Shown: one piece after another, positions 1 through 64,000 of the stretch
How positions within the stretch are numbered: the first letter of the stretch is position 1
Layout of the letters: each line of letters begins with the position of its first letter
Origin: Immundisolibacterales bacterium
GTDB taxonomy: Bacteria; Pseudomonadota; Gammaproteobacteria; HK1
Assembly: GCA_026712715.1 (NCBI GenBank)
Contig: JAPOPW010000077.1
Location: forward strand, 1-64,000
Direction: 5' to 3'
Length of the DNA: 64,000 nt
Made by a program: the position numbers and the translations under genes
Notes under the pieces: generated by a model
Seen by the model: the letters and a program-made list of their open reading frames with translations, nothing else
What the model was told of the DNA's origin: nothing
Database searches by the model: none

Positions 1-130
1 ACACTGAAATGCCCCTCTCCCCCGCTCCACACCGACCCTCCGGGCCATCAACCGCCGACCGACCTCTCGAAAACGCTCCGAAGAAAGCGAAACAACGCGC
101 CAGAAAACAAAATCGCGACCTTCATGCAAC
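1..130. other. Non-coding left edge of the window, upstream of the phage genes
   Basis: No convincing coding region is seen here. The stretch from about 65 to 120 is locally rich in A, unlike the flanking phage coding DNA. It may be the upstream region of the following gene or the 3' end of an unseen gene. No attachment site or promoter can be defended. Confidence 0.4.
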
Positions 131-613
131 ATGCGGGCTAGTGCCGTGATTCGCCCCAAGGTAAGGGTACGGGGTGGCGACCGTCTCAAGCGCCATCTAG
201 CGGGGCAGGCACGCGCATCTAGGGCCGTTGATGGGCGAGAGGTGGATATCGGCTTCAAGGGCCGGGTGGCAGGCACGGCCGCATTGCATGAGTACGGGGG
301 CGGGACCATACCGGAGCGGCCCGTCTTCCGGGGCGCGGCCCGCATGGATGGGGCGATGACGCATAGCCTACGTGAGAGCGTTCGTAGCGTGCGTGGCGTG
401 CCATCCAGGGGTGAGCTAAGGGAGGCTGCGCGAGCGGGTGCTGAGGGCCTTCGTGGGGCCTATCTGGGGGCAAGGGCGCACGTTCGGCCAGTCGGGCCTA
501 CGCAAGAGGCACGCAAGCGCGGTACTCCGGGCGAGGGCCGTCCGCTTGTCGGGACCGAAGGGCCGAAGATGGTCAACGCGATTCGCGGCTATGTGGACGA
601 TGACCGGGCATGA
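131..613 (+). CDS. HK97 gp10-like phage tail completion / head-tail joining protein
   Basis: A 160-residue protein with the layout of the gp10 / virion-morphogenesis family. It has an early glycine-containing strand (VDIGFKGRVAG), then LHEYGGGTIPERPVFR, which matches the family's 'EFGT..IPPRPF.R' core, and a C-terminal PLVGTEGPKMVNAI, matching 'PLidTG.m..sI'. Family members complete the head-tail connector or tail terminator. It lies 48 bp upstream of terL on the same strand. In canonical HK97-like cassettes this gene lies after the capsid and connector genes, so its position before terminase is unusual. The start is uncertain because no strong ribosome binding site precedes 131. Family by motif resemblance only. 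Confidence 0.6.
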   Translation: MRASAVIRPKVRVRGGDRLKRHLAGQARASRAVDGREVDIGFKGRVAGTAALHEYGGGTIPERPVFRGAARMDGAMTHSLRESVRSVRGVPSRGELREAARAGAEGLRGAYLGARAHVRPVGPTQEARKRGTPGEGRPLVGTEGPKMVNAIRGYVDDDRA

Positions 614-661
614 TGGCACCGGCGGAATGGTCGAAAAGGGCCGTGGGCGTGGCAGGGGGGC

Positions 662-2185
662 ATGGGTAAACACACTCTCCCGAATGACCTGATCGCCTAC
701 CTGGGCGGGTTGACCCTCGCGGGTGGCGACCGCGACGGCGAGGCTTTCACGGTGCTCCCGTGGGAGCGGAAGTTTGTCCGGGGCGCCTTCGGCCAGCCGG
801 GCCATGCTGCGCTATCGGTCGCCCGGGGGAACGGCAAGAGCGCGCTTGTGGCGGGTATCGCGGCGGCCGTGGTGGACCCGTCCGGGCCGTTGCACGGGAC
901 CCGCCGTGAGTGTGTCGCGGTGGCTTCGTCATTTGACCAAAGCCGGATCATCTTCGAAGACGTTTTGAGCTTCCTACGGGCGCGGTACGGCCTTGAGAAT
1001 CGCAAGCTGTGGCGCCTTCAGGACTCCGCGAACCGGGCGATTGTCGAGTACCGCGCGACCGGGGCGAGGGTACGCACGATCGGCTCCGACCCGGCGAAGG
1101 CTCACGGGCTCCGGCCCGCCCTCGCGTTGATTGACGAGCCCGCCCAGCACGACGCGGCGAAGACGGACCGGATGCTCGCGGCGATCCGGACGGGACTCGG
1201 CAAGGTTCCCGGTAGCAAGATGATCGCCCTGGGAACGGCCCCGGCCGGCGAGGATCACTGGTTCGCGAAGATGCTGGCCGGGTCCGGGGTGGGGTATGCG
1301 CAGTCGCACGCGGCCCGGGACACGGACCCGCCTTTCGCGGTGCGGACGATGCGCAAGGCGAACCCGAGCATGGATCATCTTCCGAGCCTCGCGGCGGAGC
1401 TACGGGCGGAAGCGGCGGACGCGAAGCTCGACGATGCGTTGCTACCGGGCTTCCGGGCGTTGCGGCTCAACATGGGCGTGAGCGATATCGCGGTTCAGGT
1501 GCTGATCGGCGTGGATACCTGGAAGCGGATCACGGGCGACGCGCCCCGGGACGGCCGGCCGGTATGGGGCCTTGACCTTGGGCAGTCCGAAGCGATGGCG
1601 GCGTGCTCGGCCTTCTGGCCGGCGAGCGGTCGGCTTGAATCGGTGGCCACGTTCCCGACTGTGCCGACCCTTGGCGAGCGGGGCCTACAGGATGGCGTAG
1701 GAAGCCTGTATCAGCGCATGGCGGAGCGCGGGGAGCTACTGGCGACGGGTGGTGAGGCTTGCGACATTGCGGCGCTTCTGCGGGAAGCATGGGAGCGGTT
1801 CGGGGCGCCGGCCGCCATCGCGGCGGACAGGTGGCGGGCCGACGAGCTTCGCGACATCCTGACCCGGATCGGCCTTCCCCGGGTCCCGTTCCACGAGCGG
1901 GGCCAAGGCTTCATGGACGGGGGGCAAGACGTGCGCGACTTCCGCCGCGCTTGTGTTGAGGGAAAGGTTCGGCCGGCGCCCTCGCTGCTACTGTCGAGCG
2001 CGATGGCAGAGGCGCGCACGGTGGGCGACCCGGCCGGCAATTGGAAGCTCGCCAAGAGCGCGCAAGGCGGCCGGCGGCGCAAGGCGAAGGACGATGCGGC
2101 GGCGGCGGCGATCCTCGCGGTGGCGATCGGTGCGCGTCCCGGCCCGGCCCCGCCGCGACGGTGGCGCTACCGGGGGGCGGCGTGA
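662..2185 (+). CDS. Phage terminase large subunit (TerL)
   Basis: The 507-residue DNA-packaging motor: an ATPase that pumps phage DNA into the prohead and a nuclease that cuts the concatemer. The N-terminal ATPase has a Walker A motif ARGNGKS (residues 54-60), a Walker B with acidic pair in ALIDEP (D158, E159) and a coupling motif IALGTAPAG (188-196). The C-terminal RNase H-like nuclease shows spaced acidic residues: D305 in GLDLGQSE, D389 in IAADRW, and D477/D478 before a hydrophobic helix. Length is normal for the family. No small terminase subunit is seen upstream; the gp10-like gene sits there instead. The ATG at 662 follows a G-rich stretch (GGCAGGGGGGC) that could serve as ribosome binding site. 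Confidence 0.92.
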   Translation: MGKHTLPNDLIAYLGGLTLAGGDRDGEAFTVLPWERKFVRGAFGQPGHAALSVARGNGKSALVAGIAAAVVDPSGPLHGTRRECVAVASSFDQSRIIFEDVLSFLRARYGLENRKLWRLQDSANRAIVEYRATGARVRTIGSDPAKAHGLRPALALIDEPAQHDAAKTDRMLAAIRTGLGKVPGSKMIALGTAPAGEDHWFAKMLAGSGVGYAQSHAARDTDPPFAVRTMRKANPSMDHLPSLAAELRAEAADAKLDDALLPGFRALRLNMGVSDIAVQVLIGVDTWKRITGDAPRDGRPVWGLDLGQSEAMAACSAFWPASGRLESVATFPTVPTLGERGLQDGVGSLYQRMAERGELLATGGEACDIAALLREAWERFGAPAAIAADRWRADELRDILTRIGLPRVPFHERGQGFMDGGQDVRDFRRACVEGKVRPAPSLLLSSAMAEARTVGDPAGNWKLAKSAQGGRRRKAKDDAAAAAILAVAIGARPGPAPPRRWRYRGAA

Positions 2186-2187
2186 TC

Positions 2188-2481
2188 ATGGAAATCGTTG
2201 TTCCGGCGATCGTTATTCTCGTAGGGAACCTTTTTTCTGGAGAATACGGTTCGAGACGATGGGAGTACGTCACGGCCCTGTTTGGGTGGGTTGGTGTCGT
2301 CGCAGGGGTTGTTTGGCTCCTGTCCTTTGTTCTTGCGGCCATTGGGGTGGATCCGCGAATCGGAAAATTCTTCTTTTTCGTATTTGCATTCTGTTTACTT
2401 CAGGCAGTTTCGAGGGACTACGAACGATGGCTAAAGCCACTCGTAGAGCGATGTATCAACGCGCGGAATCGAAAAGGCTAA
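2188..2481 (+). CDS. Small A/T-rich integral membrane protein in the phage late region
   Basis: A 97-residue protein beginning at ATG 2188, immediately after the terL stop at 2185; an in-frame GTG at 2182 would overlap terL. It has three hydrophobic stretches: residues about 3-15, about 28-52 (the longest, tryptophan- and valine-rich) and about 59-72, which starts with a run of four phenylalanines. A basic tail ends in RNRKG. The gene is visibly richer in A and T than its neighbours, with TTTTTT and TTCTTCTTTTTC runs, suggesting separate acquisition. A holin-like or superinfection-exclusion role is possible, but no family motif is recognised and no function is assigned. Confidence 0.6.
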   Translation: MEIVVPAIVILVGNLFSGEYGSRRWEYVTALFGWVGVVAGVVWLLSFVLAAIGVDPRIGKFFFFVFAFCLLQAVSRDYERWLKPLVERCINARNRKG

Positions 2482-2494
2482 GGCACCAAGGAAT

Positions 2495-2806
2495 GTGAGC
2501 AAACGGCGGCCCGGCTCCCGTCACCACGTCCGCCTACACTCGGGCCGATGGGCGCGGGTCCGCCGCACCGTGCTCGACCGCGACGGTTGGCGGTGCCGGC
2601 GGTGCGGGCGGGCCGGGCGGATGGAGGTCGATCACGTGGTCCCGCTCGACCAGGGGGGCGAGGCGTGGGATATGGAGAACCTGCAATGCTTGTGCCAAGG
2701 CTGTCACATTGCCAAGACGCGCGAGGAGAACCGGCGGCCCCCGACCCCGGCGGAGGCGGCATGGCGTGCGTTCGTGGCCGGGCTCGCGGGTGGGGTGTCA
2801 GGGTGA
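2495..2806 (+). CDS. HNH endonuclease
   Basis: A 103-residue basic protein with a complete HNH core. Two cysteine pairs, C34/C37 (CRRCG) and C67/C70 (CQGC), probably bind structural zinc. The ββα-metal core is EVDHVVPL (H47), N62 in the ENLQ segment, and H71 directly after the second cysteine pair. HNH proteins adjacent to TerL assist cos cleavage and packaging in HK97-like phages (established for HK97 gp74), which fits its place between terL and the capsid gene. GTG at 2495 is chosen because AAGGA lies just upstream. The stop codon lies inside the first copy of the phage palindrome (2792-2812). Confidence 0.88.
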   Translation: MSKRRPGSRHHVRLHSGRWARVRRTVLDRDGWRCRRCGRAGRMEVDHVVPLDQGGEAWDMENLQCLCQGCHIAKTREENRRPPTPAEAAWRAFVAGLAGGVSG

Positions 2807-2812
2807 CACCCC
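2792..2812. repeat. Phage palindrome, copy 1 (9-bp arms, GGG centre)
   Basis: GGGGTGTCA (2792-2800), GGG, TGACACCCC (2804-2812): perfect inverted repeat. It overlaps the HNH stop codon (2804-2806). The sequence is exactly the reverse complement of the core of copy 2 at 7308-7328. No T-tract follows, so it is not a standard intrinsic terminator. Confidence 0.9.
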
Positions 2813-2900
2813 TACCAGGTACATAGGCCAAACCTATCATTGACGACAGAACAATAGTTTGAGACGATGTCGAGATGGTTCTCTTCAGGTTCTACTCGCC
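2807..2900 (+). promoter_or_regulatory. HNH-capsid intergenic region with hairpins and a weak candidate promoter
   Basis: This 94-bp gap is the largest break inside the phage block after the terminase. It contains the end of palindrome copy 1, a second inverted repeat ATAGG-CCAAA-CCTAT (2823-2837), and TTGACG (2840-2845) with GACGAT (2863-2868) 17 bp downstream as a poor -10. The layout suggests a control region for the capsid genes; the promoter call is tentative. Confidence 0.35.
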
Positions 2901-4163
2901 ATGACCAATTCCCAAAAGCTGGCCGTCCGGCTGTCCGAAATTCGCCAGCGTCTCAACGAGATAGCCGGGCTCGACGACGACGGCATGACGGACGAAGTAC
3001 GGGCCGAAGCCGACCGGCTGACTGCGGAGTACCACAACAAGGAAACGCAGCATCGGGCGGCCGTGGTCGCGGAAGCGGACGAAGCTCGCGCGGCGGCCGG
3101 CGAATTCAACAACGACGACGGGGCCGGCGAGGGCGCGGAGGTTCGGGCGCTTCGGGGCCGGGTGCGGATCGGCGAGTACGTCTCGGCGGCAGTCGAGCAA
3201 CGCTCGGCGGAAGGGGCCGAAGCCGAGTACAACGCGGCGCTGAAGATTCGCGGAAACGCATTCCCGCTTTCGCTGATCGCCCCGGCGCCAGTCGAAGCCC
3301 GGGCGACCACGGATACCGACTCGCAAACCAATCAGTCCGGCCGGTGGCTGGATCGGCTGTTTGCCGGCACGGCGGCGGAGCGGATCGGGGTGACCATGGA
3401 ATCCGTAGCGCCCGGGGTGGCGTCGTTTCCGGTGACTTCCACGGGCGCCAGTGCGGCGCAACGGGGCCGGAGCGAAGCGGCGGCGGACTCGGCATGGACG
3501 GTCGGGGTGACCGAACTCAAGCCGACCCGGAACGCGGTTCGCGTGGTTTTCAACGAGGAGGACGCGCACCGACTCCCGAGCCTGGAAGCCTCGCTTCGTC
3601 GGGACCTTGGGATGGCGCTCGCGGAAGGCGTCGATCGGGCGATCTTTCTCGGCGACGCGGGGGCCAGCGAGACGACTGCGAACATCCTCGGACTCAACAC
3701 GGCGGCCGGGGTGGTCGATGTGGAGGTGTCGCAGGCTGACAAGATCCTCGGGCCGGGGACCCTCGCCGCGTTCACCGGGCTGATCGATGGCATCCATGCG
3801 ATGGGCTTCGGCGACCTGATGATCTGTACTTCGGTCGGCGCGTGGCGCCTCTGGGAATCGACCATCATCAACGCGGCGGCCGACAACATGACGCTGGCGG
3901 CGTTCCTTCGCAAAGCCGGGGTGACGTGGTCGGCTCGGGGCGAAATCGAGACGGCTACCGACGATGGCGACTGGGGGGCCTTCATCGGTCGCAGTCGCGG
4001 GATCGACGGGGCCGGGGTGGCGGCGCTGTGGGAAGCCGGGATGTTGCTTCGCGATCCCTACTCCGCGAGCGCGAAGGGCGAAATCAACCTAACCCTTTCC
4101 TATTTCTGGAATTTCGGTCTTCCCCGGGCGTCCAACTTCGCCCGGCTGTCGTTCGGGGCCTAA
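2901..4163 (+). CDS. HK97-family major capsid protein
   Basis: A protein of about 420 residues from ATG 2901; an upstream in-frame TTG at 2859 would add 14 residues. Residues 1 to about 100 are charged and helical, with alternating Glu/Arg/Ala (MTNSQKLAVRLSEIRQRLNE), as in the scaffold-like delta domain that the prohead protease removes. The rest matches the HK97 capsid fold: a mid-protein PVTSTGASAA / TELKPTRNAVRVVFNEED strand region, LEASLRRDLGMALAEGVDRAIFLGD, the capsid spine helix, and a C-terminal segment with IGRSRGIDG and LRDPYSASAKGEINLTLSYF. The capsid gene precedes the protease here, the reverse of the usual HK97 order. Confidence 0.9.
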   Translation: MTNSQKLAVRLSEIRQRLNEIAGLDDDGMTDEVRAEADRLTAEYHNKETQHRAAVVAEADEARAAAGEFNNDDGAGEGAEVRALRGRVRIGEYVSAAVEQRSAEGAEAEYNAALKIRGNAFPLSLIAPAPVEARATTDTDSQTNQSGRWLDRLFAGTAAERIGVTMESVAPGVASFPVTSTGASAAQRGRSEAAADSAWTVGVTELKPTRNAVRVVFNEEDAHRLPSLEASLRRDLGMALAEGVDRAIFLGDAGASETTANILGLNTAAGVVDVEVSQADKILGPGTLAAFTGLIDGIHAMGFGDLMICTSVGAWRLWESTIINAAADNMTLAAFLRKAGVTWSARGEIETATDDGDWGAFIGRSRGIDGAGVAALWEAGMLLRDPYSASAKGEINLTLSYFWNFGLPRASNFARLSFGA

Positions 4164-4164
4164 C

Positions 4165-5085
4165 GTGGTCGAGCGGCGGGCCGGTGGTGAGGTTCGGGTC
4201 TCCGGCCGGACCCTCACCGGCCCGGTAATGCCGTATGGAGATGTCTCGCCCGACTTCGGCGAGCGCTTCCTGCCGGGTGCGTTCGGCGCGGTCGGGTCCG
4301 TCGATCTGAATCTCCAGCATGACCCGTCGATCATTGTCGCCCGGGGCGCTACGCTCACGGACGGCCCCGAGGCGCTTCGCGTGCGGGCGACCCTTGCCGA
4401 AGGTAGCGCTGCCCTTTCTCTCGTCCGTAGAGGAGCATTGCGGGGCTTCTCCGTGGAATTCCGGCCGACTTCGGAGCAACGCTCGGGCGGGGTGCGGGTA
4501 GTCGAGCGGGCGGTGCTAACCGGGCTCGCCCTTGTGGACCGTCCGGCCTATCCAGGGGCCGGGGCGGAGCTACGGGCTCGCGGCGACCGGGGCGGCCGGC
4601 TAGGGACCTTCCGTGGTTCGGTCCCGATTGGCAAGCGGCTTTCGTGCCGGTGCGCCCCGGGGAACTGTACCGAAGCCTTGTTCGAGGAAGAGGCGTTTGA
4701 TGGCGTGGCCACGAAAGCCGAAGTGCTGGCCGTGGTCGGCGACTACGCGAACGCCATCGCATCGAAAGCGCGGGGCGGGGTCCGGTTTTGGAAGGGGTGG
4801 GACGGGGCGCTTGAGTATGCAATCGACGTACCGAACACGGCCCGGGGCAAAGCGCTTGTCGAGAGCTTCGATTCGGTGCCGTTGATCGCCCGCCCGGTTA
4901 TCGATGTTGATGCCTCTGACGTGGTGGTCGCGGACCAACTGGCGACCTACTCCCGCGCCGAAGTGCGCGCGCTGACCATCGGCGCGACGGACGCATCCGA
5001 GGGGTGGCCACTACTCCGGCGCAAGCGCGGGGCCGATGACGACGAACCGCGCCCGGCGCGGCGACGGTGGAGGGTGTTTCTATGA
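4165..5085 (+). CDS. HK97-family prohead protease with a second degenerate protease-like domain
   Basis: A 306-residue protein starting at GTG 4165, one base after the capsid stop. Residues 1 to about 135 are a standard prohead protease: GPVMPYGDVSPDFGERFLPGAF, the catalytic-type His in LNLQHDPS, the Ser in LRGFSVEFRP, then VLTGLALVDRPAYPGA. Typical members are about 150-220 residues. The remaining ~150 residues, after a cysteine-containing linker (LSCRCAPGNCTEA), repeat the same spacing: EALFEEEAF, GDYANAIASKARGG, VPLIARPVID, and YSRAEVRALTIGATDASEGW. The His and Ser positions are replaced (GDYAN, LIARPV). The first half should cleave the capsid delta domain; the second half is probably structural (inference). 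Confidence 0.82.
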   Translation: MVERRAGGEVRVSGRTLTGPVMPYGDVSPDFGERFLPGAFGAVGSVDLNLQHDPSIIVARGATLTDGPEALRVRATLAEGSAALSLVRRGALRGFSVEFRPTSEQRSGGVRVVERAVLTGLALVDRPAYPGAGAELRARGDRGGRLGTFRGSVPIGKRLSCRCAPGNCTEALFEEEAFDGVATKAEVLAVVGDYANAIASKARGGVRFWKGWDGALEYAIDVPNTARGKALVESFDSVPLIARPVIDVDASDVVVADQLATYSRAEVRALTIGATDASEGWPLLRRKRGADDDEPRPARRRWRVFL

Positions 5086-5369
5086 CGCCGACGATCTTCG
5101 ACTTGGGCGATGGGCCGATCAATCTCGCCACGGAATGGCCGATTTACCGCGACGCGATCGGGAAACAGCCGATCTTCGCCTTCGTTCAAAACACCGGCGA
5201 CGGCACGGTCTACGTGGCGGCCCGGACCACGGAGCCGGACGTTTCTGACACCGGACACGTGCTCGGCCCGCGAGAGAGCTTCGATATCACGCTCCCGGAC
5301 ATCAACGCGACCGGGACCTGGATGTGGTCACCGACCGGCGCCGGCCGGGTTGCGGTATCCGCGCGATGA
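5082..5369 (+). CDS. Small beta-rich phage protein of unknown function
   Basis: A 95-residue protein whose ATG (5082) overlaps the protease stop by four bases (ATGA), indicating coupled translation. It has no membrane segment or cysteine. The sequence alternates short hydrophobic strands and turns (PIFAFVQNTGDGTVYVAART, SFDITLPDINATGTWMW), a pattern typical of a compact beta sandwich. Between protease and connector genes, decoration, head-fibre or capsid-stabilising proteins are common, so that is a reasonable but unproven guess. No specific family recognised. Confidence 0.65.
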   Translation: MTPTIFDLGDGPINLATEWPIYRDAIGKQPIFAFVQNTGDGTVYVAARTTEPDVSDTGHVLGPRESFDITLPDINATGTWMWSPTGAGRVAVSAR

Positions 5370-5773
5370 GCGCCATAACCGGGCATCGTCTCGCGGCCGA
5401 CGACCCGGCTACCGGATCGGCCCCGTTATCGCCGTGGCCAACCGCGGCGGCCGGGCAAGCGGCGGCCGTGGCGCGGTTGATCGCGGTGGCCGGTTCGAAT
5501 GGCGGAGACGATGCGGTAGCGGCTCGCGGTGAGGCGGGGGCCGGGTTGGTTGAGAAGTACGCGCCCGGCGCCCCGCAGTCGGTGAAAGACGAAGCCGTGA
5601 TTCGAATCGCTGGCTGGATGATGCAGAGCGACTTCGGCGGGGTCGAATCGGAGACGAGCGTCGGCAACAAGGAGGCGCGCTACTTCCGGCCGCCCGTATC
5701 CGTGTTCCGCTACTCCGGGGCGCAGGGTCTGCTCGCTTACTGGCGCGTTCGTCGTGCCGGGGTGATTGGCTGA
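5366..5773 (+). CDS. Phage head-tail connector protein (gp6-like)
   Basis: A 135-residue protein. ATG 5366 overlaps the preceding stop by four bases, and its own stop TGA (5771-5773) shares one base with the portal ATG. The central helices (AAAVARLIAVAG, EAGAGLVEKYAPGAPQSVKDEAVIRIAGWMMQS) match the all-helical gp6-type connector that forms the ring below the portal. The tail contains RYFRPPVSVFRYSGAQ followed by LLAYWRVRRAGVIG, a conserved C-terminal signature of these adaptors. In canonical modules this gene follows the capsid gene, as here, but the portal should already have appeared upstream. Confidence 0.75.
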   Translation: MSAITGHRLAADDPATGSAPLSPWPTAAAGQAAAVARLIAVAGSNGGDDAVAARGEAGAGLVEKYAPGAPQSVKDEAVIRIAGWMMQSDFGGVESETSVGNKEARYFRPPVSVFRYSGAQGLLAYWRVRRAGVIG

Positions 5774-6858
5774 TGCGCTGGCCGTGGTCGAAGCGCGAGG
5801 CGGCGCCCGAGCGGCGCGAAGCGGTGCCGTTTACGGACGCGGTAGTGGCTGCTCTCGGGGCGCAAGCGGCCGGGACGGCTACCGGTGACCCTTCGGCGAT
5901 TGCGGCGCTTGAGGCGGCTGCCGGGCTGTATGCGACGGCATTCGCAAGTGCGACGGTGACGCCATCCAATCCGATGACGGCCGCGCTCACCCCGGCGTGC
6001 CGTGCCTTGATTGCCCGGGATCTGATTCGGCGGGGCGAACACGTTTCCCAGATCATCATCACGGGCGGCGGGGTGCGGCTGCAACCGATCGGCTCTTGGG
6101 ATGTTCGAGGACCTGCTGATGAACGTGGGTGGTGGTATCGCATCGACGAGTACGGCCCGAGTGACAACCGGACTCGCGTGGTCGCTGGCCAGTCCGTCAT
6201 TCATTGCCGGTACGCGGTCGATTCGGCGCGGCCGTGGTACGGGCTCGCGCCCCTGCAATGGGCGCGGGCAACCGGGACCCTCGCGGCAAACCTGGAAAGC
6301 CGGCTAGGCGAAGAGGCGGGCGGGCCGGTTGGTCACATTCTGCCGGTACCGGCCCCGGGTGCCCCGGGTGGCGAGGGCGATGACTTCGACGATCCGCTTA
6401 CCGCCCTACGTGCCGACCTTGCGGCGGGGGAGGGCAAGACGCTACTGGCCGAAACGACTTCGGCCGGATGGGGCGAGGGCAAGGCGGGCGCCCCCAATGC
6501 CGACTGGAAACCGCAACGCTTCGGCGCGAGCCCCCCGGACGTACTCCCGACATTGCGAACGGACGCGGCCCTCGCGGTGCTGGCGGCGTGCCAGGTACCG
6601 GCGGGCCTATTCACGGACGCGGACGGCACGAGCCAGCGCGAGGCGTGGCGTCGATGGGCGATGGGTCCACTTGCCGGGCTCGCGGCCGTGGTCGAAGCGG
6701 AGATTGCCGCGAAGTTGGATCAGCCTGTGCGGCTCGGCTTCGACGGGCTGTGGGCGCATGACCTTGCGGGCCGTGCGGCGAGCTTCAAGGCGATGGTCGG
6801 CGGCGGGATGGATATCGCGAAGGCGGCCGGGCTCGCGGGGTTGATGGCGGGCGAGTAA
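5773..6858 (+). CDS. Phage portal protein
   Basis: A 361-residue protein. Portals form the dodecameric ring at the capsid vertex through which DNA is packaged. Recognisable parts are the N-terminal MRWPWSKREAAPERRE basic start, a wing region leading to VVAGQSVIHCRYAVDSARPWYGLAPLQWA (the common portal 'vlHir......GlsPl' stretch), a central helical stem around ALRADLAAGEGKTLL, and QVPAGLFTDADGTSQREAWRRWAMGPLAGLAAVVEAEIAAKL, matching the conserved clip/crown segment. It is somewhat shorter than HK97 gp3 (about 420). It is coupled to the connector gene by a one-base overlap and to the next gene by another. The position downstream of the capsid is unusual. Confidence 0.85.
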   Translation: MRWPWSKREAAPERREAVPFTDAVVAALGAQAAGTATGDPSAIAALEAAAGLYATAFASATVTPSNPMTAALTPACRALIARDLIRRGEHVSQIIITGGGVRLQPIGSWDVRGPADERGWWYRIDEYGPSDNRTRVVAGQSVIHCRYAVDSARPWYGLAPLQWARATGTLAANLESRLGEEAGGPVGHILPVPAPGAPGGEGDDFDDPLTALRADLAAGEGKTLLAETTSAGWGEGKAGAPNADWKPQRFGASPPDVLPTLRTDAALAVLAACQVPAGLFTDADGTSQREAWRRWAMGPLAGLAAVVEAEIAAKLDQPVRLGFDGLWAHDLAGRAASFKAMVGGGMDIAKAAGLAGLMAGE

Positions 6859-7220
6859 TGCCTCTCTGTTCCGGCCCGGCATGCTTCGTGAGTGTTTACA
6901 TGCGCGGTATGTATTGCCGGGCATGTCGCGTAGCTCTCGGGATGCCGACCTGCGCTATCGAGACGTGTCCGAATTCGCCATTGTCGCGCGGGCTGTGCAC
7001 TCGTCACCACAAGGCCGCGCAGGCAGCCGGAACCTTGCCACAATTGCCGAAGGCGAAGACGACGCCGAAGCCTCACCAAAAACTTCGCTTAGTCAAGACG
7101 ACGAAACCCTACGAAACCCCATCCGACCGCGACCGGCAACGTGTTCGCGTGAGACGGGCAATCGAAGAGAAATTAGAAGATCTGGCGATGGCGCGGGCCT
7201 TTGCTGATGGCGATTGGTAG
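6858..7220 (+). CDS. Small zinc-finger-like phage protein
   Basis: A 120-residue protein whose ATG shares one base with the portal stop (TAATG). It carries two Cys clusters: C4/C9 followed by MYCRACR, and CAIETCPNSPLSRGLCTRHHKAAQAAG, which fits the 'C....C.......gLC..H' zinc knuckle often seen in small phage proteins. The second half is highly charged (KAKTTPKPHQKLRLVKTTK, then RDRQRVRVRRAIEEKLEDLAMARA) and probably helical, so nucleic acid binding is plausible. No precise family or function can be given. Confidence 0.6.
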   Translation: MPLCSGPACFVSVYMRGMYCRACRVALGMPTCAIETCPNSPLSRGLCTRHHKAAQAAGTLPQLPKAKTTPKPHQKLRLVKTTKPYETPSDRDRQRVRVRRAIEEKLEDLAMARAFADGDW

Positions 7221-7261
7221 ACTCCCCGTTCGGCCGTAATCGCAGACGACATCGTGCGACG

Positions 7262-7594
7262 ATGAGCGAGCCGGGCAAGTTGACGACTTCGCATCTGGAA
7301 CCGGGCCGGGGTGTCACCCTGACACCCCGGCCAATCCCGTCCAGCAAATTTCGCGACGGCCATCGGTTCGGGACCGTCCCGGTCGCGGCGCTCGCGCACA
7401 TCGAAACGTCCACGGTCGAATCCCATTACCGGAAGCTCCGGGAGCGGTGGGACCCGCGCCGGGTCGAGCCGATCCTTTTGGCGGTCGGCGACCGGGGTGG
7501 GATCATCCTGCTCGACGGTAACCACCGATTGCGGGCGCATCGCGAGTTTGGCGAGCCTACGATTCGCGCGATCGTTCGGTTGCCGCGCGAGTAA
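7262..7594 (+). CDS. ParB/Srx-fold protein (ParB N-terminal-like domain only)
   Basis: About 110 residues from ATG 7262; an in-frame TTG at 7214 overlaps the preceding gene. The core is ILLDGNHRLRAHREFGEPTIRAIV, which resembles the 'vvDGhHRl.A....G...v.v.v' box of ParB/Spo0J N-terminal and related single-domain phage proteins. The preceding VPVAALAHIETSTVESHYRKLRERWDPRRVEPILLAV supplies the usual upstream helices. There is no helix-turn-helix DNA-binding domain, so it is not a partition protein by itself. The 5' coding part contains copy 2 of the phage palindrome with 13-bp arms. It is the last gene before the terminator. Function unknown. Confidence 0.6.
   Translation: MSEPGKLTTSHLEPGRGVTLTPRPIPSSKFRDGHRFGTVPVAALAHIETSTVESHYRKLRERWDPRRVEPILLAVGDRGGIILLDGNHRLRAHREFGEPTIRAIVRLPRE
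7304..7332. repeat. Phage palindrome, copy 2 (13-bp arms, CCC centre)
   Basis: Arms GGCCGGGGTGTCA (7304-7316) and TGACACCCCGGCC (7320-7332) around CCC. The 21-bp core (7308-7328) is the exact reverse complement of copy 1. It lies inside the 5' coding part of the ParB-like gene, where it encodes GRGVTLTPR. In RNA it would form a very stable 13-bp hairpin; no T-tract follows. Confidence 0.9.
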
Positions 7595-7906
7595 CGTCGC
7601 GTCATAGAAGCGGGGGGGGTGTCACCGTGATACCCCGGCCTTTTTTCGTTTGGGCCATGTTGCGGCGGTAGGTTTGTGGGTACGTCGGAGGGGTGGTATT
7701 ACATAACCGCTTGACTTGGTTTATTTATTTACGTCGCGCCGGACCCCGGCCGGGAACCCGACCGCGCTTTCTCCCCGGGACGGCGCCCCCAGAGTCCACG
7801 AAGGCGGCGGACTCGAGCTCTGCGAGCAGCGGCCGGGAACGCGGCGCGGACGCGCAGCCGGCACGAGGCGAGCACGGGACCCGCGCCAAAGCGGAGCAAG
7901 GCGGTC
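7595..7906. other. Phage-host boundary region without a gene
   Basis: This 312-bp gap holds the phage terminator, then an A/T-rich patch at about 7697-7731 (ATTACATAACC, then TTGACTTGGTTTATTTATTTACG), then GC-rich DNA leading into the exporter gene. The composition change suggests the phage end lies between about 7647 and 7740. No tRNA fragment, integrase or recognisable att core is visible. TTGACT at 7711 is -35 like but lacks a -10 at proper spacing. Confidence 0.4.
7616..7646 (+). terminator. Intrinsic terminator closing the phage operon (palindrome copy 3)
   Basis: GGGGTGTCA (7616-7624), CCG, TGATACCCC (7628-7636) form a hairpin with one G-U pair in RNA, followed by GGCC and six T residues (7641-7646). 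It sits 21 bp after the ParB-like stop codon. This third copy of the phage palindrome differs from the others by a single arm base and is the only one with a T-tract. Confidence 0.75.
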
Positions 7907-9679
7907 ATGGGCGGTGAAAGGCCTCCGGTGGATTCCGGATTCCTGGATTCGGGGCGAGAGATCGGCTCGCCGTCCATCTTGCGGCCGTTCCGCCGCCCGC
8001 TCGTGCAGGCGAGCTGCGCGTCGTTCTTCGTTCAATGCCTGGGACTGGTTCCTTCCGTCGCCCTGCTGCTCGTCATCGACCGGGTCATCGTCAACAGCGC
8101 CTTCGAGACGCTCGACGTCATCGCGGTCGGAGTGGTTCTCGCGGGCGGATTCGAGTTCCTGTTCGCGCGCGCCCGCGAACGCCTCCTCGGACGTGCTGCC
8201 GCCGATGCCTGGTCGGGTCTCATGGAACGGGTGTACCGTCATCTTCTCCACCGGCCGCTCGCAGCCCCGGCACCGGCGGAGTCCGTGGTGCCCGCGTTCG
8301 AAGAGGCGGGGAGAGTTCGCGCCTTCGTCTCCCGCTTGGCGGTCGGTCACGTCACCGACGTCGTCCTCGCAGTGGTCTTTACCTCGTTCCTGCTGCTGGT
8401 GGACGTGCGGCTCGCCCTCATTGCGATTGCGGGGATTCCGGTCTACGCGCTCATCGTCCTCGTCACCCTGCCGGCGGTGCGGCGGCGTTCCCGGCGGGGC
8501 ACGGCGAGCGCGCAGCGGTGGGGCTTCGTGGTGAACCAGACGGTGGTGAATCTCGAAACGGTCCGTTCGCTCGCACTCGAGAACGGATTCGAACGACGCT
8601 GGCGGGACCTCGTGCGCGAATCCGCCGAGGCGCAGGACGCGGTGCACCGGCTCTCGGGCGGCATCGCAAACACCACGGAGCTCGTGCAGCGGATCCTGAC
8701 CGCGGCCATCCTCTGGTATGGCGCCGGGCTCGTGGTGGCCCAGGAGATCTCCCTTGGCCAGCTCGTCGCCTTCAATCTCATCGCGATGCGGCTCTCGGCG
8801 CCGATCATCCGCGCCTCCCGGGTCTGGCCGGACATCCAGCGGACGCGGGACGCGGTGCGCCGGATCGAGACGCTCTTTCGCGAGCATCTCGACTCGGATG
8901 CGGGCAAGACGGCTCTCACCAGGCGCCCGTCCGGGGAGATCCGGTTCCGGGACGTGACCGTGCGGTATCCGGCGGCGCCCGCCCCCGCCCTCGAAGGAGT
9001 CGACTTCCGTATCGCTCCCGGCGAGTTCGTCGCCCTCGTCGGTGCCTCCGGAGCGGGCAAGAGCACCCTCGTGCGGACCTTGCTGGGACTCTGTCGCCCG
9101 GACCGGGGGGCGGTGCTCGTCGACGGCATGCCGGTCGTCGAAATCGACGGCCGCACGTTCCGATCCGTGGTCGGGGTCGTTCCCCAGCATGCGGCGCTCT
9201 TCACCGGTACCGTCTACGACAACATCGCGCTCGGAGACCCGCGGGTCCGGCCGGAGGACGTGGAGCGATCGGCCGCGCTCGCCGGGGCGTGCGAGTTCAT
9301 CGAACGGCTTCCCGACGGCTATCGATCGTTCGTCGGCGAGCGTGGACAGGCGCTCTCGGGCGGGCAGCGCCAGCGCATCGCGCTCGCTCGCGCGCTCGTC
9401 CGCAACCCTGCAATCCTCATGCTGGACGAAGCGACGAGCGCGCTCGACTTCGAGGAGGAGGCGTCTTTCTTTGAACGGATCGAACAGGCACGGGGCGCCC
9501 GCACCGTCCTCGCCGCCACCCACCGGCCCGCTGCGGTGGCGGCGAGCGATCGCATCCTCGTTCTCCGCGACTCTCGTCTCGTCGAGGCCGGCACCCACGC
9601 CGAGCTGGTTCGCGCCGGCGGGGTCTACAGCGCGATGTGGTCGCGCTGGCTGCCTCCGGGCCTCCTCCCGTGCGCATAG
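7907..9679 (+). CDS. Type I secretion-type ABC exporter, fused permease-ATPase (HlyB/PrtD-like)
   Basis: A 590-residue half-transporter that would couple ATP hydrolysis to export of a protein substrate across the inner membrane. Residues about 25-310 form the membrane domain with several hydrophobic spans (VQCLGLVPSVALLLVIDRVI, VIAVGVVLAGGFEFLF, VVLAVVFTSFLLLVDVRLAL). The nucleotide-binding domain has Walker A GASGAGKST (379-387), the LSGGQRQR signature near 483, Walker B ILMLDEATSALD near 505 and the switch histidine in AATHRP. It is shorter than HlyB and lacks an N-terminal C39-like domain. AAGGCGG precedes ATG 7907. It overlaps the HlyD-like gene downstream. No outer-membrane factor or RTX substrate is visible nearby. 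Confidence 0.85.
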   Translation: MGGERPPVDSGFLDSGREIGSPSILRPFRRPLVQASCASFFVQCLGLVPSVALLLVIDRVIVNSAFETLDVIAVGVVLAGGFEFLFARARERLLGRAAADAWSGLMERVYRHLLHRPLAAPAPAESVVPAFEEAGRVRAFVSRLAVGHVTDVVLAVVFTSFLLLVDVRLALIAIAGIPVYALIVLVTLPAVRRRSRRGTASAQRWGFVVNQTVVNLETVRSLALENGFERRWRDLVRESAEAQDAVHRLSGGIANTTELVQRILTAAILWYGAGLVVAQEISLGQLVAFNLIAMRLSAPIIRASRVWPDIQRTRDAVRRIETLFREHLDSDAGKTALTRRPSGEIRFRDVTVRYPAAPAPALEGVDFRIAPGEFVALVGASGAGKSTLVRTLLGLCRPDRGAVLVDGMPVVEIDGRTFRSVVGVVPQHAALFTGTVYDNIALGDPRVRPEDVERSAALAGACEFIERLPDGYRSFVGERGQALSGGQRQRIALARALVRNPAILMLDEATSALDFEEEASFFERIEQARGARTVLAATHRPAAVAASDRILVLRDSRLVEAGTHAELVRAGGVYSAMWSRWLPPGLLPCA

Positions 9680-10977
9680 TCGCCATCCTCGGCCTCCTGC
9701 TCGTGACCGCGGCGGCCGTCTCGTGGGCAGCCAGGATTGACATCGTCGCCCCGACCCGGGGTGAGGTGGTTGCGCGCGAACGCACGCGCGAGGTGCAGGC
9801 GCTCGTGACGGGGGTGGTCGCCGCCCTTCACGTCGAGGAGGGGGTCCACGTCCGCAAGGGCGCGCTGCTGGTGGAGCTCGACGACGCGATCGTGGGATCG
9901 GAGATCCGGCGAATCGAGGCCGAGATCCTTGCGGCCAGCCACGCGGCGCGCCGGCTGCGTCTTCCCGGGCGCGCAACCGTCGCCGGGGTCGCGGGGCGGG
10001 ATGAGCGGCCGGAGCGCCGTCCGGGGCCGCAGCCGTCCCGCATACCGGCCGATTCGGGTTGGGATCTGCATCGGCGACTGGCGGATCTCGAGGGGCGCCG
10101 GCTCGCGGCCGCCCTCCGCGAGGCGGAAGCAAGGGTCGGCGCGGCGCGGTCGAGGCTCGCGTCCGTCGAGGCGGAACGCCGACTCGTCGGGCGGCTGCTG
10201 CCGGTCATCCGCGAGCAGGTCGACGGGCTCGAGGCCCTTTCCGTCCGCTCGCACGCATCCCGCCACGACTACCTTCGCGAGCTCTCGCGGCTGCTGGAGT
10301 TGGAGGGGCGGGCGGAGTCGCTCGCGCTCGCCGGACGCGGCGAGGAGGAAGAGCTCGGCCGCCTGCAGTCGGCCGCGCGCCTCCTTCGCCACGAGCACGA
10401 CACCGCACGCCAACGCGAGCTCGTCGAAGTCGAGCTCGCGCTTGCGAAGCTCCGGGAAGACCTCGTTCAGGCGCGCCGGCGTTTCGCCCGGCACCGCGTC
10501 GCGTCGCCGGTCGCGGGGGTGGTGCAGGATGTGGGGGAGCTCGCCGCAGGGAGCTTCGTCCGCCCGGGTGATCGGCTCATGGCGGTGGTGCCGGTCGGAG
10601 GCGGGCTCGAGGTCAGGGCCTACGTCCGCAACCGTGACGTGGGGTTCGTCAAGGCCGGGCAGGAGGCGATAGTCAAGATCGACGCCTTCCCGTTCACCCG
10701 CTACGGGACCACCGAAGGGGTCGTGGACGGCGTCTCCCTCGACGCGGTGGGCGGCTCCGGGTCAGGGTCGCCGGACGCCGGGGCGGACGAGATCGGAGCG
10801 GGCTACCTCGCCCGCATTTCCCTGCGCCGCCCGACGATCGAGATCGACGGGGCGGTGGTTCCGTTGCGCCCGGGCATGCACGCGGCGGTGGACATCCGTA
10901 CCGGGCGTCGCCGATTCATCGAGTACGTGATCGCTCCCGTCGTCGCGTACGGGAGCAATGCCTTCCGGGAGCGGTAG
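9670..10977 (+). CDS. HlyD-family periplasmic adaptor (membrane fusion protein)
   Basis: A protein of about 435 residues; GTG 9670 is chosen, overlapping the exporter gene by 10 bp, and GTG 9637 is an alternative adding 11 residues. It has one N-terminal membrane span (IVAILGLLLVTAAAVSW), then a first lipoyl half-motif (TGVVAALHVEEGVHVRKGALLVELDD), a long charged coiled-coil region (about residues 80-280, interrupted by a proline-rich stretch ERRPGPQPSRIP), the second lipoyl half (HRVASPVAGVVQDVGELAAGSFVRPGDRL) and a beta-barrel domain ending in PLRPGMHAAVDIRTGRR. HlyD proteins bridge the ABC exporter to a TolC-like channel. Its pairing with the preceding gene defines an incomplete type I secretion locus. 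Confidence 0.85.
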   Translation: MRIVAILGLLLVTAAAVSWAARIDIVAPTRGEVVARERTREVQALVTGVVAALHVEEGVHVRKGALLVELDDAIVGSEIRRIEAEILAASHAARRLRLPGRATVAGVAGRDERPERRPGPQPSRIPADSGWDLHRRLADLEGRRLAAALREAEARVGAARSRLASVEAERRLVGRLLPVIREQVDGLEALSVRSHASRHDYLRELSRLLELEGRAESLALAGRGEEEELGRLQSAARLLRHEHDTARQRELVEVELALAKLREDLVQARRRFARHRVASPVAGVVQDVGELAAGSFVRPGDRLMAVVPVGGGLEVRAYVRNRDVGFVKAGQEAIVKIDAFPFTRYGTTEGVVDGVSLDAVGGSGSGSPDAGADEIGAGYLARISLRRPTIEIDGAVVPLRPGMHAAVDIRTGRRRFIEYVIAPVVAYGSNAFRER

Positions 10978-11130
10978 CGCCGGCGCCGGCCATCCGGCCC
11001 GGATGGAGCGGGGCGCCGGGGCCGGCGGTGTTTGATTGGCCGCCCCGAGGGCACGAGGCGGAGCGCGAGAACCGGGAGAGAGGATGCGGAAGGAGAGAAG
11101 GAGAGGGTCGCTTCGTGCCCCTCAGGAAGC
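10978..11130. other. Gap between convergent hlyD-like and DUF3574 genes, with hairpin
   Basis: Contains a perfect inverted repeat CCATCCG-GCC-CGGATGG (10990-11006) within very GC-rich, partly self-complementary DNA, followed only by a short TGTTTG. It could serve as a weak bidirectional terminator between two converging genes, but the T-tract is poor. Confidence 0.3.
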
Positions 11131-11565
11131 CTAGAACGAAGCGCACGCTGTCCCGACGATTCGCAGCACGGACTCCTGATCGAAGCGGCGCTTGTACGTG
11201 TCGGCAATTTCCTCGACGAGCCGCATTCCCTCGGCGCCCGGCTCGGCGAGCACGAGCAGCATCTTCGACCGCTCGCGCACGATCGTGCCGGAAGCATCGC
11301 GCCACTGGCCGCCGGCGTCGAGAACCGTCAGACCGTTCGGGAAACGCGGGGTGACCTCGTTGGCGAGAAATTCGCGCCAGCCCGCATCCGACACCACTTC
11401 CTCGTTCCCGCGGCTGCGACCGAAGAAGAGCCGGTACTCGGCATGAAGCTCGGTACCGGACGGGCACGAGCGAACGTCGGCCCCCGCTGCGGGTCCGGGC
11501 GCCGCCGCGAATGCGAGGACCGCGAGATACCCTGCGGTGCAGATGGCCGCTACGCACTTTCGCAT
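11131..11565 (-). CDS. DUF3574 secreted protein
   Basis: A 144-residue protein with a clear signal peptide (basic MRK, hydrophobic CVAAICTAGYLAVLAFAAAPGPAAGA, cleavage near residue 29). The mature part matches the DUF3574 family: EYRLFFGRS, VVSDAGWREFLANEVTPRFPNGLTVLDAGGQWRD, IVRERSKMLLVLAE, and a C-terminal YKRRFDQESVLRI followed by VGTACASF. Members are periplasmic or outer-membrane-associated proteins of unknown biochemical role. Two cysteines in the mature part, near residues 34 and 142, could form a disulfide. It is encoded 225 bp after the SNase-like gene on the same strand. Confidence 0.8.
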   Translation of the reverse strand: MRKCVAAICTAGYLAVLAFAAAPGPAAGADVRSCPSGTELHAEYRLFFGRSRGNEEVVSDAGWREFLANEVTPRFPNGLTVLDAGGQWRDASGTIVRERSKMLLVLAEPGAEGMRLVEEIADTYKRRFDQESVLRIVGTACASF

Positions 11566-11790
11566 GCGGTGCTTCCCTTCGATCGATTGGCGTTCGTTGT
11601 ACCGGACTTGCGTCTACGGAAGCGAGACGTCGGCCCGATCTCGACCGGAGTGCACCCCCGGGTGGGGAGGGCGGCCAGGGTCACTGCGAAGATTCGATCC
11701 GGCGCGGGTGCAGGGCGCCTTCGGTCGGGAGGGGGCTCGTCACACGTTCGCCGCGGGACCCGACCGCGTGCCGTTCGCTTCGCGAACCGG

Positions 11791-12513
11791 TCACCGTCGC
11801 GCCCTGCGCCATCCCGCCCGGCGCGCCTCCGACTCCGTGCAGAACCATCGCTCGCCCCGGGCGGTGTTGATCCGGGTCCGATCGTAGCTCCGTCCGCCCG
11901 GCACGTGGTAGATGCGTGCGCCTCGCGCGCCGATGTTGCCCTTGATGCGGCAGCCGGCCGCGCGCTTTCCCGCCGCCGCCCTGCGCTGGACGCGGCGCCA
12001 CTCCCACGGCGCCATGAACCTGCCGCGCCAGACCCCCCGTCGCTCGTTCCGGGCTGCCCGCTCCTCGTGCGTGTACGCCTTCGAGTGGCGACGATAGGCG
12101 AGCGCCCAGCCGTTGGCGACCATCCACGCCCCGAGGTCCACCCGCCCCGCGCGACAGACGGCCACGATGCGCCCGTAGCGGTCGCGATCCTTCGAGACGC
12201 ACGCCACCGCACGTCCGGCGATCCGACGCGTGAGGGCCCGGGACGCCTGCGCGCCGCAGCGCCACCGTCTCCCTCCCGCCCGGCAGGTCTGCGCGCTCTC
12301 CGGTGCGTCGATGCCGAAAATGCGAATCTGGACTCCCGACATGTCGAGCGAGTCGCCGTCGACCACGGAAACGCGCCCGGTGAACTGCGCGGACCCGGGC
12401 GACGCGAACATGGCGGCCGCGAGCGCGAGGCAGACCGAAAGGGTGTGGGCGGGGCGCCCCGTGCGTCCGCAGGCCGACCCCTGCACGTCGGCGTACCGGT
12501 TCCGCCCGTGCAC
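11791..12513 (-). CDS. Secreted staphylococcal nuclease-like (SNase) protein with C-terminal extension
   Basis: About 240 residues from GTG 12513, which is preceded by GGGAG; GTG 12486 is an alternative. A signal peptide (THTLSVCLALAAAMFASPGSAQ-like region) precedes the SNase domain: VVDGDSLDM, IRIFGIDAPES, the cysteine-containing GGRRWRCGAQAS, VSKDRDRYGRIVA, and WMVANGWALAYRRHSKAY. The C-terminal extension (CRIKGNIGARGARIYHVPGG, then GERWFCTESEARRAGWRRA) is a conserved module often attached to this family. The DR.GR.VA segment supports catalytic competence. It begins 23 bp after nusB, where thiL is usual in gammaproteobacteria. Likely an extracytoplasmic nuclease. Confidence 0.82.
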   Translation of the reverse strand: MHGRNRYADVQGSACGRTGRPAHTLSVCLALAAAMFASPGSAQFTGRVSVVDGDSLDMSGVQIRIFGIDAPESAQTCRAGGRRWRCGAQASRALTRRIAGRAVACVSKDRDRYGRIVAVCRAGRVDLGAWMVANGWALAYRRHSKAYTHEERAARNERRGVWRGRFMAPWEWRRVQRRAAAGKRAAGCRIKGNIGARGARIYHVPGGRSYDRTRINTARGERWFCTESEARRAGWRRARR

Positions 12514-12536
12514 GCGGAGGCGCTCCCGAGACCCGA

Positions 12537-13049
12537 TCAGCGCTCGCGCCGGCGGCCCACCCGCCTCGAGCCGTCCGCCGCGTCGTTTCCCGGGCGGACG
12601 TCGCGCGCGAGCCGGTCGAGCACTCCGTTCACGTAGCGGTGGCCGTTCTCGCCGCCGAACGTCTTCGCGAGCTCGACGGCTTCGTTGATCGTTACCCCGG
12701 TCGGGATCTCCAGCCGTTCGACGAGCTCGAAGGCACCGAGGCGCAGGATCGCGCACTCCACGGGGTCGACCTGGGCCACCGGCCGGTCGAGAAGCGGCTC
12801 GATGCGCCGGTCGAGCCTCGGCGCCGCCGCGACCACCCCGTGCAGCAGCTCGCGGAAGAATCCCCGGTCCACGGCCGGGGCGTCCTCCGCGATCCGATCG
12901 GTCAGGAACTGGCGCTCGATCTCGGCCGCGTCCTGGCCGGTCATCTGCCATTGGTAGAGGGCCTGGACCACCGCGGCCCTCGCCCGGCGCCGCGCCCCCC
13001 CCCCGCGGCGGGGGGCGGCCGCGTCCTTGGGCACCGGGGCACCGGCCAC
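12537..13049 (-). CDS. nusB: Transcription antitermination factor NusB
   Basis: A 170-residue protein that binds boxA RNA with S10 (NusE) and supports rRNA antitermination. The conserved helical core is visible: ARRRARAAVVQALYQWQMTG near the N-terminus, RGFFRELLHGV, and the signature ECAILRLGAFELVERLEIPTGVTINEAVELAKTFGGENGHRYVNGVLDRLAR. Both ends are longer than in E. coli NusB (139 residues): a basic N-terminal AAPRRGGGARRRAR and an arginine-rich C-terminus (RRVGRRRER). It lies 6 bp downstream of ribH, the standard gammaproteobacterial ribH-nusB arrangement. Confidence 0.95.
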   Translation of the reverse strand: MAGAPVPKDAAAPRRGGGARRRARAAVVQALYQWQMTGQDAAEIERQFLTDRIAEDAPAVDRGFFRELLHGVVAAAPRLDRRIEPLLDRPVAQVDPVECAILRLGAFELVERLEIPTGVTINEAVELAKTFGGENGHRYVNGVLDRLARDVRPGNDAADGSRRVGRRRER

Positions 13050-13055
13050 GCGAGC

Positions 13056-13526
13056 TCAGCGCGGGACGCGGCGCAGGAGCGAAACCATCTCGAGGGCGGC
13101 GAGGGCCGCCTCCTCGCCCTTGTTGCCGTGGTCTCCGCCCGTGCGCGCCGCCGCCTGCACGTCGTCGTCCGTGGTCAGGACTCCGAAGATGAAGGGGACC
13201 CCGCAGTCGAGGCCGGCACGCATGACGCCTTCGGCGCACGCCGCCGAGACGTAGTCGAAGTGCGGCGTCTCTCCCCGCACGACGGCGCCGAGGGTGATGA
13301 CCGCCTCGACGCCCTGCGCACCGGCGAGGTGACGGGCGGCGAGCGGGATCTCGAACGCGCCCGGCACCCGCACCACCGTCGGGTCGCTCACCCCGTGCCG
13401 GGCGAGCACGCGCAGGGCGCCGTCGAGCAGCCGGTCGACGAAGCGGGCGTTGAACCGCGCGGCGACGATGCCGATGGCCGCGCCTTCGACCTCGAAGCTG
13501 CCCTCGGTGATGTCGTAATGGGCCAT
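13056..13526 (-). CDS. ribH: 6,7-dimethyl-8-ribityllumazine synthase
   Basis: A 156-residue enzyme that condenses 5-amino-6-ribitylaminouracil with 3,4-dihydroxy-2-butanone 4-phosphate to give lumazine, the penultimate riboflavin step. Diagnostic stretches are GIVAARFNARFVDRLLDGAL, VVRVPGAFEIPLAARHLA, the substrate loop VITLGAVVRGETPHFDYVS, and GVPFIFGVLTTDDDVQAAARTGG ending in NKGEEAALAALEMVSLL. It sits between ribBA and nusB; the 112-bp spacer from ribBA carries no obvious regulatory structure. Confidence 0.96.
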   Translation of the reverse strand: MAHYDITEGSFEVEGAAIGIVAARFNARFVDRLLDGALRVLARHGVSDPTVVRVPGAFEIPLAARHLAGAQGVEAVITLGAVVRGETPHFDYVSAACAEGVMRAGLDCGVPFIFGVLTTDDDVQAAARTGGDHGNKGEEAALAALEMVSLLRRVPR

Positions 13527-13638
13527 TCTCGATTCGATCCGTCCCGTTGAATCCCGTTCGGTCCCGTTTCGTGCCGTTGGGCGCCGGTGGGTTGCGTTGC
13601 GAGGAGTCCCGACAAGCCCCGAGGCGCGCCGGTCCGGC

Positions 13639-14760
13639 TCAGCTCTCGACGTATTCGACCACTTCGAGGCCGAACCCGGACAGACCGTGAATCCGCTTCG
13701 GGGCGCTGAGCACCCGCATTCGGCGTACCCCGAGATCGAGCAGGATCCGCGCCCCGACGCCGTAGGTTCGCAGATCCTCGCGCGCCTCGCGCGGCACGGG
13801 GTCTTCCCCCCGGTCGAATCGCATCATGGACTCGAACGAGCGGATGAGGTCGTGCGGTCGCTCGTCTTCTCGCAGCACGACGACCACCCCGGTCCCTTCC
13901 CGGGCGACCCGGGCCATCGCATCGCCAAGAGGCCATCCGGTGTCGCGGCGCTGCGAGTGCACGAGGTCGCGGAGCGAGTCCTGGACGTGCACGCGAATGA
14001 GGATGGGCTCCTCGCCGTCCGGCTCGCCCATGACGAGAGCGAGGTGCACGACGCCGTCGATCATGTCGCGGTAGCCGATCATCCGGAACTCGCCGAACGG
14101 GGTCGGCAGGCGGCATTCGCCGACCCGGTCCACGGTCTGCTCGTAGAGCATCCGGTACTCGATGAGGTCGGCGATCGTTCCGATCTTGAGCTGATGGTCG
14201 CGCGCGAACAGGTCGAGGTCCGGCCGCCGCGCCATCGTGCCGTCCTCGTTCATGATCTCCACGATGACGGCGGCGGGCTCGAGGCCCGCGAGGCGCGCCA
14301 GGTCGCAGCTCGCCTCCGTGTGCCCGGCGCGGGTGAGCACCCCGCCCGCCTGCGCGCGAAGGGGGAAGATGTGTCCGGGCTGGACGAAGTCCTCGGGCCG
14401 GGCATCCACGGTCACCGCCTTCTGGATGGTCCGCGCCCGGTCGTGGGCCGAGATTCCCGTGCCCACTCCCTCGGCCGCGTCGATGGAGACGGTGAACATC
14501 GTGCGGTGGGGCTCGGTATTGTGCGCGACCATCGGCGGCACCCCGATCTGGTCGCACCGCTCCGTGGTCATCGGCAGGCAGATGAGTCCCCGTGCGTAGC
14601 GGGCCATGAAGTTGATGTGGTGGGGCTCGACGTGCTGCGCGGCGATGACGAGATCGCCTTCGTTCTCTCGGCTCTCGTCGTCCACGAGTACGACCATCCG
14701 ACCCTTCCGGAACTCCTCGATGAGCGCCTGGGTCGAGTGGAATCCGGGTGCTTCGCTCAT
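13639..14760 (-). CDS. ribBA: 3,4-dihydroxy-2-butanone 4-phosphate synthase with degenerate GTP cyclohydrolase II domain (RibBA/RibBX type)
   Basis: A 373-residue protein from ATG 14760. The N-terminal ~205 residues are an intact DHBP synthase: VVLVDDESRENEGDLVIAA holds the acidic metal ligands and GHTEASCDLARLAGL the C-terminal active-site histidine. It converts ribulose 5-phosphate to the four-carbon riboflavin precursor. The C-terminal domain is aligned with GTP cyclohydrolase II but has lost its zinc cysteines: the expected SEC..GD and RCDCG motifs read VQDSLRD and RRDTG, and the E-G-R-x-I-G-L loop reads DERPHDL. GTP cyclohydrolase activity is therefore unlikely from this gene and a separate ribA should exist elsewhere. 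Confidence 0.93.
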   Translation of the reverse strand: MSEAPGFHSTQALIEEFRKGRMVVLVDDESRENEGDLVIAAQHVEPHHINFMARYARGLICLPMTTERCDQIGVPPMVAHNTEPHRTMFTVSIDAAEGVGTGISAHDRARTIQKAVTVDARPEDFVQPGHIFPLRAQAGGVLTRAGHTEASCDLARLAGLEPAAVIVEIMNEDGTMARRPDLDLFARDHQLKIGTIADLIEYRMLYEQTVDRVGECRLPTPFGEFRMIGYRDMIDGVVHLALVMGEPDGEEPILIRVHVQDSLRDLVHSQRRDTGWPLGDAMARVAREGTGVVVVLREDERPHDLIRSFESMMRFDRGEDPVPREAREDLRTYGVGARILLDLGVRRMRVLSAPKRIHGLSGFGLEVVEYVES

Positions 14761-14870
14761 TTCCGACTGCGGCTCCCCGCGGCGGGGACCGTCCCGCCCG
14801 CCCGCGCTTCCATTCGGTCGGCCCGGCTCGTTTCCGTCCCGCCGGGGGGGTTGCGGCAATGCGCCGCCGT

Positions 14871-15470
14871 TCACGGTCCGGTCTCCCTCGCCCGGAGGAG
14901 GCGTTCGACGTAGCGGGCGATGAGGTCCACCTCGAGGTTGAAGCGGGTACCGGGACGCGCCTCTCCGAGCGTCGTCGCTTCCGCGGTATGCGGAATGATG
15001 TTGACGCCGAATTCCCGTCCGTCGACCTCGTTGACGGTGAGACTCACCCCGTCGACGCAGATCGATCCCTTCGAAGCGACGTACCGCTCGAGTCCGTCCG
15101 GTACCCGCAGCCGAAGCCGCTGCGAGCGGGCGTCCTCCTCCTGCGACAGGAGCTCCGCGACACCGTCCACGTGGCCGGTGACGAGATGGCCGCCGAGGAC
15201 GGTTTCCGGCGTGAGGGAAAGCTCGAGGTTGACCGCCGCGCCGGGCCGGAGGTCGCCGAGGGTGGTGTGTTCCAGCGTCTCGCGCGACACGTCGGCGAGG
15301 AACCCCTGCGGGGTGCGCGCGACCGCGGTCAGGCATGCCCCGCTCACGCAGATGCTGTCCCCTGTCCGGAAGTCACCGAGCTTCGGGGCGTCGATCTCGA
15401 GTCGGCGATCGCCGTTCCGGGACTCGAGATGCCGCACCGCGCCGCGGGTCTGGACGATTCCGGTAAACAT
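14871..15470 (-). CDS. ribE: Riboflavin synthase (alpha chain)
   Basis: A 199-residue enzyme that dismutates two lumazine molecules to riboflavin. The tandem lumazine-binding domains are both visible. The first begins MFTGIVQTRGAVRHLE and includes GDSICVSGACLTAV and DVSRETLEHTTLG. The second includes GGHLVTGHVDGVAEL, YVASKGSICVDGVSLTVNEV and NIIPHTAEATTLGEARPGTRFNLEVDLIARYVERLL. The N-terminal MFTGIV is the invariant start, so the start codon is secure. It lies 9 bp downstream of ribD; 110 bp separate it from ribBA, with no FMN riboswitch seen. Confidence 0.96.
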   Translation of the reverse strand: MFTGIVQTRGAVRHLESRNGDRRLEIDAPKLGDFRTGDSICVSGACLTAVARTPQGFLADVSRETLEHTTLGDLRPGAAVNLELSLTPETVLGGHLVTGHVDGVAELLSQEEDARSQRLRLRVPDGLERYVASKGSICVDGVSLTVNEVDGREFGVNIIPHTAEATTLGEARPGTRFNLEVDLIARYVERLLRARETGP

Positions 15471-15479
15471 TACGGAAGC

Positions 15480-16679
15480 TTAGCAGAGGGAAGGCGTTCC
15501 GCCGACCGCCGCGCGCACGCGGAGATCCCCGCCCACCGGTTTCGTCTCGAGGATCCGGAGCTCGATGCGAGAGGCCATGTCCGGCGGCGGCGCGAGGCCG
15601 AGGAGCGGCTTCGAGCCGCTGCCGAGGAGGGTCGGGGCGAGGTAGAGGAGGAGCTCGTCGACGAACCCGCCGCCGACGAGGGCGCCCGCGAGGGTCGGAC
15701 CGCATTCCACGTGCACCTCGTTCACTTCGCGCTTCGCGAGCGCGCGCAGGACGGCGCCGGGGTCGATCCCGCCCGCCCGGCCGCCCTCGTCGCGGCCGGG
15801 CGTCAGGTCGTCGGCCCGATCCGCTTCCAGAGCCTCCACCTCGGCGCCGGCGGCCCGGAGCGCCTGCGCGCGTCCGTTCTCCACTGCGGATCTCCGGGTC
15901 GCGAGGAGCACCGGAGCCGGGTCGCAAAAGAGCGCGGAGGCGGGCGGAGTCCGCAGCCTCGAGTCGAGGACGACCCGCAGGAGCCGGTGCGGGTCCGGGG
16001 GCGCCTCCACCCCCGCCCCGGTGTCCGTCAGAGCGAGCTCCGACGGGCGGATGGTCAGGCGGGGGTCGTCGGCGAGCACCGTCCCGACGCCGGTGAGGAG
16101 GGCACCGGCCCGCGCCCGCCATCGCTGCACGTCCCGCCGGGCCTCGTCGCCGGTGATCCAGCGGCTGGAGCCGTCCGGGAGCGCGGTGCGTGCGTCGAGG
16201 CTCGCCGCGAGCTTCAGGCGCACGAAGGGCCGGCCGGCGCCAACCCGCAGGAAGAACCCCGCGTTGAGCTCCGCGGCGGCGCGCGCGATCGGCGCCGCAT
16301 CCGTGATCCCGGCATCGATTCCGGCCGCGCGAAGGCGTTCGATCCCGCTTCCCGCGACCCTCGGGTCGGGATCGCGGGCGGCGGCGACCACCCGGGCGAC
16401 TCCGGCCGCGACGAGCGCATCGGTGCACGGCGGCGTCCGGCCCTGGTGGCAGCAGGGCTCGAGGGTGACGTACGCGGTCGCGCCGCGCGCCCGCGGACCC
16501 GCCGCCGCGAGGGCGAGCACCTCGGCATGGGCTTCGCCGGCGGCCCGGTGCCAGCCCTCGCCGACGACGGCGCCGTCGCGCACCAGCACGCAGCCGACGC
16601 GCGGGTTCGGGTGCGCGGTGAACATCCCGCGGCGGGCGAGATCGAGGGCGCGCTCCATGTATTCGCGGCCCGGCTTCAC
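15480..16679 (-). CDS. ribD: Bifunctional riboflavin deaminase/reductase
   Basis: A 399-residue fusion that deaminates and then reduces the pyrimidine intermediate of riboflavin synthesis. The N-terminal deaminase (residues about 1-150) has MERALDLARRGMFTAHPNPRVGCVLV, the zinc site HAEVLAL and PCCHQGRTPPCTDAL. The C-terminal reductase has RPFVRLKLAASLDARTALPDGSSRWITGDEARRDVQ and a late ECGPTLAGALVGGGFVDELLLYLAPTLLG. GTG 16679 is chosen because it overlaps the nrdR stop (GTGA); ATG 16658, seven codons later, is an alternative. An insertion-like acidic stretch (EALEADRADDLTPGRDEGG) lies in the reductase domain. Confidence 0.95.
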   Translation of the reverse strand: MKPGREYMERALDLARRGMFTAHPNPRVGCVLVRDGAVVGEGWHRAAGEAHAEVLALAAAGPRARGATAYVTLEPCCHQGRTPPCTDALVAAGVARVVAAARDPDPRVAGSGIERLRAAGIDAGITDAAPIARAAAELNAGFFLRVGAGRPFVRLKLAASLDARTALPDGSSRWITGDEARRDVQRWRARAGALLTGVGTVLADDPRLTIRPSELALTDTGAGVEAPPDPHRLLRVVLDSRLRTPPASALFCDPAPVLLATRRSAVENGRAQALRAAGAEVEALEADRADDLTPGRDEGGRAGGIDPGAVLRALAKREVNEVHVECGPTLAGALVGGGFVDELLLYLAPTLLGSGSKPLLGLAPPPDMASRIELRILETKPVGGDLRVRAAVGGTPSLC

Positions 16680-17224
16680 GTCGAGTCTCGCGGGACGAGC
16701 GCAAGCTGGGTGTCGCGTGGCTCCGGGTCCGGACGATTCCGTGCCGGCCGTCCGGACTCGATCCCGGATTCGGGGCCGGCATCCGGGCGCTCGGCGGCGG
16801 CTGGGAGCTCGGCGAGGTCCATGAACCTCCGGCGTCCCGCCGCGAACCGCACGTAGGCGACCCGATCGAGGGCGCGCAGCTCCTCCATGACCCACTCGCC
16901 AATCCGCGCGGACGGGATCTCGCCGCCTTCCTCGAGGGGGAGCCGCCGCCGGATCCGACCGACGGCCGCCTCGACCTCCGCCGCGGCGACCGGGCGCTTC
17001 TCGATCGCCCGCAGGATCGATCCGCGGATCCGTCCGAAATCGAAGGCGGCGCGGTCGCCGCTGCGCTTCACGACCTGGGGGAATGCATCCGCGGTCTTCT
17101 CGTAGGTCGTGAACCGCTCTCCACAGTCGTTGCACTGGCGGCGCCGGTGCCGTTCGGCGCCGCCGGACGCGACCCGCGAATCGATGACCTGGCTCCTTCC
17201 CGAAGAACAGCGCGGGCAGCGCAC
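16676..17224 (-). CDS. nrdR: Transcriptional repressor NrdR
   Basis: An ATP/dATP-sensing zinc-ribbon and ATP-cone repressor of ribonucleotide reductase genes. The start is GTG 17224 so that the protein begins V/M-RCPRC, the family's invariant N-terminus; the reading frame continues upstream but overlaps glyA. Zinc ribbon cysteines are RCPRC and RQCNDCGERFTTYE; the ATP-cone follows with VVKRSGDRAAFDFGRIRGSILRAIEKRPV and ends DRVAYVRFAAGRRRF. At about 182 residues it is longer than usual (150-160) owing to a low-complexity, proline- and glycine-rich tail. It sits 11 bp after glyA. Confidence 0.95.
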   Translation of the reverse strand: MRCPRCSSGRSQVIDSRVASGGAERHRRRQCNDCGERFTTYEKTADAFPQVVKRSGDRAAFDFGRIRGSILRAIEKRPVAAAEVEAAVGRIRRRLPLEEGGEIPSARIGEWVMEELRALDRVAYVRFAAGRRRFMDLAELPAAAERPDAGPESGIESGRPARNRPDPEPRDTQLALVPRDST

Positions 17225-17235
17225 GGGCGGACCAT

Positions 17236-18558
17236 TCAGCGGCAGTAGACCGGGAACCGGCGGCACAGCGCGACGATCGCCTCGCGCACGCGCCCGACCG
17301 CGCCTTCGTCGTCCGGGTGGTCGAGCACGTCGCAGATCCGCTGCCCGACTTCGACCGCTTCCGCGGCGCCCATCCCGCGGGTGGTCATCGCCGGGGTTCC
17401 CACCCGGAGCCCGCTCGTGACGAACGGTGACCGGGGATCGTTCGGCACCATGTTCTTGTTGACGGTGATGTGCGCCCGCCCGAGGGCGGCTTCCGCGTCC
17501 CGGCCGGAGAGATCCCCGCGCCGCCGAAGATCGATGAGCATCAGGTGGTTGTCGGTTCCCCCGGAGACGATGGGATAGCTTCGCGCTTCGATGGTGGTCG
17601 CCATGTGCCGGGCGTTGTCGAGGGTCGCCTGCTGGTAGGCGGCGAACGCGGGCTCCATCGCCTCCTTCAGGGCCACCGCCTTGGCCGCGATGACGTGCAT
17701 CAGCGGTCCGCCCTGCATTCCCGGGAACACGATCGACGAGAGCCGCTTCTCGATGGCGGGATTGGCCCGGGCGAGGATGAGCCCTCCCCGCGGCCCGCGC
17801 AGGGTCTTGTGGGTGGTGGTGGTGGTCACGTCCGCGAACGGAACCGGGCTCGGGTACAGGCCCGCCGCGATGAGGCCCGCAACATGGGCGACGTCGGCGA
17901 CGAAGTACGCGTCCACCGCATCCGCGATGGCCCGGAACCGCGCCCAGTCGACGACCCGCGAATACGCGGAGAAGCCGGCCACGACAATCCGGGGCCGATG
18001 CTCGCGGGCGAGTGCCTCGACCTGGTCGTAGTCGATCTCACCCGTTTCGGGATCGAGTCCGTACTGCAACGCGCGAAAGACCTGACCGGAGAAGTTGACC
18101 GGAGAGCCGTGGGTCAGATGCCCGCCCTCGGCGAGGCTCATGCCGAGGATGGTGTCCCCCGGGTCCGCGAGCGCGAGATAGGCCGCCGCGTTCGCCCCGG
18201 AGCCCGAATGCGGCTGCACGTTGGCATAGTCGGCGCCGAAGAGCCGCCGCGCCCGCTCGACCGCGAGCGTCTCCGCGATGTCGACGAACTCGCAGCCGCC
18301 GTAGTAGCGCCGTCCCGAGTACCCTTCCGCGTACTTGTTCGTGAGCACCGATCCTTGCGCCTCGAGGACCCGGGGGCTCGCGTAGTTCTCCGACGCGATG
18401 AGCTCCAGGTGGAGTTCCTGGCGCTTCGACTCGGCCCGGATCGCGGCCGCGAGCTCGTCGTCGAAGCCCGCAATCCGTTCGTCCGGGTCGAACGCCGGAA
18501 GCCGGCGCTCCCGCGGTGCGTCGGGCATTGATTCGGCGAGCGGTGCCGGCTTGGCCAT
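17236..18558 (-). CDS. glyA: Serine hydroxymethyltransferase
   Basis: A 440-residue PLP enzyme interconverting serine and glycine with transfer of a one-carbon unit to tetrahydrofolate. Family landmarks are [75 protein letters not shown], and the PLP-binding lysine K251 in [18 protein letters not shown] 18558 is preceded by AGGAGA. A candidate -10 (TATCCT on the minus strand) lies within the 125-bp divergent spacer shared with ispG. It heads the nrdR-rib-nusB run, the standard gammaproteobacterial order. The extended N-terminus (about 20 residues before [11 protein letters not shown]) is unremarkable. Confidence 0.97.
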
Positions 18559-18683
18559 GGCACGTCTCCTGCTCGGGCGCAAGGGGGCGACAGGATAGGC
18601 TCCGACCCCGGGCCGGGCAAGGCTTGCGGTGGTTCGAAAGGCCCGTCCGGCGTAAACTTTCCCGGTCGATCGGAGGACCGTCA
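18559..18683. promoter_or_regulatory. Divergent promoter region between glyA and ispG
   Basis: The 125-bp spacer must hold promoters for both genes. A -10 like TAAACT (18653-18658) precedes ispG and TATCCT on the minus strand (18595-18600 region) precedes glyA. Neither has a convincing -35. GGAGG at 18672-18676 is the ispG ribosome binding site. Confidence 0.4.
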
Positions 18684-19919
18684 ATGGACCAGCTTCGCGA
18701 GCCGCGCCGGCGCACGGTGGGAGTCCGGGTGGGTGACGTCGTGATCGGTGGGCGGGGGCCCATCGTCGTGCAGTCCATGACGGATACGGACACGGCCGAC
18801 GTGGCGGCGACGGTCGCCCAGGTGAGGGCGCTCGCCGCGGCCGGATCGGAGCTCGTCCGGATCACCGTCAACAACCCCGACGCCGCCGCGGCGGTCCCCG
18901 AGATCCGGACCGCTCTCGACCGCGAGGGTTGTGGCGTCCCGCTCGTCGGAGACTTCCACTACAACGGCGACCGCCTCCTCACGCGCTTCCCCGACTGTGC
19001 CCGGGCCCTCGCGAAGTACCGGATCAACCCCGGCAACGTCGGGTTCGGCGAGAAGCGCGACGAGCGCTTCGCGACCATGATCGAGGCCGCCGTCGAGTAC
19101 GGCCGGCCGGTGCGGATCGGGGTCAACTGGGGGAGTCTCGACCAGAGCCTCGCCACCCGGCTGATGAACGAGAACGCGAAGTCCCCGGAGCCGCGGAGCG
19201 CGGCCGAGGTGACCCGCGAGGCGCTCGTCCAGTCCGCCATCTTGAGCGCGGAGCGGGCGGAGTCGCTCGGCCTCGGCCGTGACCGGATCGTCATCTCCTG
19301 CAAGGTGAGCGAGGTCCAGGAGCTCGTCGCCGTCTACCGCGAGCTCAGCCGCCGCACGGACCACGCGCTGCACCTCGGCCTCACCGAAGCGGGGATGGGC
19401 TCGAAGGGCATCGTCGCCTCCGCCGCGGCGCTCGCCGTGCTGCTCCAGCAGGGCATCGGCGACACCATCCGCATTTCCCTCACGCCCGAGCCCGGCGGAG
19501 CGAGGACCCGGGAGGTGGTGGTCGCCCAGGAGCTGCTGCAGACGATGGGGCTTCGCTCCTTCACCCCGCTCGTCACCGCCTGTCCCGGATGCGGGCGCAC
19601 GACGAGCGCGTTCTTCCGCGAGCTCGCGGGGACAATCCAGGCCCACCTGCGCGAGAGCATGCGCGAGTGGCGCGAGCGCTACGAAGGGGTCGAGGAAATG
19701 CGGGTCGCGGTGATGGGGTGCGTCGTCAACGGGCCGGGCGAGAGCAAGCACGCCAACATCGGCATCAGCCTGCCGGGAACCGGGGAGCAGCCCGCGGCGC
19801 CCGTGTACATCGACGGCAAGCGCGAGCTGACCCTGCGCGGCGCCGGCATCGCGGACGATTTCCGCCGTATCGTCGACGACTACGTCGCATCGCACTATCC
19901 GCCCCGCGACCCGGCCTGA
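18684..19919 (+). CDS. ispG: (E)-4-hydroxy-3-methylbut-2-enyl-diphosphate synthase
   Basis: A 411-residue [4Fe-4S] enzyme of the MEP isoprenoid pathway that converts MEcPP to HMBPP. The TIM-barrel part has the conserved [52 protein letters not shown] and [19 protein letters not shown]. The iron-sulfur domain has CPGCGRTT and the later [22 protein letters not shown], supplying the cluster cysteines and the catalytic glutamate loop. ATG 18684 follows a perfect GGAGG. Convergent with the aminopeptidase gene downstream. Confidence 0.97.
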
Positions 19920-19953
19920 GCCGAACCTGCGCGAGAGTGTCCTCGAGCGAGGG

Positions 19954-19974
19954 CCCCGCTTTCCGGAGGCGGGG
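19954..19974. terminator. Possible hairpin between convergent ispG and aminopeptidase genes
   Basis: CCCCGC (19954-19959) and GCGGGG (19969-19974) can pair around a 9-nt loop in the 74-bp convergent gap. No T-run follows on either strand, so this would be a weak or Rho-assisted end. Confidence 0.3.
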
Positions 19975-19993
19975 GGTGCCGTCCGTGCGCCCG

Positions 19994-21379
19994 TCAGTGG
20001 CCGTAGCGTTTCTCCATCCACGCCCAGGTCGCGCGCAAGGCCATCGCCTCCCCGCCCGCCGGCCGTCCGGGGCGGGAGCGCTGGTTCCAGGCCATGAGGT
20101 CGAAGTGCGCCCACGGGACGCCGTCCGGCACGAAACGGTCGAGGAACAGCGCGGCGGTGATCGCCCCGGCGTGGGGTGACGAGGCCGAGTTCGAGATATC
20201 GGCGATCCGGGAGTCGAGCAGCTCCGCGTAGGGCGCGTGGAGCGGCAGCCGCCACAGCGGGTCGCGGACGTCGTCCGCGTGGTGGGCGAGACCCCGGGCG
20301 AGATCGTCGTCGTTGCTGAACAGAGCCGGCAGATCGGGGCCGAGGGCGACCCGGGCCGCTCCGGTCAGGGTCGCGAAGTCGACGAGCACGTCCGGCTCCT
20401 CGCGCGCCGCTTCGGTCAGCGCGTCGCAGAGCACGATGCGTCCTTCCGCGTCCGTGTTGTCCACCTCGACGGTGAGACCGGCCCGCGTGGCCAGCACGTC
20501 CCCCGGGCGATAGGCGTTCGCCGAAACCGCGTTCTCCACCGCCGGCACGAGCACCCGGAGCCGGACCGGGAGCCCGGAGTCCATCACGAGCCGGGCGAGG
20601 CCGAGGACGTGGGCGGCTCCGCCCATGTCCTTCTTCATCAGACGTATGCCGCGCGCGGACTTGAGGTCGAGTCCGCCCGAGTCGAAGCACACCCCCTTGC
20701 CGGCGAGGGTCACCCGCGGGGCGTCCGCATCGCCCCAGCGAAGGTCGACGAGTCGCGGCGGGTCGGCGCTCGCTCTCCCGACCGCGTGAATCGCGGGATA
20801 GCCGTTCGCGACGAGGTCGTCGCCGACGATCGCGGAGATCTTCGCTCCGAATGCGCCGGCCAGGTCCCGCGCGGCGTCGTGGAGGCGGGAGGGGAGCAGA
20901 TCGTCGGCCGGGGTGTTGACGAGATCGCGGACGAGGCAGATCGCCTCGATCTGGCGCCCGGCGCGATGCGCGATCCGCTCCCCGGCGTGGAGCGTGGCCC
21001 GCTCGCGTCTGTCCGTCCCCGATCGATAGCGGTCGAACCGGTATGCGCCGAGCCCCCAGCCGATCGCGATGCGCTCGCTCTCTTCGGAAGCGAGCTCGGT
21101 CCGGATCCGGTATCTGCGGGCGGGGAGGGCGCCCGGAAGATCCGCGCAGCACCACGGGTCCGCCCGATCGCCCACCCCGACCAGCACCGAGGCGAGCTCG
21201 TGTCGCGCGTCCGGAACGAGACAGCGGGTGTGGGGACGTGCCTCGAATCCGGCGGCGCGCACCCAGCGACGGGTGGATTCCGGCTGCGTCTCGAGCCACC
21301 GGTCGAGACCCTTCTCGTCGACGAGATCGACAGGGACGTCGCCGGGCTCGGGGGCGCCGCCGATGACGTGCGTGTTCAT
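19994..21379 (-). CDS. Leucyl aminopeptidase family protein (M17)
   Basis: A 461-residue dizinc aminopeptidase that trims N-terminal residues from peptides in the cytoplasm. The catalytic domain has VRDLVNTPADDLLPSRLHDAA, the signature LAGKGVCFDSGGLDLKSARGIRLMKKDMGGAAHVLG (metal-binding Lys and Asp residues), AENAV-type region VPAVENAVSANAYRPGDVL, and the M17 hallmark NTDAEGRIVLCDAL. The N-terminal domain is poorly conserved. ATG 21379 is chosen with GGAGAT just upstream. It is more like the PepA-related branch that lacks the DNA-binding regulatory features than E. coli PepA (inference). Downstream of metH on the same strand, 179 bp apart. Confidence 0.9.
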   Translation of the reverse strand: MNTHVIGGAPEPGDVPVDLVDEKGLDRWLETQPESTRRWVRAAGFEARPHTRCLVPDARHELASVLVGVGDRADPWCCADLPGALPARRYRIRTELASEESERIAIGWGLGAYRFDRYRSGTDRRERATLHAGERIAHRAGRQIEAICLVRDLVNTPADDLLPSRLHDAARDLAGAFGAKISAIVGDDLVANGYPAIHAVGRASADPPRLVDLRWGDADAPRVTLAGKGVCFDSGGLDLKSARGIRLMKKDMGGAAHVLGLARLVMDSGLPVRLRVLVPAVENAVSANAYRPGDVLATRAGLTVEVDNTDAEGRIVLCDALTEAAREEPDVLVDFATLTGAARVALGPDLPALFSNDDDLARGLAHHADDVRDPLWRLPLHAPYAELLDSRIADISNSASSPHAGAITAALFLDRFVPDGVPWAHFDLMAWNQRSRPGRPAGGEAMALRATWAWMEKRYGH

Positions 21380-21558
21380 CTGGTGATCTCCTTGTCGGGT
21401 GCGGTTGTCCGTTGCCGGTCGGGGCGGCCGCGTCAGACCCTGTCGCGGACGGACCTCGCCGAGCCGGCGCGCCTGACGTCGCCGGGTTGCGGGGCGCAAC
21501 CGTCGCGCTCGCTCGCGCGGGCCCGTGTCGCGTGCCGTGCCGTTGTCCGGATTGCCGT

Positions 21559-24500
21559 TCAGGCGCGGGTGGCGGTGGCCCGGTCGGTGGCGGGAGCGCT
21601 CTCCCCGCCCGGCCTCTCACGGCCGGGAACGGGATCGTAGCCGAGTACGTGGCCGAGCCGCCGCTCCGCCTCCGCGACCGTCCAGTCCTTGCGAGCCGCG
21701 TAGTCCTCGACCTGGTCGCGGGCGATCTTGCCGGTGCCGAAGTAGCGCGCTTCGGGATGCGAGAAGTAGAAGCCGCTGACCGCCGCCCCCGGCCGCATCG
21801 CGAAGCCCTCGGTGAGCTCGAGGCCGATGCTGCGGTCGGGCTCGAGGAGCTCCCACAACGTTCGCTTCTCGCTGTGATCGGGGCAGGCGGGATAGCCCGG
21901 CGCGGGGCGGATGCCCCTGTACGCCTCCCGGATCAGCTCCACGTTGGTGAACCGTTCGTCCGGAGAGTATCCCCAGAACTCGCGGCGCACCCGTTCGTGG
22001 AGGTGCTCCGCGAACGCCTCGGCGAGCCGGTCCGCGAGCGCCTTGAGGAGGATGCTCGAGTAGTCGTCGTGTGCCGCCTCGAAGGCGGCCGCCCGCTCGT
22101 CCGCTCCAAATCCGGTGGCGACCGCGAACGCCCCGACATGGTCCTCCACTCCTGCACCGTGCGGCGCCACGAAGTCCGCGAGCGCGAGGTTGGAGCGGCC
22201 CGCCGGTCGCGGCATCTGCTGGCGAAGGGTCCGCACGGTCGCGATGGACGTGCGGTCCTGCGGGGCCGCGGCCGGCGCGAGAATCTCGATATCGTCCTCC
22301 CTGACGGTGCGGGCGGGGTAGAAGCCGAACACGGCGCGCGCCTCGAGCCAGCGCTCCGAGACGATCCGTTCCAGCATGGCCCGGGCGTCCGCGTGGAGCG
22401 AGCGGGCCGTCTCGCCGACCACCGGATCGGAGAGGATCCGCGGATAGCTCCCCGCGAGCTCCCAGGTGCGGAAGAACGGCGACCAGTCGATCCGCTCGAC
22501 GAGCTCTCCGAGCGGGTAGCCGTTCAGGACCCGGCGGCCGAGAAAGGCGGGACGCGGCGGCGCGTACCCGGACCAGTCGGTCACCAGCCGGTTCGCCCGC
22601 GCCGCGGCGAGCGGGGATGCGCGCCGGCTGCGCTGCTGGGCCTCGCGCTGGCGACGGAGCTGGTCATACGCGGCGCGCGTCCGGGCGACGAGCTTCGGGC
22701 GGTGCTCGGCGCTCACGAGGTTCGTCGCGACCCCGGCCGCCCGCGACGCGTCCGGGACGTAGACCACCCCGTGCTCGTAGCACGGATCGATCTTGACCGC
22801 GGTGTGCACCTTCGACGTCGTGGCGCCGCCGATGAGGAGCGGCAGCCGGAAACCCTGGCGGTGCATCTCGGACGCGACGTGCACCATCTCGTCGAGCGAC
22901 GGGGTTATGAGACCCGAGACCCCGACGAGATCGCAGGACTCCTCGCGCGCGACCGCGAGGAGCCGCTCCGCCGGCACCATGACTCCGAGGTCGATGACCT
23001 CGAAGCCGTTGCACTGCAGGACCACGCCGACGATGTTCTTCCCGATGTCGTGCACGTCGCCCTTCGCGGTGGCGAGCACGATTCGCCCCGCCCGGCCCGC
23101 GAATCCCCCGGCCCCCGGCGCGGACCCTCCCGCGGCGGCGGACTCCCCCTCGAGCCACGGGGTGAGCCAGGCGACCGCCTTCTTCATCACCCGCGCGGAC
23201 TTGACCACCTGGGGGAGGAACATCCGGCCCGATCCGAAACGGTCGCCGACCACGTTCATCCCCGCCATCAGCGGCCCCTCGATGACGTCCAGGGGCCGGA
23301 CGGCGGCGAGCCTCGCCTCCTCGGTGTCGGCTTCGATGTGGTCCGCGACCCCGGCGACGAGGGCGTGCTCGATGCGCTTCTCGACCGGCCACGAGCGCCA
23401 TAGCGCCGTCTTTTCGTCCCGCTCCCCGCGCTCCGCGCCCGCGAAGCGTTCCGCGATAGCGAGGAGCCGCTCGCCCGCGTCGGGGCGCCGGTCGAGGATC
23501 ACGTCCTCCACCCGTTCGCGCAGCTCCGGCTCCACGTCGTCGAAGACGGTGAGCTGGCCGGCATTGACGATGGCCATGTCGAGTCCGGCGCGGATGGCGT
23601 GATAGAGGAACGCCGCGTGCATCGCCTCGCGGACCCGGTTGTTGCCGCGGAAGGCGAACGAGACGTTGGAGAGCCCGCCGGACACGAGGGCGCCCGGCAT
23701 GCGCTCCTTGATGAGCCGGGTCGCCTCGATGAAGTCGGCGGCGTACGTGCGATGCGCCTCGATGCCGGTCGCGACCGCGAAGATGTTGGGGTCGAAGACG
23801 ATGTCCTCGGGCGCGAGGTCGGCTTCCCCGACCAGCAGCTCGTACGCGCGTTCGCAGATCGCGACCCGGCGCTCGAGAGTGTCCGCCTGGCCTTCTTCGT
23901 CGAACGCCATGACCACCACCGCGGCCCCGTAGCGGCGCGCGAGGCGCGCCTGCTCGACAAATTCGGCGGAACCGTTCTTGAGGCTGATCGAGTTGACGAT
24001 GCCCTTTCCCTGCAGGCACTTGAGGCCGGCTTCGATCACCTCCCAGCGCGACGAGTCGACCATCACCGGCACCCGCGCGATGTCCGGCTCGGACGCGATC
24101 AGGTTGAGGAAGCGGACCATGTACGCCTCGGAGTCGAGCAGGCCCTCGTCCATGTTGACGTCGATCGCCTGGGCGCCGTTCTCGACCTGGCTTCGGGCGA
24201 CGGTAAGCGCGCCCTCGAAGTCGCCGTCGCGCACGAGGCGCGCAAAACGGGGCGAACCGGTGACGTTCGTGCGCTCGCCGACGTTCACGAACAGCGATTC
24301 CGGGGTGATGTCGAGGGGCTCGAGCCCGGCGAGCCGGGTCGCGCGCGAGCGGCCTGCGGCGACGCGGGGGGTGGCCCCCGCCACCGCGTCCGCGAGTGCC
24401 CGGACGTGCTCGGGGGTCGTGCCGCAGCACCCGCCCACGATGTTGACGAAGCCGCGGTGCGCCCAGTCCCCGACCTCGCGGGCGAGCTCGCCCGGGCCGA

Positions 24501-25341
24501 GGTCGTATCCGCCGAGCTCGTTCGGCAGGCCCGCGTTCGGGTGCGCGCTGACCGGCACCTCGGCGACGCGCGCGAGCTCCTCGATCCACGGGCGCAGCTC
24601 CACCGGACCGAGCGCGCAGTTGAGCCCGGCCGCGAGCGGCCGCGCATGCCGGATGGAGTTCCAGAACGCGGAGACCGTCTGCCCGGAAAGGGTGCGGCCG
24701 GAGGCGTCGGTGACCGTTCCCGAAACGATGACGGGGAGGCGCCGGCCGAGGTCGTCGAACAACGACTCGAGGGCGAAGATTGCGGCCTTCGCGTTCAGGG
24801 TGTCGAACACCGTCTCGACGAGGAGCAGGTCCACCCCGCCCGCGACCAGCGCCCGCGCCGCTTCCCCGTAAGCGACGCGAAGCTCGTCGAAGCTCGTGTT
24901 GCGGGCACCGGGGTCTTCGACCCTGGGGGAGATGGAGGCGGTGCGGTTGGTCGGTCCGAGCACCCCGGCCGCGAACCGGGGCCGATCGGGAGAGGACCGG
25001 GCGGCGGCGGCGGCGCTCGCGATGCGCGCGCCCGCCTCGTTGATCTCGGCTGCGTGGGGATCGGTGCCGTAGTCTCCCTGCGCGATCGAGGTTGCGGTGA
25101 AGGTGTTGGTGAGCACGATGTCCGCGCCCGCCTCGAGATAGGCGTCGTGGAGTTCCGCCACGACATCGGGGCGGGTCAGGCACAGCAGATCGTGGTTGCC
25201 GTGAAGGGGCCGGGCACTGTTGCGGAATCGCTCGCCCCGGTAGTCCGCCTCGTCGAGCCCCCGCTCCTGCAGCATGGTCCCGGTGGCCCCGTCGAGCAGG
25301 ACGATACGCTCGCGGAGCAGCGAATTCAGGAGTCGGTGCAT
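21559..25341 (-). CDS. metH: Cobalamin-dependent methionine synthase
   Basis: A full-length 1260-residue modular enzyme that moves a methyl group from methyltetrahydrofolate through cobalamin to homocysteine. In order: homocysteine domain (1 to about 330; [15 protein letters not shown] and zinc ligands in [10 protein letters not shown] near 305); folate domain (about 345-620; [30 protein letters not shown]); cobalamin cap and binding domain (about 640-890; [12 protein letters not shown] near 760 supplies the Co-ligating histidine, and [12 protein letters not shown]); and reactivation domain (about 910-1240; [11 protein letters not shown] binds AdoMet). A short Ala/Gly-rich linker ([16 protein letters not shown]) lies before the B12 domain. 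An extended -10 promoter is proposed 80 bp upstream; no B12 riboswitch was recognised. Confidence 0.97.
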
Positions 25342-25421
25342 TTCGCCTTGGCGGTATCTGGGGGCGGGCGAGGCGGACCGCGCCGGAACGGTGCGAACCG
25401 AGGGCCCGCCGCGACGGCGCG

Positions 25422-25430
25422 ATTATCTCA
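25422..25430 (-). promoter_or_regulatory. Candidate extended -10 promoter of metH
   Basis: On the minus strand TGA-GATAAT forms an extended -10 element (TGn plus GATAAT) about 80 bp upstream of the metH start. There is no good -35 at 16-18 bp, which is acceptable for extended -10 promoters. Confidence 0.4.
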
Positions 25431-25697
25431 CACGGCGAGTTCGGTCATGGGCGGGCCCCGGTTCGGGCGAAGTCCTTCCCGCGGGACGCGAGCCGGCGCG
25501 GCGAACGCAGCGGGGGAATGCCCAACAGGAGCTCGTTCCATGCCGCGCCGGGTGCGAAAGGTGTCGCAATCGGGAAAGAACACGGCGTTTTCTTGTTGAG
25601 ACGACACGGAAAAACGGTTTCTCGGGTGGTCTCCCGGTGAGACAATACGCGGCGCCCGGGCGAAGGCTCCGGCATCTCCTGGATTGAGGGCGATTCG
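25431..25697. other. Divergent intergenic region between metH and the MFS gene
   Basis: With the metH leader the gap is 356 bp (25342-25697). It is less GC-rich around 25565-25650. Repeated short GAGAC/TGAGAC motifs occur near 25598 and 25640, and GACAAT (25642-25647) could be a -10 for the MFS gene. No riboswitch, small gene or palindrome of note is visible. Confidence 0.3.
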
Positions 25698-27062
25698 ATG
25701 AACCGGGATCGGAGCGGCCGGGGGATGGCCGGCCGGGCGTGGCCGTTCTTCGCCGGGGCCGCGCTCATCATGGTGGCCCACGGCCTTCAGGGGACCCTCA
25801 TCGCCCTGCGGGCCGCGCACGAGGGTTTTCCCACCGCCGCGACCGGCATCGTCATGTCCGGATACTTCGTGGGCATGCTGGCGGGATCCACCCTTTCCCC
25901 GACCCTGCTCCGACAGGTCGGACACGTCCGGGTGTTCGCCGCCCTCGCATCCCTCGCGTCGGTCTCCGTGCTGCTGCACGCCCTGTTCGTGGAGGTGGTC
26001 TTCTGGACCGCGATGCGGGTGGTGACGGGATTTTGCTACGCCGGGATGTACGTCGTGGTCGAGAGCTGGCTGAACCAGCAGGCCACCAACCGCAATCGCG
26101 GCCGGCTGCTGTCCGTCTACATGGTCACGATGTTCGCGGGAGCGGCGGTCGGGCAGCTCCTGCTGAACGTCGCGGATCCGGCGTCGTTCGACCTCTTCAT
26201 CCTGGTCTCCATCCTGGTATCCCTCGCCCTCGTTCCGCTCCTGCTCGCGGCGCGCCCGGGCCCGCGCCCGCGCCGTTCGCGGCGGCTGACCTTGACCGAG
26301 CTCTACCGGGCCTCGCCCCTCGGCGTCGTGGCCGCCGTGCTCACCGGGGTGGTCCATGGAGGGTTGTTCGGAATGGGGGCGATCTACGCCCGCGAGATTG
26401 GGCTGGACGTGGGACAGGTGGCGTGGTTCATGGCCCTCGTGATGGCGGGTGCGCTCTTCTCCCAGTGGCCGCTCGGCTGGCTCTCCGACCGGCTCGACCG
26501 GCGCCGGGTCATGCTGGGGGCGGCCCTTGTCGGGGGGGTCGCTCCGGCCGCGGTCGCGGCCGGTCTGGTGGAGCCGGCCGGCGGCGGCGCCTTCGCGGTG
26601 ATGTTCGTGCTCGGGGCGGCGGCCCTGCCGCTCTACTCGCTTACGGTCTCGCACGTCAACGACTATCTTTCGCCCCGGCAGATGGTGGGGGCGAGCGGGA
26701 CCCTGGTGTTCGTGTCCGGGTGCGGGCTCATCGCGGGCCCGATCGCCGTCGCCCTCGCCATCGACGCGGTCGGCCCGCCGGGGTTCCTGCTCTGCCTCGT
26801 CGTGGTGCACGCGGTACTTGCCGGGTTCATCGTCTATCGAATGGGACGCCGGGTTTCGAAGCCCGTCGAGGAGCAGGCGGGCTACGTGCCCGCCGGGACC
26901 AGGAGCTCGCCGGTCGTGCTCGAGCTCGCCGCCGAGGAGGGGCGCGAGCTGGCGGGTTCGGGCGATTCGGAGGCTGTCCCCGAGCCGCAACCGCAACCAC
27001 AACCCGAAGCAGGACCGGAGCCGGAGCCCGGCACGGGCGCCCGCTCGGAAATTCGAGGCTGA
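25698..27062 (+). CDS. MFS transporter (YcaD-like)
   Basis: A 454-residue membrane protein with about 12 hydrophobic spans. The early segments GRAWPFFAGAALIMVAHGLQGTLI and GIVMSGYFVGMLAGSTLSPTLLRQVGHVRVFAALA match the YcaD/YfcJ-type branch, including the loop between helices 2 and 3. Other spans include MRVVTGFCYAGMYVVVESWLNQQATNRNRGRLLSVYM and GWLSDRLDRRRVMLG. The substrate is unknown. The last ~55 residues form a cytoplasmic low-complexity tail (PEPQPQPQPEAGPEPEPG) that is not part of the transporter core. Start ATG 25698, after a purine-rich GAGGG. Confidence 0.85.
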   Translation: MNRDRSGRGMAGRAWPFFAGAALIMVAHGLQGTLIALRAAHEGFPTAATGIVMSGYFVGMLAGSTLSPTLLRQVGHVRVFAALASLASVSVLLHALFVEVVFWTAMRVVTGFCYAGMYVVVESWLNQQATNRNRGRLLSVYMVTMFAGAAVGQLLLNVADPASFDLFILVSILVSLALVPLLLAARPGPRPRRSRRLTLTELYRASPLGVVAAVLTGVVHGGLFGMGAIYAREIGLDVGQVAWFMALVMAGALFSQWPLGWLSDRLDRRRVMLGAALVGGVAPAAVAAGLVEPAGGGAFAVMFVLGAAALPLYSLTVSHVNDYLSPRQMVGASGTLVFVSGCGLIAGPIAVALAIDAVGPPGFLLCLVVVHAVLAGFIVYRMGRRVSKPVEEQAGYVPAGTRSSPVVLELAAEEGRELAGSGDSEAVPEPQPQPQPEAGPEPEPGTGARSEIRG

Positions 27063-27224
27063 GGCGATGCGCGGCCGGTTCGGGCGCCGGCCGCGGGTCG
27101 GCGTCGGGTGCCGGAACGCGCGCGGGGGCCGCGAATCCGGGTCCACGGTCGACTCGGGGGCGAATCGTGGAGCGGCTGCGCTATCGTAGGCGCCGGCTCG
27201 GGACGAGCGAAGGGGAGAGAGACC

Positions 27225-27773
27225 GTGGGACACCGCCTTTCGAAGATCTACACCCGCACCGGGGACGGCGGGACCACCGGCCTCGGCGACGGCTCGCGGG
27301 TGGACAAGGACTCGGCCCGGGTGCAGGCGCTCGGCGACGTCGACGAGCTCAACTGCTGCATCGGCGCGATCCTGGTCCATCCGCTCGACGACGAGATGCG
27401 CGCATGCCTTCTCGACGTCCAGCATGCGCTCTTCGACATCGGCGGCGAGCTGTCCATTCCGGGAGCCGCCCTGGTGGTCGATTCCTACGTGGACTCCCTC
27501 GAGCGTCGCCTCGATTCCTGCAACGAGGAGCTTCCGCCGCTCAAGGAGTTCATCCTGCCCGGCGGGGGCGGTGCAGCGGTAGCCTGCCACCTGGCCCGCG
27601 CGGTCTGCCGCCGCGCCGAACGGCGTCTCGTCGAGGCTTCGCGTTCGGGCGAGGTGAGTGCCGTCAGCCGCCGCTATCTCAACCGGCTCTCCGATCTGCT
27701 GTTCGTGCTCGCCCGGGTGCTCGCGCGCAAGGGCGAAGGGGAGGTGTGCTGGGAGAAGGGCCGGAACCGCTGA
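27225..27773 (+). CDS. Cob(I)alamin adenosyltransferase (PduO/MMAB type)
   Basis: A 182-residue enzyme that makes adenosylcobalamin from ATP and cob(I)alamin. The N-terminal ATP site is KIYTRTGDGGTTGLGDGSRVDKDSARVQALGDVDELN, a clear PduO-type signature. The core continues with LLDVQHALFDIGGELS, EFILPGGGGAAVACHLARAVCRRAERRL and YLNRLSDLLFVLARVLAR. GTG 27225 is chosen, with AGGGGAGAG upstream; the open frame extends further but without family similarity. It lies near the cobalamin-dependent metH, although MetH uses methyl- rather than adenosylcobalamin. It converges with gluQRS, with only 3 bp between the stop codons. Confidence 0.93.
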   Translation: MGHRLSKIYTRTGDGGTTGLGDGSRVDKDSARVQALGDVDELNCCIGAILVHPLDDEMRACLLDVQHALFDIGGELSIPGAALVVDSYVDSLERRLDSCNEELPPLKEFILPGGGGAAVACHLARAVCRRAERRLVEASRSGEVSAVSRRYLNRLSDLLFVLARVLARKGEGEVCWEKGRNR

Positions 27774-27776
27774 CGG

Positions 27777-28667
27777 TCATTCCACCCGCGCCTTGCGGAC
27801 CCGCGGCACCCGCGAGCAGTCCCAGCTCCGCACCCCCCAGTCCACCAGTCCCGCCGGGTCCTCGATTTCCCCCGGGGGAGCGTGCCCGAGGAAGGCGAGA
27901 GCGCGCCTGAGGACGTCGGCGGCCGGCCGTTCCGCGCTCGGCCGCGCGGCGCTGCTCTTCGCGAGCTTCGCGCCGGCCGCGGTGGTGGCGACCGGAACGT
28001 GGGCGTAGGCCGGGCCGGGGAGGCCGAGGGCACGCTGGACGTGTAACTGCGGTCCGGTGGAGGCGAGGAGGTCCGCGCCGCGCACGATCTCGGTGACCCC
28101 GAGCGCCCCGTCGTCCACGGCCGCCGCAAGGTGGTAGGCGTGAACGCGGTCGGCCCGGTGAACGATGAAGTCTCCCGTCTCGGCCGCCAGATCGATCGTC
28201 ATGTCCCCCTGCACCCGGTCGCGGAAGGCGACGATGCAATCGGCCCGCATCCGAATCGAACGGGCCGGGCCCGGGCTCCCGTTCCGGCAGGTGCCGGGGT
28301 AGGGCCCGGGGCCGGCCTCGCGCCGGCTGCAGGCGCAGCCGAACGTTCGCCCCTCGCGCGCGAGGGTCGCGAGGGCCGCGCGATAGCGTTCCGTGTTGTC
28401 CCGCTGCCGCACGACGGGGCCGTCCCAGGGCAGGGCGAGGCGCTCGAGCTCGAAGAGGATGGCGTCCGCGGCGCCCGGGACGGTCCGGGCGACGTCCACG
28501 TCGTCGATGCGCACGTGCCACTCGCCTCTTGCGCGGCGGGCGGAGAGGAAGCTCGCGAGGGCGGCCACCACGGACCCGAGGTGCAGGGGGCCGTTCGGGG
28601 TCGGCGCAAACCGTCCGCGCGTCGTGCGGCGATCCCCGGCGATGCCTCGATGTCGCGTGGATTCCAT
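27777..28667 (-). CDS. gluQRS: Glutamyl-Q tRNA(Asp) synthetase
   Basis: A 296-residue truncated glutamyl-tRNA synthetase paralogue lacking the anticodon-binding domain; it glutamylates queuosine of tRNA-Asp. The Rossmann core has GRFAPTPNGPLHLGSVVAALASFL with the HIGH-type motif, RIDDVDVARTVPGAADAIL, the zinc-binding cysteines in CACSR and YPGTCR, and the KMSKS-equivalent KLAKSSAARP. TIDLAAETGDFIVHRADRVHAYHLAAAVDD is typical of the family. ATG 28667 chosen by homology. It is divergent from smc and ends 3 bp from the adenosyltransferase gene. In many gammaproteobacteria the gene neighbours dksA instead. Confidence 0.92.
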   Translation of the reverse strand: MESTRHRGIAGDRRTTRGRFAPTPNGPLHLGSVVAALASFLSARRARGEWHVRIDDVDVARTVPGAADAILFELERLALPWDGPVVRQRDNTERYRAALATLAREGRTFGCACSRREAGPGPYPGTCRNGSPGPARSIRMRADCIVAFRDRVQGDMTIDLAAETGDFIVHRADRVHAYHLAAAVDDGALGVTEIVRGADLLASTGPQLHVQRALGLPGPAYAHVPVATTAAGAKLAKSSAARPSAERPAADVLRRALAFLGHAPPGEIEDPAGLVDWGVRSWDCSRVPRVRKARVE

Positions 28668-28995
28668 GTCTGGCGGATGGCGGACGGCCGGCGCACGCTT
28701 CGTGGCGGGGGCCGCCGCCGATGGTCGCGGTTGCGGCGGGCAGGGCGGGCTTCCCGGTGCGCCGGAAGATACGCTCCCGGGTCTGCCGGCACCATCCATC
28801 GCCGTCCCGCAACGTCGCACGCCGTCTCCCGGCCGTCTCCCGCCCGGCCCGCGCGTGGCCGCGCGCGGGCCCTCGTCGCGGCCGGTTGGTGTAGAGTATC
28901 CGTCCGGATTCGGACGTTCCCTGGATTCCCGGGGCCCGGGGTCCTCTGCGGGCCCGACGGGGACCCCATTCGCTGACTCGGATCGGGTGGGGGCG
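28668..28995. promoter_or_regulatory. Divergent intergenic region gluQRS / smc
   Basis: A 328-bp GC-rich gap without a gene. Toward smc it shows TAGAGT (28892-28897) as a possible -10 followed by the perfect inverted repeat CGTCCG-GATT-CGGACG (28901-28916), about 80 bp before the smc ATG. The repeat could be an operator or a leader hairpin. No -35 is clear. Nothing else of note is seen. Confidence 0.35.
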
Positions 28996-31900
28996 ATGCG
29001 TTTGCGCAAGATCCGGCTCGCCGGTTTCAAGTCGTTCGTCGATCCGGTCACGATCGAGTTTCCCGGAGATCTGATCGGGGTCGTCGGGCCCAACGGATGC
29101 GGCAAGTCCAACATCATCGACGCGGTGCGGTGGGTGATGGGGGAGAGCTCCGCGCGCCAGCTTCGCGGCGAGCTGCTCGCGGACGTCGTCTTCAACGGCG
29201 CGGCCTCTCGCCGTCCGGTCGGCCAGGCCTCCGTCGAGCTTCTCTTCGACAACACGGACGGGCGCGCGGGCGGGCGTTTTGCCGACCGCGGCGAGATCTC
29301 GATCCGCCGTCTGGTCAACCGCGAGGGCCAGTCGGTCTATTACCTCAACGGGACCAGGTGCCGGCGCCGCGACGTCACCGATCTGTTTCTCGGCACCGGT
29401 CTCGGTCCGCGCAGCTACGCGATCATCGAGCAGGGCACGGTCTCGCGCCTCATCGAGGCGAAGCCCGAGGAGCTTCGCGGCTTTCTCGAGGAGGCGGCCG
29501 GCATCTCGCTCTATCGGGAGCGGCGGCGCGAGACGGAGAGCCGGATGCGCCAGACGAACGACAACCTCGCCCGGCTGGCGGATGTTCGCGACGAGCTGGA
29601 CAAGCAGCTCGCCCGACTCAAACGGCAGGCCGCCCAGGCGGAGCGGTACACGGCGCTCAAGAAGGAGGAGCGGCGCCTTCGGTCCGAGCTGCTCACCCTT
29701 CGCTGGCAGGCCCTGGAGCGCGAGGCCGAAACGGGAAGCGGCGCGATCGGCGAGCAGGAGGTGAAGCTCGAGGCGGCGCGCTCCCGGCAGCGCGCGGCGG
29801 AGGCGAAGCTCGAACGCGAACGGGCCGCGCATGTCCGGGCCACCGAGCGGTACAACGAACGCTACCGGGCTTCCCTCGAGGTGCGGACCGAGGTCGGCCG
29901 CGCGGAGGAGGCGGTCGCCCAGCTCAGACGCCAGCGCGGCGAGCTGCACGAAGCGCTTGCGCGCGACGAGGAGGCCCTCGCGGTCGCACGCCGCGAGACG
30001 GCCGCCGATGCGGCGCGTCTCGAGGAGCTCGAGGCGCAGCTCCGCGGGCAACGGTCCGCCCTCGACCGGGCGCGCGAGGTGGCGGACGGCGCGGAGCGCG
30101 GTCTCGCGGAGGCGGAAGGGGCGCACGCCGCGTTTCGGGGCGAGCACGAGGGCTTTCGAGAGCGGCGCGAGACCCACCGCCGGACGGCGGACACGGTCGC
30201 GGCGTCGCTCTCGCACCAGCGCCAGCGATTCGAGGAGCTCGGGACGCGCCGGACCCGGCTCGAGGCGGAGCGGGAGTCGCTCGCCGCAACGAACGAGGGC
30301 GCCGACCTCGCTCGCGCCGTCGAGGACCTCGACCACCAGCGCGAGGAAGCCCGGCGGCTTCTCCAGGAGCGCCAGGCGGAGATTGCGGAGCTGCGACGGA
30401 GCGAGGCGGACGCGGCCGGCGTGCTGCACGAGCGTCGCGAGCGTGTCGAATCGATGTCCGGACGCCTTGCCTCGCTCGAGGCGCTGCAGCAGGCGGCCCT
30501 CAACCGGAAGTCGGGCGAGGCGGCCGAGTGGCTCGACGCGAACGGACTTGCGAAGCGGCCGCGACTTGCCCAGGTCATCGAGGTGGATCCGGACTGGGCG
30601 TACGCCGTCGAGTGCGTGCTGGGCAGCCGGCTCGAAGCGGTTCCGGTGGAAGATCCCGGCGAGTACTCGGACGCACTCGGTCCTCTCGTGGGGGCGACCG
30701 TGTCTCTCGTGGCGGAGCGAGGCTCCGTGGGGGGGGATTCGCAGGGCGAGGATCGGCTCCTCGACAGGGTGCGCGCCGGGCGCGAGCTCGTGGGGCGGTG
30801 GCTCGCCGGGGTCCGGACGGCGCCGACCGCGGACGTCGCGCTGCAACGAAGTGGTGGCCTCGCACCGCACGAGTCCATCGTCACGCCCGACGGCTCCTGG
30901 GTCGGGCCAGGCTGGATCCAGGTGTTCCGGCGCCGGGACGAGGAGGCCGGACTCCTCGCCCGCGAGCGCGAGATCGGCGTGCTCCGCGACTCTCTCGCCG
31001 GGGTTGTCGCCGAGGCGGAGGAACGCGAGGCGGTTCTTGCCCGGGTTCGGGAGTCGCTCGCTCGTTCCGAGGACGAGCGCGAGGGACTGGAAGCGGCATG
31101 GACCGACGCGAACGAACGGTACGCCCGGCTCCGTTCGGAGCATGCGGCGCGGGTCGCCGAGGCCGAGGCGCGCTCCCGGCGCCGCTCGGAGCTCGCCCGC
31201 GAGCTCGACGAGGCCGGCGCGCTCCTCGCAGAGCTCGCGGCGGCAATCGAGGAGGGCGAACGGTCGGCGTCCGGGCTGGCCGAGGACGGCCGGCGCCTCG
31301 CGTCCGAAGGCGAGGAGATCGCTCGTCGCGCGGCGAAGCACGAGACGTCCGTCAAGGATGCGCGCGAATCGGGGGACCAGGCGCGCCGGAACGTGCACGA
31401 GGCGGCCCTTGGCTTAGAATCGACAACCGTTCAGGTTGCTGCGCTCCGCGAGGCCGGTCTTCGCTCGAAGGCCCGGATGGAGGCGCTGCAGGCGGACATG
31501 GGAGAGTCGGGCCGCCGCCTCGCCGGGATCGAGGAGCCCATCACCGAAGCCGAGAAGCGGCTCCGGGAGCGTCTGGAGAGCCATCGCGGCGTGGAGGCGA
31601 CCCTCGCAGAGGCGCGCGCGACGGTCGAGTCGAAGGAAAATGAGCTCAAGGAGTGTGAACGGGAGCGGAGCGCTTGCGAGGCCGAGTCCGGGCGCGAGCG
31701 GTCGGCCCGCGACGAGCTTCGGCTGGAATGGAACGCGGTCCTCGCTCGGCGAGACGCGGTCGCGGAGCAGCTCGCGGAAACCGGATTCGAGGCGAAGGAG
31801 ATCGCGTCCACCCTTCCGCCCGAGGCGGATGCGGCCGAATGGCAGGAACGGCTCGCGGGTGTCGAGCGGCGCGTCGATCGCCTCGGGCCGATCAACCTTG

Positions 31901-32496
31901 CGGCGGTCAGCGAGTTCGAGACCGAGTCGGAACGCAAGCGATACCTCGATTCCCAGCATGACGACCTCGCCGATGCGCTCACGACCCTGCACGATGCCAT
32001 TCGCCGGATCGATCGGGAGACCCGCGCCCGCTTCAAGGACACCTTCGAACGGGTCGGTCGCGGACTCGAACAGATCTTTCCGCGCCTTTTCGGGGGCGGG
32101 AACGCGTACCTCGAGCTTACCGGCGACGACCTGCTCGATACCGGGGTCACCGTCATGGCCCGGCCGCCGGGCAAGCGCAACACGAGCATTCATCTGCTCT
32201 CGGGAGGCGAGAAGGCACTCGCGGCCATCGCGCTCGTCTTCGCCATCTTCGACCTCAATCCCGCTCCGTTCTGTCTTCTCGACGAGGTCGATGCGCCCCT
32301 CGACGACGCGAACGTGGACCGGTTCGTGGAGCTCGTCCGCAAGCTCTCCGAGCGGGTGCAGGTCGTGCTCGTGACCCACAACAAGTCGAGCATGGAGGCA
32401 ATGGCCCAGCTCATCGGGGTCACGATGAACGAGCCCGGGGTATCGCGGCTGGTAGCGGTGGACGTGGGCGAGGCACTCGAGATGGTGGCGGACTGA
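28996..32496 (+). CDS. smc: Chromosome segregation ATPase Smc
   Basis: A 1166-residue SMC protein that condenses and segregates the chromosome with kleisin partners. The N-terminal head has Walker A [23 protein letters not shown]; it is followed by a long charged coiled coil (about residues 170-500), the hinge with GAVARGR-like region at about 520-660, the returning coil (about 660-1010) and the C-terminal head with the ABC signature [19 protein letters not shown] and Walker B [18 protein letters not shown]. Length and order are standard. ATG 28996 is preceded by GGGGGCG. It is followed after 2 bp by zipA and then ligA, a conserved gammaproteobacterial triplet. Confidence 0.97.
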   Translation: [1166 protein letters not shown]

Positions 32497-32498
32497 AG

Positions 32499-35658
<3,160 letters not shown>

Positions 35659-35661
35659 TCG

Positions 35662-36426
35662 CTACGGGATCTGGGCGTCGAGGACCTGTCCGTGGACGTC
35701 GCGGGCGTCGAGGAGCCACAGCCACGCGCGGGCGGCTTCCTCGGGGGTGATCAGGGTTTGCGGATCCTCGGCCGGAAACGCGCTCGCGCGCATCCGCGTC
35801 CGGACGGGACCCGGGTTGAGGGAGTTGACCCGAACCGAGCCGTCCAGCTCGTCGGCGAGCACCTGGCTGAGCCCCTCGATCGCGAACTTCGACACGCTGT
35901 AGCCGCCCCAGTACGCGCGCCCGCGGCGTCCGACCCCGGAGGAGGTGAAGACGATCGAGGCATGGCCGTGCGCCGAAGCGGTGCGGTGCATGAGGGGCAC
36001 CAGCGCGCGGCTGAGCAGGAACGGAGCGTTGACGTTGACCTGCATGAGCTCCTGCCAGGCCTCCGGCGAGTAGTGCTCGATGGGGCCGAGGACCCCGATC
36101 AGCGCCGCGTTGTGCACGAGTCCGTCGAGCCGCCCGAGCTCGCTCCCGCAGCGCTCCGCGAGCGCTTCGTAGTCGGGCGGCATTGCCCCGGCGAGGTCCA
36201 TGGGGTAGATGGCCGGCTCGGGGCCGCCCTCGGAGCGGATGGTGTCGTACACGCGTTCGAGCTTTTCGACGGTGCGCCCGAGCAGCACGACCGTCGCGCC
36301 GTGTGCCGCGCAGGACCGGGCGATGGCCCGCCCGATTCCGTCGCCCGCTCCGGTGACGAGGACCACCCGGTCCGCGAGCAGGTCCGGCGCGGGCCGGAAT
36401 TCGGTGTATCGAGGGTCGAGCCGCAT
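35662..36426 (-). CDS. YciK-like short-chain dehydrogenase/reductase
   Basis: A 254-residue classical SDR. The NAD(P)-binding motif is VVLVTGAGDGIGRAIARSCAAHGATVVLLGRT, where the arginine after the second strand suggests NADP preference; NNAG is replaced by VHNAALIGVLGPI; the catalytic triad includes Ser in VFTSSGVGRRGRA and YSVSK. The N-terminal RLDPRYTEFRPAPDLLADR and the RMRASAFPAEDPQTLITPEE loop resemble the E. coli YciK family, of unknown physiological substrate. It follows ubiG by 90 bp, matching the ubiG-gph-yciK order of many gammaproteobacteria, with gph missing here. Confidence 0.88.
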   Translation of the reverse strand: MRLDPRYTEFRPAPDLLADRVVLVTGAGDGIGRAIARSCAAHGATVVLLGRTVEKLERVYDTIRSEGGPEPAIYPMDLAGAMPPDYEALAERCGSELGRLDGLVHNAALIGVLGPIEHYSPEAWQELMQVNVNAPFLLSRALVPLMHRTASAHGHASIVFTSSGVGRRGRAYWGGYSVSKFAIEGLSQVLADELDGSVRVNSLNPGPVRTRMRASAFPAEDPQTLITPEEAARAWLWLLDARDVHGQVLDAQIP

Positions 36427-36516
36427 CGGTGCCTGCCTCCTTCCCCGTACCCGGGCATGTCCGTTTCGCTCGTTTCCGTGGCCCGTTCCGGCCGGTCGAT
36501 TTCTGCCGTGCGGCGC

Positions 36517-37263
36517 TCAGGGCTCCCGCGGCCGGCGGTACCAGGCCAGGTAGTTGACGTCCGGCCGGCCACCGAGGCGGCAGCGCCGGGTGAACGGGTC
36601 GTAGCGCATTCCCGCCGTCTCCGCGAGCTCCAGATCCGTCGCGCGCGCGGCCCGGTCCAGCTCCGAAGGGCGCAGGAACCGGCCGTAGTCGTGGGTGCCG
36701 TGCGGCAGCAGCCGAAGGACCCGCTCCGCTCCCACCACCGCGAACAGCCATGCCCGGGCCGTGCGGTTGATGGTCGAGAAGATCACGTGGCCTTCCGGAC
36801 GCGCAAGCGCGGCGCAGGCGCCGACGAGGGAGGCCGGGTCCGGAACGTGCTCTAGCAGCTCGAGGCAGGTCACGACGTCGAACGCGCCCGGTTCGCGGGC
36901 GGCGAGCTCCTCGGCCGTGATGCGTTCGTAGGTCACCGCCGCTCCGTGCTCGCGGGCGTGCCGGCGGGCCACTTCGAGCGCGGTCTCGCCTGCGTCGATT
37001 CCCGTCACCCGCGCGCCGCGGCGCGCCATGGCCTCCGCGAGAAGCCCGCCTCCGCACCCGACGTCGAGGACCGTCCGGCCCCGCAGCCCGGCGCGCGCGG
37101 CGATGAACTCGAGCCGCGCGGGGTTGATGTCGTGGAGCGGGCGGAAGTCTCCGTCCGGGTCCCACCACCTCTGCGCGAGCCGCTCGAAGCGCTCGATCTC
37201 GAGGGGGTCGAGGTTCGCATCCGGTCCCGCGTCCGCGCCGGTCACCGGATCCGAGCCCGCCAT
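36517..37263 (-). CDS. ubiG: Ubiquinone biosynthesis O-methyltransferase
   Basis: A 248-residue SAM-dependent methyltransferase carrying out both O-methylations of ubiquinone synthesis. Diagnostic parts are NLDPLEIERFERLAQRWWDPDGDFRPLHDINPARLEFI, motif I VLDVGCGGGLLAEAMARRGARVTGIDAG, CLELLEHVPDPASLV, and VIFSTINRTARAWLFAVVGAERVLRLLPHGTHDY. The segment ELDRAARATDLELAETAGMRYDPFTRRCRLGGRPDVNYL is the family's C-terminal signature. ATG 37263 overlaps the preceding deaminase gene by 22 bp, implying coupling between a SAM consumer and a SAH/MTA-processing enzyme. Confidence 0.96.
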   Translation of the reverse strand: MAGSDPVTGADAGPDANLDPLEIERFERLAQRWWDPDGDFRPLHDINPARLEFIAARAGLRGRTVLDVGCGGGLLAEAMARRGARVTGIDAGETALEVARRHAREHGAAVTYERITAEELAAREPGAFDVVTCLELLEHVPDPASLVGACAALARPEGHVIFSTINRTARAWLFAVVGAERVLRLLPHGTHDYGRFLRPSELDRAARATDLELAETAGMRYDPFTRRCRLGGRPDVNYLAWYRRPREP

Positions 37264-38561
37264 TCGCCGGCCTCGCGGACCGCTTCCTCCGCATCGAGGG
37301 TCTCGAGCACTCCGTCGCGAACCACCCGCCGGCCGGCCACCCAGACCTCCCGTACGTGGGACCGGGTCGCCGCATACACGATCTGCGAGACGGCGTCGTA
37401 CACCGGCTGCGTGTCCGGACCCCGGAGATCGATGGCCGCGGCGTCCGCCGACTTGCCGGGCACGAGCGAACCGATCCGGTTCCCGAGTCCGAGGCTGCGC
37501 GCTCCCCCGAGGGTCGCCATGCGGAGCATCCGCTCCGCCGGATTCGCCGTCGCGTCCCGTGCCTCGAGCTTGCCGAGAAGCGCCGCGGTGCGCATCTCCC
37601 CGAGCATGTCGAGGTCGTTGTTGCTCGCCGCCCCGTCCGTTCCGAGCGCGACGTTCACGCCGGCCGCGACGAGGCGCGGCACCGGACAGACGCCGCTCGC
37701 CAGCTTGAGATTCGACTCCGGACAGTGCAGCACCGAAGCGCCGCGCGCGGCCAGCTTGTCGATCTCTTCCGCAAGTAGGTGGGTCATGTGGACGGCTGCA
37801 AGGCGCGGGTTCACGAGCCCGAGCCGGTCCAGCCGGGCGAGCGGGCGTTCGCCCGTCTCGCGCACCGCTTCCTCGATCTCGTGCTCGGTCTCGTGAAGGT
37901 GCACGTGCACCGGCAGGTCCAGGCTCTCGGAGAGTCCGCGGATCCGTTCGAACGCCTCGTCGCCCACCGTGTACGGAGCGTGCGGCGCGAGCGCGGTGGC
38001 CACGAGGTCGTCGCCGCGGAAGGCATCGTGCACCTCGAGTCCACGGGCGAAGTACGAAGCCCGATCCGGCGCCCAGACGGTCGGGACCTCGAGGACGATG
38101 AGGCCGAGAACGGCTCGCATGCCGGCGGGCCGCGCGACTTCCCCGACGACATCCGGAAAGAAGTACATGTCGTTGAAACAGGTCGTTCCGCCGCGCAGCA
38201 TCTCGGCGACGGCGAGGCGTGTCCCGGCGCCGACGAACGCTGCATCCACGAACCGGGCTTCCGCCGGCCAGATGTGCTCGGCGAGCCATGCGTCGAGGGG
38301 AAGGTCGTCCGCGAGGCCGCGAAACAGGGTCATCGCCGCGTGGGTATGGGCGTTGACGAATCCCGGGACGAGCGCGTGTCCGTCGAGGTGCACGCGCTCC
38401 TTCGGTGCATGGCCGGAGTCGATCTCGGCGGCGGGACCGAGGGCGGCGATGGTTCCGTCCCGAATCGCGATCGCGTGTCCCTCGAGAATGCTCCCGGCCG
38501 GCTCGACCGGGATGATCCACGAGGCGCTCAGTACGAGGTCTGCCGATTCCCTTCGCATCAT
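37242..38561 (-). CDS. MTA/SAH deaminase family amidohydrolase (TRZ/ATZ)
   Basis: A 439-residue metal-dependent hydrolase, probably deaminating S-adenosylhomocysteine or methylthioadenosine. The metal site starts with the HTHAAM motif in PGFVNAHTHAAMTLFRGLADDLPLDAWL; further ligands and active-site residues are in VHLHETEHEIEE, AAVHMTHL and ALGTDGAASNNDLDML. The C-terminal strand RSHVREVWVAGRRVVRDG is typical. It starts at ATGATG (38561). The family contains several deaminases with different substrates, so activity is inferred from context: it precedes and overlaps the SAM-dependent methyltransferase gene ubiG, as in many gammaproteobacteria. Confidence 0.87.
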   Translation of the reverse strand: MMRRESADLVLSASWIIPVEPAGSILEGHAIAIRDGTIAALGPAAEIDSGHAPKERVHLDGHALVPGFVNAHTHAAMTLFRGLADDLPLDAWLAEHIWPAEARFVDAAFVGAGTRLAVAEMLRGGTTCFNDMYFFPDVVGEVARPAGMRAVLGLIVLEVPTVWAPDRASYFARGLEVHDAFRGDDLVATALAPHAPYTVGDEAFERIRGLSESLDLPVHVHLHETEHEIEEAVRETGERPLARLDRLGLVNPRLAAVHMTHLLAEEIDKLAARGASVLHCPESNLKLASGVCPVPRLVAAGVNVALGTDGAASNNDLDMLGEMRTAALLGKLEARDATANPAERMLRMATLGGARSLGLGNRIGSLVPGKSADAAAIDLRGPDTQPVYDAVSQIVYAATRSHVREVWVAGRRVVRDGVLETLDAEEAVREAGEWRARIR

Positions 38562-38763
38562 CGGGGCGATTCTACTCCGGGATCCCGGTTCCGAACGCGG
38601 GTCCCGGCGAGGCGGCCGGTTGCCTCTCGACAGGGCCGGTCGGAACGATCGGGCGCGTACAATACCCCGCCCGGATGTGCGGCCGACCGGACGGGCGCGG
38701 CGCCCGTGCCGCTCCTGCCCGCGCGCCGTGCGCGAAGCAGCGGAAATCGGCGGGAACGAGCAC
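38562..38763. promoter_or_regulatory. Divergent promoter region deaminase / pheA
   Basis: A 202-bp gap. TACAAT (38658-38663) is a good -10 for pheA, about 100 bp before its ATG; no -35 at optimal spacing is found (position -35 reads GCCGGT). No attenuator-like leader peptide with Phe codons is seen between this -10 and pheA. Confidence 0.4.
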
Positions 38764-39636
38764 ATGACCGAACTGCGCGCACGCCCTCGCATCGCCTACC
38801 AGGGAGAGCCGGGCGCGTACTCGCACGCCGCCTGTCGCGAGGCGCGGCCCGACCTCGAACCCCTCGCGTGCCCCACCTTCGAGGAGGCATTCGAGGTGGT
38901 GGTGTCCGGCGGGGCGTCCTGCGCCATGATCCCCGTCGACAACTCCCTCGGCGGTCGGATAGCGCCGGTGCATCACCTGCTGCGGGACTCGGACCTGCAC
39001 ATCGTCGCCGAGCACTTCCACCGGGTACGTCATTGCCTCCTCAGCCTTCCGGGTGCCGATCCGGACTGCATTCGCCGGGTCAAGAGCCACCCCCAGGCGC
39101 TCCTTCAGTGCCGCGGGCGGATACGCGCGCTCGATCTGGAGCCGGTCGAGTGCTTCGATACCGCCGGCGCGGCGCGCGAGATCGTGGAGGAGGGCGATCC
39201 GGAGGTCGCGGCCATCGCTTCGCGGATCGCGGGCGAGTCGCTCGGTCTCGTCATCGTGAAGGAGGGCTTCGAGGACCACGCGAACAACGTGACCCGCTTC
39301 GTGGTCATGTCGCGCGAGCCGGTCGACCTCGATCCGCAGGTCGGTCCGTTCGTGACCGCGTACGTCTTCGCGGTGAAGAGCGTGCCGGCCGCGCTCTACA
39401 AGGGGCTCGGCGGATTCGCGACGAACGGCGTCAACCTTGCGAAGCTCGAGAGCTACCTCGACGCGAGCTTTTCCGTGGCGGAGTTCTACATCGAGTTCGA
39501 GGGCCATCCCGAGAGCGCCGCCGTGCGCAACGCCATCGAGGAGCTCGGGTTCTTCTCGACCAGTCTCAACTGGCTCGGAACCTGGCCGGCGGACCCCTTC
39601 AGAGGAGGCGCGAAAGAGCTGCGGATGATAGAATAA
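38764..39636 (+). CDS. pheA: Prephenate dehydratase (monofunctional)
   Basis: A 290-residue enzyme converting prephenate to phenylpyruvate. The catalytic domain has RIAYQGEPGAYSHAA, CPTFEEAFEVVVSGGASCAMIPVDNSLGG, and the NVTRFVVMS motif with the catalytic Thr-Arg-Phe. A C-terminal ACT domain (YVFAVKSVPAALYKGLGGFATNGVNLAKLESYLDA) should mediate phenylalanine feedback; the usual ESRP appears as ESYL. Unlike the P-protein of E. coli or Pseudomonas it has no N-terminal chorismate mutase domain, so that activity must come from elsewhere. ATG 38764 fixes the start. An 85-bp spacer separates it from gyrA. Confidence 0.94.
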   Translation: MTELRARPRIAYQGEPGAYSHAACREARPDLEPLACPTFEEAFEVVVSGGASCAMIPVDNSLGGRIAPVHHLLRDSDLHIVAEHFHRVRHCLLSLPGADPDCIRRVKSHPQALLQCRGRIRALDLEPVECFDTAGAAREIVEEGDPEVAAIASRIAGESLGLVIVKEGFEDHANNVTRFVVMSREPVDLDPQVGPFVTAYVFAVKSVPAALYKGLGGFATNGVNLAKLESYLDASFSVAEFYIEFEGHPESAAVRNAIEELGFFSTSLNWLGTWPADPFRGGAKELRMIE

Positions 39637-39721
39637 GTCGTTCCGCCAGCAGTGATTACTCCCGCCCGTTCCCTCTCCTTCCCGTTCCGGGCTTGAGGCC
39701 GGAGCCTCGAGCACGAAGATC

Positions 39722-42331
39722 ATGGCCGAGTTTGCCCAGGAAATTCGCTACGTCAACATCGAGGAGGAGCTTCGGCAGTCCTATCTCGACTACGCGATGA
39801 GCGTCATCGTGGGCCGCGCCCTGCCCGATGTGCGCGACGGGCTGAAGCCGGTGCACCGTCGCGTTCTCTACGCGATGCGCGAGCTCTCCAACGACTGGAA
39901 CCGGGCGTACAAGAAGTCCGCGCGGGTCGTCGGCGACGTGATCGGCAAGTACCACCCGCACGGCGAGACGGCGGTCTACGACGCGATCGTGCGCATGGCG
40001 CAGCCGTTCTCCATGCGCGAGATGCTGATCGACGGCCAGGGAAACTTCGGGTCCGTCGACGGGGATTCTCCCGCCGCGATGCGCTACACCGAGATCCGGA
40101 TGGCCCGCATCGCTCACGAGCTGCTGGCGGATCTCGAGAAGGAGACGGTCGACTTCCTGCCGAACTACGACGGCTCGGAGCGCGAGCCGGCAGTGCTTCC
40201 GACCCGCCTCCCGAACCTGCTGGTGAACGGCTCGGCCGGTATCGCGGTGGGCATGGCGACGAACGTGCCTCCGCACAACGCGGGCGAGGTTCTCGGCGCG
40301 TGCATCGCCTACCTGGACGATCCCGACATCGGCATCGACGGGTTGATGGAGCATCTGCCCGGTCCGGACTTTCCGACCGGCGCGACGATCAACGGTGCGG
40401 CGGGGATCCGCGAGGCGTACCACACCGGACGAGGACGCATCCACATCCGCGCGGCGGCCCACGTCGAGGACGGGGAGGGCAACGAGCGCGCGCGGGTGGT
40501 GTTCACCGAGATCCCTTACCAGGTCAACAAGGCGCGGCTCGTCGAGAAGATTGCGGACCTCGTCCGGGCCCGCAAGCTCGAGGGAATCGCCGAGCTTCGC
40601 GACGAGTCGGACAAGGACGGGATCCGGGTCGTGGTCGAGGTGCGCCGGGACGCGGTGCCCGAAGTGCTGCTGAACCGGCTCTACCGGCACACCCAGTTCG
40701 AGACGGTGTTCGGGATCAACATGGTGGCGCTGGTCGACGGCCAGCCGCGAACCCTCAATCTCAAGCAGATCGTCCGGGGATTCATCCGCCATCGGCGCGA
40801 GGTGGTGACGCGGCGCACGATCTTCGATCTCCGGCGCGCCCGCGCCCGGGCGCACGTCCTCGAGGGCCTCGCGGTGGCCCTCGCCAACATCGACGCGGTG
40901 ATCGAGCTCATTCGCGGGTCGGCGAATCCGGCCGAGGCGCGCGCGGGGCTGACCGCGCGGCTCTGGGAACCCGGGATGGTCACGAGCCTGCTCGAGGGCG
41001 GCGGGGAGCTCACGCGGCCCGAGGACGAGGACGCCTTCGGAATCGAGCCGGGAGACGGCGGGACCGACGGTTACCGGCTGTCGTCAACCCAGGCGCAAGC
41101 CATACTCGACATGCGTCTGCACCGGCTGACCGGACTCGAGCAGGACAAAATCGTCAATGAATTCAAAGAACTTGTAGACCGCATCAAGAACCTCGTCGAG
41201 ATTCTGGAGGATCCGGACCGGTTGCTTTCGGTTATTCGCGAGGAACTCGTCGAAGTCCGGAACCGGTTCGGCGCCGATCCGCGCCGCACGGTAATCGAGT
41301 CGTCCTACCGGGGCTTTGATCGGGAGGATCTCGTCACCCCGGAGGACGTGGCGGTCACCCTTTCCTACGCGGGCTACGTAAAGGCCCGTCCGCTCGGCGA
41401 GTACCGGGCGCAGCGGCGCGGAGGACGGGGACGGATGGCGACCCGGACGAAGCAGGAGGACTTCGTCGATCGTCTGTTCATCGCCCATACCCACGACACC
41501 CTGCTCTGCTTCTCCGACCGCGGGATCGGGTACTGGCTCAAGGTCTACGAGATTCCCCAGGCGGGGGCGGGCTCCCGGGGCACTCCCATCGTCAACCTCC
41601 TGTCGCTCGCCGACGGCGAGCGCATCAGCGCGGTGCTCCCGGTGTCGGATTTCGCGCAGGACGGCTACGTGTTCATGGCCACGCGGGCGGGGATCGTCAA
41701 GAAGACCGCCCTCGCCGCGTTCTCGCGGCCGCGCAGCGCGGGCATCATCGCGGTGCATCTCGATTCGGGCGACGCCCTCGCCGGGGTGGTGCTCACCGAC
41801 GGCGAACGCGATCTCATGCTCTTCTCGAGCGGCGGCAAGGCGATCCGCTTCCGGGAGCAGGACGTGCGGGCCATGGGCCGGACCTCGCGCGGGGTCCGCG
41901 GCATGCAGCTCGACGACGGGGAGCGGGTCATATCCCTCATCGTCGCCGGAGCGGGAGAGGTGCTCTCGGTCACCGAGAACGGTTTCGGCAAGCGCACCTT
42001 CGTCGACGATTTCCGCCTCCAGCAGCGGGGGGGGAAAGGGCTCATCGCCATCAAGACGTCGGAGCGAAACGGCGATGTGGTGGGGGCGCTGCTCGTCGAG
42101 CGCGGAGACGAGATCGTGCTGATCTCGGACTCCGGCACCCTCGTGCGCACCGAGGTGGGGGAGATTCCCGTGGTCGGGCGCAATACGCAGGGAGTCCGGA
42201 TCATCCGGCTGGACCCGGAACGGCGCCTGGTGAGCCTCGATCGCGCGGTCGAGGTCAATGGCGAGAACGGAGACGGCGGGGACGAAGCCGCGGACGCGGG
42301 CGAGCAAGCACAGCCCGACACGAGAAGCTGA
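39722..42331 (+). CDS. gyrA: DNA gyrase subunit A
   Basis: An 869-residue type IIA topoisomerase subunit that breaks and rejoins DNA. The N-terminal domain includes [33 protein letters not shown], the quinolone-determining region with [20 protein letters not shown], and the catalytic tyrosine Y122 in [10 protein letters not shown]. Numbering coincides with E. coli: residue 83 is Thr (as in P. aeruginosa) and 87 is Asp. The C-terminal domain contains repeated beta-pinwheel blades and the GyrA-box QRRGGRG (near 560). An acidic tail ([21 protein letters not shown]) ends the protein. It is followed by serC with a 4-bp gap, as in Pseudomonas. Confidence 0.98.
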
Positions 42332-42335
42332 GGGC

Positions 42336-43418
42336 ATGGAAGGAATCGTCAACTTCAGCGCGGGTCCCTCCGCGCTGCCCGCGCCGGTCGTCGCGCGGAT
42401 CCGCGACGACCTCCCGGACTGGAACGGAACCGGCTCCTCCGTCGTGGAGCTGAGCCATCGCGCCGGACCCTTCATGGCGCTCGCGTCCGGACTCGAGGCC
42501 CATTTGCGCCGGATGCTCGCCGTGCCGGAGAGCCATCGCATCGTGTTCCTCCAGGGCGGCGCGCAGATGCAGTTCGCGGCGGTCCCTCTCAACCTCGCGG
42601 GAGAAGGCGGGCCGGCGTGCTACGTCGATACCGGGGCGTGGTCCGCGCGGGCCATCGCGGAGGCGCGGCGCTACTGCCGGGTGCACGTTGCGGCGTCCTC
42701 CGGGGCGGACGGCTATCGCAGCATTCCGCCGCGCGCGGTATGGGAGGTCCCGCCGGACTGCGCCTATCTGCACTACGTCGCGAACGAGACCATCGCCGGC
42801 GTCGAGTTTGCGGCGGAACCGGAGTCGGGCGGTGTGCCTCTCGTCGCCGACATGTCCTCGAACATCCTATCGCGTCCGATCGACGTCGCGCGGTTCGGGG
42901 TCGTCTACGCCGGTGCCCAGAAGAACATGGGCGTGTCGGGACTCACCGTCGTCATCGTGCGCGAAGACCTGCTCGACTGCGCCCACCCGCTCACCCCCAC
43001 CGTCATCCGCTACGCCGCCCAGGCGGAGGCGGACTCCATGGCCAATACGCCCTGCACGTTCGCGTGGTACGTCGCGTCGCTGGTGCTCGAATGGATAGAC
43101 GACGAAGGGGGGCTCGACGCCGTCGCGGAGCGAAACCGGCGCAAGGCCGAGCGTCTCTATCGTGCGATAGACGCCTCGGATCTCTATTCGAACCGGATCG
43201 AACCCGCGTCGCGGTCGCGGATGAACGTCTCGTTCGAGCTCGGCGACGACGCTCTCGACCCGACCTTTCTGGCCGAATCCGAGCGGGCGGGACTCGTCGG
43301 ACTCAAGGGTCATCGTTCGCTCGGGGGCATGCGGGCGAGCATCTACAACGCGATGCCGGTGCAGGGGGTCGAGCGGCTGGTGGCGTTCCTCGAAGATTTC
43401 GAACGTCGTCACGGCTGA
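42336..43418 (+). CDS. serC: Phosphoserine aminotransferase
   Basis: A 360-residue PLP enzyme making phosphoserine from 3-phosphohydroxypyruvate, and the analogous pyridoxal pathway intermediate. Landmarks are VNFSAGPSALPAPVV, SVVELSHRAGPFMALA, VFLQGGAQMQFAAVPLNLA, YLHYVANETIAGVEFA, VADMSSNILSRPIDVARFGVVYAGAQKNMGVSG with the PLP lysine in GAQKN, and the C-terminal GLVGLKGHRSLGGMRASIYNAMP. Its stop shares a base with the ATG of the next gene. Confidence 0.97.
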   Translation: MEGIVNFSAGPSALPAPVVARIRDDLPDWNGTGSSVVELSHRAGPFMALASGLEAHLRRMLAVPESHRIVFLQGGAQMQFAAVPLNLAGEGGPACYVDTGAWSARAIAEARRYCRVHVAASSGADGYRSIPPRAVWEVPPDCAYLHYVANETIAGVEFAAEPESGGVPLVADMSSNILSRPIDVARFGVVYAGAQKNMGVSGLTVVIVREDLLDCAHPLTPTVIRYAAQAEADSMANTPCTFAWYVASLVLEWIDDEGGLDAVAERNRRKAERLYRAIDASDLYSNRIEPASRSRMNVSFELGDDALDPTFLAESERAGLVGLKGHRSLGGMRASIYNAMPVQGVERLVAFLEDFERRHG

Positions 43419-44611
43419 TGTACCGGATCCTCGCGCTCGACGACATCGCCTCCGTGGGGCTCGACCGGTTTCCCTCCCATCGCTATCGGGTCGGACCGGA
43501 GATCGATGCGCCCGACGCCATTCTCCTGCGATCGGCCGATCTGCGCGCGGAGCCGCTCCCGGAGAGCGTGCAGGCGATTGCGCGCGCCGGGGTCGGGGTC
43601 AACAACATTCCGGTCGAGCGGCTGAGCGGGGCCGGGGTCCCGGTGTTCAACACCCCCGGCGCAAACGCGAACGCGGTCAAGGAGCTGGTGCTCACCGGTC
43701 TGCTCATGGCCGCCCGCAACGTTCTCCCCGCCCTTCGTTTCGTCCACGGACTGAATCTCGAGGGCGAGGCGCTCGAGCGGGCGGTGGAGGAGGGGAAGCG
43801 GCGCTTCGACGGCTTCGAGCTGCCCGGCCGGGTGCTCGGGGTCATCGGCCTGGGCGCGGTCGGCGTGCGGGTCGCGAACGCGGCGCGAGCCCTCGGCATG
43901 GAGGTCATCGGTTACGACCCGCAGCTCACCCTCGACCGGGCCTGGGAGCTCTCCTCGGAGGTGCGTCCGGCCGGGTCGCTGGACGAGCTGTTGAGCCGCG
44001 CGGACGCGGTGAGCCTGCACGTCCCGCTCATCGATGCGACCCGGAACCTCGTGAGCGCCGAGCGGATGCGCCGCTTCCGGGCCCCCGTGGTCCTCCTCAA
44101 CTTCTCGCGCGCGGAAGTCGTGGACGAGGACGCGGTGCGGGCCGGGCTCGACGCGGGCACGATCCTCGCCTACGTGACCGATTTTCCTTCGCCGGCATTC
44201 CGGGGCGACAACCGGGCCATCCAGCTTCCCCATCTCGGTGCCTCCACGCGCGAGGCTCGCGAAAATTGCGCGGTCATGGCCGCCGAGCGTCTGCGGGGTT
44301 TTCTCGAGGACGGGAACGTGGAGGGTTCGGTCAACTTTCCCGACGTTTCGATGCCGCGCAACGGAGCGGTTCGGCTCGCCATCGCCAACCGCAACGTTCC
44401 GAACGTTCTGAGCCGGGTCTCGAGCGCGCTCGGAGGGGCGGGGCACAACATCGTCGAGATGCTCAACAAGTCGCGCGACGCGATCGCGTACACCCTCGTC
44501 GATGTCGAGCGACCCATCGAGCCGGAGGTGCTCGATCGGGTCGCCGACACCCCGGGAATCCTCTCCCTCCGGGTCATCAGGGCCGAGTCCGATTCCGGTC
44601 CGGAGTCGTGA
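43418..44611 (+). CDS. serA: D-3-phosphoglycerate dehydrogenase with ACT domain
   Basis: A 397-residue NAD-dependent dehydrogenase catalysing the first step of serine synthesis. The substrate domain has RAGVGVNNIPVERLSGAGVPVFNTPGANANAVKELVL; the NAD domain has GRVLGVIGLGAVGVRVANAARALGMEVIGYDP; catalytic residues lie in VVLLNFSRAEVVDEDAV and the LPHLGASTREA histidine segment. A C-terminal ACT domain (about residues 325-390, AIANRNVPNVLSRVSSALGGAGHNIVEML) likely senses serine. Its ATG overlaps serC by one base, and its stop overlaps tyrA (GTGA), so serine and aromatic synthesis are transcribed together. Confidence 0.93.
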   Translation: MYRILALDDIASVGLDRFPSHRYRVGPEIDAPDAILLRSADLRAEPLPESVQAIARAGVGVNNIPVERLSGAGVPVFNTPGANANAVKELVLTGLLMAARNVLPALRFVHGLNLEGEALERAVEEGKRRFDGFELPGRVLGVIGLGAVGVRVANAARALGMEVIGYDPQLTLDRAWELSSEVRPAGSLDELLSRADAVSLHVPLIDATRNLVSAERMRRFRAPVVLLNFSRAEVVDEDAVRAGLDAGTILAYVTDFPSPAFRGDNRAIQLPHLGASTREARENCAVMAAERLRGFLEDGNVEGSVNFPDVSMPRNGAVRLAIANRNVPNVLSRVSSALGGAGHNIVEMLNKSRDAIAYTLVDVERPIEPEVLDRVADTPGILSLRVIRAESDSGPES

Positions 44612-45471
44612 TCGAGCGCCTTTGCATCGTCGGGGTCGGGCTCATCGGCGGGTCCCTCGCCCGCGCCCTGCGGCGCGCCGGGGCCGTCGCCGAGGTCGTG
44701 GGGACGAGCCGGCGCGAAGCACACCTTCTCCGCGCCCGGGAGCTCGGGGTCATCGACCGCTTTCTCCTCGATCCGGCCGAAGCGGTCCGCGGCGCGGACG
44801 TGGTCGTGGTGTGTACCCCGATGGGGGCGATGGAGGCGGTCTTTCGTGCGCTTCGCCCCGGGCTCGCGCCGGATGCCGTGCTCACGGATGCGGGGAGCGT
44901 CAAGCAGACCGTGTTCCGCGCCGCACGCGCCGCGTTCGGGCGCGTTCCGCCCTTCCTGGTGCCGGCTCACCCCATCGCCGGCACCGAGCACAGCGGAGTC
45001 GAAGCATCCTTCGCGAGCCTGTTCGAAGGCCGCCGGGTGATCCTCACTCCCGGAGACGCGGCCGCTCCCGCGGCCGTGGACAGGGTGGAGGCGATGTGGC
45101 GCGCGGCGGGAGCCGAGACGGATCGGATGGCGCCGGATCGGCACGACGAGGTGCTCGCTTCCGTCAGCCACCTGCCCCATCTCCTCGCCTACGTGCTCGT
45201 GGACCTCGTGGCTTCGGGGTCCGGCGACCCCTTGCGGTATGCCGCGGGGGGATTCCGCGACTTCAGCCGTATCGCATCCTCCGACCCCGTGATGTGGCGC
45301 GACATCTGTCTCGAGAACCGCGAGGCGATCGCGGGGCGTCTCGACGCGTTTCAGGCTCGGATCGGCGAGCTGGCCGCGCTCGTGCGCGCGCGCGACGGGG
45401 CAGCCCTGCATGACCGGTTCGCGCGCGCCAAGGGAGCGCGCGACACCTACGTCGAGGGTTCGAAACGGTGA
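44608..45471 (+). CDS. tyrA: Prephenate/arogenate dehydrogenase
   Basis: A 287-residue NAD(P)-dependent dehydrogenase of tyrosine synthesis. The Rossmann motif is LCIVGVGLIGGSLARALRRAGAVAEVVGTSRR; the catalytic region has VLTDAGSVKQTVF, VPAHPIAGTEHSGVEASFASLFEGRRVIL and HDEVLASVSHLPHLLAYVLVD, followed by AAGGFRDFSRIASSDPVMWRDI. GTG 44608 overlaps the serA stop. In Pseudomonas the tyrA and aroA products are fused; here they are separate and 10 bp apart. No chorismate mutase domain is attached. Confidence 0.94.
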   Translation: MIERLCIVGVGLIGGSLARALRRAGAVAEVVGTSRREAHLLRARELGVIDRFLLDPAEAVRGADVVVVCTPMGAMEAVFRALRPGLAPDAVLTDAGSVKQTVFRAARAAFGRVPPFLVPAHPIAGTEHSGVEASFASLFEGRRVILTPGDAAAPAAVDRVEAMWRAAGAETDRMAPDRHDEVLASVSHLPHLLAYVLVDLVASGSGDPLRYAAGGFRDFSRIASSDPVMWRDICLENREAIAGRLDAFQARIGELAALVRARDGAALHDRFARAKGARDTYVEGSKR

Positions 45472-45481
45472 GCCGGCCAGC

Positions 45482-46801
45482 GTGAGCGGCGCGCTTCGAT
45501 GGACCGTTCCGCCCTCCCGGGCGTTCGAGGGAAGCGTGCGGATTCCGGGCGACAAATCGATCTCGCACCGGGTCGTCATGCTGGGCGCGATCGCGAACGG
45601 CACCAGCGTGATCAGCGGCTTCCTGGAAGCGGAGGACACCCGCGCCACCGTCCGTGCGGTGCGGGCATTGGGGATCACCATCGAGTCGGACGGCGCGGGA
45701 GGGCTGAGCATCCACGGAAGGGGACGGGATGGACTCTGCGGTCCCGCCGCGCCTCTCGATCTGGGAAACTCGGGAACGGGACTTCGTCTCCTCGCGGGCC
45801 TCCTCTCCGGGCAGCCGTTCGATTCGACGCTCCTCGGAGACCGGTCGCTCTCGCGCCGCCCGATGCGGCGCATCGCGGAGCCCCTGCGCCGGATGGGGGC
45901 AGCGGTCGAGACGGCGCCGGAGGGCACTGCGCCGGTCGCGATCTCCGGCGGGCGGGCCCTCGTGGGAATCGAGCACCGCCTGGAAGTGCCGAGCGCGCAA
46001 GTGAAATCGTGTCTCCTGCTCGCAGGGCTCCACGCCCGCGGACGCACTTCGGTCGCCGAGGCCGCGCCCACGCGCGACCACACCGAGCGAATGCTGACCG
46101 GGTTCGGCTACGCGGTCGAGCGCAGTCCCGGCATGGCTGCGGTCACCGGCGGAGGCGAGCTCGCCGCGCGGGACGTCTCGGTCCCCGGAGACCTGTCCTC
46201 GGCCGCCTTCTTTCTCGCCGGCGCCTGCATCGCCCCGCGCGGCCGGGTGCGGATCACCGGCGTGGGACTGAACCCGACCCGCGACGGAGTGTTGCGGATT
46301 CTCGAACGCATGGGCGCGAGCGTGGTGCTCTCGAACCGTCGCGATTCCGGCGGGGAGCCGGTCGCGGACCTTGAAGTTGCCGCGACCCGGCTTCGCGGGG
46401 TCGAGATCGACGGCGATCTCGTGGCCCTCGGCATCGATGAGATTCCCGTGCTCCTTCTCGCCGCGGCCCGTGCCGACGGCACGACCGTGGTGCGCGGCGC
46501 CGGCGAGCTGCGGGTCAAGGAGACCGACCGGCTCGCGGCCATGGAGGAGGGACTTCGCCGCCTCGGCGTGCAGGTGGAGACGCGACCGGACGGCATGATC
46601 GTGCACGGCAGCGCGGCGCCGTTGCGAGCGGCGCGGGTCGACAGTCGCGGGGACCACCGCATCGCGATGACCTTCGCTCTTGCCGGTCTCGGGGCGGACG
46701 GACCGGTGGAGATCGAGGACTGCGACAACGTCGCGACCTCGTTTCCCGGATTCGCAAGCGCCGTGCGCGCCCTGGGGCTCGAGATCGAGGAGAGCCGGTG
46801 A
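45482..46801 (+). CDS. aroA: 3-phosphoshikimate 1-carboxyvinyltransferase (EPSP synthase)
   Basis: A 439-residue shikimate-pathway enzyme. It carries VRIPGDKSISHRVVMLGAIANGTS, LDLGNSGTGLRLLAGLLSGQPF, GDRSLSRRPMRRIAEPLRRMGAAV, VPSAQVKSCLLLAGLHA, APTRDHTERMLTGFGY, NPTRDGVL and AGELRVKETDRLAAMEEGLRRLGV. The sequence resembles the Pseudomonas aroA domain rather than the E. coli class; the Gly in GNSGTG is at the position that governs glyphosate sensitivity. GTG 45482 is the only reasonable start. It overlaps cmk by four bases. Confidence 0.96.
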   Translation: MSGALRWTVPPSRAFEGSVRIPGDKSISHRVVMLGAIANGTSVISGFLEAEDTRATVRAVRALGITIESDGAGGLSIHGRGRDGLCGPAAPLDLGNSGTGLRLLAGLLSGQPFDSTLLGDRSLSRRPMRRIAEPLRRMGAAVETAPEGTAPVAISGGRALVGIEHRLEVPSAQVKSCLLLAGLHARGRTSVAEAAPTRDHTERMLTGFGYAVERSPGMAAVTGGGELAARDVSVPGDLSSAAFFLAGACIAPRGRVRITGVGLNPTRDGVLRILERMGASVVLSNRRDSGGEPVADLEVAATRLRGVEIDGDLVALGIDEIPVLLLAAARADGTTVVRGAGELRVKETDRLAAMEEGLRRLGVQVETRPDGMIVHGSAAPLRAARVDSRGDHRIAMTFALAGLGADGPVEIEDCDNVATSFPGFASAVRALGLEIEESR

Positions 46802-47526
46802 AGGCTCCCGTCATCTGTATCGACGGTCCGAACGCATCGGGAAAGGGAGCGATCAGCCGGGCGCTCGCCGAGCACCTCGGCTGGCACCGGCTCGACAGCG
46901 GCGTGCTCTATCGGGCGCTCGGGCTCGCGGCGTCCCGGCGCTCGCTCTCCCCGGCCGATTCCGGGGTTCTCGCGGCCCTCGCGGCGGAGCTCGACGTCGA
47001 TCTGCACGGCGAGCGCATCCTGCTCGACGGCGAGGACGTGACCCGTGAGCTCGGCACCGAGGAAGCGGGGACCGAAGCATCGAGAGTCGCGGTCCTCGCG
47101 CCGGTGCGCGCCGCCCTGCTCGAGCGGCAGCGCGGGTTTCGACGCCCGCCCGGACTGGTGGCCGACGGGCGCGACATGGGGACGGTCGTGTTTCCGGACG
47201 CGAAGTGGAAGGTGTTTCTGACCGCGAGCCCCGAAGTACGGGCCGCGCGGCGATATAACCAGTTGAGACATCAAGGAATGGATGTTAGCCTCGCTGGCCT
47301 TTTCGAGGCAATCCGGGAGCGCGACGAACGCGACCGGTTAAGGGACACCGCGCCGCTTCGGCCTGCGAACGGGGCGTTGCAGCTCGATACCACCCATTTG
47401 GGGGTGTCGGAGGTGCTGGCGTGCGTAATCGAACATGTCCGGACGACCGGCCGATCGATGCGGCCGGAGGTTTCCGGCGAACAGGGTGGCGATGGCCACC
47501 GACAGCGAACATGCGGGGACACATGA
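46798..47526 (+). CDS. cmk: Cytidylate kinase
   Basis: A 242-residue kinase phosphorylating CMP and dCMP. The P-loop is [37 protein letters not shown] (residues 5-41); further motifs are [54 protein letters not shown] and the lid/arginine region [32 protein letters not shown] ~25-residue tail ([23 protein letters not shown]) extends past the usual end and overlaps rpsA by four bases (ATGA). The aroA-cmk-rpsA order is conserved across proteobacteria. Confidence 0.96.
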
Positions 47527-49202
47527 GCGAATCTGAAGTCAGTTTTGCGGAAATGCTGGAAGAGAGCCTCGCCGGGCAGCAGATGCGGCCGGGCTCCCTC
47601 CTTACCGGAAAGGTCGTCGAGATCGGTCCCGATTTTGTCATGGTAAGTGCCGGGCTCAAGTCGGATTCCGCCATTCCCGCGGGCCAGTTCCGCGACGAGA
47701 TGGGTGGGTTGACGGTTGCGGTCGGCGACGAGGTCGAAGTCGCGCTCGACGCCGTCGAGGACGGATTCGGCGAAACCCGGCTCTCCCGGGAAAAGGCGAA
47801 ACGGGCCCAGGCGTGGCGCCGTCTCGAGAACGCCTTCGAGGGCAGCGACAACGTGAGCGGGGTCATCAGCGGCAAGGTCAAGGGCGGATTCACCGTCGAC
47901 ATCGACGACATTCGCGCCTTTCTCCCCGGTTCCCTCGTCGATGTCCGTCCGGTTCGCGATACCTCCTATCTCGAGGGCAAGCCGCTCGAGTTCAAGGTCA
48001 TCAAGCTGGATCCGAGGCGCAACAACGTCGTGGTTTCGCGCCGGGCGGTGGTGGAGATCGAGAACTCCGCGGAGCGCGAGGCCCTGCTCGAACGCCTGGA
48101 CGAAGGTGCCGTCATGAACGGCGTGGTGAAGAACCTCACCGACTACGGCGCGTTCGTCGATCTCGGCGGCATCGACGGCCTGCTGCACATCACCGACATG
48201 GCGTGGCGCCGGGTGCGTCATCCCACCGAGGTGGTCAACGTCGGCGACGAGATCGAGGTCAAGGTCCTCAAGTACGACCGGGAACGAAACCGGGTCTCGC
48301 TCGGCCTCAAGCAGCTCGGCGAGGATCCCTGGGTGAGCATCGCCCAGCGCTACCCCGAAGGCAGCCGCATCGCCGGACGGGTGACCAACATCGCGGACTT
48401 CGGGGCGTTCGTCGAGATCGAGGAAGGCGTCGAGGGTCTCGTCCACGTTTCCGAAATGGACTGGACCAACCGCAACGTCCATCCCTCGCGGGTCGTCCAG
48501 ATCGGCGACGACGCGCAGGTGATGATTCTCGACGTCGACGAGGAGCGCCGTCGAATTTCCCTCGGCATCAAGCAGTGCCTTCCGAATCCATGGGAGGAGT
48601 TTGCCCTGACCCGCGCCAAGGGAGACCGGGTGACCGGCCGGATCAAGTCGATCACCGACTTCGGAATGTTCATCGGGCTCGACGGCGGTATCGACGGTCT
48701 CGTGCACGTGTCCGACCTCTCGTGGAACGAGGACGGAGAGATCCTCCTCCGCAATCATCGAAAGGGAGAGGAGATCGACACGGTGGTGCTCGCGGTCGAT
48801 GCCGAGCGGGAGCGCATTTCGCTCGGCATCAAGCAGCTCGATCGCGACCCGTTTTCCGCCTGGCTGAACGACCATCCGCGTGGCTCCGTCCTCACCGCCA
48901 CCATTTCCGAGGTGGAGCAGCGCGGCGCAAGGGTGGACCTCGCCGAGGGAGTCGAGGGATACATCCGGGCGAGCGAGATATCGCGCGAGAGGGTGGAAGA
49001 CGCTCGCACCGTGTTGCGGGCCGGCGAGAGGGTGGAGGTCAAGGTGGTCTCCGTCGATCGACGCCGGCGCGGGGTGTCCCTTTCCATCCGCGAGCGGGAG
49101 AGCGACGAGGAAGCGACGGCGATGGAGCAGTATTCGGCCAGCATGGAAGACGCTCCGGCGACCATCGGAGACCTCGTCAAGGAACAGATGGACCGAAGCT
49201 AG
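47523..49202 (+). CDS. rpsA: 30S ribosomal protein S1
   Basis: A 559-residue RNA-binding ribosomal protein with six S1 repeats that docks mRNAs on the 30S subunit. The repeats are recognisable: [175 protein letters not shown]. Length and domain count equal E. coli S1. ATG 47523 overlaps cmk. S1 mRNAs are typically autoregulated; no specific structure could be modelled here. Confidence 0.97.
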
Positions 49203-49329
49203 CAGTCGTTCCGGTGATGTCGGGCGCCCGCAGACCGGCCAGGGGGCGGAGCCGAGTGCGTCCACCCCGGAAGCCTGAGCAGTCCGATTCACCGCGCCGG
49301 TTCGCTGGCGCACAGCTCGGGAGCTTGCC

Positions 49330-49638
49330 GTGACAAAATCGGAACTGATCGATCGACTGGCCAACAAGCTGGCGCACCTGACCCACCGCGACGTCGAGCT
49401 CGCAGTGCGGTCGATGCTCGAGCTGATGAGCCGCAGCCTCGCCGAAGGCGAGCGTATCGAGGTGCGCGGATTCGGCAGCTTCTCGCTCCGCTTCCGGCCG
49501 AGCCGGATGGGTCGCAACCCTCGCACGGGTGCCGCAGTGGCGCTGCCGGACAAGCACGTGGTGCACTTCAAGCCGGGCCGGGCGTTGCGCGAGCGCGTCG
49601 ACCACGGCATGACCCGCGCAACTCCCGCGGGCGAGTGA
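49330..49638 (+). CDS. ihfB: Integration host factor subunit beta
   Basis: A 102-residue DNA-bending protein of the HU/IHF family that pairs with IHF-alpha. It starts [33 protein letters not shown] (GTG 49330) and carries the arm with [51 protein letters not shown]; the conserved proline that intercalates DNA is in the RNPRTG segment. It lies 127 bp after rpsA, the standard rpsA-ihfB pairing. IHF is relevant to phage integration and to control of many promoters. Confidence 0.97.
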
Positions 49639-49660
49639 CGGTAGCGAATCTCCCTCGACC

Positions 49661-50818
49661 GTGATGTACGAGCTGCTATGGCTGCTGCTTCCGGTAGCGG
49701 CCGCATCCGGCTGGTACGCCGCGCGACGGTCCGAGGCCGGTAGCGGCCGGCGTCTGACCCCGGACTATTTTCGGGGACTCCACTACCTTCTGAACGATCA
49801 GCCCGACCGCGCAATCGAGGTGTTCATCAAGGTCCTGGAGATCGACGAGGAGACCGCGGAGACCCAGCTTGCGCTCGGCAACCTGTACCGCCGCCGGGGC
49901 GAGGTCGACCGCGCCATCCGCCTGCATCAGAATCTCGTGGCGCGCCCCGCGCTGACGGACGACCTGCGGCTCGAGGCCCATCTGGAGCTGGCCCAGGACT
50001 ATCTGAGCGCCGGGGTGCTCGACCGGGCGGAAGACATCTACCGGGACCTTGTCGGGGCGAAGTCGCATCGGGTGCAGGCGCTGCGCCATCTTCTCGACAT
50101 CTACGAGCAGGAGAAGGACTGGGAGCAGGCCCGCACGACGGCGATGGAGCTCGAAGGCGCTACCGGGTCGGAGCAGGGCGCGGTCATTTCGCAGTACCTT
50201 TGCGAACGCGCGCTGCAGGCGCTCTCGGTCGGCCGCGCAGAGCACGCGCTCGAATTGCTGCGGGGGGCGCGTGACGCCCATTGGGCCTGCGCACGCGCGA
50301 GCCTGCACGAAGGGGACATCCTCAGCTCGCGGGGCGATCTCGATTCCGCGCTCGCCGCGTACCGCCGGATCGAGGAACAGGATGCCGACTACCTGCCGGA
50401 GGTCATCGGCCGTATCCAGAAGTGCTACGAAGGGCTCGGCCGCCGCGAGGCGGCACACGGGTACCTCAAGCGGGTGCTCGATCGCTACGGCGGAATGACG
50501 GTGATGCTCGCGCTGGCGGAGATGATTCGCGAGGAACGTGGCAATTCGGCCGCGATCCACTTCATGCTCGACGCGCTCGCGAAGCGTCCGACGGTGCGCG
50601 GATTCGATCGGCTGCTCGAGTTCGCGTCCGACACGGCGCAGGCGGATGTCCCGGACCACTTCGAGGCGATGAAGGGACTGCTTGCGCAGTTGATGAACGA
50701 TCGCCCGGTCTACCAGTGCCGGCACTGCGGTTTCGCGGCGCGCTCCCTGCACTGGCAATGCCCGGGCTGCAAGCATTGGAATACTGTCCGCCCCGTGCGC
50801 GGGGTGGTGGGCGAATGA
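49661..50818 (+). CDS. lapB: LPS assembly / LpxC regulator LapB (YciM)
   Basis: A 385-residue membrane-anchored TPR protein that, in E. coli, directs FtsH proteolysis of LpxC and adjusts LPS synthesis. It has an N-terminal membrane span ([18 protein letters not shown]), then tandem TPR repeats ([79 protein letters not shown], and so on) and a C-terminal rubredoxin-like zinc motif [26 protein letters not shown] 49661 or ATG 49664 may start it. The small upstream gene lapA, usual between ihfB and lapB, is absent, and pyrF does not follow. Confidence 0.94.
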
Positions 50819-50829
50819 GGAGATTGTCG

Positions 50830-52506
50830 ATGGGAATGAACCGTTTCAGTGCCCGCATCACCCAACCCCGCTCCCAGGGGGCGTCGCAGGCGATGCTTTA
50901 CGCGACCGGTCTCACGGAAGCGGACATGGACAAGCCCCAGGTGGGGATTGCAAGCGTCTGGTACGAGGGGAACAGTTGCAACATGCACCTCCTCGACCTC
51001 GCGGAGAAGGTGAAGGAAGGAGTCGAAGCGGCCGGACTCATCGGCTTTCGCTTCAATACCGTGGGGGTGAGCGACGGGATCTCGATGGGCACGCGCGGCA
51101 TGAGCTACTCGTTGCAGTCGCGCGATCTCATCGCCGACTCCATCGAGACCGTCACGTGCGGTCAGTGGTATGACGCAAACGTGTCCATTCCCGGCTGCGA
51201 CAAGAACATGCCGGGCGTCATGATGGCGATCGGGCGCATGAACCGCCCCGCGCTGATGGTCTACGGCGGCACGATCCGGGCCGGAAGGGTCGCGGACGGA
51301 CAGCCGGTCGACATCGTCAACGCGTTCCAGTCCTACGGCCAGTACCTCGCGGGCAGCATCGACGAGGCCGAGCGCTTCGAGATCGTGCGCAACGCCTGCC
51401 CGGGCGCGGGCGCGTGCGGCGGCATGTACACCGCCAACACCATGGCGTCGGCGATCGAGGCGATGGGGATGTCGCTTCCGTTCAGCTCTTCCATCCCCGC
51501 CGTCGATCCCGCGAAGCTCGACGAGTGCGTGCGGGTCGGCGCCGCCGTCAAGCAGCTCCTCGAGCAGGACCTCAAGCCCCGCGACATCATGACCCGGGAG
51601 GCGTTCGAGAATGCGATGGTGGTGGTCATGGGCCTCGGCGGCTCCACCAACGCGGTGCTGCACCTCATCGCGATGGCCCGAGCGGTGGAGGTGCCCCTCT
51701 CCGTCGACGACTTCCAGTCGGTGAGCGAGCGGATCCCGTACATCGCCGATCTCAAGCCGAGCGGGCAGTACGTGATGGAGGACCTGCACCGGATCGGCGG
51801 AACCCCGGCGGTCATGAAGTACCTGCTGGAGGAAGGACTCATCACCGGCGACTGCATGACCGTGACGGGGCGGACGGTGGCGGAGAACCTGGCCGACTGC
51901 GCGGGTCTCGCGGACGGGCAGGCGATCATCCGGCCGCTCGCCGAGCCCATCAACCCGCGCGGGCATATCCGGATCCTCAAGGGCAACCTCGCTCCCGGGA
52001 GCGCGGTGGCCAAGATCACGGGCAAGGAGGGTCAGCATTTTTCCGGCCCGGTCCGGGTCTTCGACTCCGAGGAGGACATGCTGTCCTCGCTCGAGGAAGG
52101 GCGGATCGGCAAGGGTGACGTGATCGTCATCCGCTTCGAGGGTCCGAAGGGCGGTCCGGGGATGCCGGAGATGCTGACCCCGACCTCGGCGATCATGGGC
52201 GCGGGCCTCGGTTCGGACGTCGCCCTCATTACCGACGGACGATTCTCGGGCGGCTCGCACGGATTCATCATCGGCCACGTGGTTCCCGAGGCGCAGGAGG
52301 GCGGACCCATCGCCCTCGTCGAGGACGGCGACGTCATCACCATCGACGCGGTCGAGTCCCGCCTCGACGTCGACGTGAGCGACGAGGAACTGCAACGCCG
52401 CCGGGCGGCATGGTCGATGCCCTCCTACAAGGTCTCGCAGGGCACGCTCTACAAGTACATCAAGACCGTGACGGATGCGTCGGAGGGATGCGTCACCGAC
52501 GCCTGA
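50830..52506 (+). CDS. ilvD: Dihydroxy-acid dehydratase
   Basis: A 558-residue iron-sulfur dehydratase of valine, leucine and isoleucine synthesis. Diagnostic stretches are [60 protein letters not shown], cluster cysteines in [11 protein letters not shown] and [49 protein letters not shown], and [36 protein letters not shown] 50830 is preferred because AGGAGA lies 7 nt upstream; ATG 50815 overlaps lapB (ATGA) and would add five residues. It replaces pyrF as the gene after lapB. Confidence 0.97.
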
Positions 52507-52550
52507 GTCCCGCACGGAGCGCCGGGCCCCGGCGCGAGTGAGCCGGCCCC

Positions 52551-53855
52551 GTGCGGGTGGTCATGGTCGGCGCCGGCTACGTCGGGCTCGTGTCCGGTGC
52601 GTGCTTTGCCGAGTTCGGGGCGGAGGTGACGTGCGTGGACGTCGACCCGGACCGGGTTGCGGGTCTTCGCGATGGCGCGGTTCCCATCTACGAGCCCGGG
52701 CTCGAGGACCTCGTCCGGCGCAACGCCGACGACGGTCGGCTGCGGTTCGCGATCGGACCGGGAGCGGAGGTGGGCACGGCGGACCTCGTGTTCATCGCGG
52801 TCGGGACTCCGGCGCGGCGCGGGGACGGACACGCCGATCTCCGCCACGTCTACCAGGCGGCGAAGAAGCTCGCGCCGAACCTTCGGGGCTACACGGTGGT
52901 GGTGACGAAATCGACGGTGCCGGTCGGAACCGCCCGCGAAGTGCACCGAATCGTCAGGGACACCCGTCCCGAAGCCGACTTCGACGTGGCGTCCAATCCC
53001 GAGTTCCTGCGGGAGGGTTCCGCGATCGAGGACTTCATGCGCCCCGATCGGGTGGTGCTGGGGGTGGAGAGCGCCCGCGCGGAAGCGCTGCTGCGCGAGC
53101 TGTACCGGCCGCTGAACCTCATCGAGACCCCGATTCTCGCGACCGGGATCGAGAGCGCCGAACTCACCAAGTACGCCAGCAATGCGTTCCTCGCGACCAA
53201 GATCAGCTTCATCAACGAGATCGCGGCCCTGTGCGAGGCCACCGGCGCCGACGTTCACGCCGTCGCGAGGGGGATGGGACTCGACGGACGCATCGGCCGG
53301 AAGTTCCTGCACCCCGGACCCGGCTTCGGCGGATCGTGCTTTCCGAAGGACATTGCGGCGTTGTCCCGGATCGCGGTCGAACGGAACGTTCCGGCGAGGA
53401 TCGTCGAAGCGACGATCGCGGCAAATGCCGCCCAGCGAGGACGCATGCGGGAGAAGATCCGCAATGCGCTCGACGGAGACGTGGAGGACAAGCGCATCGG
53501 GGTGCTCGGGCTCACGTTCAAGCCGGAGACCGACGACATGCGCGAAGCCCCGTCCCTGCACGTGCTGCCGCCGCTCGTCGACGAAGGGGCCCGGATACGG
53601 GCGCACGATCCCCAGGGCATGGAGGCGGCAGCCGCCCACCTTCCGGAAACGGTGCGTTTCTGTGCCGATCCCTACGAGGTCGCGGAGGGCGCGGACGCGG
53701 TCGTGCTCATGACGGAATGGAACGCGTACCGGGGTCTCGACCTCGAGCGGGTCCGCGATGCCATGGACGGTCGGGTGTTCGTCGATCTTCGCAACGTGTA
53801 CGAGCCGGGTTCGATGCGAACCCTCGGGTTCCGCTACGTCGGGGTGGGACGCTGA
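52551..53855 (+). CDS. ugd: UDP-glucose 6-dehydrogenase
   Basis: A 434-residue NAD-dependent enzyme oxidising UDP-glucose to UDP-glucuronate for capsule, exopolysaccharide or LPS modification. The NAD motif is VVMVGAGYVGLVSGACFAEFGAEVTCVDVD (residues 3-32); the substrate region has VTKSTVPVGTAREV, ASNPEFLREGSAIEDFMRPDRVVLG and LTKYASNAFLATKISFINEIA; the catalytic cysteine is C263 in GPGFGGSCFPKDI. The C-terminal domain has LGLTFKPETDDMREAPSLHVLP. GTG 52551 start. Followed by galU, whose product makes the UDP-glucose substrate, so the pair is functionally linked. Confidence 0.96.
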   Translation: MRVVMVGAGYVGLVSGACFAEFGAEVTCVDVDPDRVAGLRDGAVPIYEPGLEDLVRRNADDGRLRFAIGPGAEVGTADLVFIAVGTPARRGDGHADLRHVYQAAKKLAPNLRGYTVVVTKSTVPVGTAREVHRIVRDTRPEADFDVASNPEFLREGSAIEDFMRPDRVVLGVESARAEALLRELYRPLNLIETPILATGIESAELTKYASNAFLATKISFINEIAALCEATGADVHAVARGMGLDGRIGRKFLHPGPGFGGSCFPKDIAALSRIAVERNVPARIVEATIAANAAQRGRMREKIRNALDGDVEDKRIGVLGLTFKPETDDMREAPSLHVLPPLVDEGARIRAHDPQGMEAAAAHLPETVRFCADPYEVAEGADAVVLMTEWNAYRGLDLERVRDAMDGRVFVDLRNVYEPGSMRTLGFRYVGVGR

Positions 53856-53940
53856 TGCGTTCGGGCCGCGGGAGCGCAATCCGGGGCGCCGGCCGGCGAT
53901 GCCCCCCTCGCGCCGGCCGTCGCCGACCCGGACGGGGCGG

Positions 53941-54867
53941 ATGAGCGGCCCCGGCCTCGATTCCGGCCGGCCGCGCGCGGTCCGCACGGCGGTCTTTCCC
54001 GTCGCCGGCCTCGGCACCCGCATGCTCCCCATGACCCGTGCGGTGCCGAAGGAGATGATCCCGGTCTTCGACCGTCCCCTCATCCAGTACGCGGTGGAGG
54101 AGGCGATCGCGGCCGGCATTTCCGATCTCGTGTTCGTCACCGACCGCTCGGGTCCGATGCTCGAATCGCATTTCGGTCCTTCCCCCGAGCTCGCGGGAAA
54201 GATCGAGACCGGTCCGGGCGGAGAGCGGCTCGATGCGGCCCGCGCCCTCGTCCCCGGGAACGTCCGATTCCAGTTCGTTCCGCAGGGCCGGCCGCTCGGC
54301 CTCGGCCATGCCGTCTGGTGCGCGCGCGAGGCCGTCGGGGACGCGCCCTTCGCGGTGGTTCTTCCCGACGACCTCATGGTCCCCGGTGCGCTCGGGGAGC
54401 TGGTCGACGCATTCCATGCGCGGGGCGCCGCCGGGGTCGTGGCGGTCGAGGAGGTGCCTCGGCGCGATACCGCGCGCTACGGAGTGGTGGATAGTGGAGG
54501 AGACGCGGGCCGCGTGAGCCGGATCGCGTCGATCGTCGAGAAGCCCGACCCGGCGGACGCCCCGTCGAATCTGGCCGTGGTCGGGCGGTACGTGTTCGAC
54601 GCCTCGATCATGGACCACCTCGGAGCCGTACCGCCCGGAGCCGGCGGCGAGATCCAGCTCACCGACGCTATCGCGGTGCTGGCCCGGTCGGAACCCGTCT
54701 ACGCGAGCCGCTTCGACGGCGAACGTCACGATTGCGGCAATCGGGCGGGGTGGCTCCGGGCCACCGTCGCGCTCGCGCTCGCGGGCGCCGCCCCCGAAGA
54801 CGGCTATGCCGGCGAGATCCGGAGCCTCCTCGAATCGTGGCCGGCGGCGGGCGGATCCGGTCGATGA
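53941..54867 (+). CDS. galU: UTP-glucose-1-phosphate uridylyltransferase
   Basis: A 308-residue nucleotidyltransferase forming UDP-glucose from UTP and glucose 1-phosphate. Typical motifs are [134 protein letters not shown] and [11 protein letters not shown]. It works with the preceding ugd. ATG 53941 is chosen by homology. Its stop overlaps the soxB start by four bases (ATGA), an unusual junction between nucleotide-sugar and sarcosine genes. Confidence 0.95.
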
Positions 54868-56114
54868 GACGCTTCTCGGTATTCTCGCTCGCCCGCAACG
54901 CGCTCGGGTTCCGGCCGGACTGGCCGGCGATGTGGCGCAGCCCGGACCCGGGCGCATCGTACGATGTCGTGGTCGTCGGCGGGGGAGGGCATGGACTCGC
55001 GACGGCCTACTACCTGGCGGCCGAGCACGGCATCACCAGGGTCGCGGTGCTCGAGAAGGGCTGGCTCGGGGGCGGCAACACCGGCCGCAACACCACCATC
55101 GTCCGCTCGAACTATCTCTGGGACGAATCGGCGGCTCTCTACGAGAAATCTCTCCAGCTCTTCGAGGGCCTGAGCCGCGAGCTCAACTTCAACGTCATGT
55201 TCAGTCAGCGGGGGGTGTTCAACCTCGGACACTCCGTCCACGAGATGCGCGACATCGCCCGCCGGGTGAATGCGAATCGGCTGAACGGGATCGACGGGCG
55301 TCTCGTGCGGGCGGACGAGCTGGCTCGCCTCATCCCGATCCTCGACGTATCGGCCCGCTGCCGCTATCCGGTTCTCGGCGCTTCGTTCCAGCCTCGGGGC
55401 GGGGTCGCGCGGCACGACGCGGTGGCATGGGGGCTCGCGCGTGCGGCGGACGCGCGTGGGGTCGACATCATCCAGAACTGCGAGGTGACCGGAATCCGCC
55501 GCGAGCGCGGGCGGGTCGCGGGGGTCGAGACCACGCGGGGCTACATCCGTGCCCGCAAGGTGGCGCTGGTCGCGGCCGGACACTCGAGCGTGCTCGCCTC
55601 GATGGCCGACGTGCGGCTTCCCGTCGAGAGCCATCCGCTCCAGGCGTTCGTCTCCGAGCCGATGAAACCGGTGCTCGACACGGTGGTCATGTCGAATGCG
55701 GTTCATGGCTACATCAGCCAGTCGGACAAGGGCGAGCTCGTGATCGGAGCCGGCATCGACTCGTGGAACGGCTACGGACAGCGCGGGAGCTTCCGGACCG
55801 TCGAGGGTGCGCTCGCGGCGATCGTCGAGCTCTTTCCGGTATTCAGCCGGGTCCGAATGCTGCGGCAGTGGGCGGGCATCGTGGACACGACCCCCGATGC
55901 GTGCCCGATCATCGGCGAGACGCCGGTCCGGGGCCTCTTCGTCAACTGCGGATGGGGCACGGGCGGATTCAAGGCCACCCCGGGCTCGGGGTGGGTGCTC
56001 GCCCATACGATCGCGACCGGCGAGCCGCATCCTCTCAATGCCCCGTTCTCGCTCGACCGTTTCGTCACCGGACGGCTCGTCGACGAGCACGGCGCGGCCG
56101 GAGTCGCCCACTAG
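54864..56114 (+). CDS. soxB: Sarcosine oxidase beta subunit
   Basis: A 416-residue FAD-dependent subunit of heterotetrameric sarcosine oxidase, the site of sarcosine oxidation. The ADP-binding motif is [52 protein letters not shown]. The [18 protein letters not shown] segment contains the histidine expected near the flavin, in a family whose beta subunit also holds covalent FMN. The C-terminal [27 protein letters not shown] is typical. ATG 54864 overlaps galU. The N-terminal [27 protein letters not shown] is the usual family lead. Confidence 0.95.
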
Positions 56115-56212
56115 GGCCATCGCGAAATGCGGCCGGCCCGATTCGAGCGGAAGATGCAGCCACGAGTGTCGGCAGGTCCTCGACGGACCGGTATCGACCG
56201 CCGGAGCGCCGG

Positions 56213-56470
56213 ATGCTGCTGATCGAATGTCCCTGGTGCGGACCGCGCGACGAGAGCGAGTTCTCGTACGGCGGCGAGGCCCACATCGTCCGCCCACCCG
56301 ACCCCGATCGCCTCTCCGACGACGAGTGGGCGGACTACCTCTTCATGCGCAAGAACCCGCGAGGCCGACACCTCGAGCAATGGTGCCACGCCCACGGCTG
56401 CCGCCAGTGGTTCAACGTCGAGCGCGATACGGTGTCGAGCGAGATCGTCCGGGTCTACCGCGTCGAATGA
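56213..56470 (+). CDS. soxD: Sarcosine oxidase delta subunit
   Basis: An 85-residue zinc-binding subunit needed for assembly of heterotetrameric sarcosine oxidase. It starts MLLIECPWCGPRDESEFSYGGEAHI and contains the conserved ADYLFMRKNPRGRHLEQWCHAHGCRQWFNVERDT, with cysteines C6/C9 and the C/H cluster near residues 58-63 as zinc ligands. Length is normal. The stop overlaps the soxA ATG (ATGA). About 98 bp separate it from soxB, with no obvious signal in that gap. Confidence 0.94.
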   Translation: MLLIECPWCGPRDESEFSYGGEAHIVRPPDPDRLSDDEWADYLFMRKNPRGRHLEQWCHAHGCRQWFNVERDTVSSEIVRVYRVE

Positions 56471-59460
56471 GCATTTCGCAGCCATTCCGTCTCGTGGGCG
56501 GCGGCCGGATCGACCGCCGCCGGCGGATCGACTTCCGCTTCAACGGGCTGCGTTTCGAGGGCTACCGCGGCGATACCATCGCTTCGGCCCTGCTCGCCAA
56601 CGGCGTGCGCACGGTCGCGCGCAGCATCAAGTATCACCGGCCCCGCGGATTCTTCGGGGCCGGTGCGGAGGAGCCGAACGGGATCTTCACGGTACGCCAC
56701 GCCGGGGTCGAGGGAGCGACCGTTCCGCATGCTCCCGGCACCCTGGTGGAGTTGACGGAAGGGCTCGATGTGCAGGCGGTGAACGGCTGGCCCTCCCTTC
56801 GCTTCGATCTCGCGGGAGGGCTCGGGTGGTTCGGCGGCATGCTGTCGGCCGGGTTCTACTACAAGACGTTCATGTGGCCGCGCTCCGCGTGGCACTGGTA
56901 CGAGTGGGCGATCCGGCGAATGGCCGGAAACGGCCGCGCTCCGGATGCGCCGGACCCGGACCGATACGACCGCCGCAACGCGGTTTGCGACGTTCTCGTG
57001 GTGGGGGGTGGACCGGCCGGACTCGCCGCCTCCCTCGCCGCGGCGCGGGCGGGCGCGAGGGTCATCCTCGTCGACGATCAGCCGGAGCTCGGGGGCAGCC
57101 TGCTCGGGGCGCGCCGCGAGCTCGGGGGGAAGCCCGCCATCGCCTGGGTGACGAACTGTGCGGCGGCCCTTGCCGACGAGGCCGAGGTCACCGTGCTCAC
57201 CAGAGCCACCGCCTTCGGGTTCTACGACCACGGCTTCGTCGCCGTCCTCGAACGGCGAACCGATCACCTGGCGCCGCACCGGCGCCGTGGCCCGCGCGAG
57301 CGGATCTGGCGGATCCGCGCAGCCCGGGTGGTGCTCGCGACCGGGGCGACCGAGCGGCCGCCGGTGTTCGAGAACAACGATCGGCCGGGAATCATGCTCG
57401 TGAACGCGGCCGCCGCGTACGTCAACCGGTACGGGGTCGCGCCCGGGCGGCGCGCGGTGGTGTTCGCCAACAACGACGGCGCGTGGCGGGCGGCCCTCGA
57501 CCTTGCGGAGGCGAGGGTCGAGATCGCGGCCATCGTGGACGTTCGCCCCCAACCGGGCGGGGCGTTCGCGGCCCGCGCCGAAGAAGCGGGAATCCAGGTT
57601 CTCGCCGGGCATGCGGTAGTGGACACGCGGGGTCGCCTCGGGCTTCGCCGCGTGCGGGTCGAGCGGCACGGGGGCGGCGGCGCCACCGACATCGACTGTG
57701 ACCTGCTCGCCGTGTCGGGAGGGTGGAACCCGAACGTTCACCTGCACGCGCAGTCGGGCGGGCGCCCCCGGTTCGACGAGGCGCGCGCCTGCTTCGTCCC
57801 GGGGCCTTCCGTGCAGGCTGAATCGGCGGCGGGCGCCTGCCGCGGCACCTTCCGCCTCGACGCCTGCGTGCGCGAGGGCGCGCAGGCGGGGCGCGAGGCG
57901 GCCCTCGCGGCGGGATTTCGGGACGTCGGAGTGATCTCCGCCCCGGAAACGGACGAGGAGGGCGGCACGGAACCCGATCCGACGTGGATGGTCCATTCGC
58001 GCCGCGCACGGCCGCGCCGAGCGTTCGTCGACCTGCAGAACGACACGACGGCAGCCGATCTCGAGCTCGCGGTAAGGGAAGGGTTCGAGTCCATCGAGCA
58101 CATCAAGCGCTACACCCTGCTCGGATTCGGAACCGATCAAGGCAAGACCGGGAACGTCACCGGCATGGCCCTTGCGGCCGGCGCGCTCGGGCGCGCGCCG
58201 GCCCGGTTGGGCACGACGACGTTCCGCCCCCCGTACACGCCGGTCACCTTCGGGGCGGCGGCAGGCCTCTCCACGGGGGAGTTCCACGACCCGCTGCGGG
58301 TAACCCCGATGCACGGTCAGCACGTGGAACAGGGGGCGGTGTTCGAACCGGTCGGGCAGTGGCTGCGCCCCTGGTACTACCCCCGGCCGGGCGAAGACAT
58401 GCACGCGGCGGTGGTTCGCGAGTGCCGGGCCGCGCGCGAAGGGATCGGACTCTTCGACGCTTCGACCCTGGGAAAGATCGACATCCAGGGACCGGATGCC
58501 GCCGCCTTTCTCGACCGCATCTACACCAACGACTGGTCCGGTCTCACGATCGGCCGGTGCCGCTACGGGCTCATGCTCGGCGAAGACGGCATGGTGATGG
58601 ACGACGGGGTCACGGCGCGGCTCGGCGAGCACCACTACCTCATGACCACGACCACCGGCGGCGCGGCCCACGTGCTGGCCTGGCTCGAGCGCTGGAGGCA
58701 GACGGAGTGGCCCGAGCTGCGCGTGCGCTTCACCTCGGTCACCGATCAGTGGGCCACCATCGGAGTCGCCGGTCCCCGGAGCCGCGATCTCGTGGCGTCG
58801 CTTTGCGGGGAGATCGACTTCGGACCGGAGTCGTTTCGCTTCATGCAGTTTCGCGAGGGGGTGTTTGCGGGCGTTCCCTGCCGCATCTTCCGGATCAGCT
58901 TTACCGGCGAGCTGAGCTTCGAGATCAACGTTCCGGCCGACTACGGACGCTACGCATGGGACCGGGTCACGGAACGTTCCGAAGAGTTCTCCATCACTCC
59001 GTACGGCACCGAGACGATGCACGTGCTGCGGGCCGAGAAGGGCTTTATCGTGGTCGGCCAGGAGACGGACGGTTCGGTGACTCCCATCGACCTCGGGATG
59101 GAGTGGATCCTCTCGAAGAAGAAGGACTACATCGGCCGCCGGTCGCTGGAACGAAGCGACTGCCGCCGTTCGGACCGGCGGCGGTTGGTCGGGCTCGCGA
59201 CCGTCGATCCGGACGAGGTGCTGCCCGAGGGCGCCCAGCTCGTGGACGAGCCGTTCACGTTCCTTCCCGCGGAGATGGTGGGGTACGTCACGTCGAGCTA
59301 CTGGAGCCCCAACGTCGGGCGCTCCATCGCGCTCGCGCTGGTCTCCGGCGGGCGGGAGCGCAGCCGGGTGCATGCGTCGCTCCAGGACGGTCGATTCATC
59401 GCCGCGGACCTGGTCTCTCCGGTGTTCTTCGATCCGCGCGGAGAGCGCCAGCGTGGCTGA
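56467..59460 (+). CDS. soxA: Sarcosine oxidase alpha subunit
   Basis: A 997-residue NAD- and folate-binding subunit. The N-terminal ~95 residues match the 2Fe-2S-ferredoxin-like domain without its cluster cysteines (LRFEGYRGDTIASALLANGVRTVARSIKYHRPRGFFGAGAEEPNG). A flavoprotein disulfide-reductase-like NAD module follows (CDVLVVGGGPAGLAASLAAARAGARVILVDDQPELGGSLLG, near residues 178-218; VVLATGATERPPVFENNDRPG). The C-terminal half (about 600-990) is aminomethyltransferase-like and binds tetrahydrofolate (LFDASTLGKIDIQGPDAAAFLDRIYTND, FTGELSFEINVPADYGRYAW, LRAEKGFIVVGQETDGSVTPIDLGM). It ends inside the 5' copy of the soxG duplication. Confidence 0.96.
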   Translation: MSISQPFRLVGGGRIDRRRRIDFRFNGLRFEGYRGDTIASALLANGVRTVARSIKYHRPRGFFGAGAEEPNGIFTVRHAGVEGATVPHAPGTLVELTEGLDVQAVNGWPSLRFDLAGGLGWFGGMLSAGFYYKTFMWPRSAWHWYEWAIRRMAGNGRAPDAPDPDRYDRRNAVCDVLVVGGGPAGLAASLAAARAGARVILVDDQPELGGSLLGARRELGGKPAIAWVTNCAAALADEAEVTVLTRATAFGFYDHGFVAVLERRTDHLAPHRRRGPRERIWRIRAARVVLATGATERPPVFENNDRPGIMLVNAAAAYVNRYGVAPGRRAVVFANNDGAWRAALDLAEARVEIAAIVDVRPQPGGAFAARAEEAGIQVLAGHAVVDTRGRLGLRRVRVERHGGGGATDIDCDLLAVSGGWNPNVHLHAQSGGRPRFDEARACFVPGPSVQAESAAGACRGTFRLDACVREGAQAGREAALAAGFRDVGVISAPETDEEGGTEPDPTWMVHSRRARPRRAFVDLQNDTTAADLELAVREGFESIEHIKRYTLLGFGTDQGKTGNVTGMALAAGALGRAPARLGTTTFRPPYTPVTFGAAAGLSTGEFHDPLRVTPMHGQHVEQGAVFEPVGQWLRPWYYPRPGEDMHAAVVRECRAAREGIGLFDASTLGKIDIQGPDAAAFLDRIYTNDWSGLTIGRCRYGLMLGEDGMVMDDGVTARLGEHHYLMTTTTGGAAHVLAWLERWRQTEWPELRVRFTSVTDQWATIGVAGPRSRDLVASLCGEIDFGPESFRFMQFREGVFAGVPCRIFRISFTGELSFEINVPADYGRYAWDRVTERSEEFSITPYGTETMHVLRAEKGFIVVGQETDGSVTPIDLGMEWILSKKKDYIGRRSLERSDCRRSDRRRLVGLATVDPDEVLPEGAQLVDEPFTFLPAEMVGYVTSSYWSPNVGRSIALALVSGGRERSRVHASLQDGRFIAADLVSPVFFDPRGERQRG

Positions 59461-59551
59461 ACCGCGCCGCGAAAGTCCCCCCTGCGGTGCGGTTCTCCCG
59501 CGGGCACTGCGGCCGGGTCAGGCTGCGAGCCGAGGTTTCTGCGATGGCTGA
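59453..59551 (+). pseudogene. Duplicated 5' end of soxG: short translatable remnant
   Basis: GTG 59453 opens a 32-codon frame that begins with the same nine residues as soxG (V/M-AEPRRESP) and then diverges; its TGA (59549-59551) overlaps the soxG ATG by eight bases. A ribosome binding site GGAGAG (59440-59445) precedes it. The GTG in turn overlaps the soxA stop by the same eight bases. It looks like a former soxG start region left by a short tandem duplication, and might act as a coupled leader peptide. Confidence 0.55.
59454..59478. repeat. 25-bp direct repeat at the soxA-soxG junction (left copy)
   Basis: Identical to 59545-59569, 91 bp to the right. It starts TGGCTGAACCGCGCCG and covers the soxA stop codon. 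Confidence 0.95.
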
Positions 59552-60149
59552 ACCGCGCCGCGAAAGTCCACTGGGCAGGTCACCGGCCGCGACGCCCAAC
59601 CGCCTGATCGAGTGGCCTCGACTCCGGGTCGAGGAGCTGCCGTTTCGGGCCATCCTGGTGCTGCACGGCCGCACCGGGGTGCCCCGCTTCGCCCAGGGTG
59701 TCGCCCGGGTGCTCGGGCTGCCCCCGCCCGACGCGCCCAATACGTTCATCGAGAGCCGGTTCGGTCCGGAGGCGGTGGTGATAGCGTGGGCGGGTCCCGA
59801 AGAATGGCTCGTGATCGGTCAGGAGGAGGGTACGAGCGGGCTTCGGGTCGCGCTCCGGCAAGCGATTCCGGAGGCCGACGGGGCGGTGGTCGACGCGAGC
59901 AGCGGCTTCACCCTGTTCTCGCTCTTGGGTCCGCAGGCCCGTGACCTGATTGCGGCGGGATGCACGATCGACGTGCACCCGCGCGTGTTCGGGCCGCGCC
60001 GGTGCGCGCATACCCTGTATGCCGGAACCGGGGTCTGCATCCTCGAGCGCGACGAAACGCCCCGCTTCGAATTGCTGGTCCGGCGCAGCTACGCGGACTG
60101 GCTCTGGCGCTGGATGGAGGCTTCCGCCGAGCTGTTGGCGGTAGAATAG
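59544..60149 (+). CDS. soxG: Sarcosine oxidase gamma subunit
   Basis: A 201-residue subunit of heterotetrameric sarcosine oxidase related to the GcvT C-terminal fold, with a structural role. Recognisable stretches are FRAILVLHGRTGVPRFAQGVARVLGLPPPDAPNTFIESRFGPEAVVIAWAGPEEWLVIGQEE, DASSGFTLFSLLGPQARDLIAAGCTIDVHPRVFGPRRCAHTLYAGTGVCILERDETPRFELLVRRSYADWLWRWM. ATG 59544 is preceded by GAGG at 8 nt. Its start region is duplicated upstream (59453-59478). It is the last of the soxBDAG genes; the folate partner genes glyA/folD/purU often found with sox are absent here. Confidence 0.92.
   Translation: MAEPRRESPLGRSPAATPNRLIEWPRLRVEELPFRAILVLHGRTGVPRFAQGVARVLGLPPPDAPNTFIESRFGPEAVVIAWAGPEEWLVIGQEEGTSGLRVALRQAIPEADGAVVDASSGFTLFSLLGPQARDLIAAGCTIDVHPRVFGPRRCAHTLYAGTGVCILERDETPRFELLVRRSYADWLWRWMEASAELLAVE
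59545..59569. repeat. 25-bp direct repeat at the soxA-soxG junction (right copy)
   Basis: Identical to 59454-59478. It covers the first eight codons of soxG. The 91-bp offset is not a multiple of three, so the two copies are read in different frames. Confidence 0.95.
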
Positions 60150-60153
60150 GCGG

Positions 60154-60414
60154 ATGGGCGAACCTGGACCAGGCTCCCCCCGCTCCGATTGCACGCTCGA
60201 TGCGAAGGGACTCGATTGCCCGCTGCCAATCCTCAAGACCAAGGTCGCCCTGTCGAGGATGAACGCGGGAGAGGTGCTCCACGTCGCCGCTACCGATCCG
60301 CATTCCGTCATCGACTTCAAGGCGTTCTGCGCGCGTACGCGCCACGAGCTCGTCCATCACGAGGAACGTGGCGATCTCTTCGAGTTCTGGCTGAGAAACG
60401 CGGGCCGGACGTGA
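60154..60414 (+). CDS. TusA-family sulfur carrier protein
   Basis: An 86-residue protein with the TusA/SirA signature: CTLDAKGLDCPLPILKTKVALSRMNAGEVLHVAATDPHSVIDF. The active cysteine in the LDCPLP motif would carry persulfide sulfur. The rest of the fold (AFCARTRHELVHHEERGDLFEFWL) is complete. E. coli TusA serves thiouridine synthesis, but many paralogues of this family act in sulfur oxidation or unknown sulfur transfer. It starts 5 bp after soxG, apparently as part of the same transcript; the connection to sarcosine metabolism is not established. Confidence 0.85.
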   Translation: MGEPGPGSPRSDCTLDAKGLDCPLPILKTKVALSRMNAGEVLHVAATDPHSVIDFKAFCARTRHELVHHEERGDLFEFWLRNAGRT

Positions 60415-60564
60415 TCCGCCCGCGCTTCACGGCGTTGGCCCGCGTCCGGGAGGAACACGCCCGCGCGCACCTTCGGCGCAATCCATCGTCCGATTCCGAC
60501 CATCCGGTCGGCCGGTGATGGCCCGCGTCGGGGGCAGGGGGGCGACGAACGATCTTCTTGCGAT

Positions 60565-60583
60565 ACGGGAACCGCTTTCCCGT
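60565..60583. repeat. Inverted repeat upstream of the second MFS gene
   Basis: ACGGGAA (60565-60571), CCGCT, TTCCCGT (60577-60583): perfect 7-bp arms, about 50 bp before the MFS start in a 219-bp gap (60415-60633). No T-tract follows. It may be an operator or a leader hairpin. Confidence 0.5.
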
Positions 60584-60633
60584 TGTCGGAATCTCGTGCG
60601 ATTCGAGGCCCCATCGGCACCGGCGACGGGGCA

Positions 60634-61812
60634 ATGAAGCGCACGATCGGACTCCTCGCCGTCTGTCAGGCGCTCATGATGACCAGCCAGGCGCTGGTCG
60701 TGACCACTTCGGCGCTGGTGGGCCTCGCGCTCGCCCCGTACCACGCGCTCGCGACGCTCCCCTACGCGCTCCAGTTCATCGCGGTCATGACCGTGACCTA
60801 CTTCGCCTCGCTCCTCATGGGCCGTATCGGTCGCAAGCGTGGATTCCTGCTGGCGTCGGTGGTGGGCTGCGTCGGCGCTTCGGTCGCGACGGGCGGAATC
60901 GTGGCGGGATCGTTCGTGCTGTTCTGCCTCGGAAGCTTCCTCTTCGGAGTCTTCTTCGCGTTCAGTCAGTACTATCGATTCGCGGCGGCCGAGATCGCCA
61001 CCGACGACTATCGCAGCCGCGCGATTTCCCTCGTCATCGCGGGCGGGGGGGTCGCGGGCTTCGCGGGCCCGTGGATTGCGGCGAGCACCCGCCTCGTCGT
61101 CGCCGGCGCGGAGTTTGCCGGCAGCTACGCCTCCATGCTCGGCCTCTATCTGCTGAGCGCCCTCATTCTCGGCTTCATCCGCTTTCCGGACAGCGGGTCC
61201 GACACCGGCGACACGGCACCGCCGCGCCCGCTCTCGGTCGTCGCCCGGCAACCTTCCTACCTGGTGGCCCTGCTCGCGTCGGTGGTCGCCTACGGCTCCA
61301 TGAACCTCGTGATGGCCGCGACGCCGCTTGCCATGCAGGCGCGGGGGTTCTCCCCGGACCAGGTGAGCTTCGTCATCAGTTGCCACATCCTCGGGATGTT
61401 CGCGCCCGCATTCATCACCGGCCACCTCATCCGCTGGTTCGGGGTGCTGAACGTGATGCTCTGGGGCGCGCTGCTGCTCGCGTCCTGCGTCGTCATCAAC
61501 CTGCAGGGAGAGACGACCGAGAACTTCTGGATTTCGCTGACCTTTCTCGGAATCGGCTGGAACTTCATGTTCACCGGCGGAACGACCCTGCTCACCACCA
61601 CCTACCGCCCATCGGAGAAGTCCCGTGCCCAGGGGCTCAACGACTTCGTCGTGTACTCGGTGATCTCGTTCACCGCGGTAGGCTCGGGCGGGTTCCACGC
61701 CTGGTTCGGCTGGCAGGCGATCAACGTCGGGGTGACGCCCTTCCTCGTGCTGGCCGCCATGCTCGTGGTCTGGCTCCGCCTGCGCCAGCGCACCCCCGCC
61801 GCCCCGACCTGA
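60634..61812 (+). CDS. MFS transporter
   Basis: A 392-residue membrane protein with about 12 hydrophobic spans, e.g. GLLAVCQALMMTSQALVVTTSALVGLAL, ALQFIAVMTVTYFASLLMGRIGRKRGFLLASVVGCVGASVA, SFVLFCLGSFLFGVFFAFSQYYRFAAAEI, and PSYLVALLASVVAYGSMNLVMAATPLAM. The GRIGRKRGF loop between helices 2 and 3 is the MFS signature. The QGLNDFVVYSVISFTAVGSGG segment is common in the family of exporters and uncharacterised transporters. ATG 60634 is chosen over an upstream TTG at 60583, since similarity starts there. Substrate unknown. Possibly the last gene of the sox-tusA transcript. Confidence 0.85.
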   Translation: MKRTIGLLAVCQALMMTSQALVVTTSALVGLALAPYHALATLPYALQFIAVMTVTYFASLLMGRIGRKRGFLLASVVGCVGASVATGGIVAGSFVLFCLGSFLFGVFFAFSQYYRFAAAEIATDDYRSRAISLVIAGGGVAGFAGPWIAASTRLVVAGAEFAGSYASMLGLYLLSALILGFIRFPDSGSDTGDTAPPRPLSVVARQPSYLVALLASVVAYGSMNLVMAATPLAMQARGFSPDQVSFVISCHILGMFAPAFITGHLIRWFGVLNVMLWGALLLASCVVINLQGETTENFWISLTFLGIGWNFMFTGGTTLLTTTYRPSEKSRAQGLNDFVVYSVISFTAVGSGGFHAWFGWQAINVGVTPFLVLAAMLVVWLRLRQRTPAAPT

Positions 61813-61957
61813 CCGCCTGCGCCACGCGCCGACTCGAAGGTTCGGCAATCCCGCGCTTCCTCGCTTGGCGAGGTGACGATCGCCCGTCACGACGGAACCG
61901 AGCGCTGCGCACGCCGTTTCACCGGTGGTCGTCGGTCGCTCGGCGTGTCGCTTGGCG

Positions 61958-61986
61958 TTGATGTGGGTACCCGGAGAGAATAGAGT
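61958..61986 (+). promoter_or_regulatory. Candidate sigma-70 promoter of vapBC
   Basis: TTGATG (61958-61963) and TAGAGT (61981-61986) are separated by exactly 17 bp, 34 bp upstream of the vapB TTG. This is the best promoter-like pair in the window. Confidence 0.5.
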
Positions 61987-61992
61987 GTAGAG

Positions 61993-62010
61993 CCATATCA
62001 TGAAATATGG
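61993..62010. promoter_or_regulatory. Candidate VapB operator (inverted repeat)
   Basis: CCATAT (61993-61998), CATGAA, ATATGG (62005-62010): perfect 6-bp arms just downstream of the promoter and just before the vapB ribosome binding site GGGGA. VapB ribbon-helix-helix dimers typically bind such palindromes to autorepress their operon. Confidence 0.5.
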
Positions 62011-62019
62011 GGACCCGTA

Positions 62020-62265
62020 TTGAAGACCACCATCGAGATTTCGGACGAGCTTGCCAGATTGGCCAAGGACCATGCAGCGAGAGAGAACACCACATTGCGC
62101 TCACTTGTCGAGCGCGGACTGCGTCTTGCCTTGCGCGCCGACAGAGAACGCGAAGGCTTCAAGCTGAGAGATGCGAGCGTAGGCGGCCGGGGCTTGCAGC
62201 CGCCCTTTCGCGAGGGCGAGTGGACGCGAATTCGTGAAGCCGTCTACGAGGGACGCGGAAGTTGA
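62020..62265 (+). CDS. VapB-type antitoxin (ribbon-helix-helix)
   Basis: An 81-residue protein. The N-terminal half MKTTIEISDELARLAKDHAARENTTLRSLVERGLRLALRADRER is the standard RHH DNA-binding fold of VapB antitoxins. The C-terminal half (EGFKLRDASVGGRGLQPPFREGEWTRIREAVYEGRG) is glycine-rich and flexible, as expected for the toxin-binding part. It starts at TTG 62020, preceded by GGGGA at 8 nt. It overlaps the toxin start by four bases. Confidence 0.85.
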   Translation: MKTTIEISDELARLAKDHAARENTTLRSLVERGLRLALRADREREGFKLRDASVGGRGLQPPFREGEWTRIREAVYEGRGS

Positions 62266-62696
62266 TTGCGGCGGACACCAACATCCTCGTCCACGCGCAC
62301 CGTGCCGACTCCGACTGGCACGAACCAGCCAGGGACTGCATCGAGTCGTTGGCACACGGGCGGGTGACCTGGGGGCTGCCCTGGCCATGCATTCACGAGT
62401 TTCTGGCTATCGTCACCCATCCGCGAATCTACGATCCGCCATCCACGGCCGCCGAAGCGCTGGTCCAGGTGGATGCCTGGCTCGAATCTCCGGTCGCGGA
62501 GCTGCTCACCGAGACCCACGCGCACTGGAGCGTGCTGAAGGAGCTGCTCATCGGAGGCCGCGTGCGAGGCGCAATGGTGCATGACGCGCGGGTTGCGGCC
62601 CTTTGCGTCGCGCACGGCGTCACCGAGCTCTGGACCGCGGACCGGGACTTCAGCCGTTTTCCAGGGCTCGTCATCCGGAACCCCTTGGCAGTGTGA
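62262..62696 (+). CDS. VapC-type toxin, PIN-domain ribonuclease
   Basis: A 144-residue PIN-domain endoribonuclease. The four acidic metal-binding positions are present: D5 in IAADTNILVHAH, E46 in PCIHEFLAI, D108 in GAMVHDARVAALCVAHG, and D127/D129 in LWTADRDFSRF. Start TTG 62262 overlaps the vapB stop (TTGA). The DxxF-type C-terminus and the WSVLKELL segment are typical of the VapC family. The pair lies between the sox locus and the liv genes and is probably a mobile stability module. Confidence 0.88.
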   Translation: MIAADTNILVHAHRADSDWHEPARDCIESLAHGRVTWGLPWPCIHEFLAIVTHPRIYDPPSTAAEALVQVDAWLESPVAELLTETHAHWSVLKELLIGGRVRGAMVHDARVAALCVAHGVTELWTADRDFSRFPGLVIRNPLAV

Positions 62697-62763
62697 GCAC
62701 CGCCCCGGCCGTCTTCGCTCCGTCGCGGCGCGGTGGTGTTCTCGAGCGTGCTCGGGCGTGCGT

Positions 62764-63471
62764 TCAGCCCGCGACCATCAGGTAGCGCCGCGCGACTTCC
62801 TCGTCCCGATCGAACTCGGCGACCGTCCCGGAGAAGACCACCCGTCCCCGGTCGACGACGTAGATGCGGTCCGCGGTCTCGTGCACGAGATGGAGCTGCT
62901 GCTCGGAGAGCAGCATGGACACGCCCAGCGACTTGAGGTTGCCGATGGCCTCCACCACGCTCCGGGCGACGAGCGGGGCGAGCCCCTCGTGCGGCTCGTC
63001 GAGGAGGAGGAGGCGGGGGGTCGTGAGGAGCGAACGCGCGATGCTGAGCATCTGCTGCTGGCCGCCGCTCAGGTTTCCCGCGAGCCGGCTCCGGAATTCC
63101 GCGAGAGGGGGGAACAGCTCCTCCACCCGGGCTTGGGTCCAGTGCCCGCCGGCCTCGAAGGAGCGCGGCACGGTCAGGTTCTCGGTGACCGTGAGGTTGG
63201 CAAACACCCGCCGGTCCTCCGGGACGTAGCCGATGCCGCGCCGCACCACTTCGTGGGGGCCGAGTCCGACCAGGTCCTCGCCCCGGAAGCGGACGTGCCC
63301 GCCGGTCACCGTGATGATGTCCTGCACGATGCTGCGAAGGGTGCTGGTCTTGCCGGCGCCGTTGCGGCCGACGATGCACACCACCTCGCCCTCGTCCACG
63401 ACGAGACCGATTCCGTGCAGGGCCCGGGCGTGGCCGTAGGCCCCCTCGACGCCTTCGAGCTCGAGCATCAT
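62764..63471 (-). CDS. livF: Branched-chain amino acid ABC transporter ATP-binding protein LivF
   Basis: A 235-residue ATPase of the LivFGHM-type importers. Motifs: Walker A IVGRNGAGKTSTLRS (about 32-47), Q-loop region with GIGYVPEDRRVFANLTVTENL, signature NLSGGQQQMLSIARSLL, Walker B LLLLDEPHEGLAPLV (the usual DEPS reads DEPH), and H-loop LLSEQQLHLVHETADRIYVVDRGRVVFSGTVAEF, where the switch residue is Gln/His-rich as often in LivF. ATGATG start at 63471 overlaps the livG stop. Substrates of this family include branched-chain amino acids, amides and urea, so specificity is open. Confidence 0.92.
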   Translation of the reverse strand: MMLELEGVEGAYGHARALHGIGLVVDEGEVVCIVGRNGAGKTSTLRSIVQDIITVTGGHVRFRGEDLVGLGPHEVVRRGIGYVPEDRRVFANLTVTENLTVPRSFEAGGHWTQARVEELFPPLAEFRSRLAGNLSGGQQQMLSIARSLLTTPRLLLLDEPHEGLAPLVARSVVEAIGNLKSLGVSMLLSEQQLHLVHETADRIYVVDRGRVVFSGTVAEFDRDEEVARRYLMVAG

Positions 63472-64000
63472 CGGCGACCCCCGAGGTAGATCTCCTGCAC
63501 GTCCGCGTTGGACGCGATCTCGTCCGGCGTGCCCTCCGCGAACACCCGTCCGAGCGCCATCACGGTGATGGACCCGGCGGCCCGGAACACGGCGTCGATG
63601 TCATGCTCGACGAATACCAGGGTGAGGCCCCGCTCGCGGGCGACCGCGAGCACGAGATCGATGAGCTCCTGGCGTTCCCCGAGTCCCATGCCCGCAGTCG
63701 GCTCGTCGAGGAGCAGAAGGGTGGGGCGGGTGGCGAGCACCATGCCGAACTCCAGGCGCTTGCGGTCGCCGTGCGAGACGTCGTCCACCACCTGGTCCGC
63801 GCAGTGGGTGAGGCCGATCGTCTCGAGGTCCGCGAGCGCCGGGTCACGAAGCCTTCGCAGGCGCGACGAGTCGAGCCCGAACCATCGGCGCTCGCCCGCG
63901 TGGTGCGCGTACAGCATGTTGTCGAGGACCGTCATGCGCCGGAACGTGCTCGAGATCTGGAAGGTGCGCCCAACCCCGAGCTTCGCGACCTGGTGCGGAT
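63468..64000 (-). CDS. livG: Branched-chain amino acid ABC transporter ATP-binding protein LivG (partial, runs off right edge)
   Basis: The C-terminal ~177 residues of a LivG ATPase are inside the window; the start and Walker A lie beyond 64000. Visible are GVGRTFQISSTFRRMTVLDNML, the C-terminal half with a signature VDDVSHGDRKRLEFGMVLATRPTLLLLDEPTAGMG (Walker B D-E and the signature as SHGDRKR rather than SGGQ), and FVEHDIDAVFRAAGSITVMALGRVFAEGTPDEI. It overlaps livF by four bases (ATGA), so the two ATPases are translated together. Permease and binding-protein genes are expected to the right. Confidence 0.9.
   Translation of the reverse strand, partial: PHQVAKLGVGRTFQISSTFRRMTVLDNMLYAHHAGERRWFGLDSSRLRRLRDPALADLETIGLTHCADQVVDDVSHGDRKRLEFGMVLATRPTLLLLDEPTAGMGLGERQELIDLVLAVARERGLTLVFVEHDIDAVFRAAGSITVMALGRVFAEGTPDEIASNADVQEIYLGGRR

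Follow-up and report, generated by a model that had tools for sequence, protein, structure and literature searches.

A rearranged HK97-type head-gene cassette as the probable head half of a capsid-forming phage satellite

The DNA analyzed here, hereafter the window, comprises the first 64,000 nucleotides of contig C53 (78,083 bp) of an Immundisolibacterales bacterium, beginning at base 1 of that contig. It opens with eleven phage-type genes, all on the plus strand and in the order gp10, TerL, membrane protein, HNH, capsid, protease, beta protein, head-tail adaptor, portal, zinc finger and ParB-like protein. We consider this cassette, with a probability of roughly 0.83, to be the head half of an integrated capsid-forming phage satellite of about 10.3 kb (cf-PICI-like), which would build its own head and borrow the tail of a helper phage. 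Three lines of evidence are set out below: the island that can be rebuilt around the cassette, the family of elements sharing its gene order, and the match of its gene content to published satellites.

The cassette and the rebuilt island

The window capsid and portal give almost no direct family matches and their identity rests on relatives; both are too diverged for Pfam alone, so that profiles from relatives were required. The capsid is 26-30% identical to 15 relatives, all of which carry PF05065. The portal is 27-33% identical to 19 family portals, with PF04860 in all 19 that were aligned, and a fold search with its structure model (mean pLDDT just 54) returned portals exclusively at E<=1e-3, HK97 being first. 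The earlier note had made its claim conditional on the portal and gp10 being what they appeared, and both identities were upheld, that of gp10 by its PHROGs match (Table 1). What that note had called a connector is, judged through relatives, a gp6/Ad1-type adaptor: it is 37-41% identical to the adaptors of the elements L132, L248 and L249, the first of which matches phrog_40, while its own structure model was too weak for use. Among the remaining products, the TIGR01543 match of the protease falls below cut-off and the small membrane protein has no family match in Pfam or PHROGs. The beta-rich protein is perhaps a head accessory protein; a gene of 97-144 aa also adjoins the protease in L131 and L248. 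No small terminase subunit was recognized in the island by Pfam or PHROGs, although one may be encoded by a small ORF of no known family. From the protease to the zinc finger, start and stop codons overlap as previously described (ATGA at 5082, 1-nt overlaps at 5773 and 6858).

Table 1. Features at the left end of the window and the evidence for each.
Feature	Position	Strand	Evidence or remark
Insertion-sequence terminus, contig break point	1..140		Identical to ends of C75, C29, C16, C69, C56
gp10/Neck1-type tail-completion protein	146..613	+	phrog_222 'tail completion or Neck1' E 5e-6
TerL, HK97/TerL type	662..2185	+	phrog_9 E 2e-57
Small membrane protein	2188..2481	+	ORF only
HNH endonuclease	2495..2806	+	PF01844 E 4e-11
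Major capsid protein, HK97 fold	2901..4163	+	Alternative start TTG2859; relatives' PF05065
Prohead protease, S78	4165..5085	+	Peptidase_S78 PF04586 E 5e-7
Small beta-rich protein	5082..5369	+	Weak phrog_4770 E 0.008
Head-tail adaptor, Ad1/gp6-like	5468..5773	+	Frame open from 5324; relatives' matches
Portal protein	5773..6858	+	PF04860 in relatives; fold search
Zinc-binding protein, HNH-like type	6858..7220	+	Weak phrog_1271 E 2e-4
ParB-like protein	7262..7594	+	phrog_1033 E 0.0013
Right junction (attR region), copy of acetyltransferase 3' end	7734..7760		Alignment to L217
Right flank outside island: ABC transporter and HlyD-type fusion protein	7907..10977	+	Synteny, HlyD match

The window starts inside an insertion sequence, putatively IS1380-like from its ends and its CTAG target; the flanks of its copies all begin with CTAG or CTAA. 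The same insertion sequence lies behind at least ten breaks of the assembly, namely the window start, the five contig ends named in Table 1 and ends of C23, C43, C52 and C36. The ORF listed for gp10 begins at ATG131, which is part of the insertion-sequence terminus and therefore not the native start; this is probably GTG146 or a codon further upstream.

The left part of the island is found on contig C23. In two congeners (G001 and G002) the region upstream of the ABC transporter gene is shared, and in G002 it contains genes for a peptidase and an acetyltransferase. Both recur near the end of C23, where they are followed by an integrase (PF00589), AlpA (PF05930, E 4e-8; integrase and AlpA region at 40839-42292), an O-like replication gene (E 5e-7), two small ORFs and the opposite end of the insertion sequence that opens the window. 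On the left, homology to G002 ends at C23 40712, and on the right it resumes at window position 7734; both sides share one ~26-bp stretch of the acetyltransferase 3' end. The right junction aligns with positions 15557-15742 of L217 from G002 and scores 67, whereas shuffled sequences reached at most 53. The island thus ends near 7734-7760, and host genes, in a flank that is 77-78% identical and syntenic in two congeners, resume from about 7907. When the insertion sequence is removed in silico, the stop codon of the last C23 ORF overlaps GTG146 as GTGA, a sequence feature that fits C23 and C53 being joined directly. Since nearly all copies of the insertion sequence sit in CTAG, the target duplication cannot prove which contig follows which and synteny was used instead; the join is drawn from synteny together with a CTAG target that fits it, rather than from reads.

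With the insertion sequence left out, the resulting island measures ~10.3 kb, of which ~2.7 kb lie on C23 and ~7.6 kb in the window, and it runs from integrase, AlpA, O-like replication gene and two small ORFs across the insertion sequence into the cassette, from gp10 to the ParB-like gene. It lies in the 3' end of the host acetyltransferase gene, at a site that is empty in the congeners. No tRNA was found at this integration site, and no perfect att repeat of at least 12 bp at the island ends, where alignment gives only the shared region of ~26 bp. No tail or lysis gene is recognizable in the island, a divergent one among the small ORFs being possible. This particular copy may have been silenced or inactivated by the insertion sequence, which sits at the border of gp10.

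A family of islands with a fixed head-gene order

Searching with the window TerL uncovered an island without tail genes in Pseudorhodobacter turbinis (NZ_CP039965), whose capsid in turn retrieved 114 IMG/VR contigs, mostly of 4-15 kb. The order of the window recurs in nearly all that hold enough genes (nearly all of 80 IMG/VR contigs), and the canonical one in none. A TerL profile scan of GTDB genomes yielded 213 relatives; among the best 80, which were kept, TerL-MCP-(PRO)-POR is found in 71/71 loci holding TerL, capsid and portal, and the canonical order in 0. These scans were built on patterns from family members, and 71/71 is a statement about this family, not about all HK97-type modules. 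In full, the family order reads TerL-(HNH)-capsid-protease-(adaptor)-portal, the HNH gene, in most relatives, following TerL and preceding MCP. A scan of 398 evenly sampled Pseudomonadota genomes, which used the same family's capsid profile and hence checks the family rather than all phages, gave 4 strong capsid matches outside the genome of the window, all in the family arrangement as far as these short loci reach. Used singly as queries, the capsid, portal and TerL of the window gave no IMG/VR match, and capsid and portal gave none in phages. Altogether, the rearranged order reported by the earlier note is real, as the comparison of gene order that it had proposed finds it again in independent genomes; it is no scramble, and misassembly is rejected.

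The related elements are integrated islands of ~8-11 kb with an integrase, an AlpA-type excisionase and head genes, and the family occurs in scores of elements of marine and sponge-associated bacteria, across different genera and phyla. The near-twin L132 reads INT-HTH-AAA-TerL-HNH-MCP-PRO-Ad1-POR and a second one, L248, INT-HTH-primase-like-TerL-HNH-MCP-98-PRO-Ad1-POR, while a more distant IMG/VR set has TerL-MCP-PRO-portal-gp6-integrase. L117 and L133 each carry a gp10-type gene directly upstream of TerL, in L110 such a gene lies two genes upstream, and the replication genes of the relatives are AAA_25 or primase-like. A look for tail genes in 48 integrase-bounded islands of relatives found 0 unlabelled genes longer than 300 aa among 201. 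The 84 accessory proteins, considered in the 25 most-matched of 44 families, include head closure, adaptor, Neck1, ParA, Arc-type, primase and similar functions, the head closure protein Hc1 being common; no tail family is among those 25. The proposal that the order defines a lineage therefore stands, given that it is fixed across the family and that TerL places the members apart from the canonical phages sampled, with the amendment that islands lacking tail genes make up a lineage of satellites and not, as had been suggested, of phages.

Some of these islands also show where they insert. In L131 (18505-18578) and L031, the P. turbinis island (22807-22880), a tRNA-Cys(gca) gene directly follows the right-end integrase, and several other islands have the same right neighbors of about 218 and 450-470 aa (pcm and tolC-like in L131), which suggests a common integration site for these islands. 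In the P. turbinis island, an IS3-type insertion (11868-12955) separates the left integrase from the AAA gene.

In the TerL tree, the window groups with L131 and L132 (Alphaproteobacteria), L133 and L134 (Gemmatimonadota titles) and L135 (Chloroflexi) in one clade (100/99), which is sister to a Rhodobacterales-centred clade; the family as a whole is split from seven outgroup sequences (100/100), with long branches. The contigs of L133, L134 and L135, titled Gemmatimonadota or Chloroflexi, apparently derive from sponge-derived genomes, and their binning was looked at through the neighbors of L133. Identity of the window TerL to the family is 36-40%. Across 30 elements, the pairwise identities of the three proteins TerL, capsid and portal are correlated (r 0.83-0.89, uncorrected for relatedness), which favors the earlier idea of a co-evolved block. 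This idea holds only in part, because L131, the nearest TerL relative among named genomes, shares 68% of TerL and 31% of the capsid with the window, versus 53% and 61% for L132; from these identities, members of the window's own clade have clearly exchanged capsids while retaining the fixed order. The suggestion of a circular permutation is likewise only partly tenable. It could explain gp10 before TerL, but capsid-protease-portal is a same-strand reversal of portal-protease-capsid, and pure circular permutation, which cannot produce the one from the other on one strand, was rejected.

Capsid-forming satellite and competing explanations

Published work on cf-PICIs provides the definition and model that we use (PMC10690885; PMC13230959), with the helper-tail step also described in PMC11389934; PMC10448857 contributes to the definition as well and lists Pri-Rep as a signature gene. 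The island shares with these elements an integrated position, a size of ~10 kb, an integrase and AlpA, its own HK97-type major capsid protein, protease and portal, head-tail connectors (Ad1-like and gp10/Neck1-like), a large terminase with an HNH endonuclease, and the lack of recognizable tail or lysis genes. It differs in having neither a recognized small terminase nor Pri-Rep, in whose place it carries the O-like replication gene, and because no Pri-Rep gene was recognized we call it cf-PICI-like and not a proven member. By its genes, the element would thus belong with the capsid-encoding phage satellites as matched to the published definition of cf-PICIs.

According to this model, growth of a helper phage would lead AlpA and the integrase to excise the island, and the O-like protein would start its replication. 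TerL together with HNH would package island DNA into small HK97-type heads of the island's own making, which the adaptor and gp10 neck proteins would then join to the helper's tails. We infer the tail step from the published cf-PICI model and the known role of neck proteins.

The most serious competitor, though an improbable one, is a decayed prophage that lost its tail, lysis and regulatory genes and had its head genes scrambled on the way. The insertion sequence inside the island would fit such decay, as would the lack of tail genes and of a detectable small terminase. Decay occurring independently would not, however, end in one gene set and one order common to scores of elements across genera and phyla, and as a general account this explanation is refuted by the conserved order. 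Moreover, the reading frames are intact and overlap tightly, an integration site is still matched at the right junction, and the integrase, AlpA and replication gene are kept at the left end.

Less probable still is a self-sufficient element without tails, which would release its heads, or have them taken up, with no need of a helper tail. Nothing in the analysis shows a helper and tail genes are missing throughout the family, yet the elements retain gp10/Neck1, Ad1 and, in relatives, Hc1, whose known role is to join head and tail. We give even less credence to a gene transfer agent or another domesticated head cassette kept by the host. Alphaproteobacterial relatives do have head genes without lysis genes, and the portal model also resembles a GTA portal; against this, gene transfer agents have tail genes and no integrase, whereas the island has an integrase and AlpA and no tail genes. 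Its site is occupied here and empty in the congeners, and a capsid search in the other 93 genomes gave no match, which points to a patchy occurrence. An assembly or binning artefact from wrongly joined contigs, which the repeat common to six contig ends at the window start might bring to mind, has hardly any probability left and is refuted by the relatives, since TerL to portal lie within one contig and the order recurs in named isolates (Paracoccus, Salipiger, Roseovarius) and in large contigs, that of L133 measuring 287 kb.

Beyond the cf-PICI-like satellite itself, we tentatively entertain a wider reading that we hold to be somewhat doubtful. The family could be an old group of head-only satellites that radiated separately, outside the described cf-PICI clades, and that keeps a fixed non-canonical head order of its own while swapping capsids; the same joint reading would place its members in Alphaproteobacteria, apparently also in a second class of Pseudomonadota, and in Gemmatimonadota and Chloroflexota associated with sponges.

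Known systems and the reach of the family

The window order TerL-HNH-MCP-PRO-Ad1-POR is set beside cf-PICIs by description only, not beside the gene order of the E. coli type elements. The segment 270-319 kb of E. coli Sakai was discarded as a cf-PICI comparison, as it holds Sp1 and Sp2, neither of which is a cf-PICI. Among complete phages, the HK97-type HK75 has homologous TerL, protease, adaptor and gp10-type genes and a portal and capsid of the same families, but arranges them as TerS-TerL-portal-protease-capsid-Ad1-Hc1-gp10, followed by tail genes. The canonical controls HK75, PG1, Gudmit and the Pusillimonas and Sphingomonas plasmids all show TerL-portal-protease-capsid, from which the window order differs. 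Capsid before portal nevertheless has a precedent in Pseudomonas phage PAJU2, which shares the order TerL-capsid-portal-Ad1 but differs in being a complete phage of 46.9 kb with a TerS and with its protease fused to the capsid between TerL and portal. The P. turbinis island shares the arrangement int - AAA - gp6 - TerL - HNH - MCP - protease - portal and the lack of tail genes, while belonging to the sister clade, with TerL 37% and MCP 26% identical to the window.

Small, tail-less elements with portal, adaptor and terminase also exist as the cf-PISP satellite-plasmids of Vibrio and the Methylorubrum plasmid pB146-3; these are plasmids, not islands, and the Methylorubrum TerL is very distant. 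Plasmid pB146-3 (L032, NZ_CP088250) is circular, has 16,127 bp and encodes portal, head-tail connector, head closure and small and large terminase with no annotated tail gene, which makes it a candidate capsid-encoding satellite-plasmid.

TerL followed by capsid-protease-portal on one strand, within ~10 kb and beside an integrase, is an order that alone flags many small viral contigs of IMG/VR, and from their sequences these look like satellites dependent on a helper's tail. An odd order of head genes does not imply a scrambled or mis-assembled prophage. Such elements now extend to contigs titled Gemmatimonadota and Chloroflexi, and Paracoccus, Salipiger, Roseovarius and others offer culturable hosts in which tail piracy can be tested; the parts seen of a paper on the Paracoccus virome do not mention satellites.

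The source genome of the window (G000) also holds a second tail-less satellite-like island on the minus strand of C47 (10883-20774; L004/L005). Its order is int - AlpA-like - AAA_25 - portal (PF05136) - capsid (PF05065) - S78 protease - GpA-type terminase, and it combines head parts of the lambda type (the portal) and the HK97 type (the capsid).
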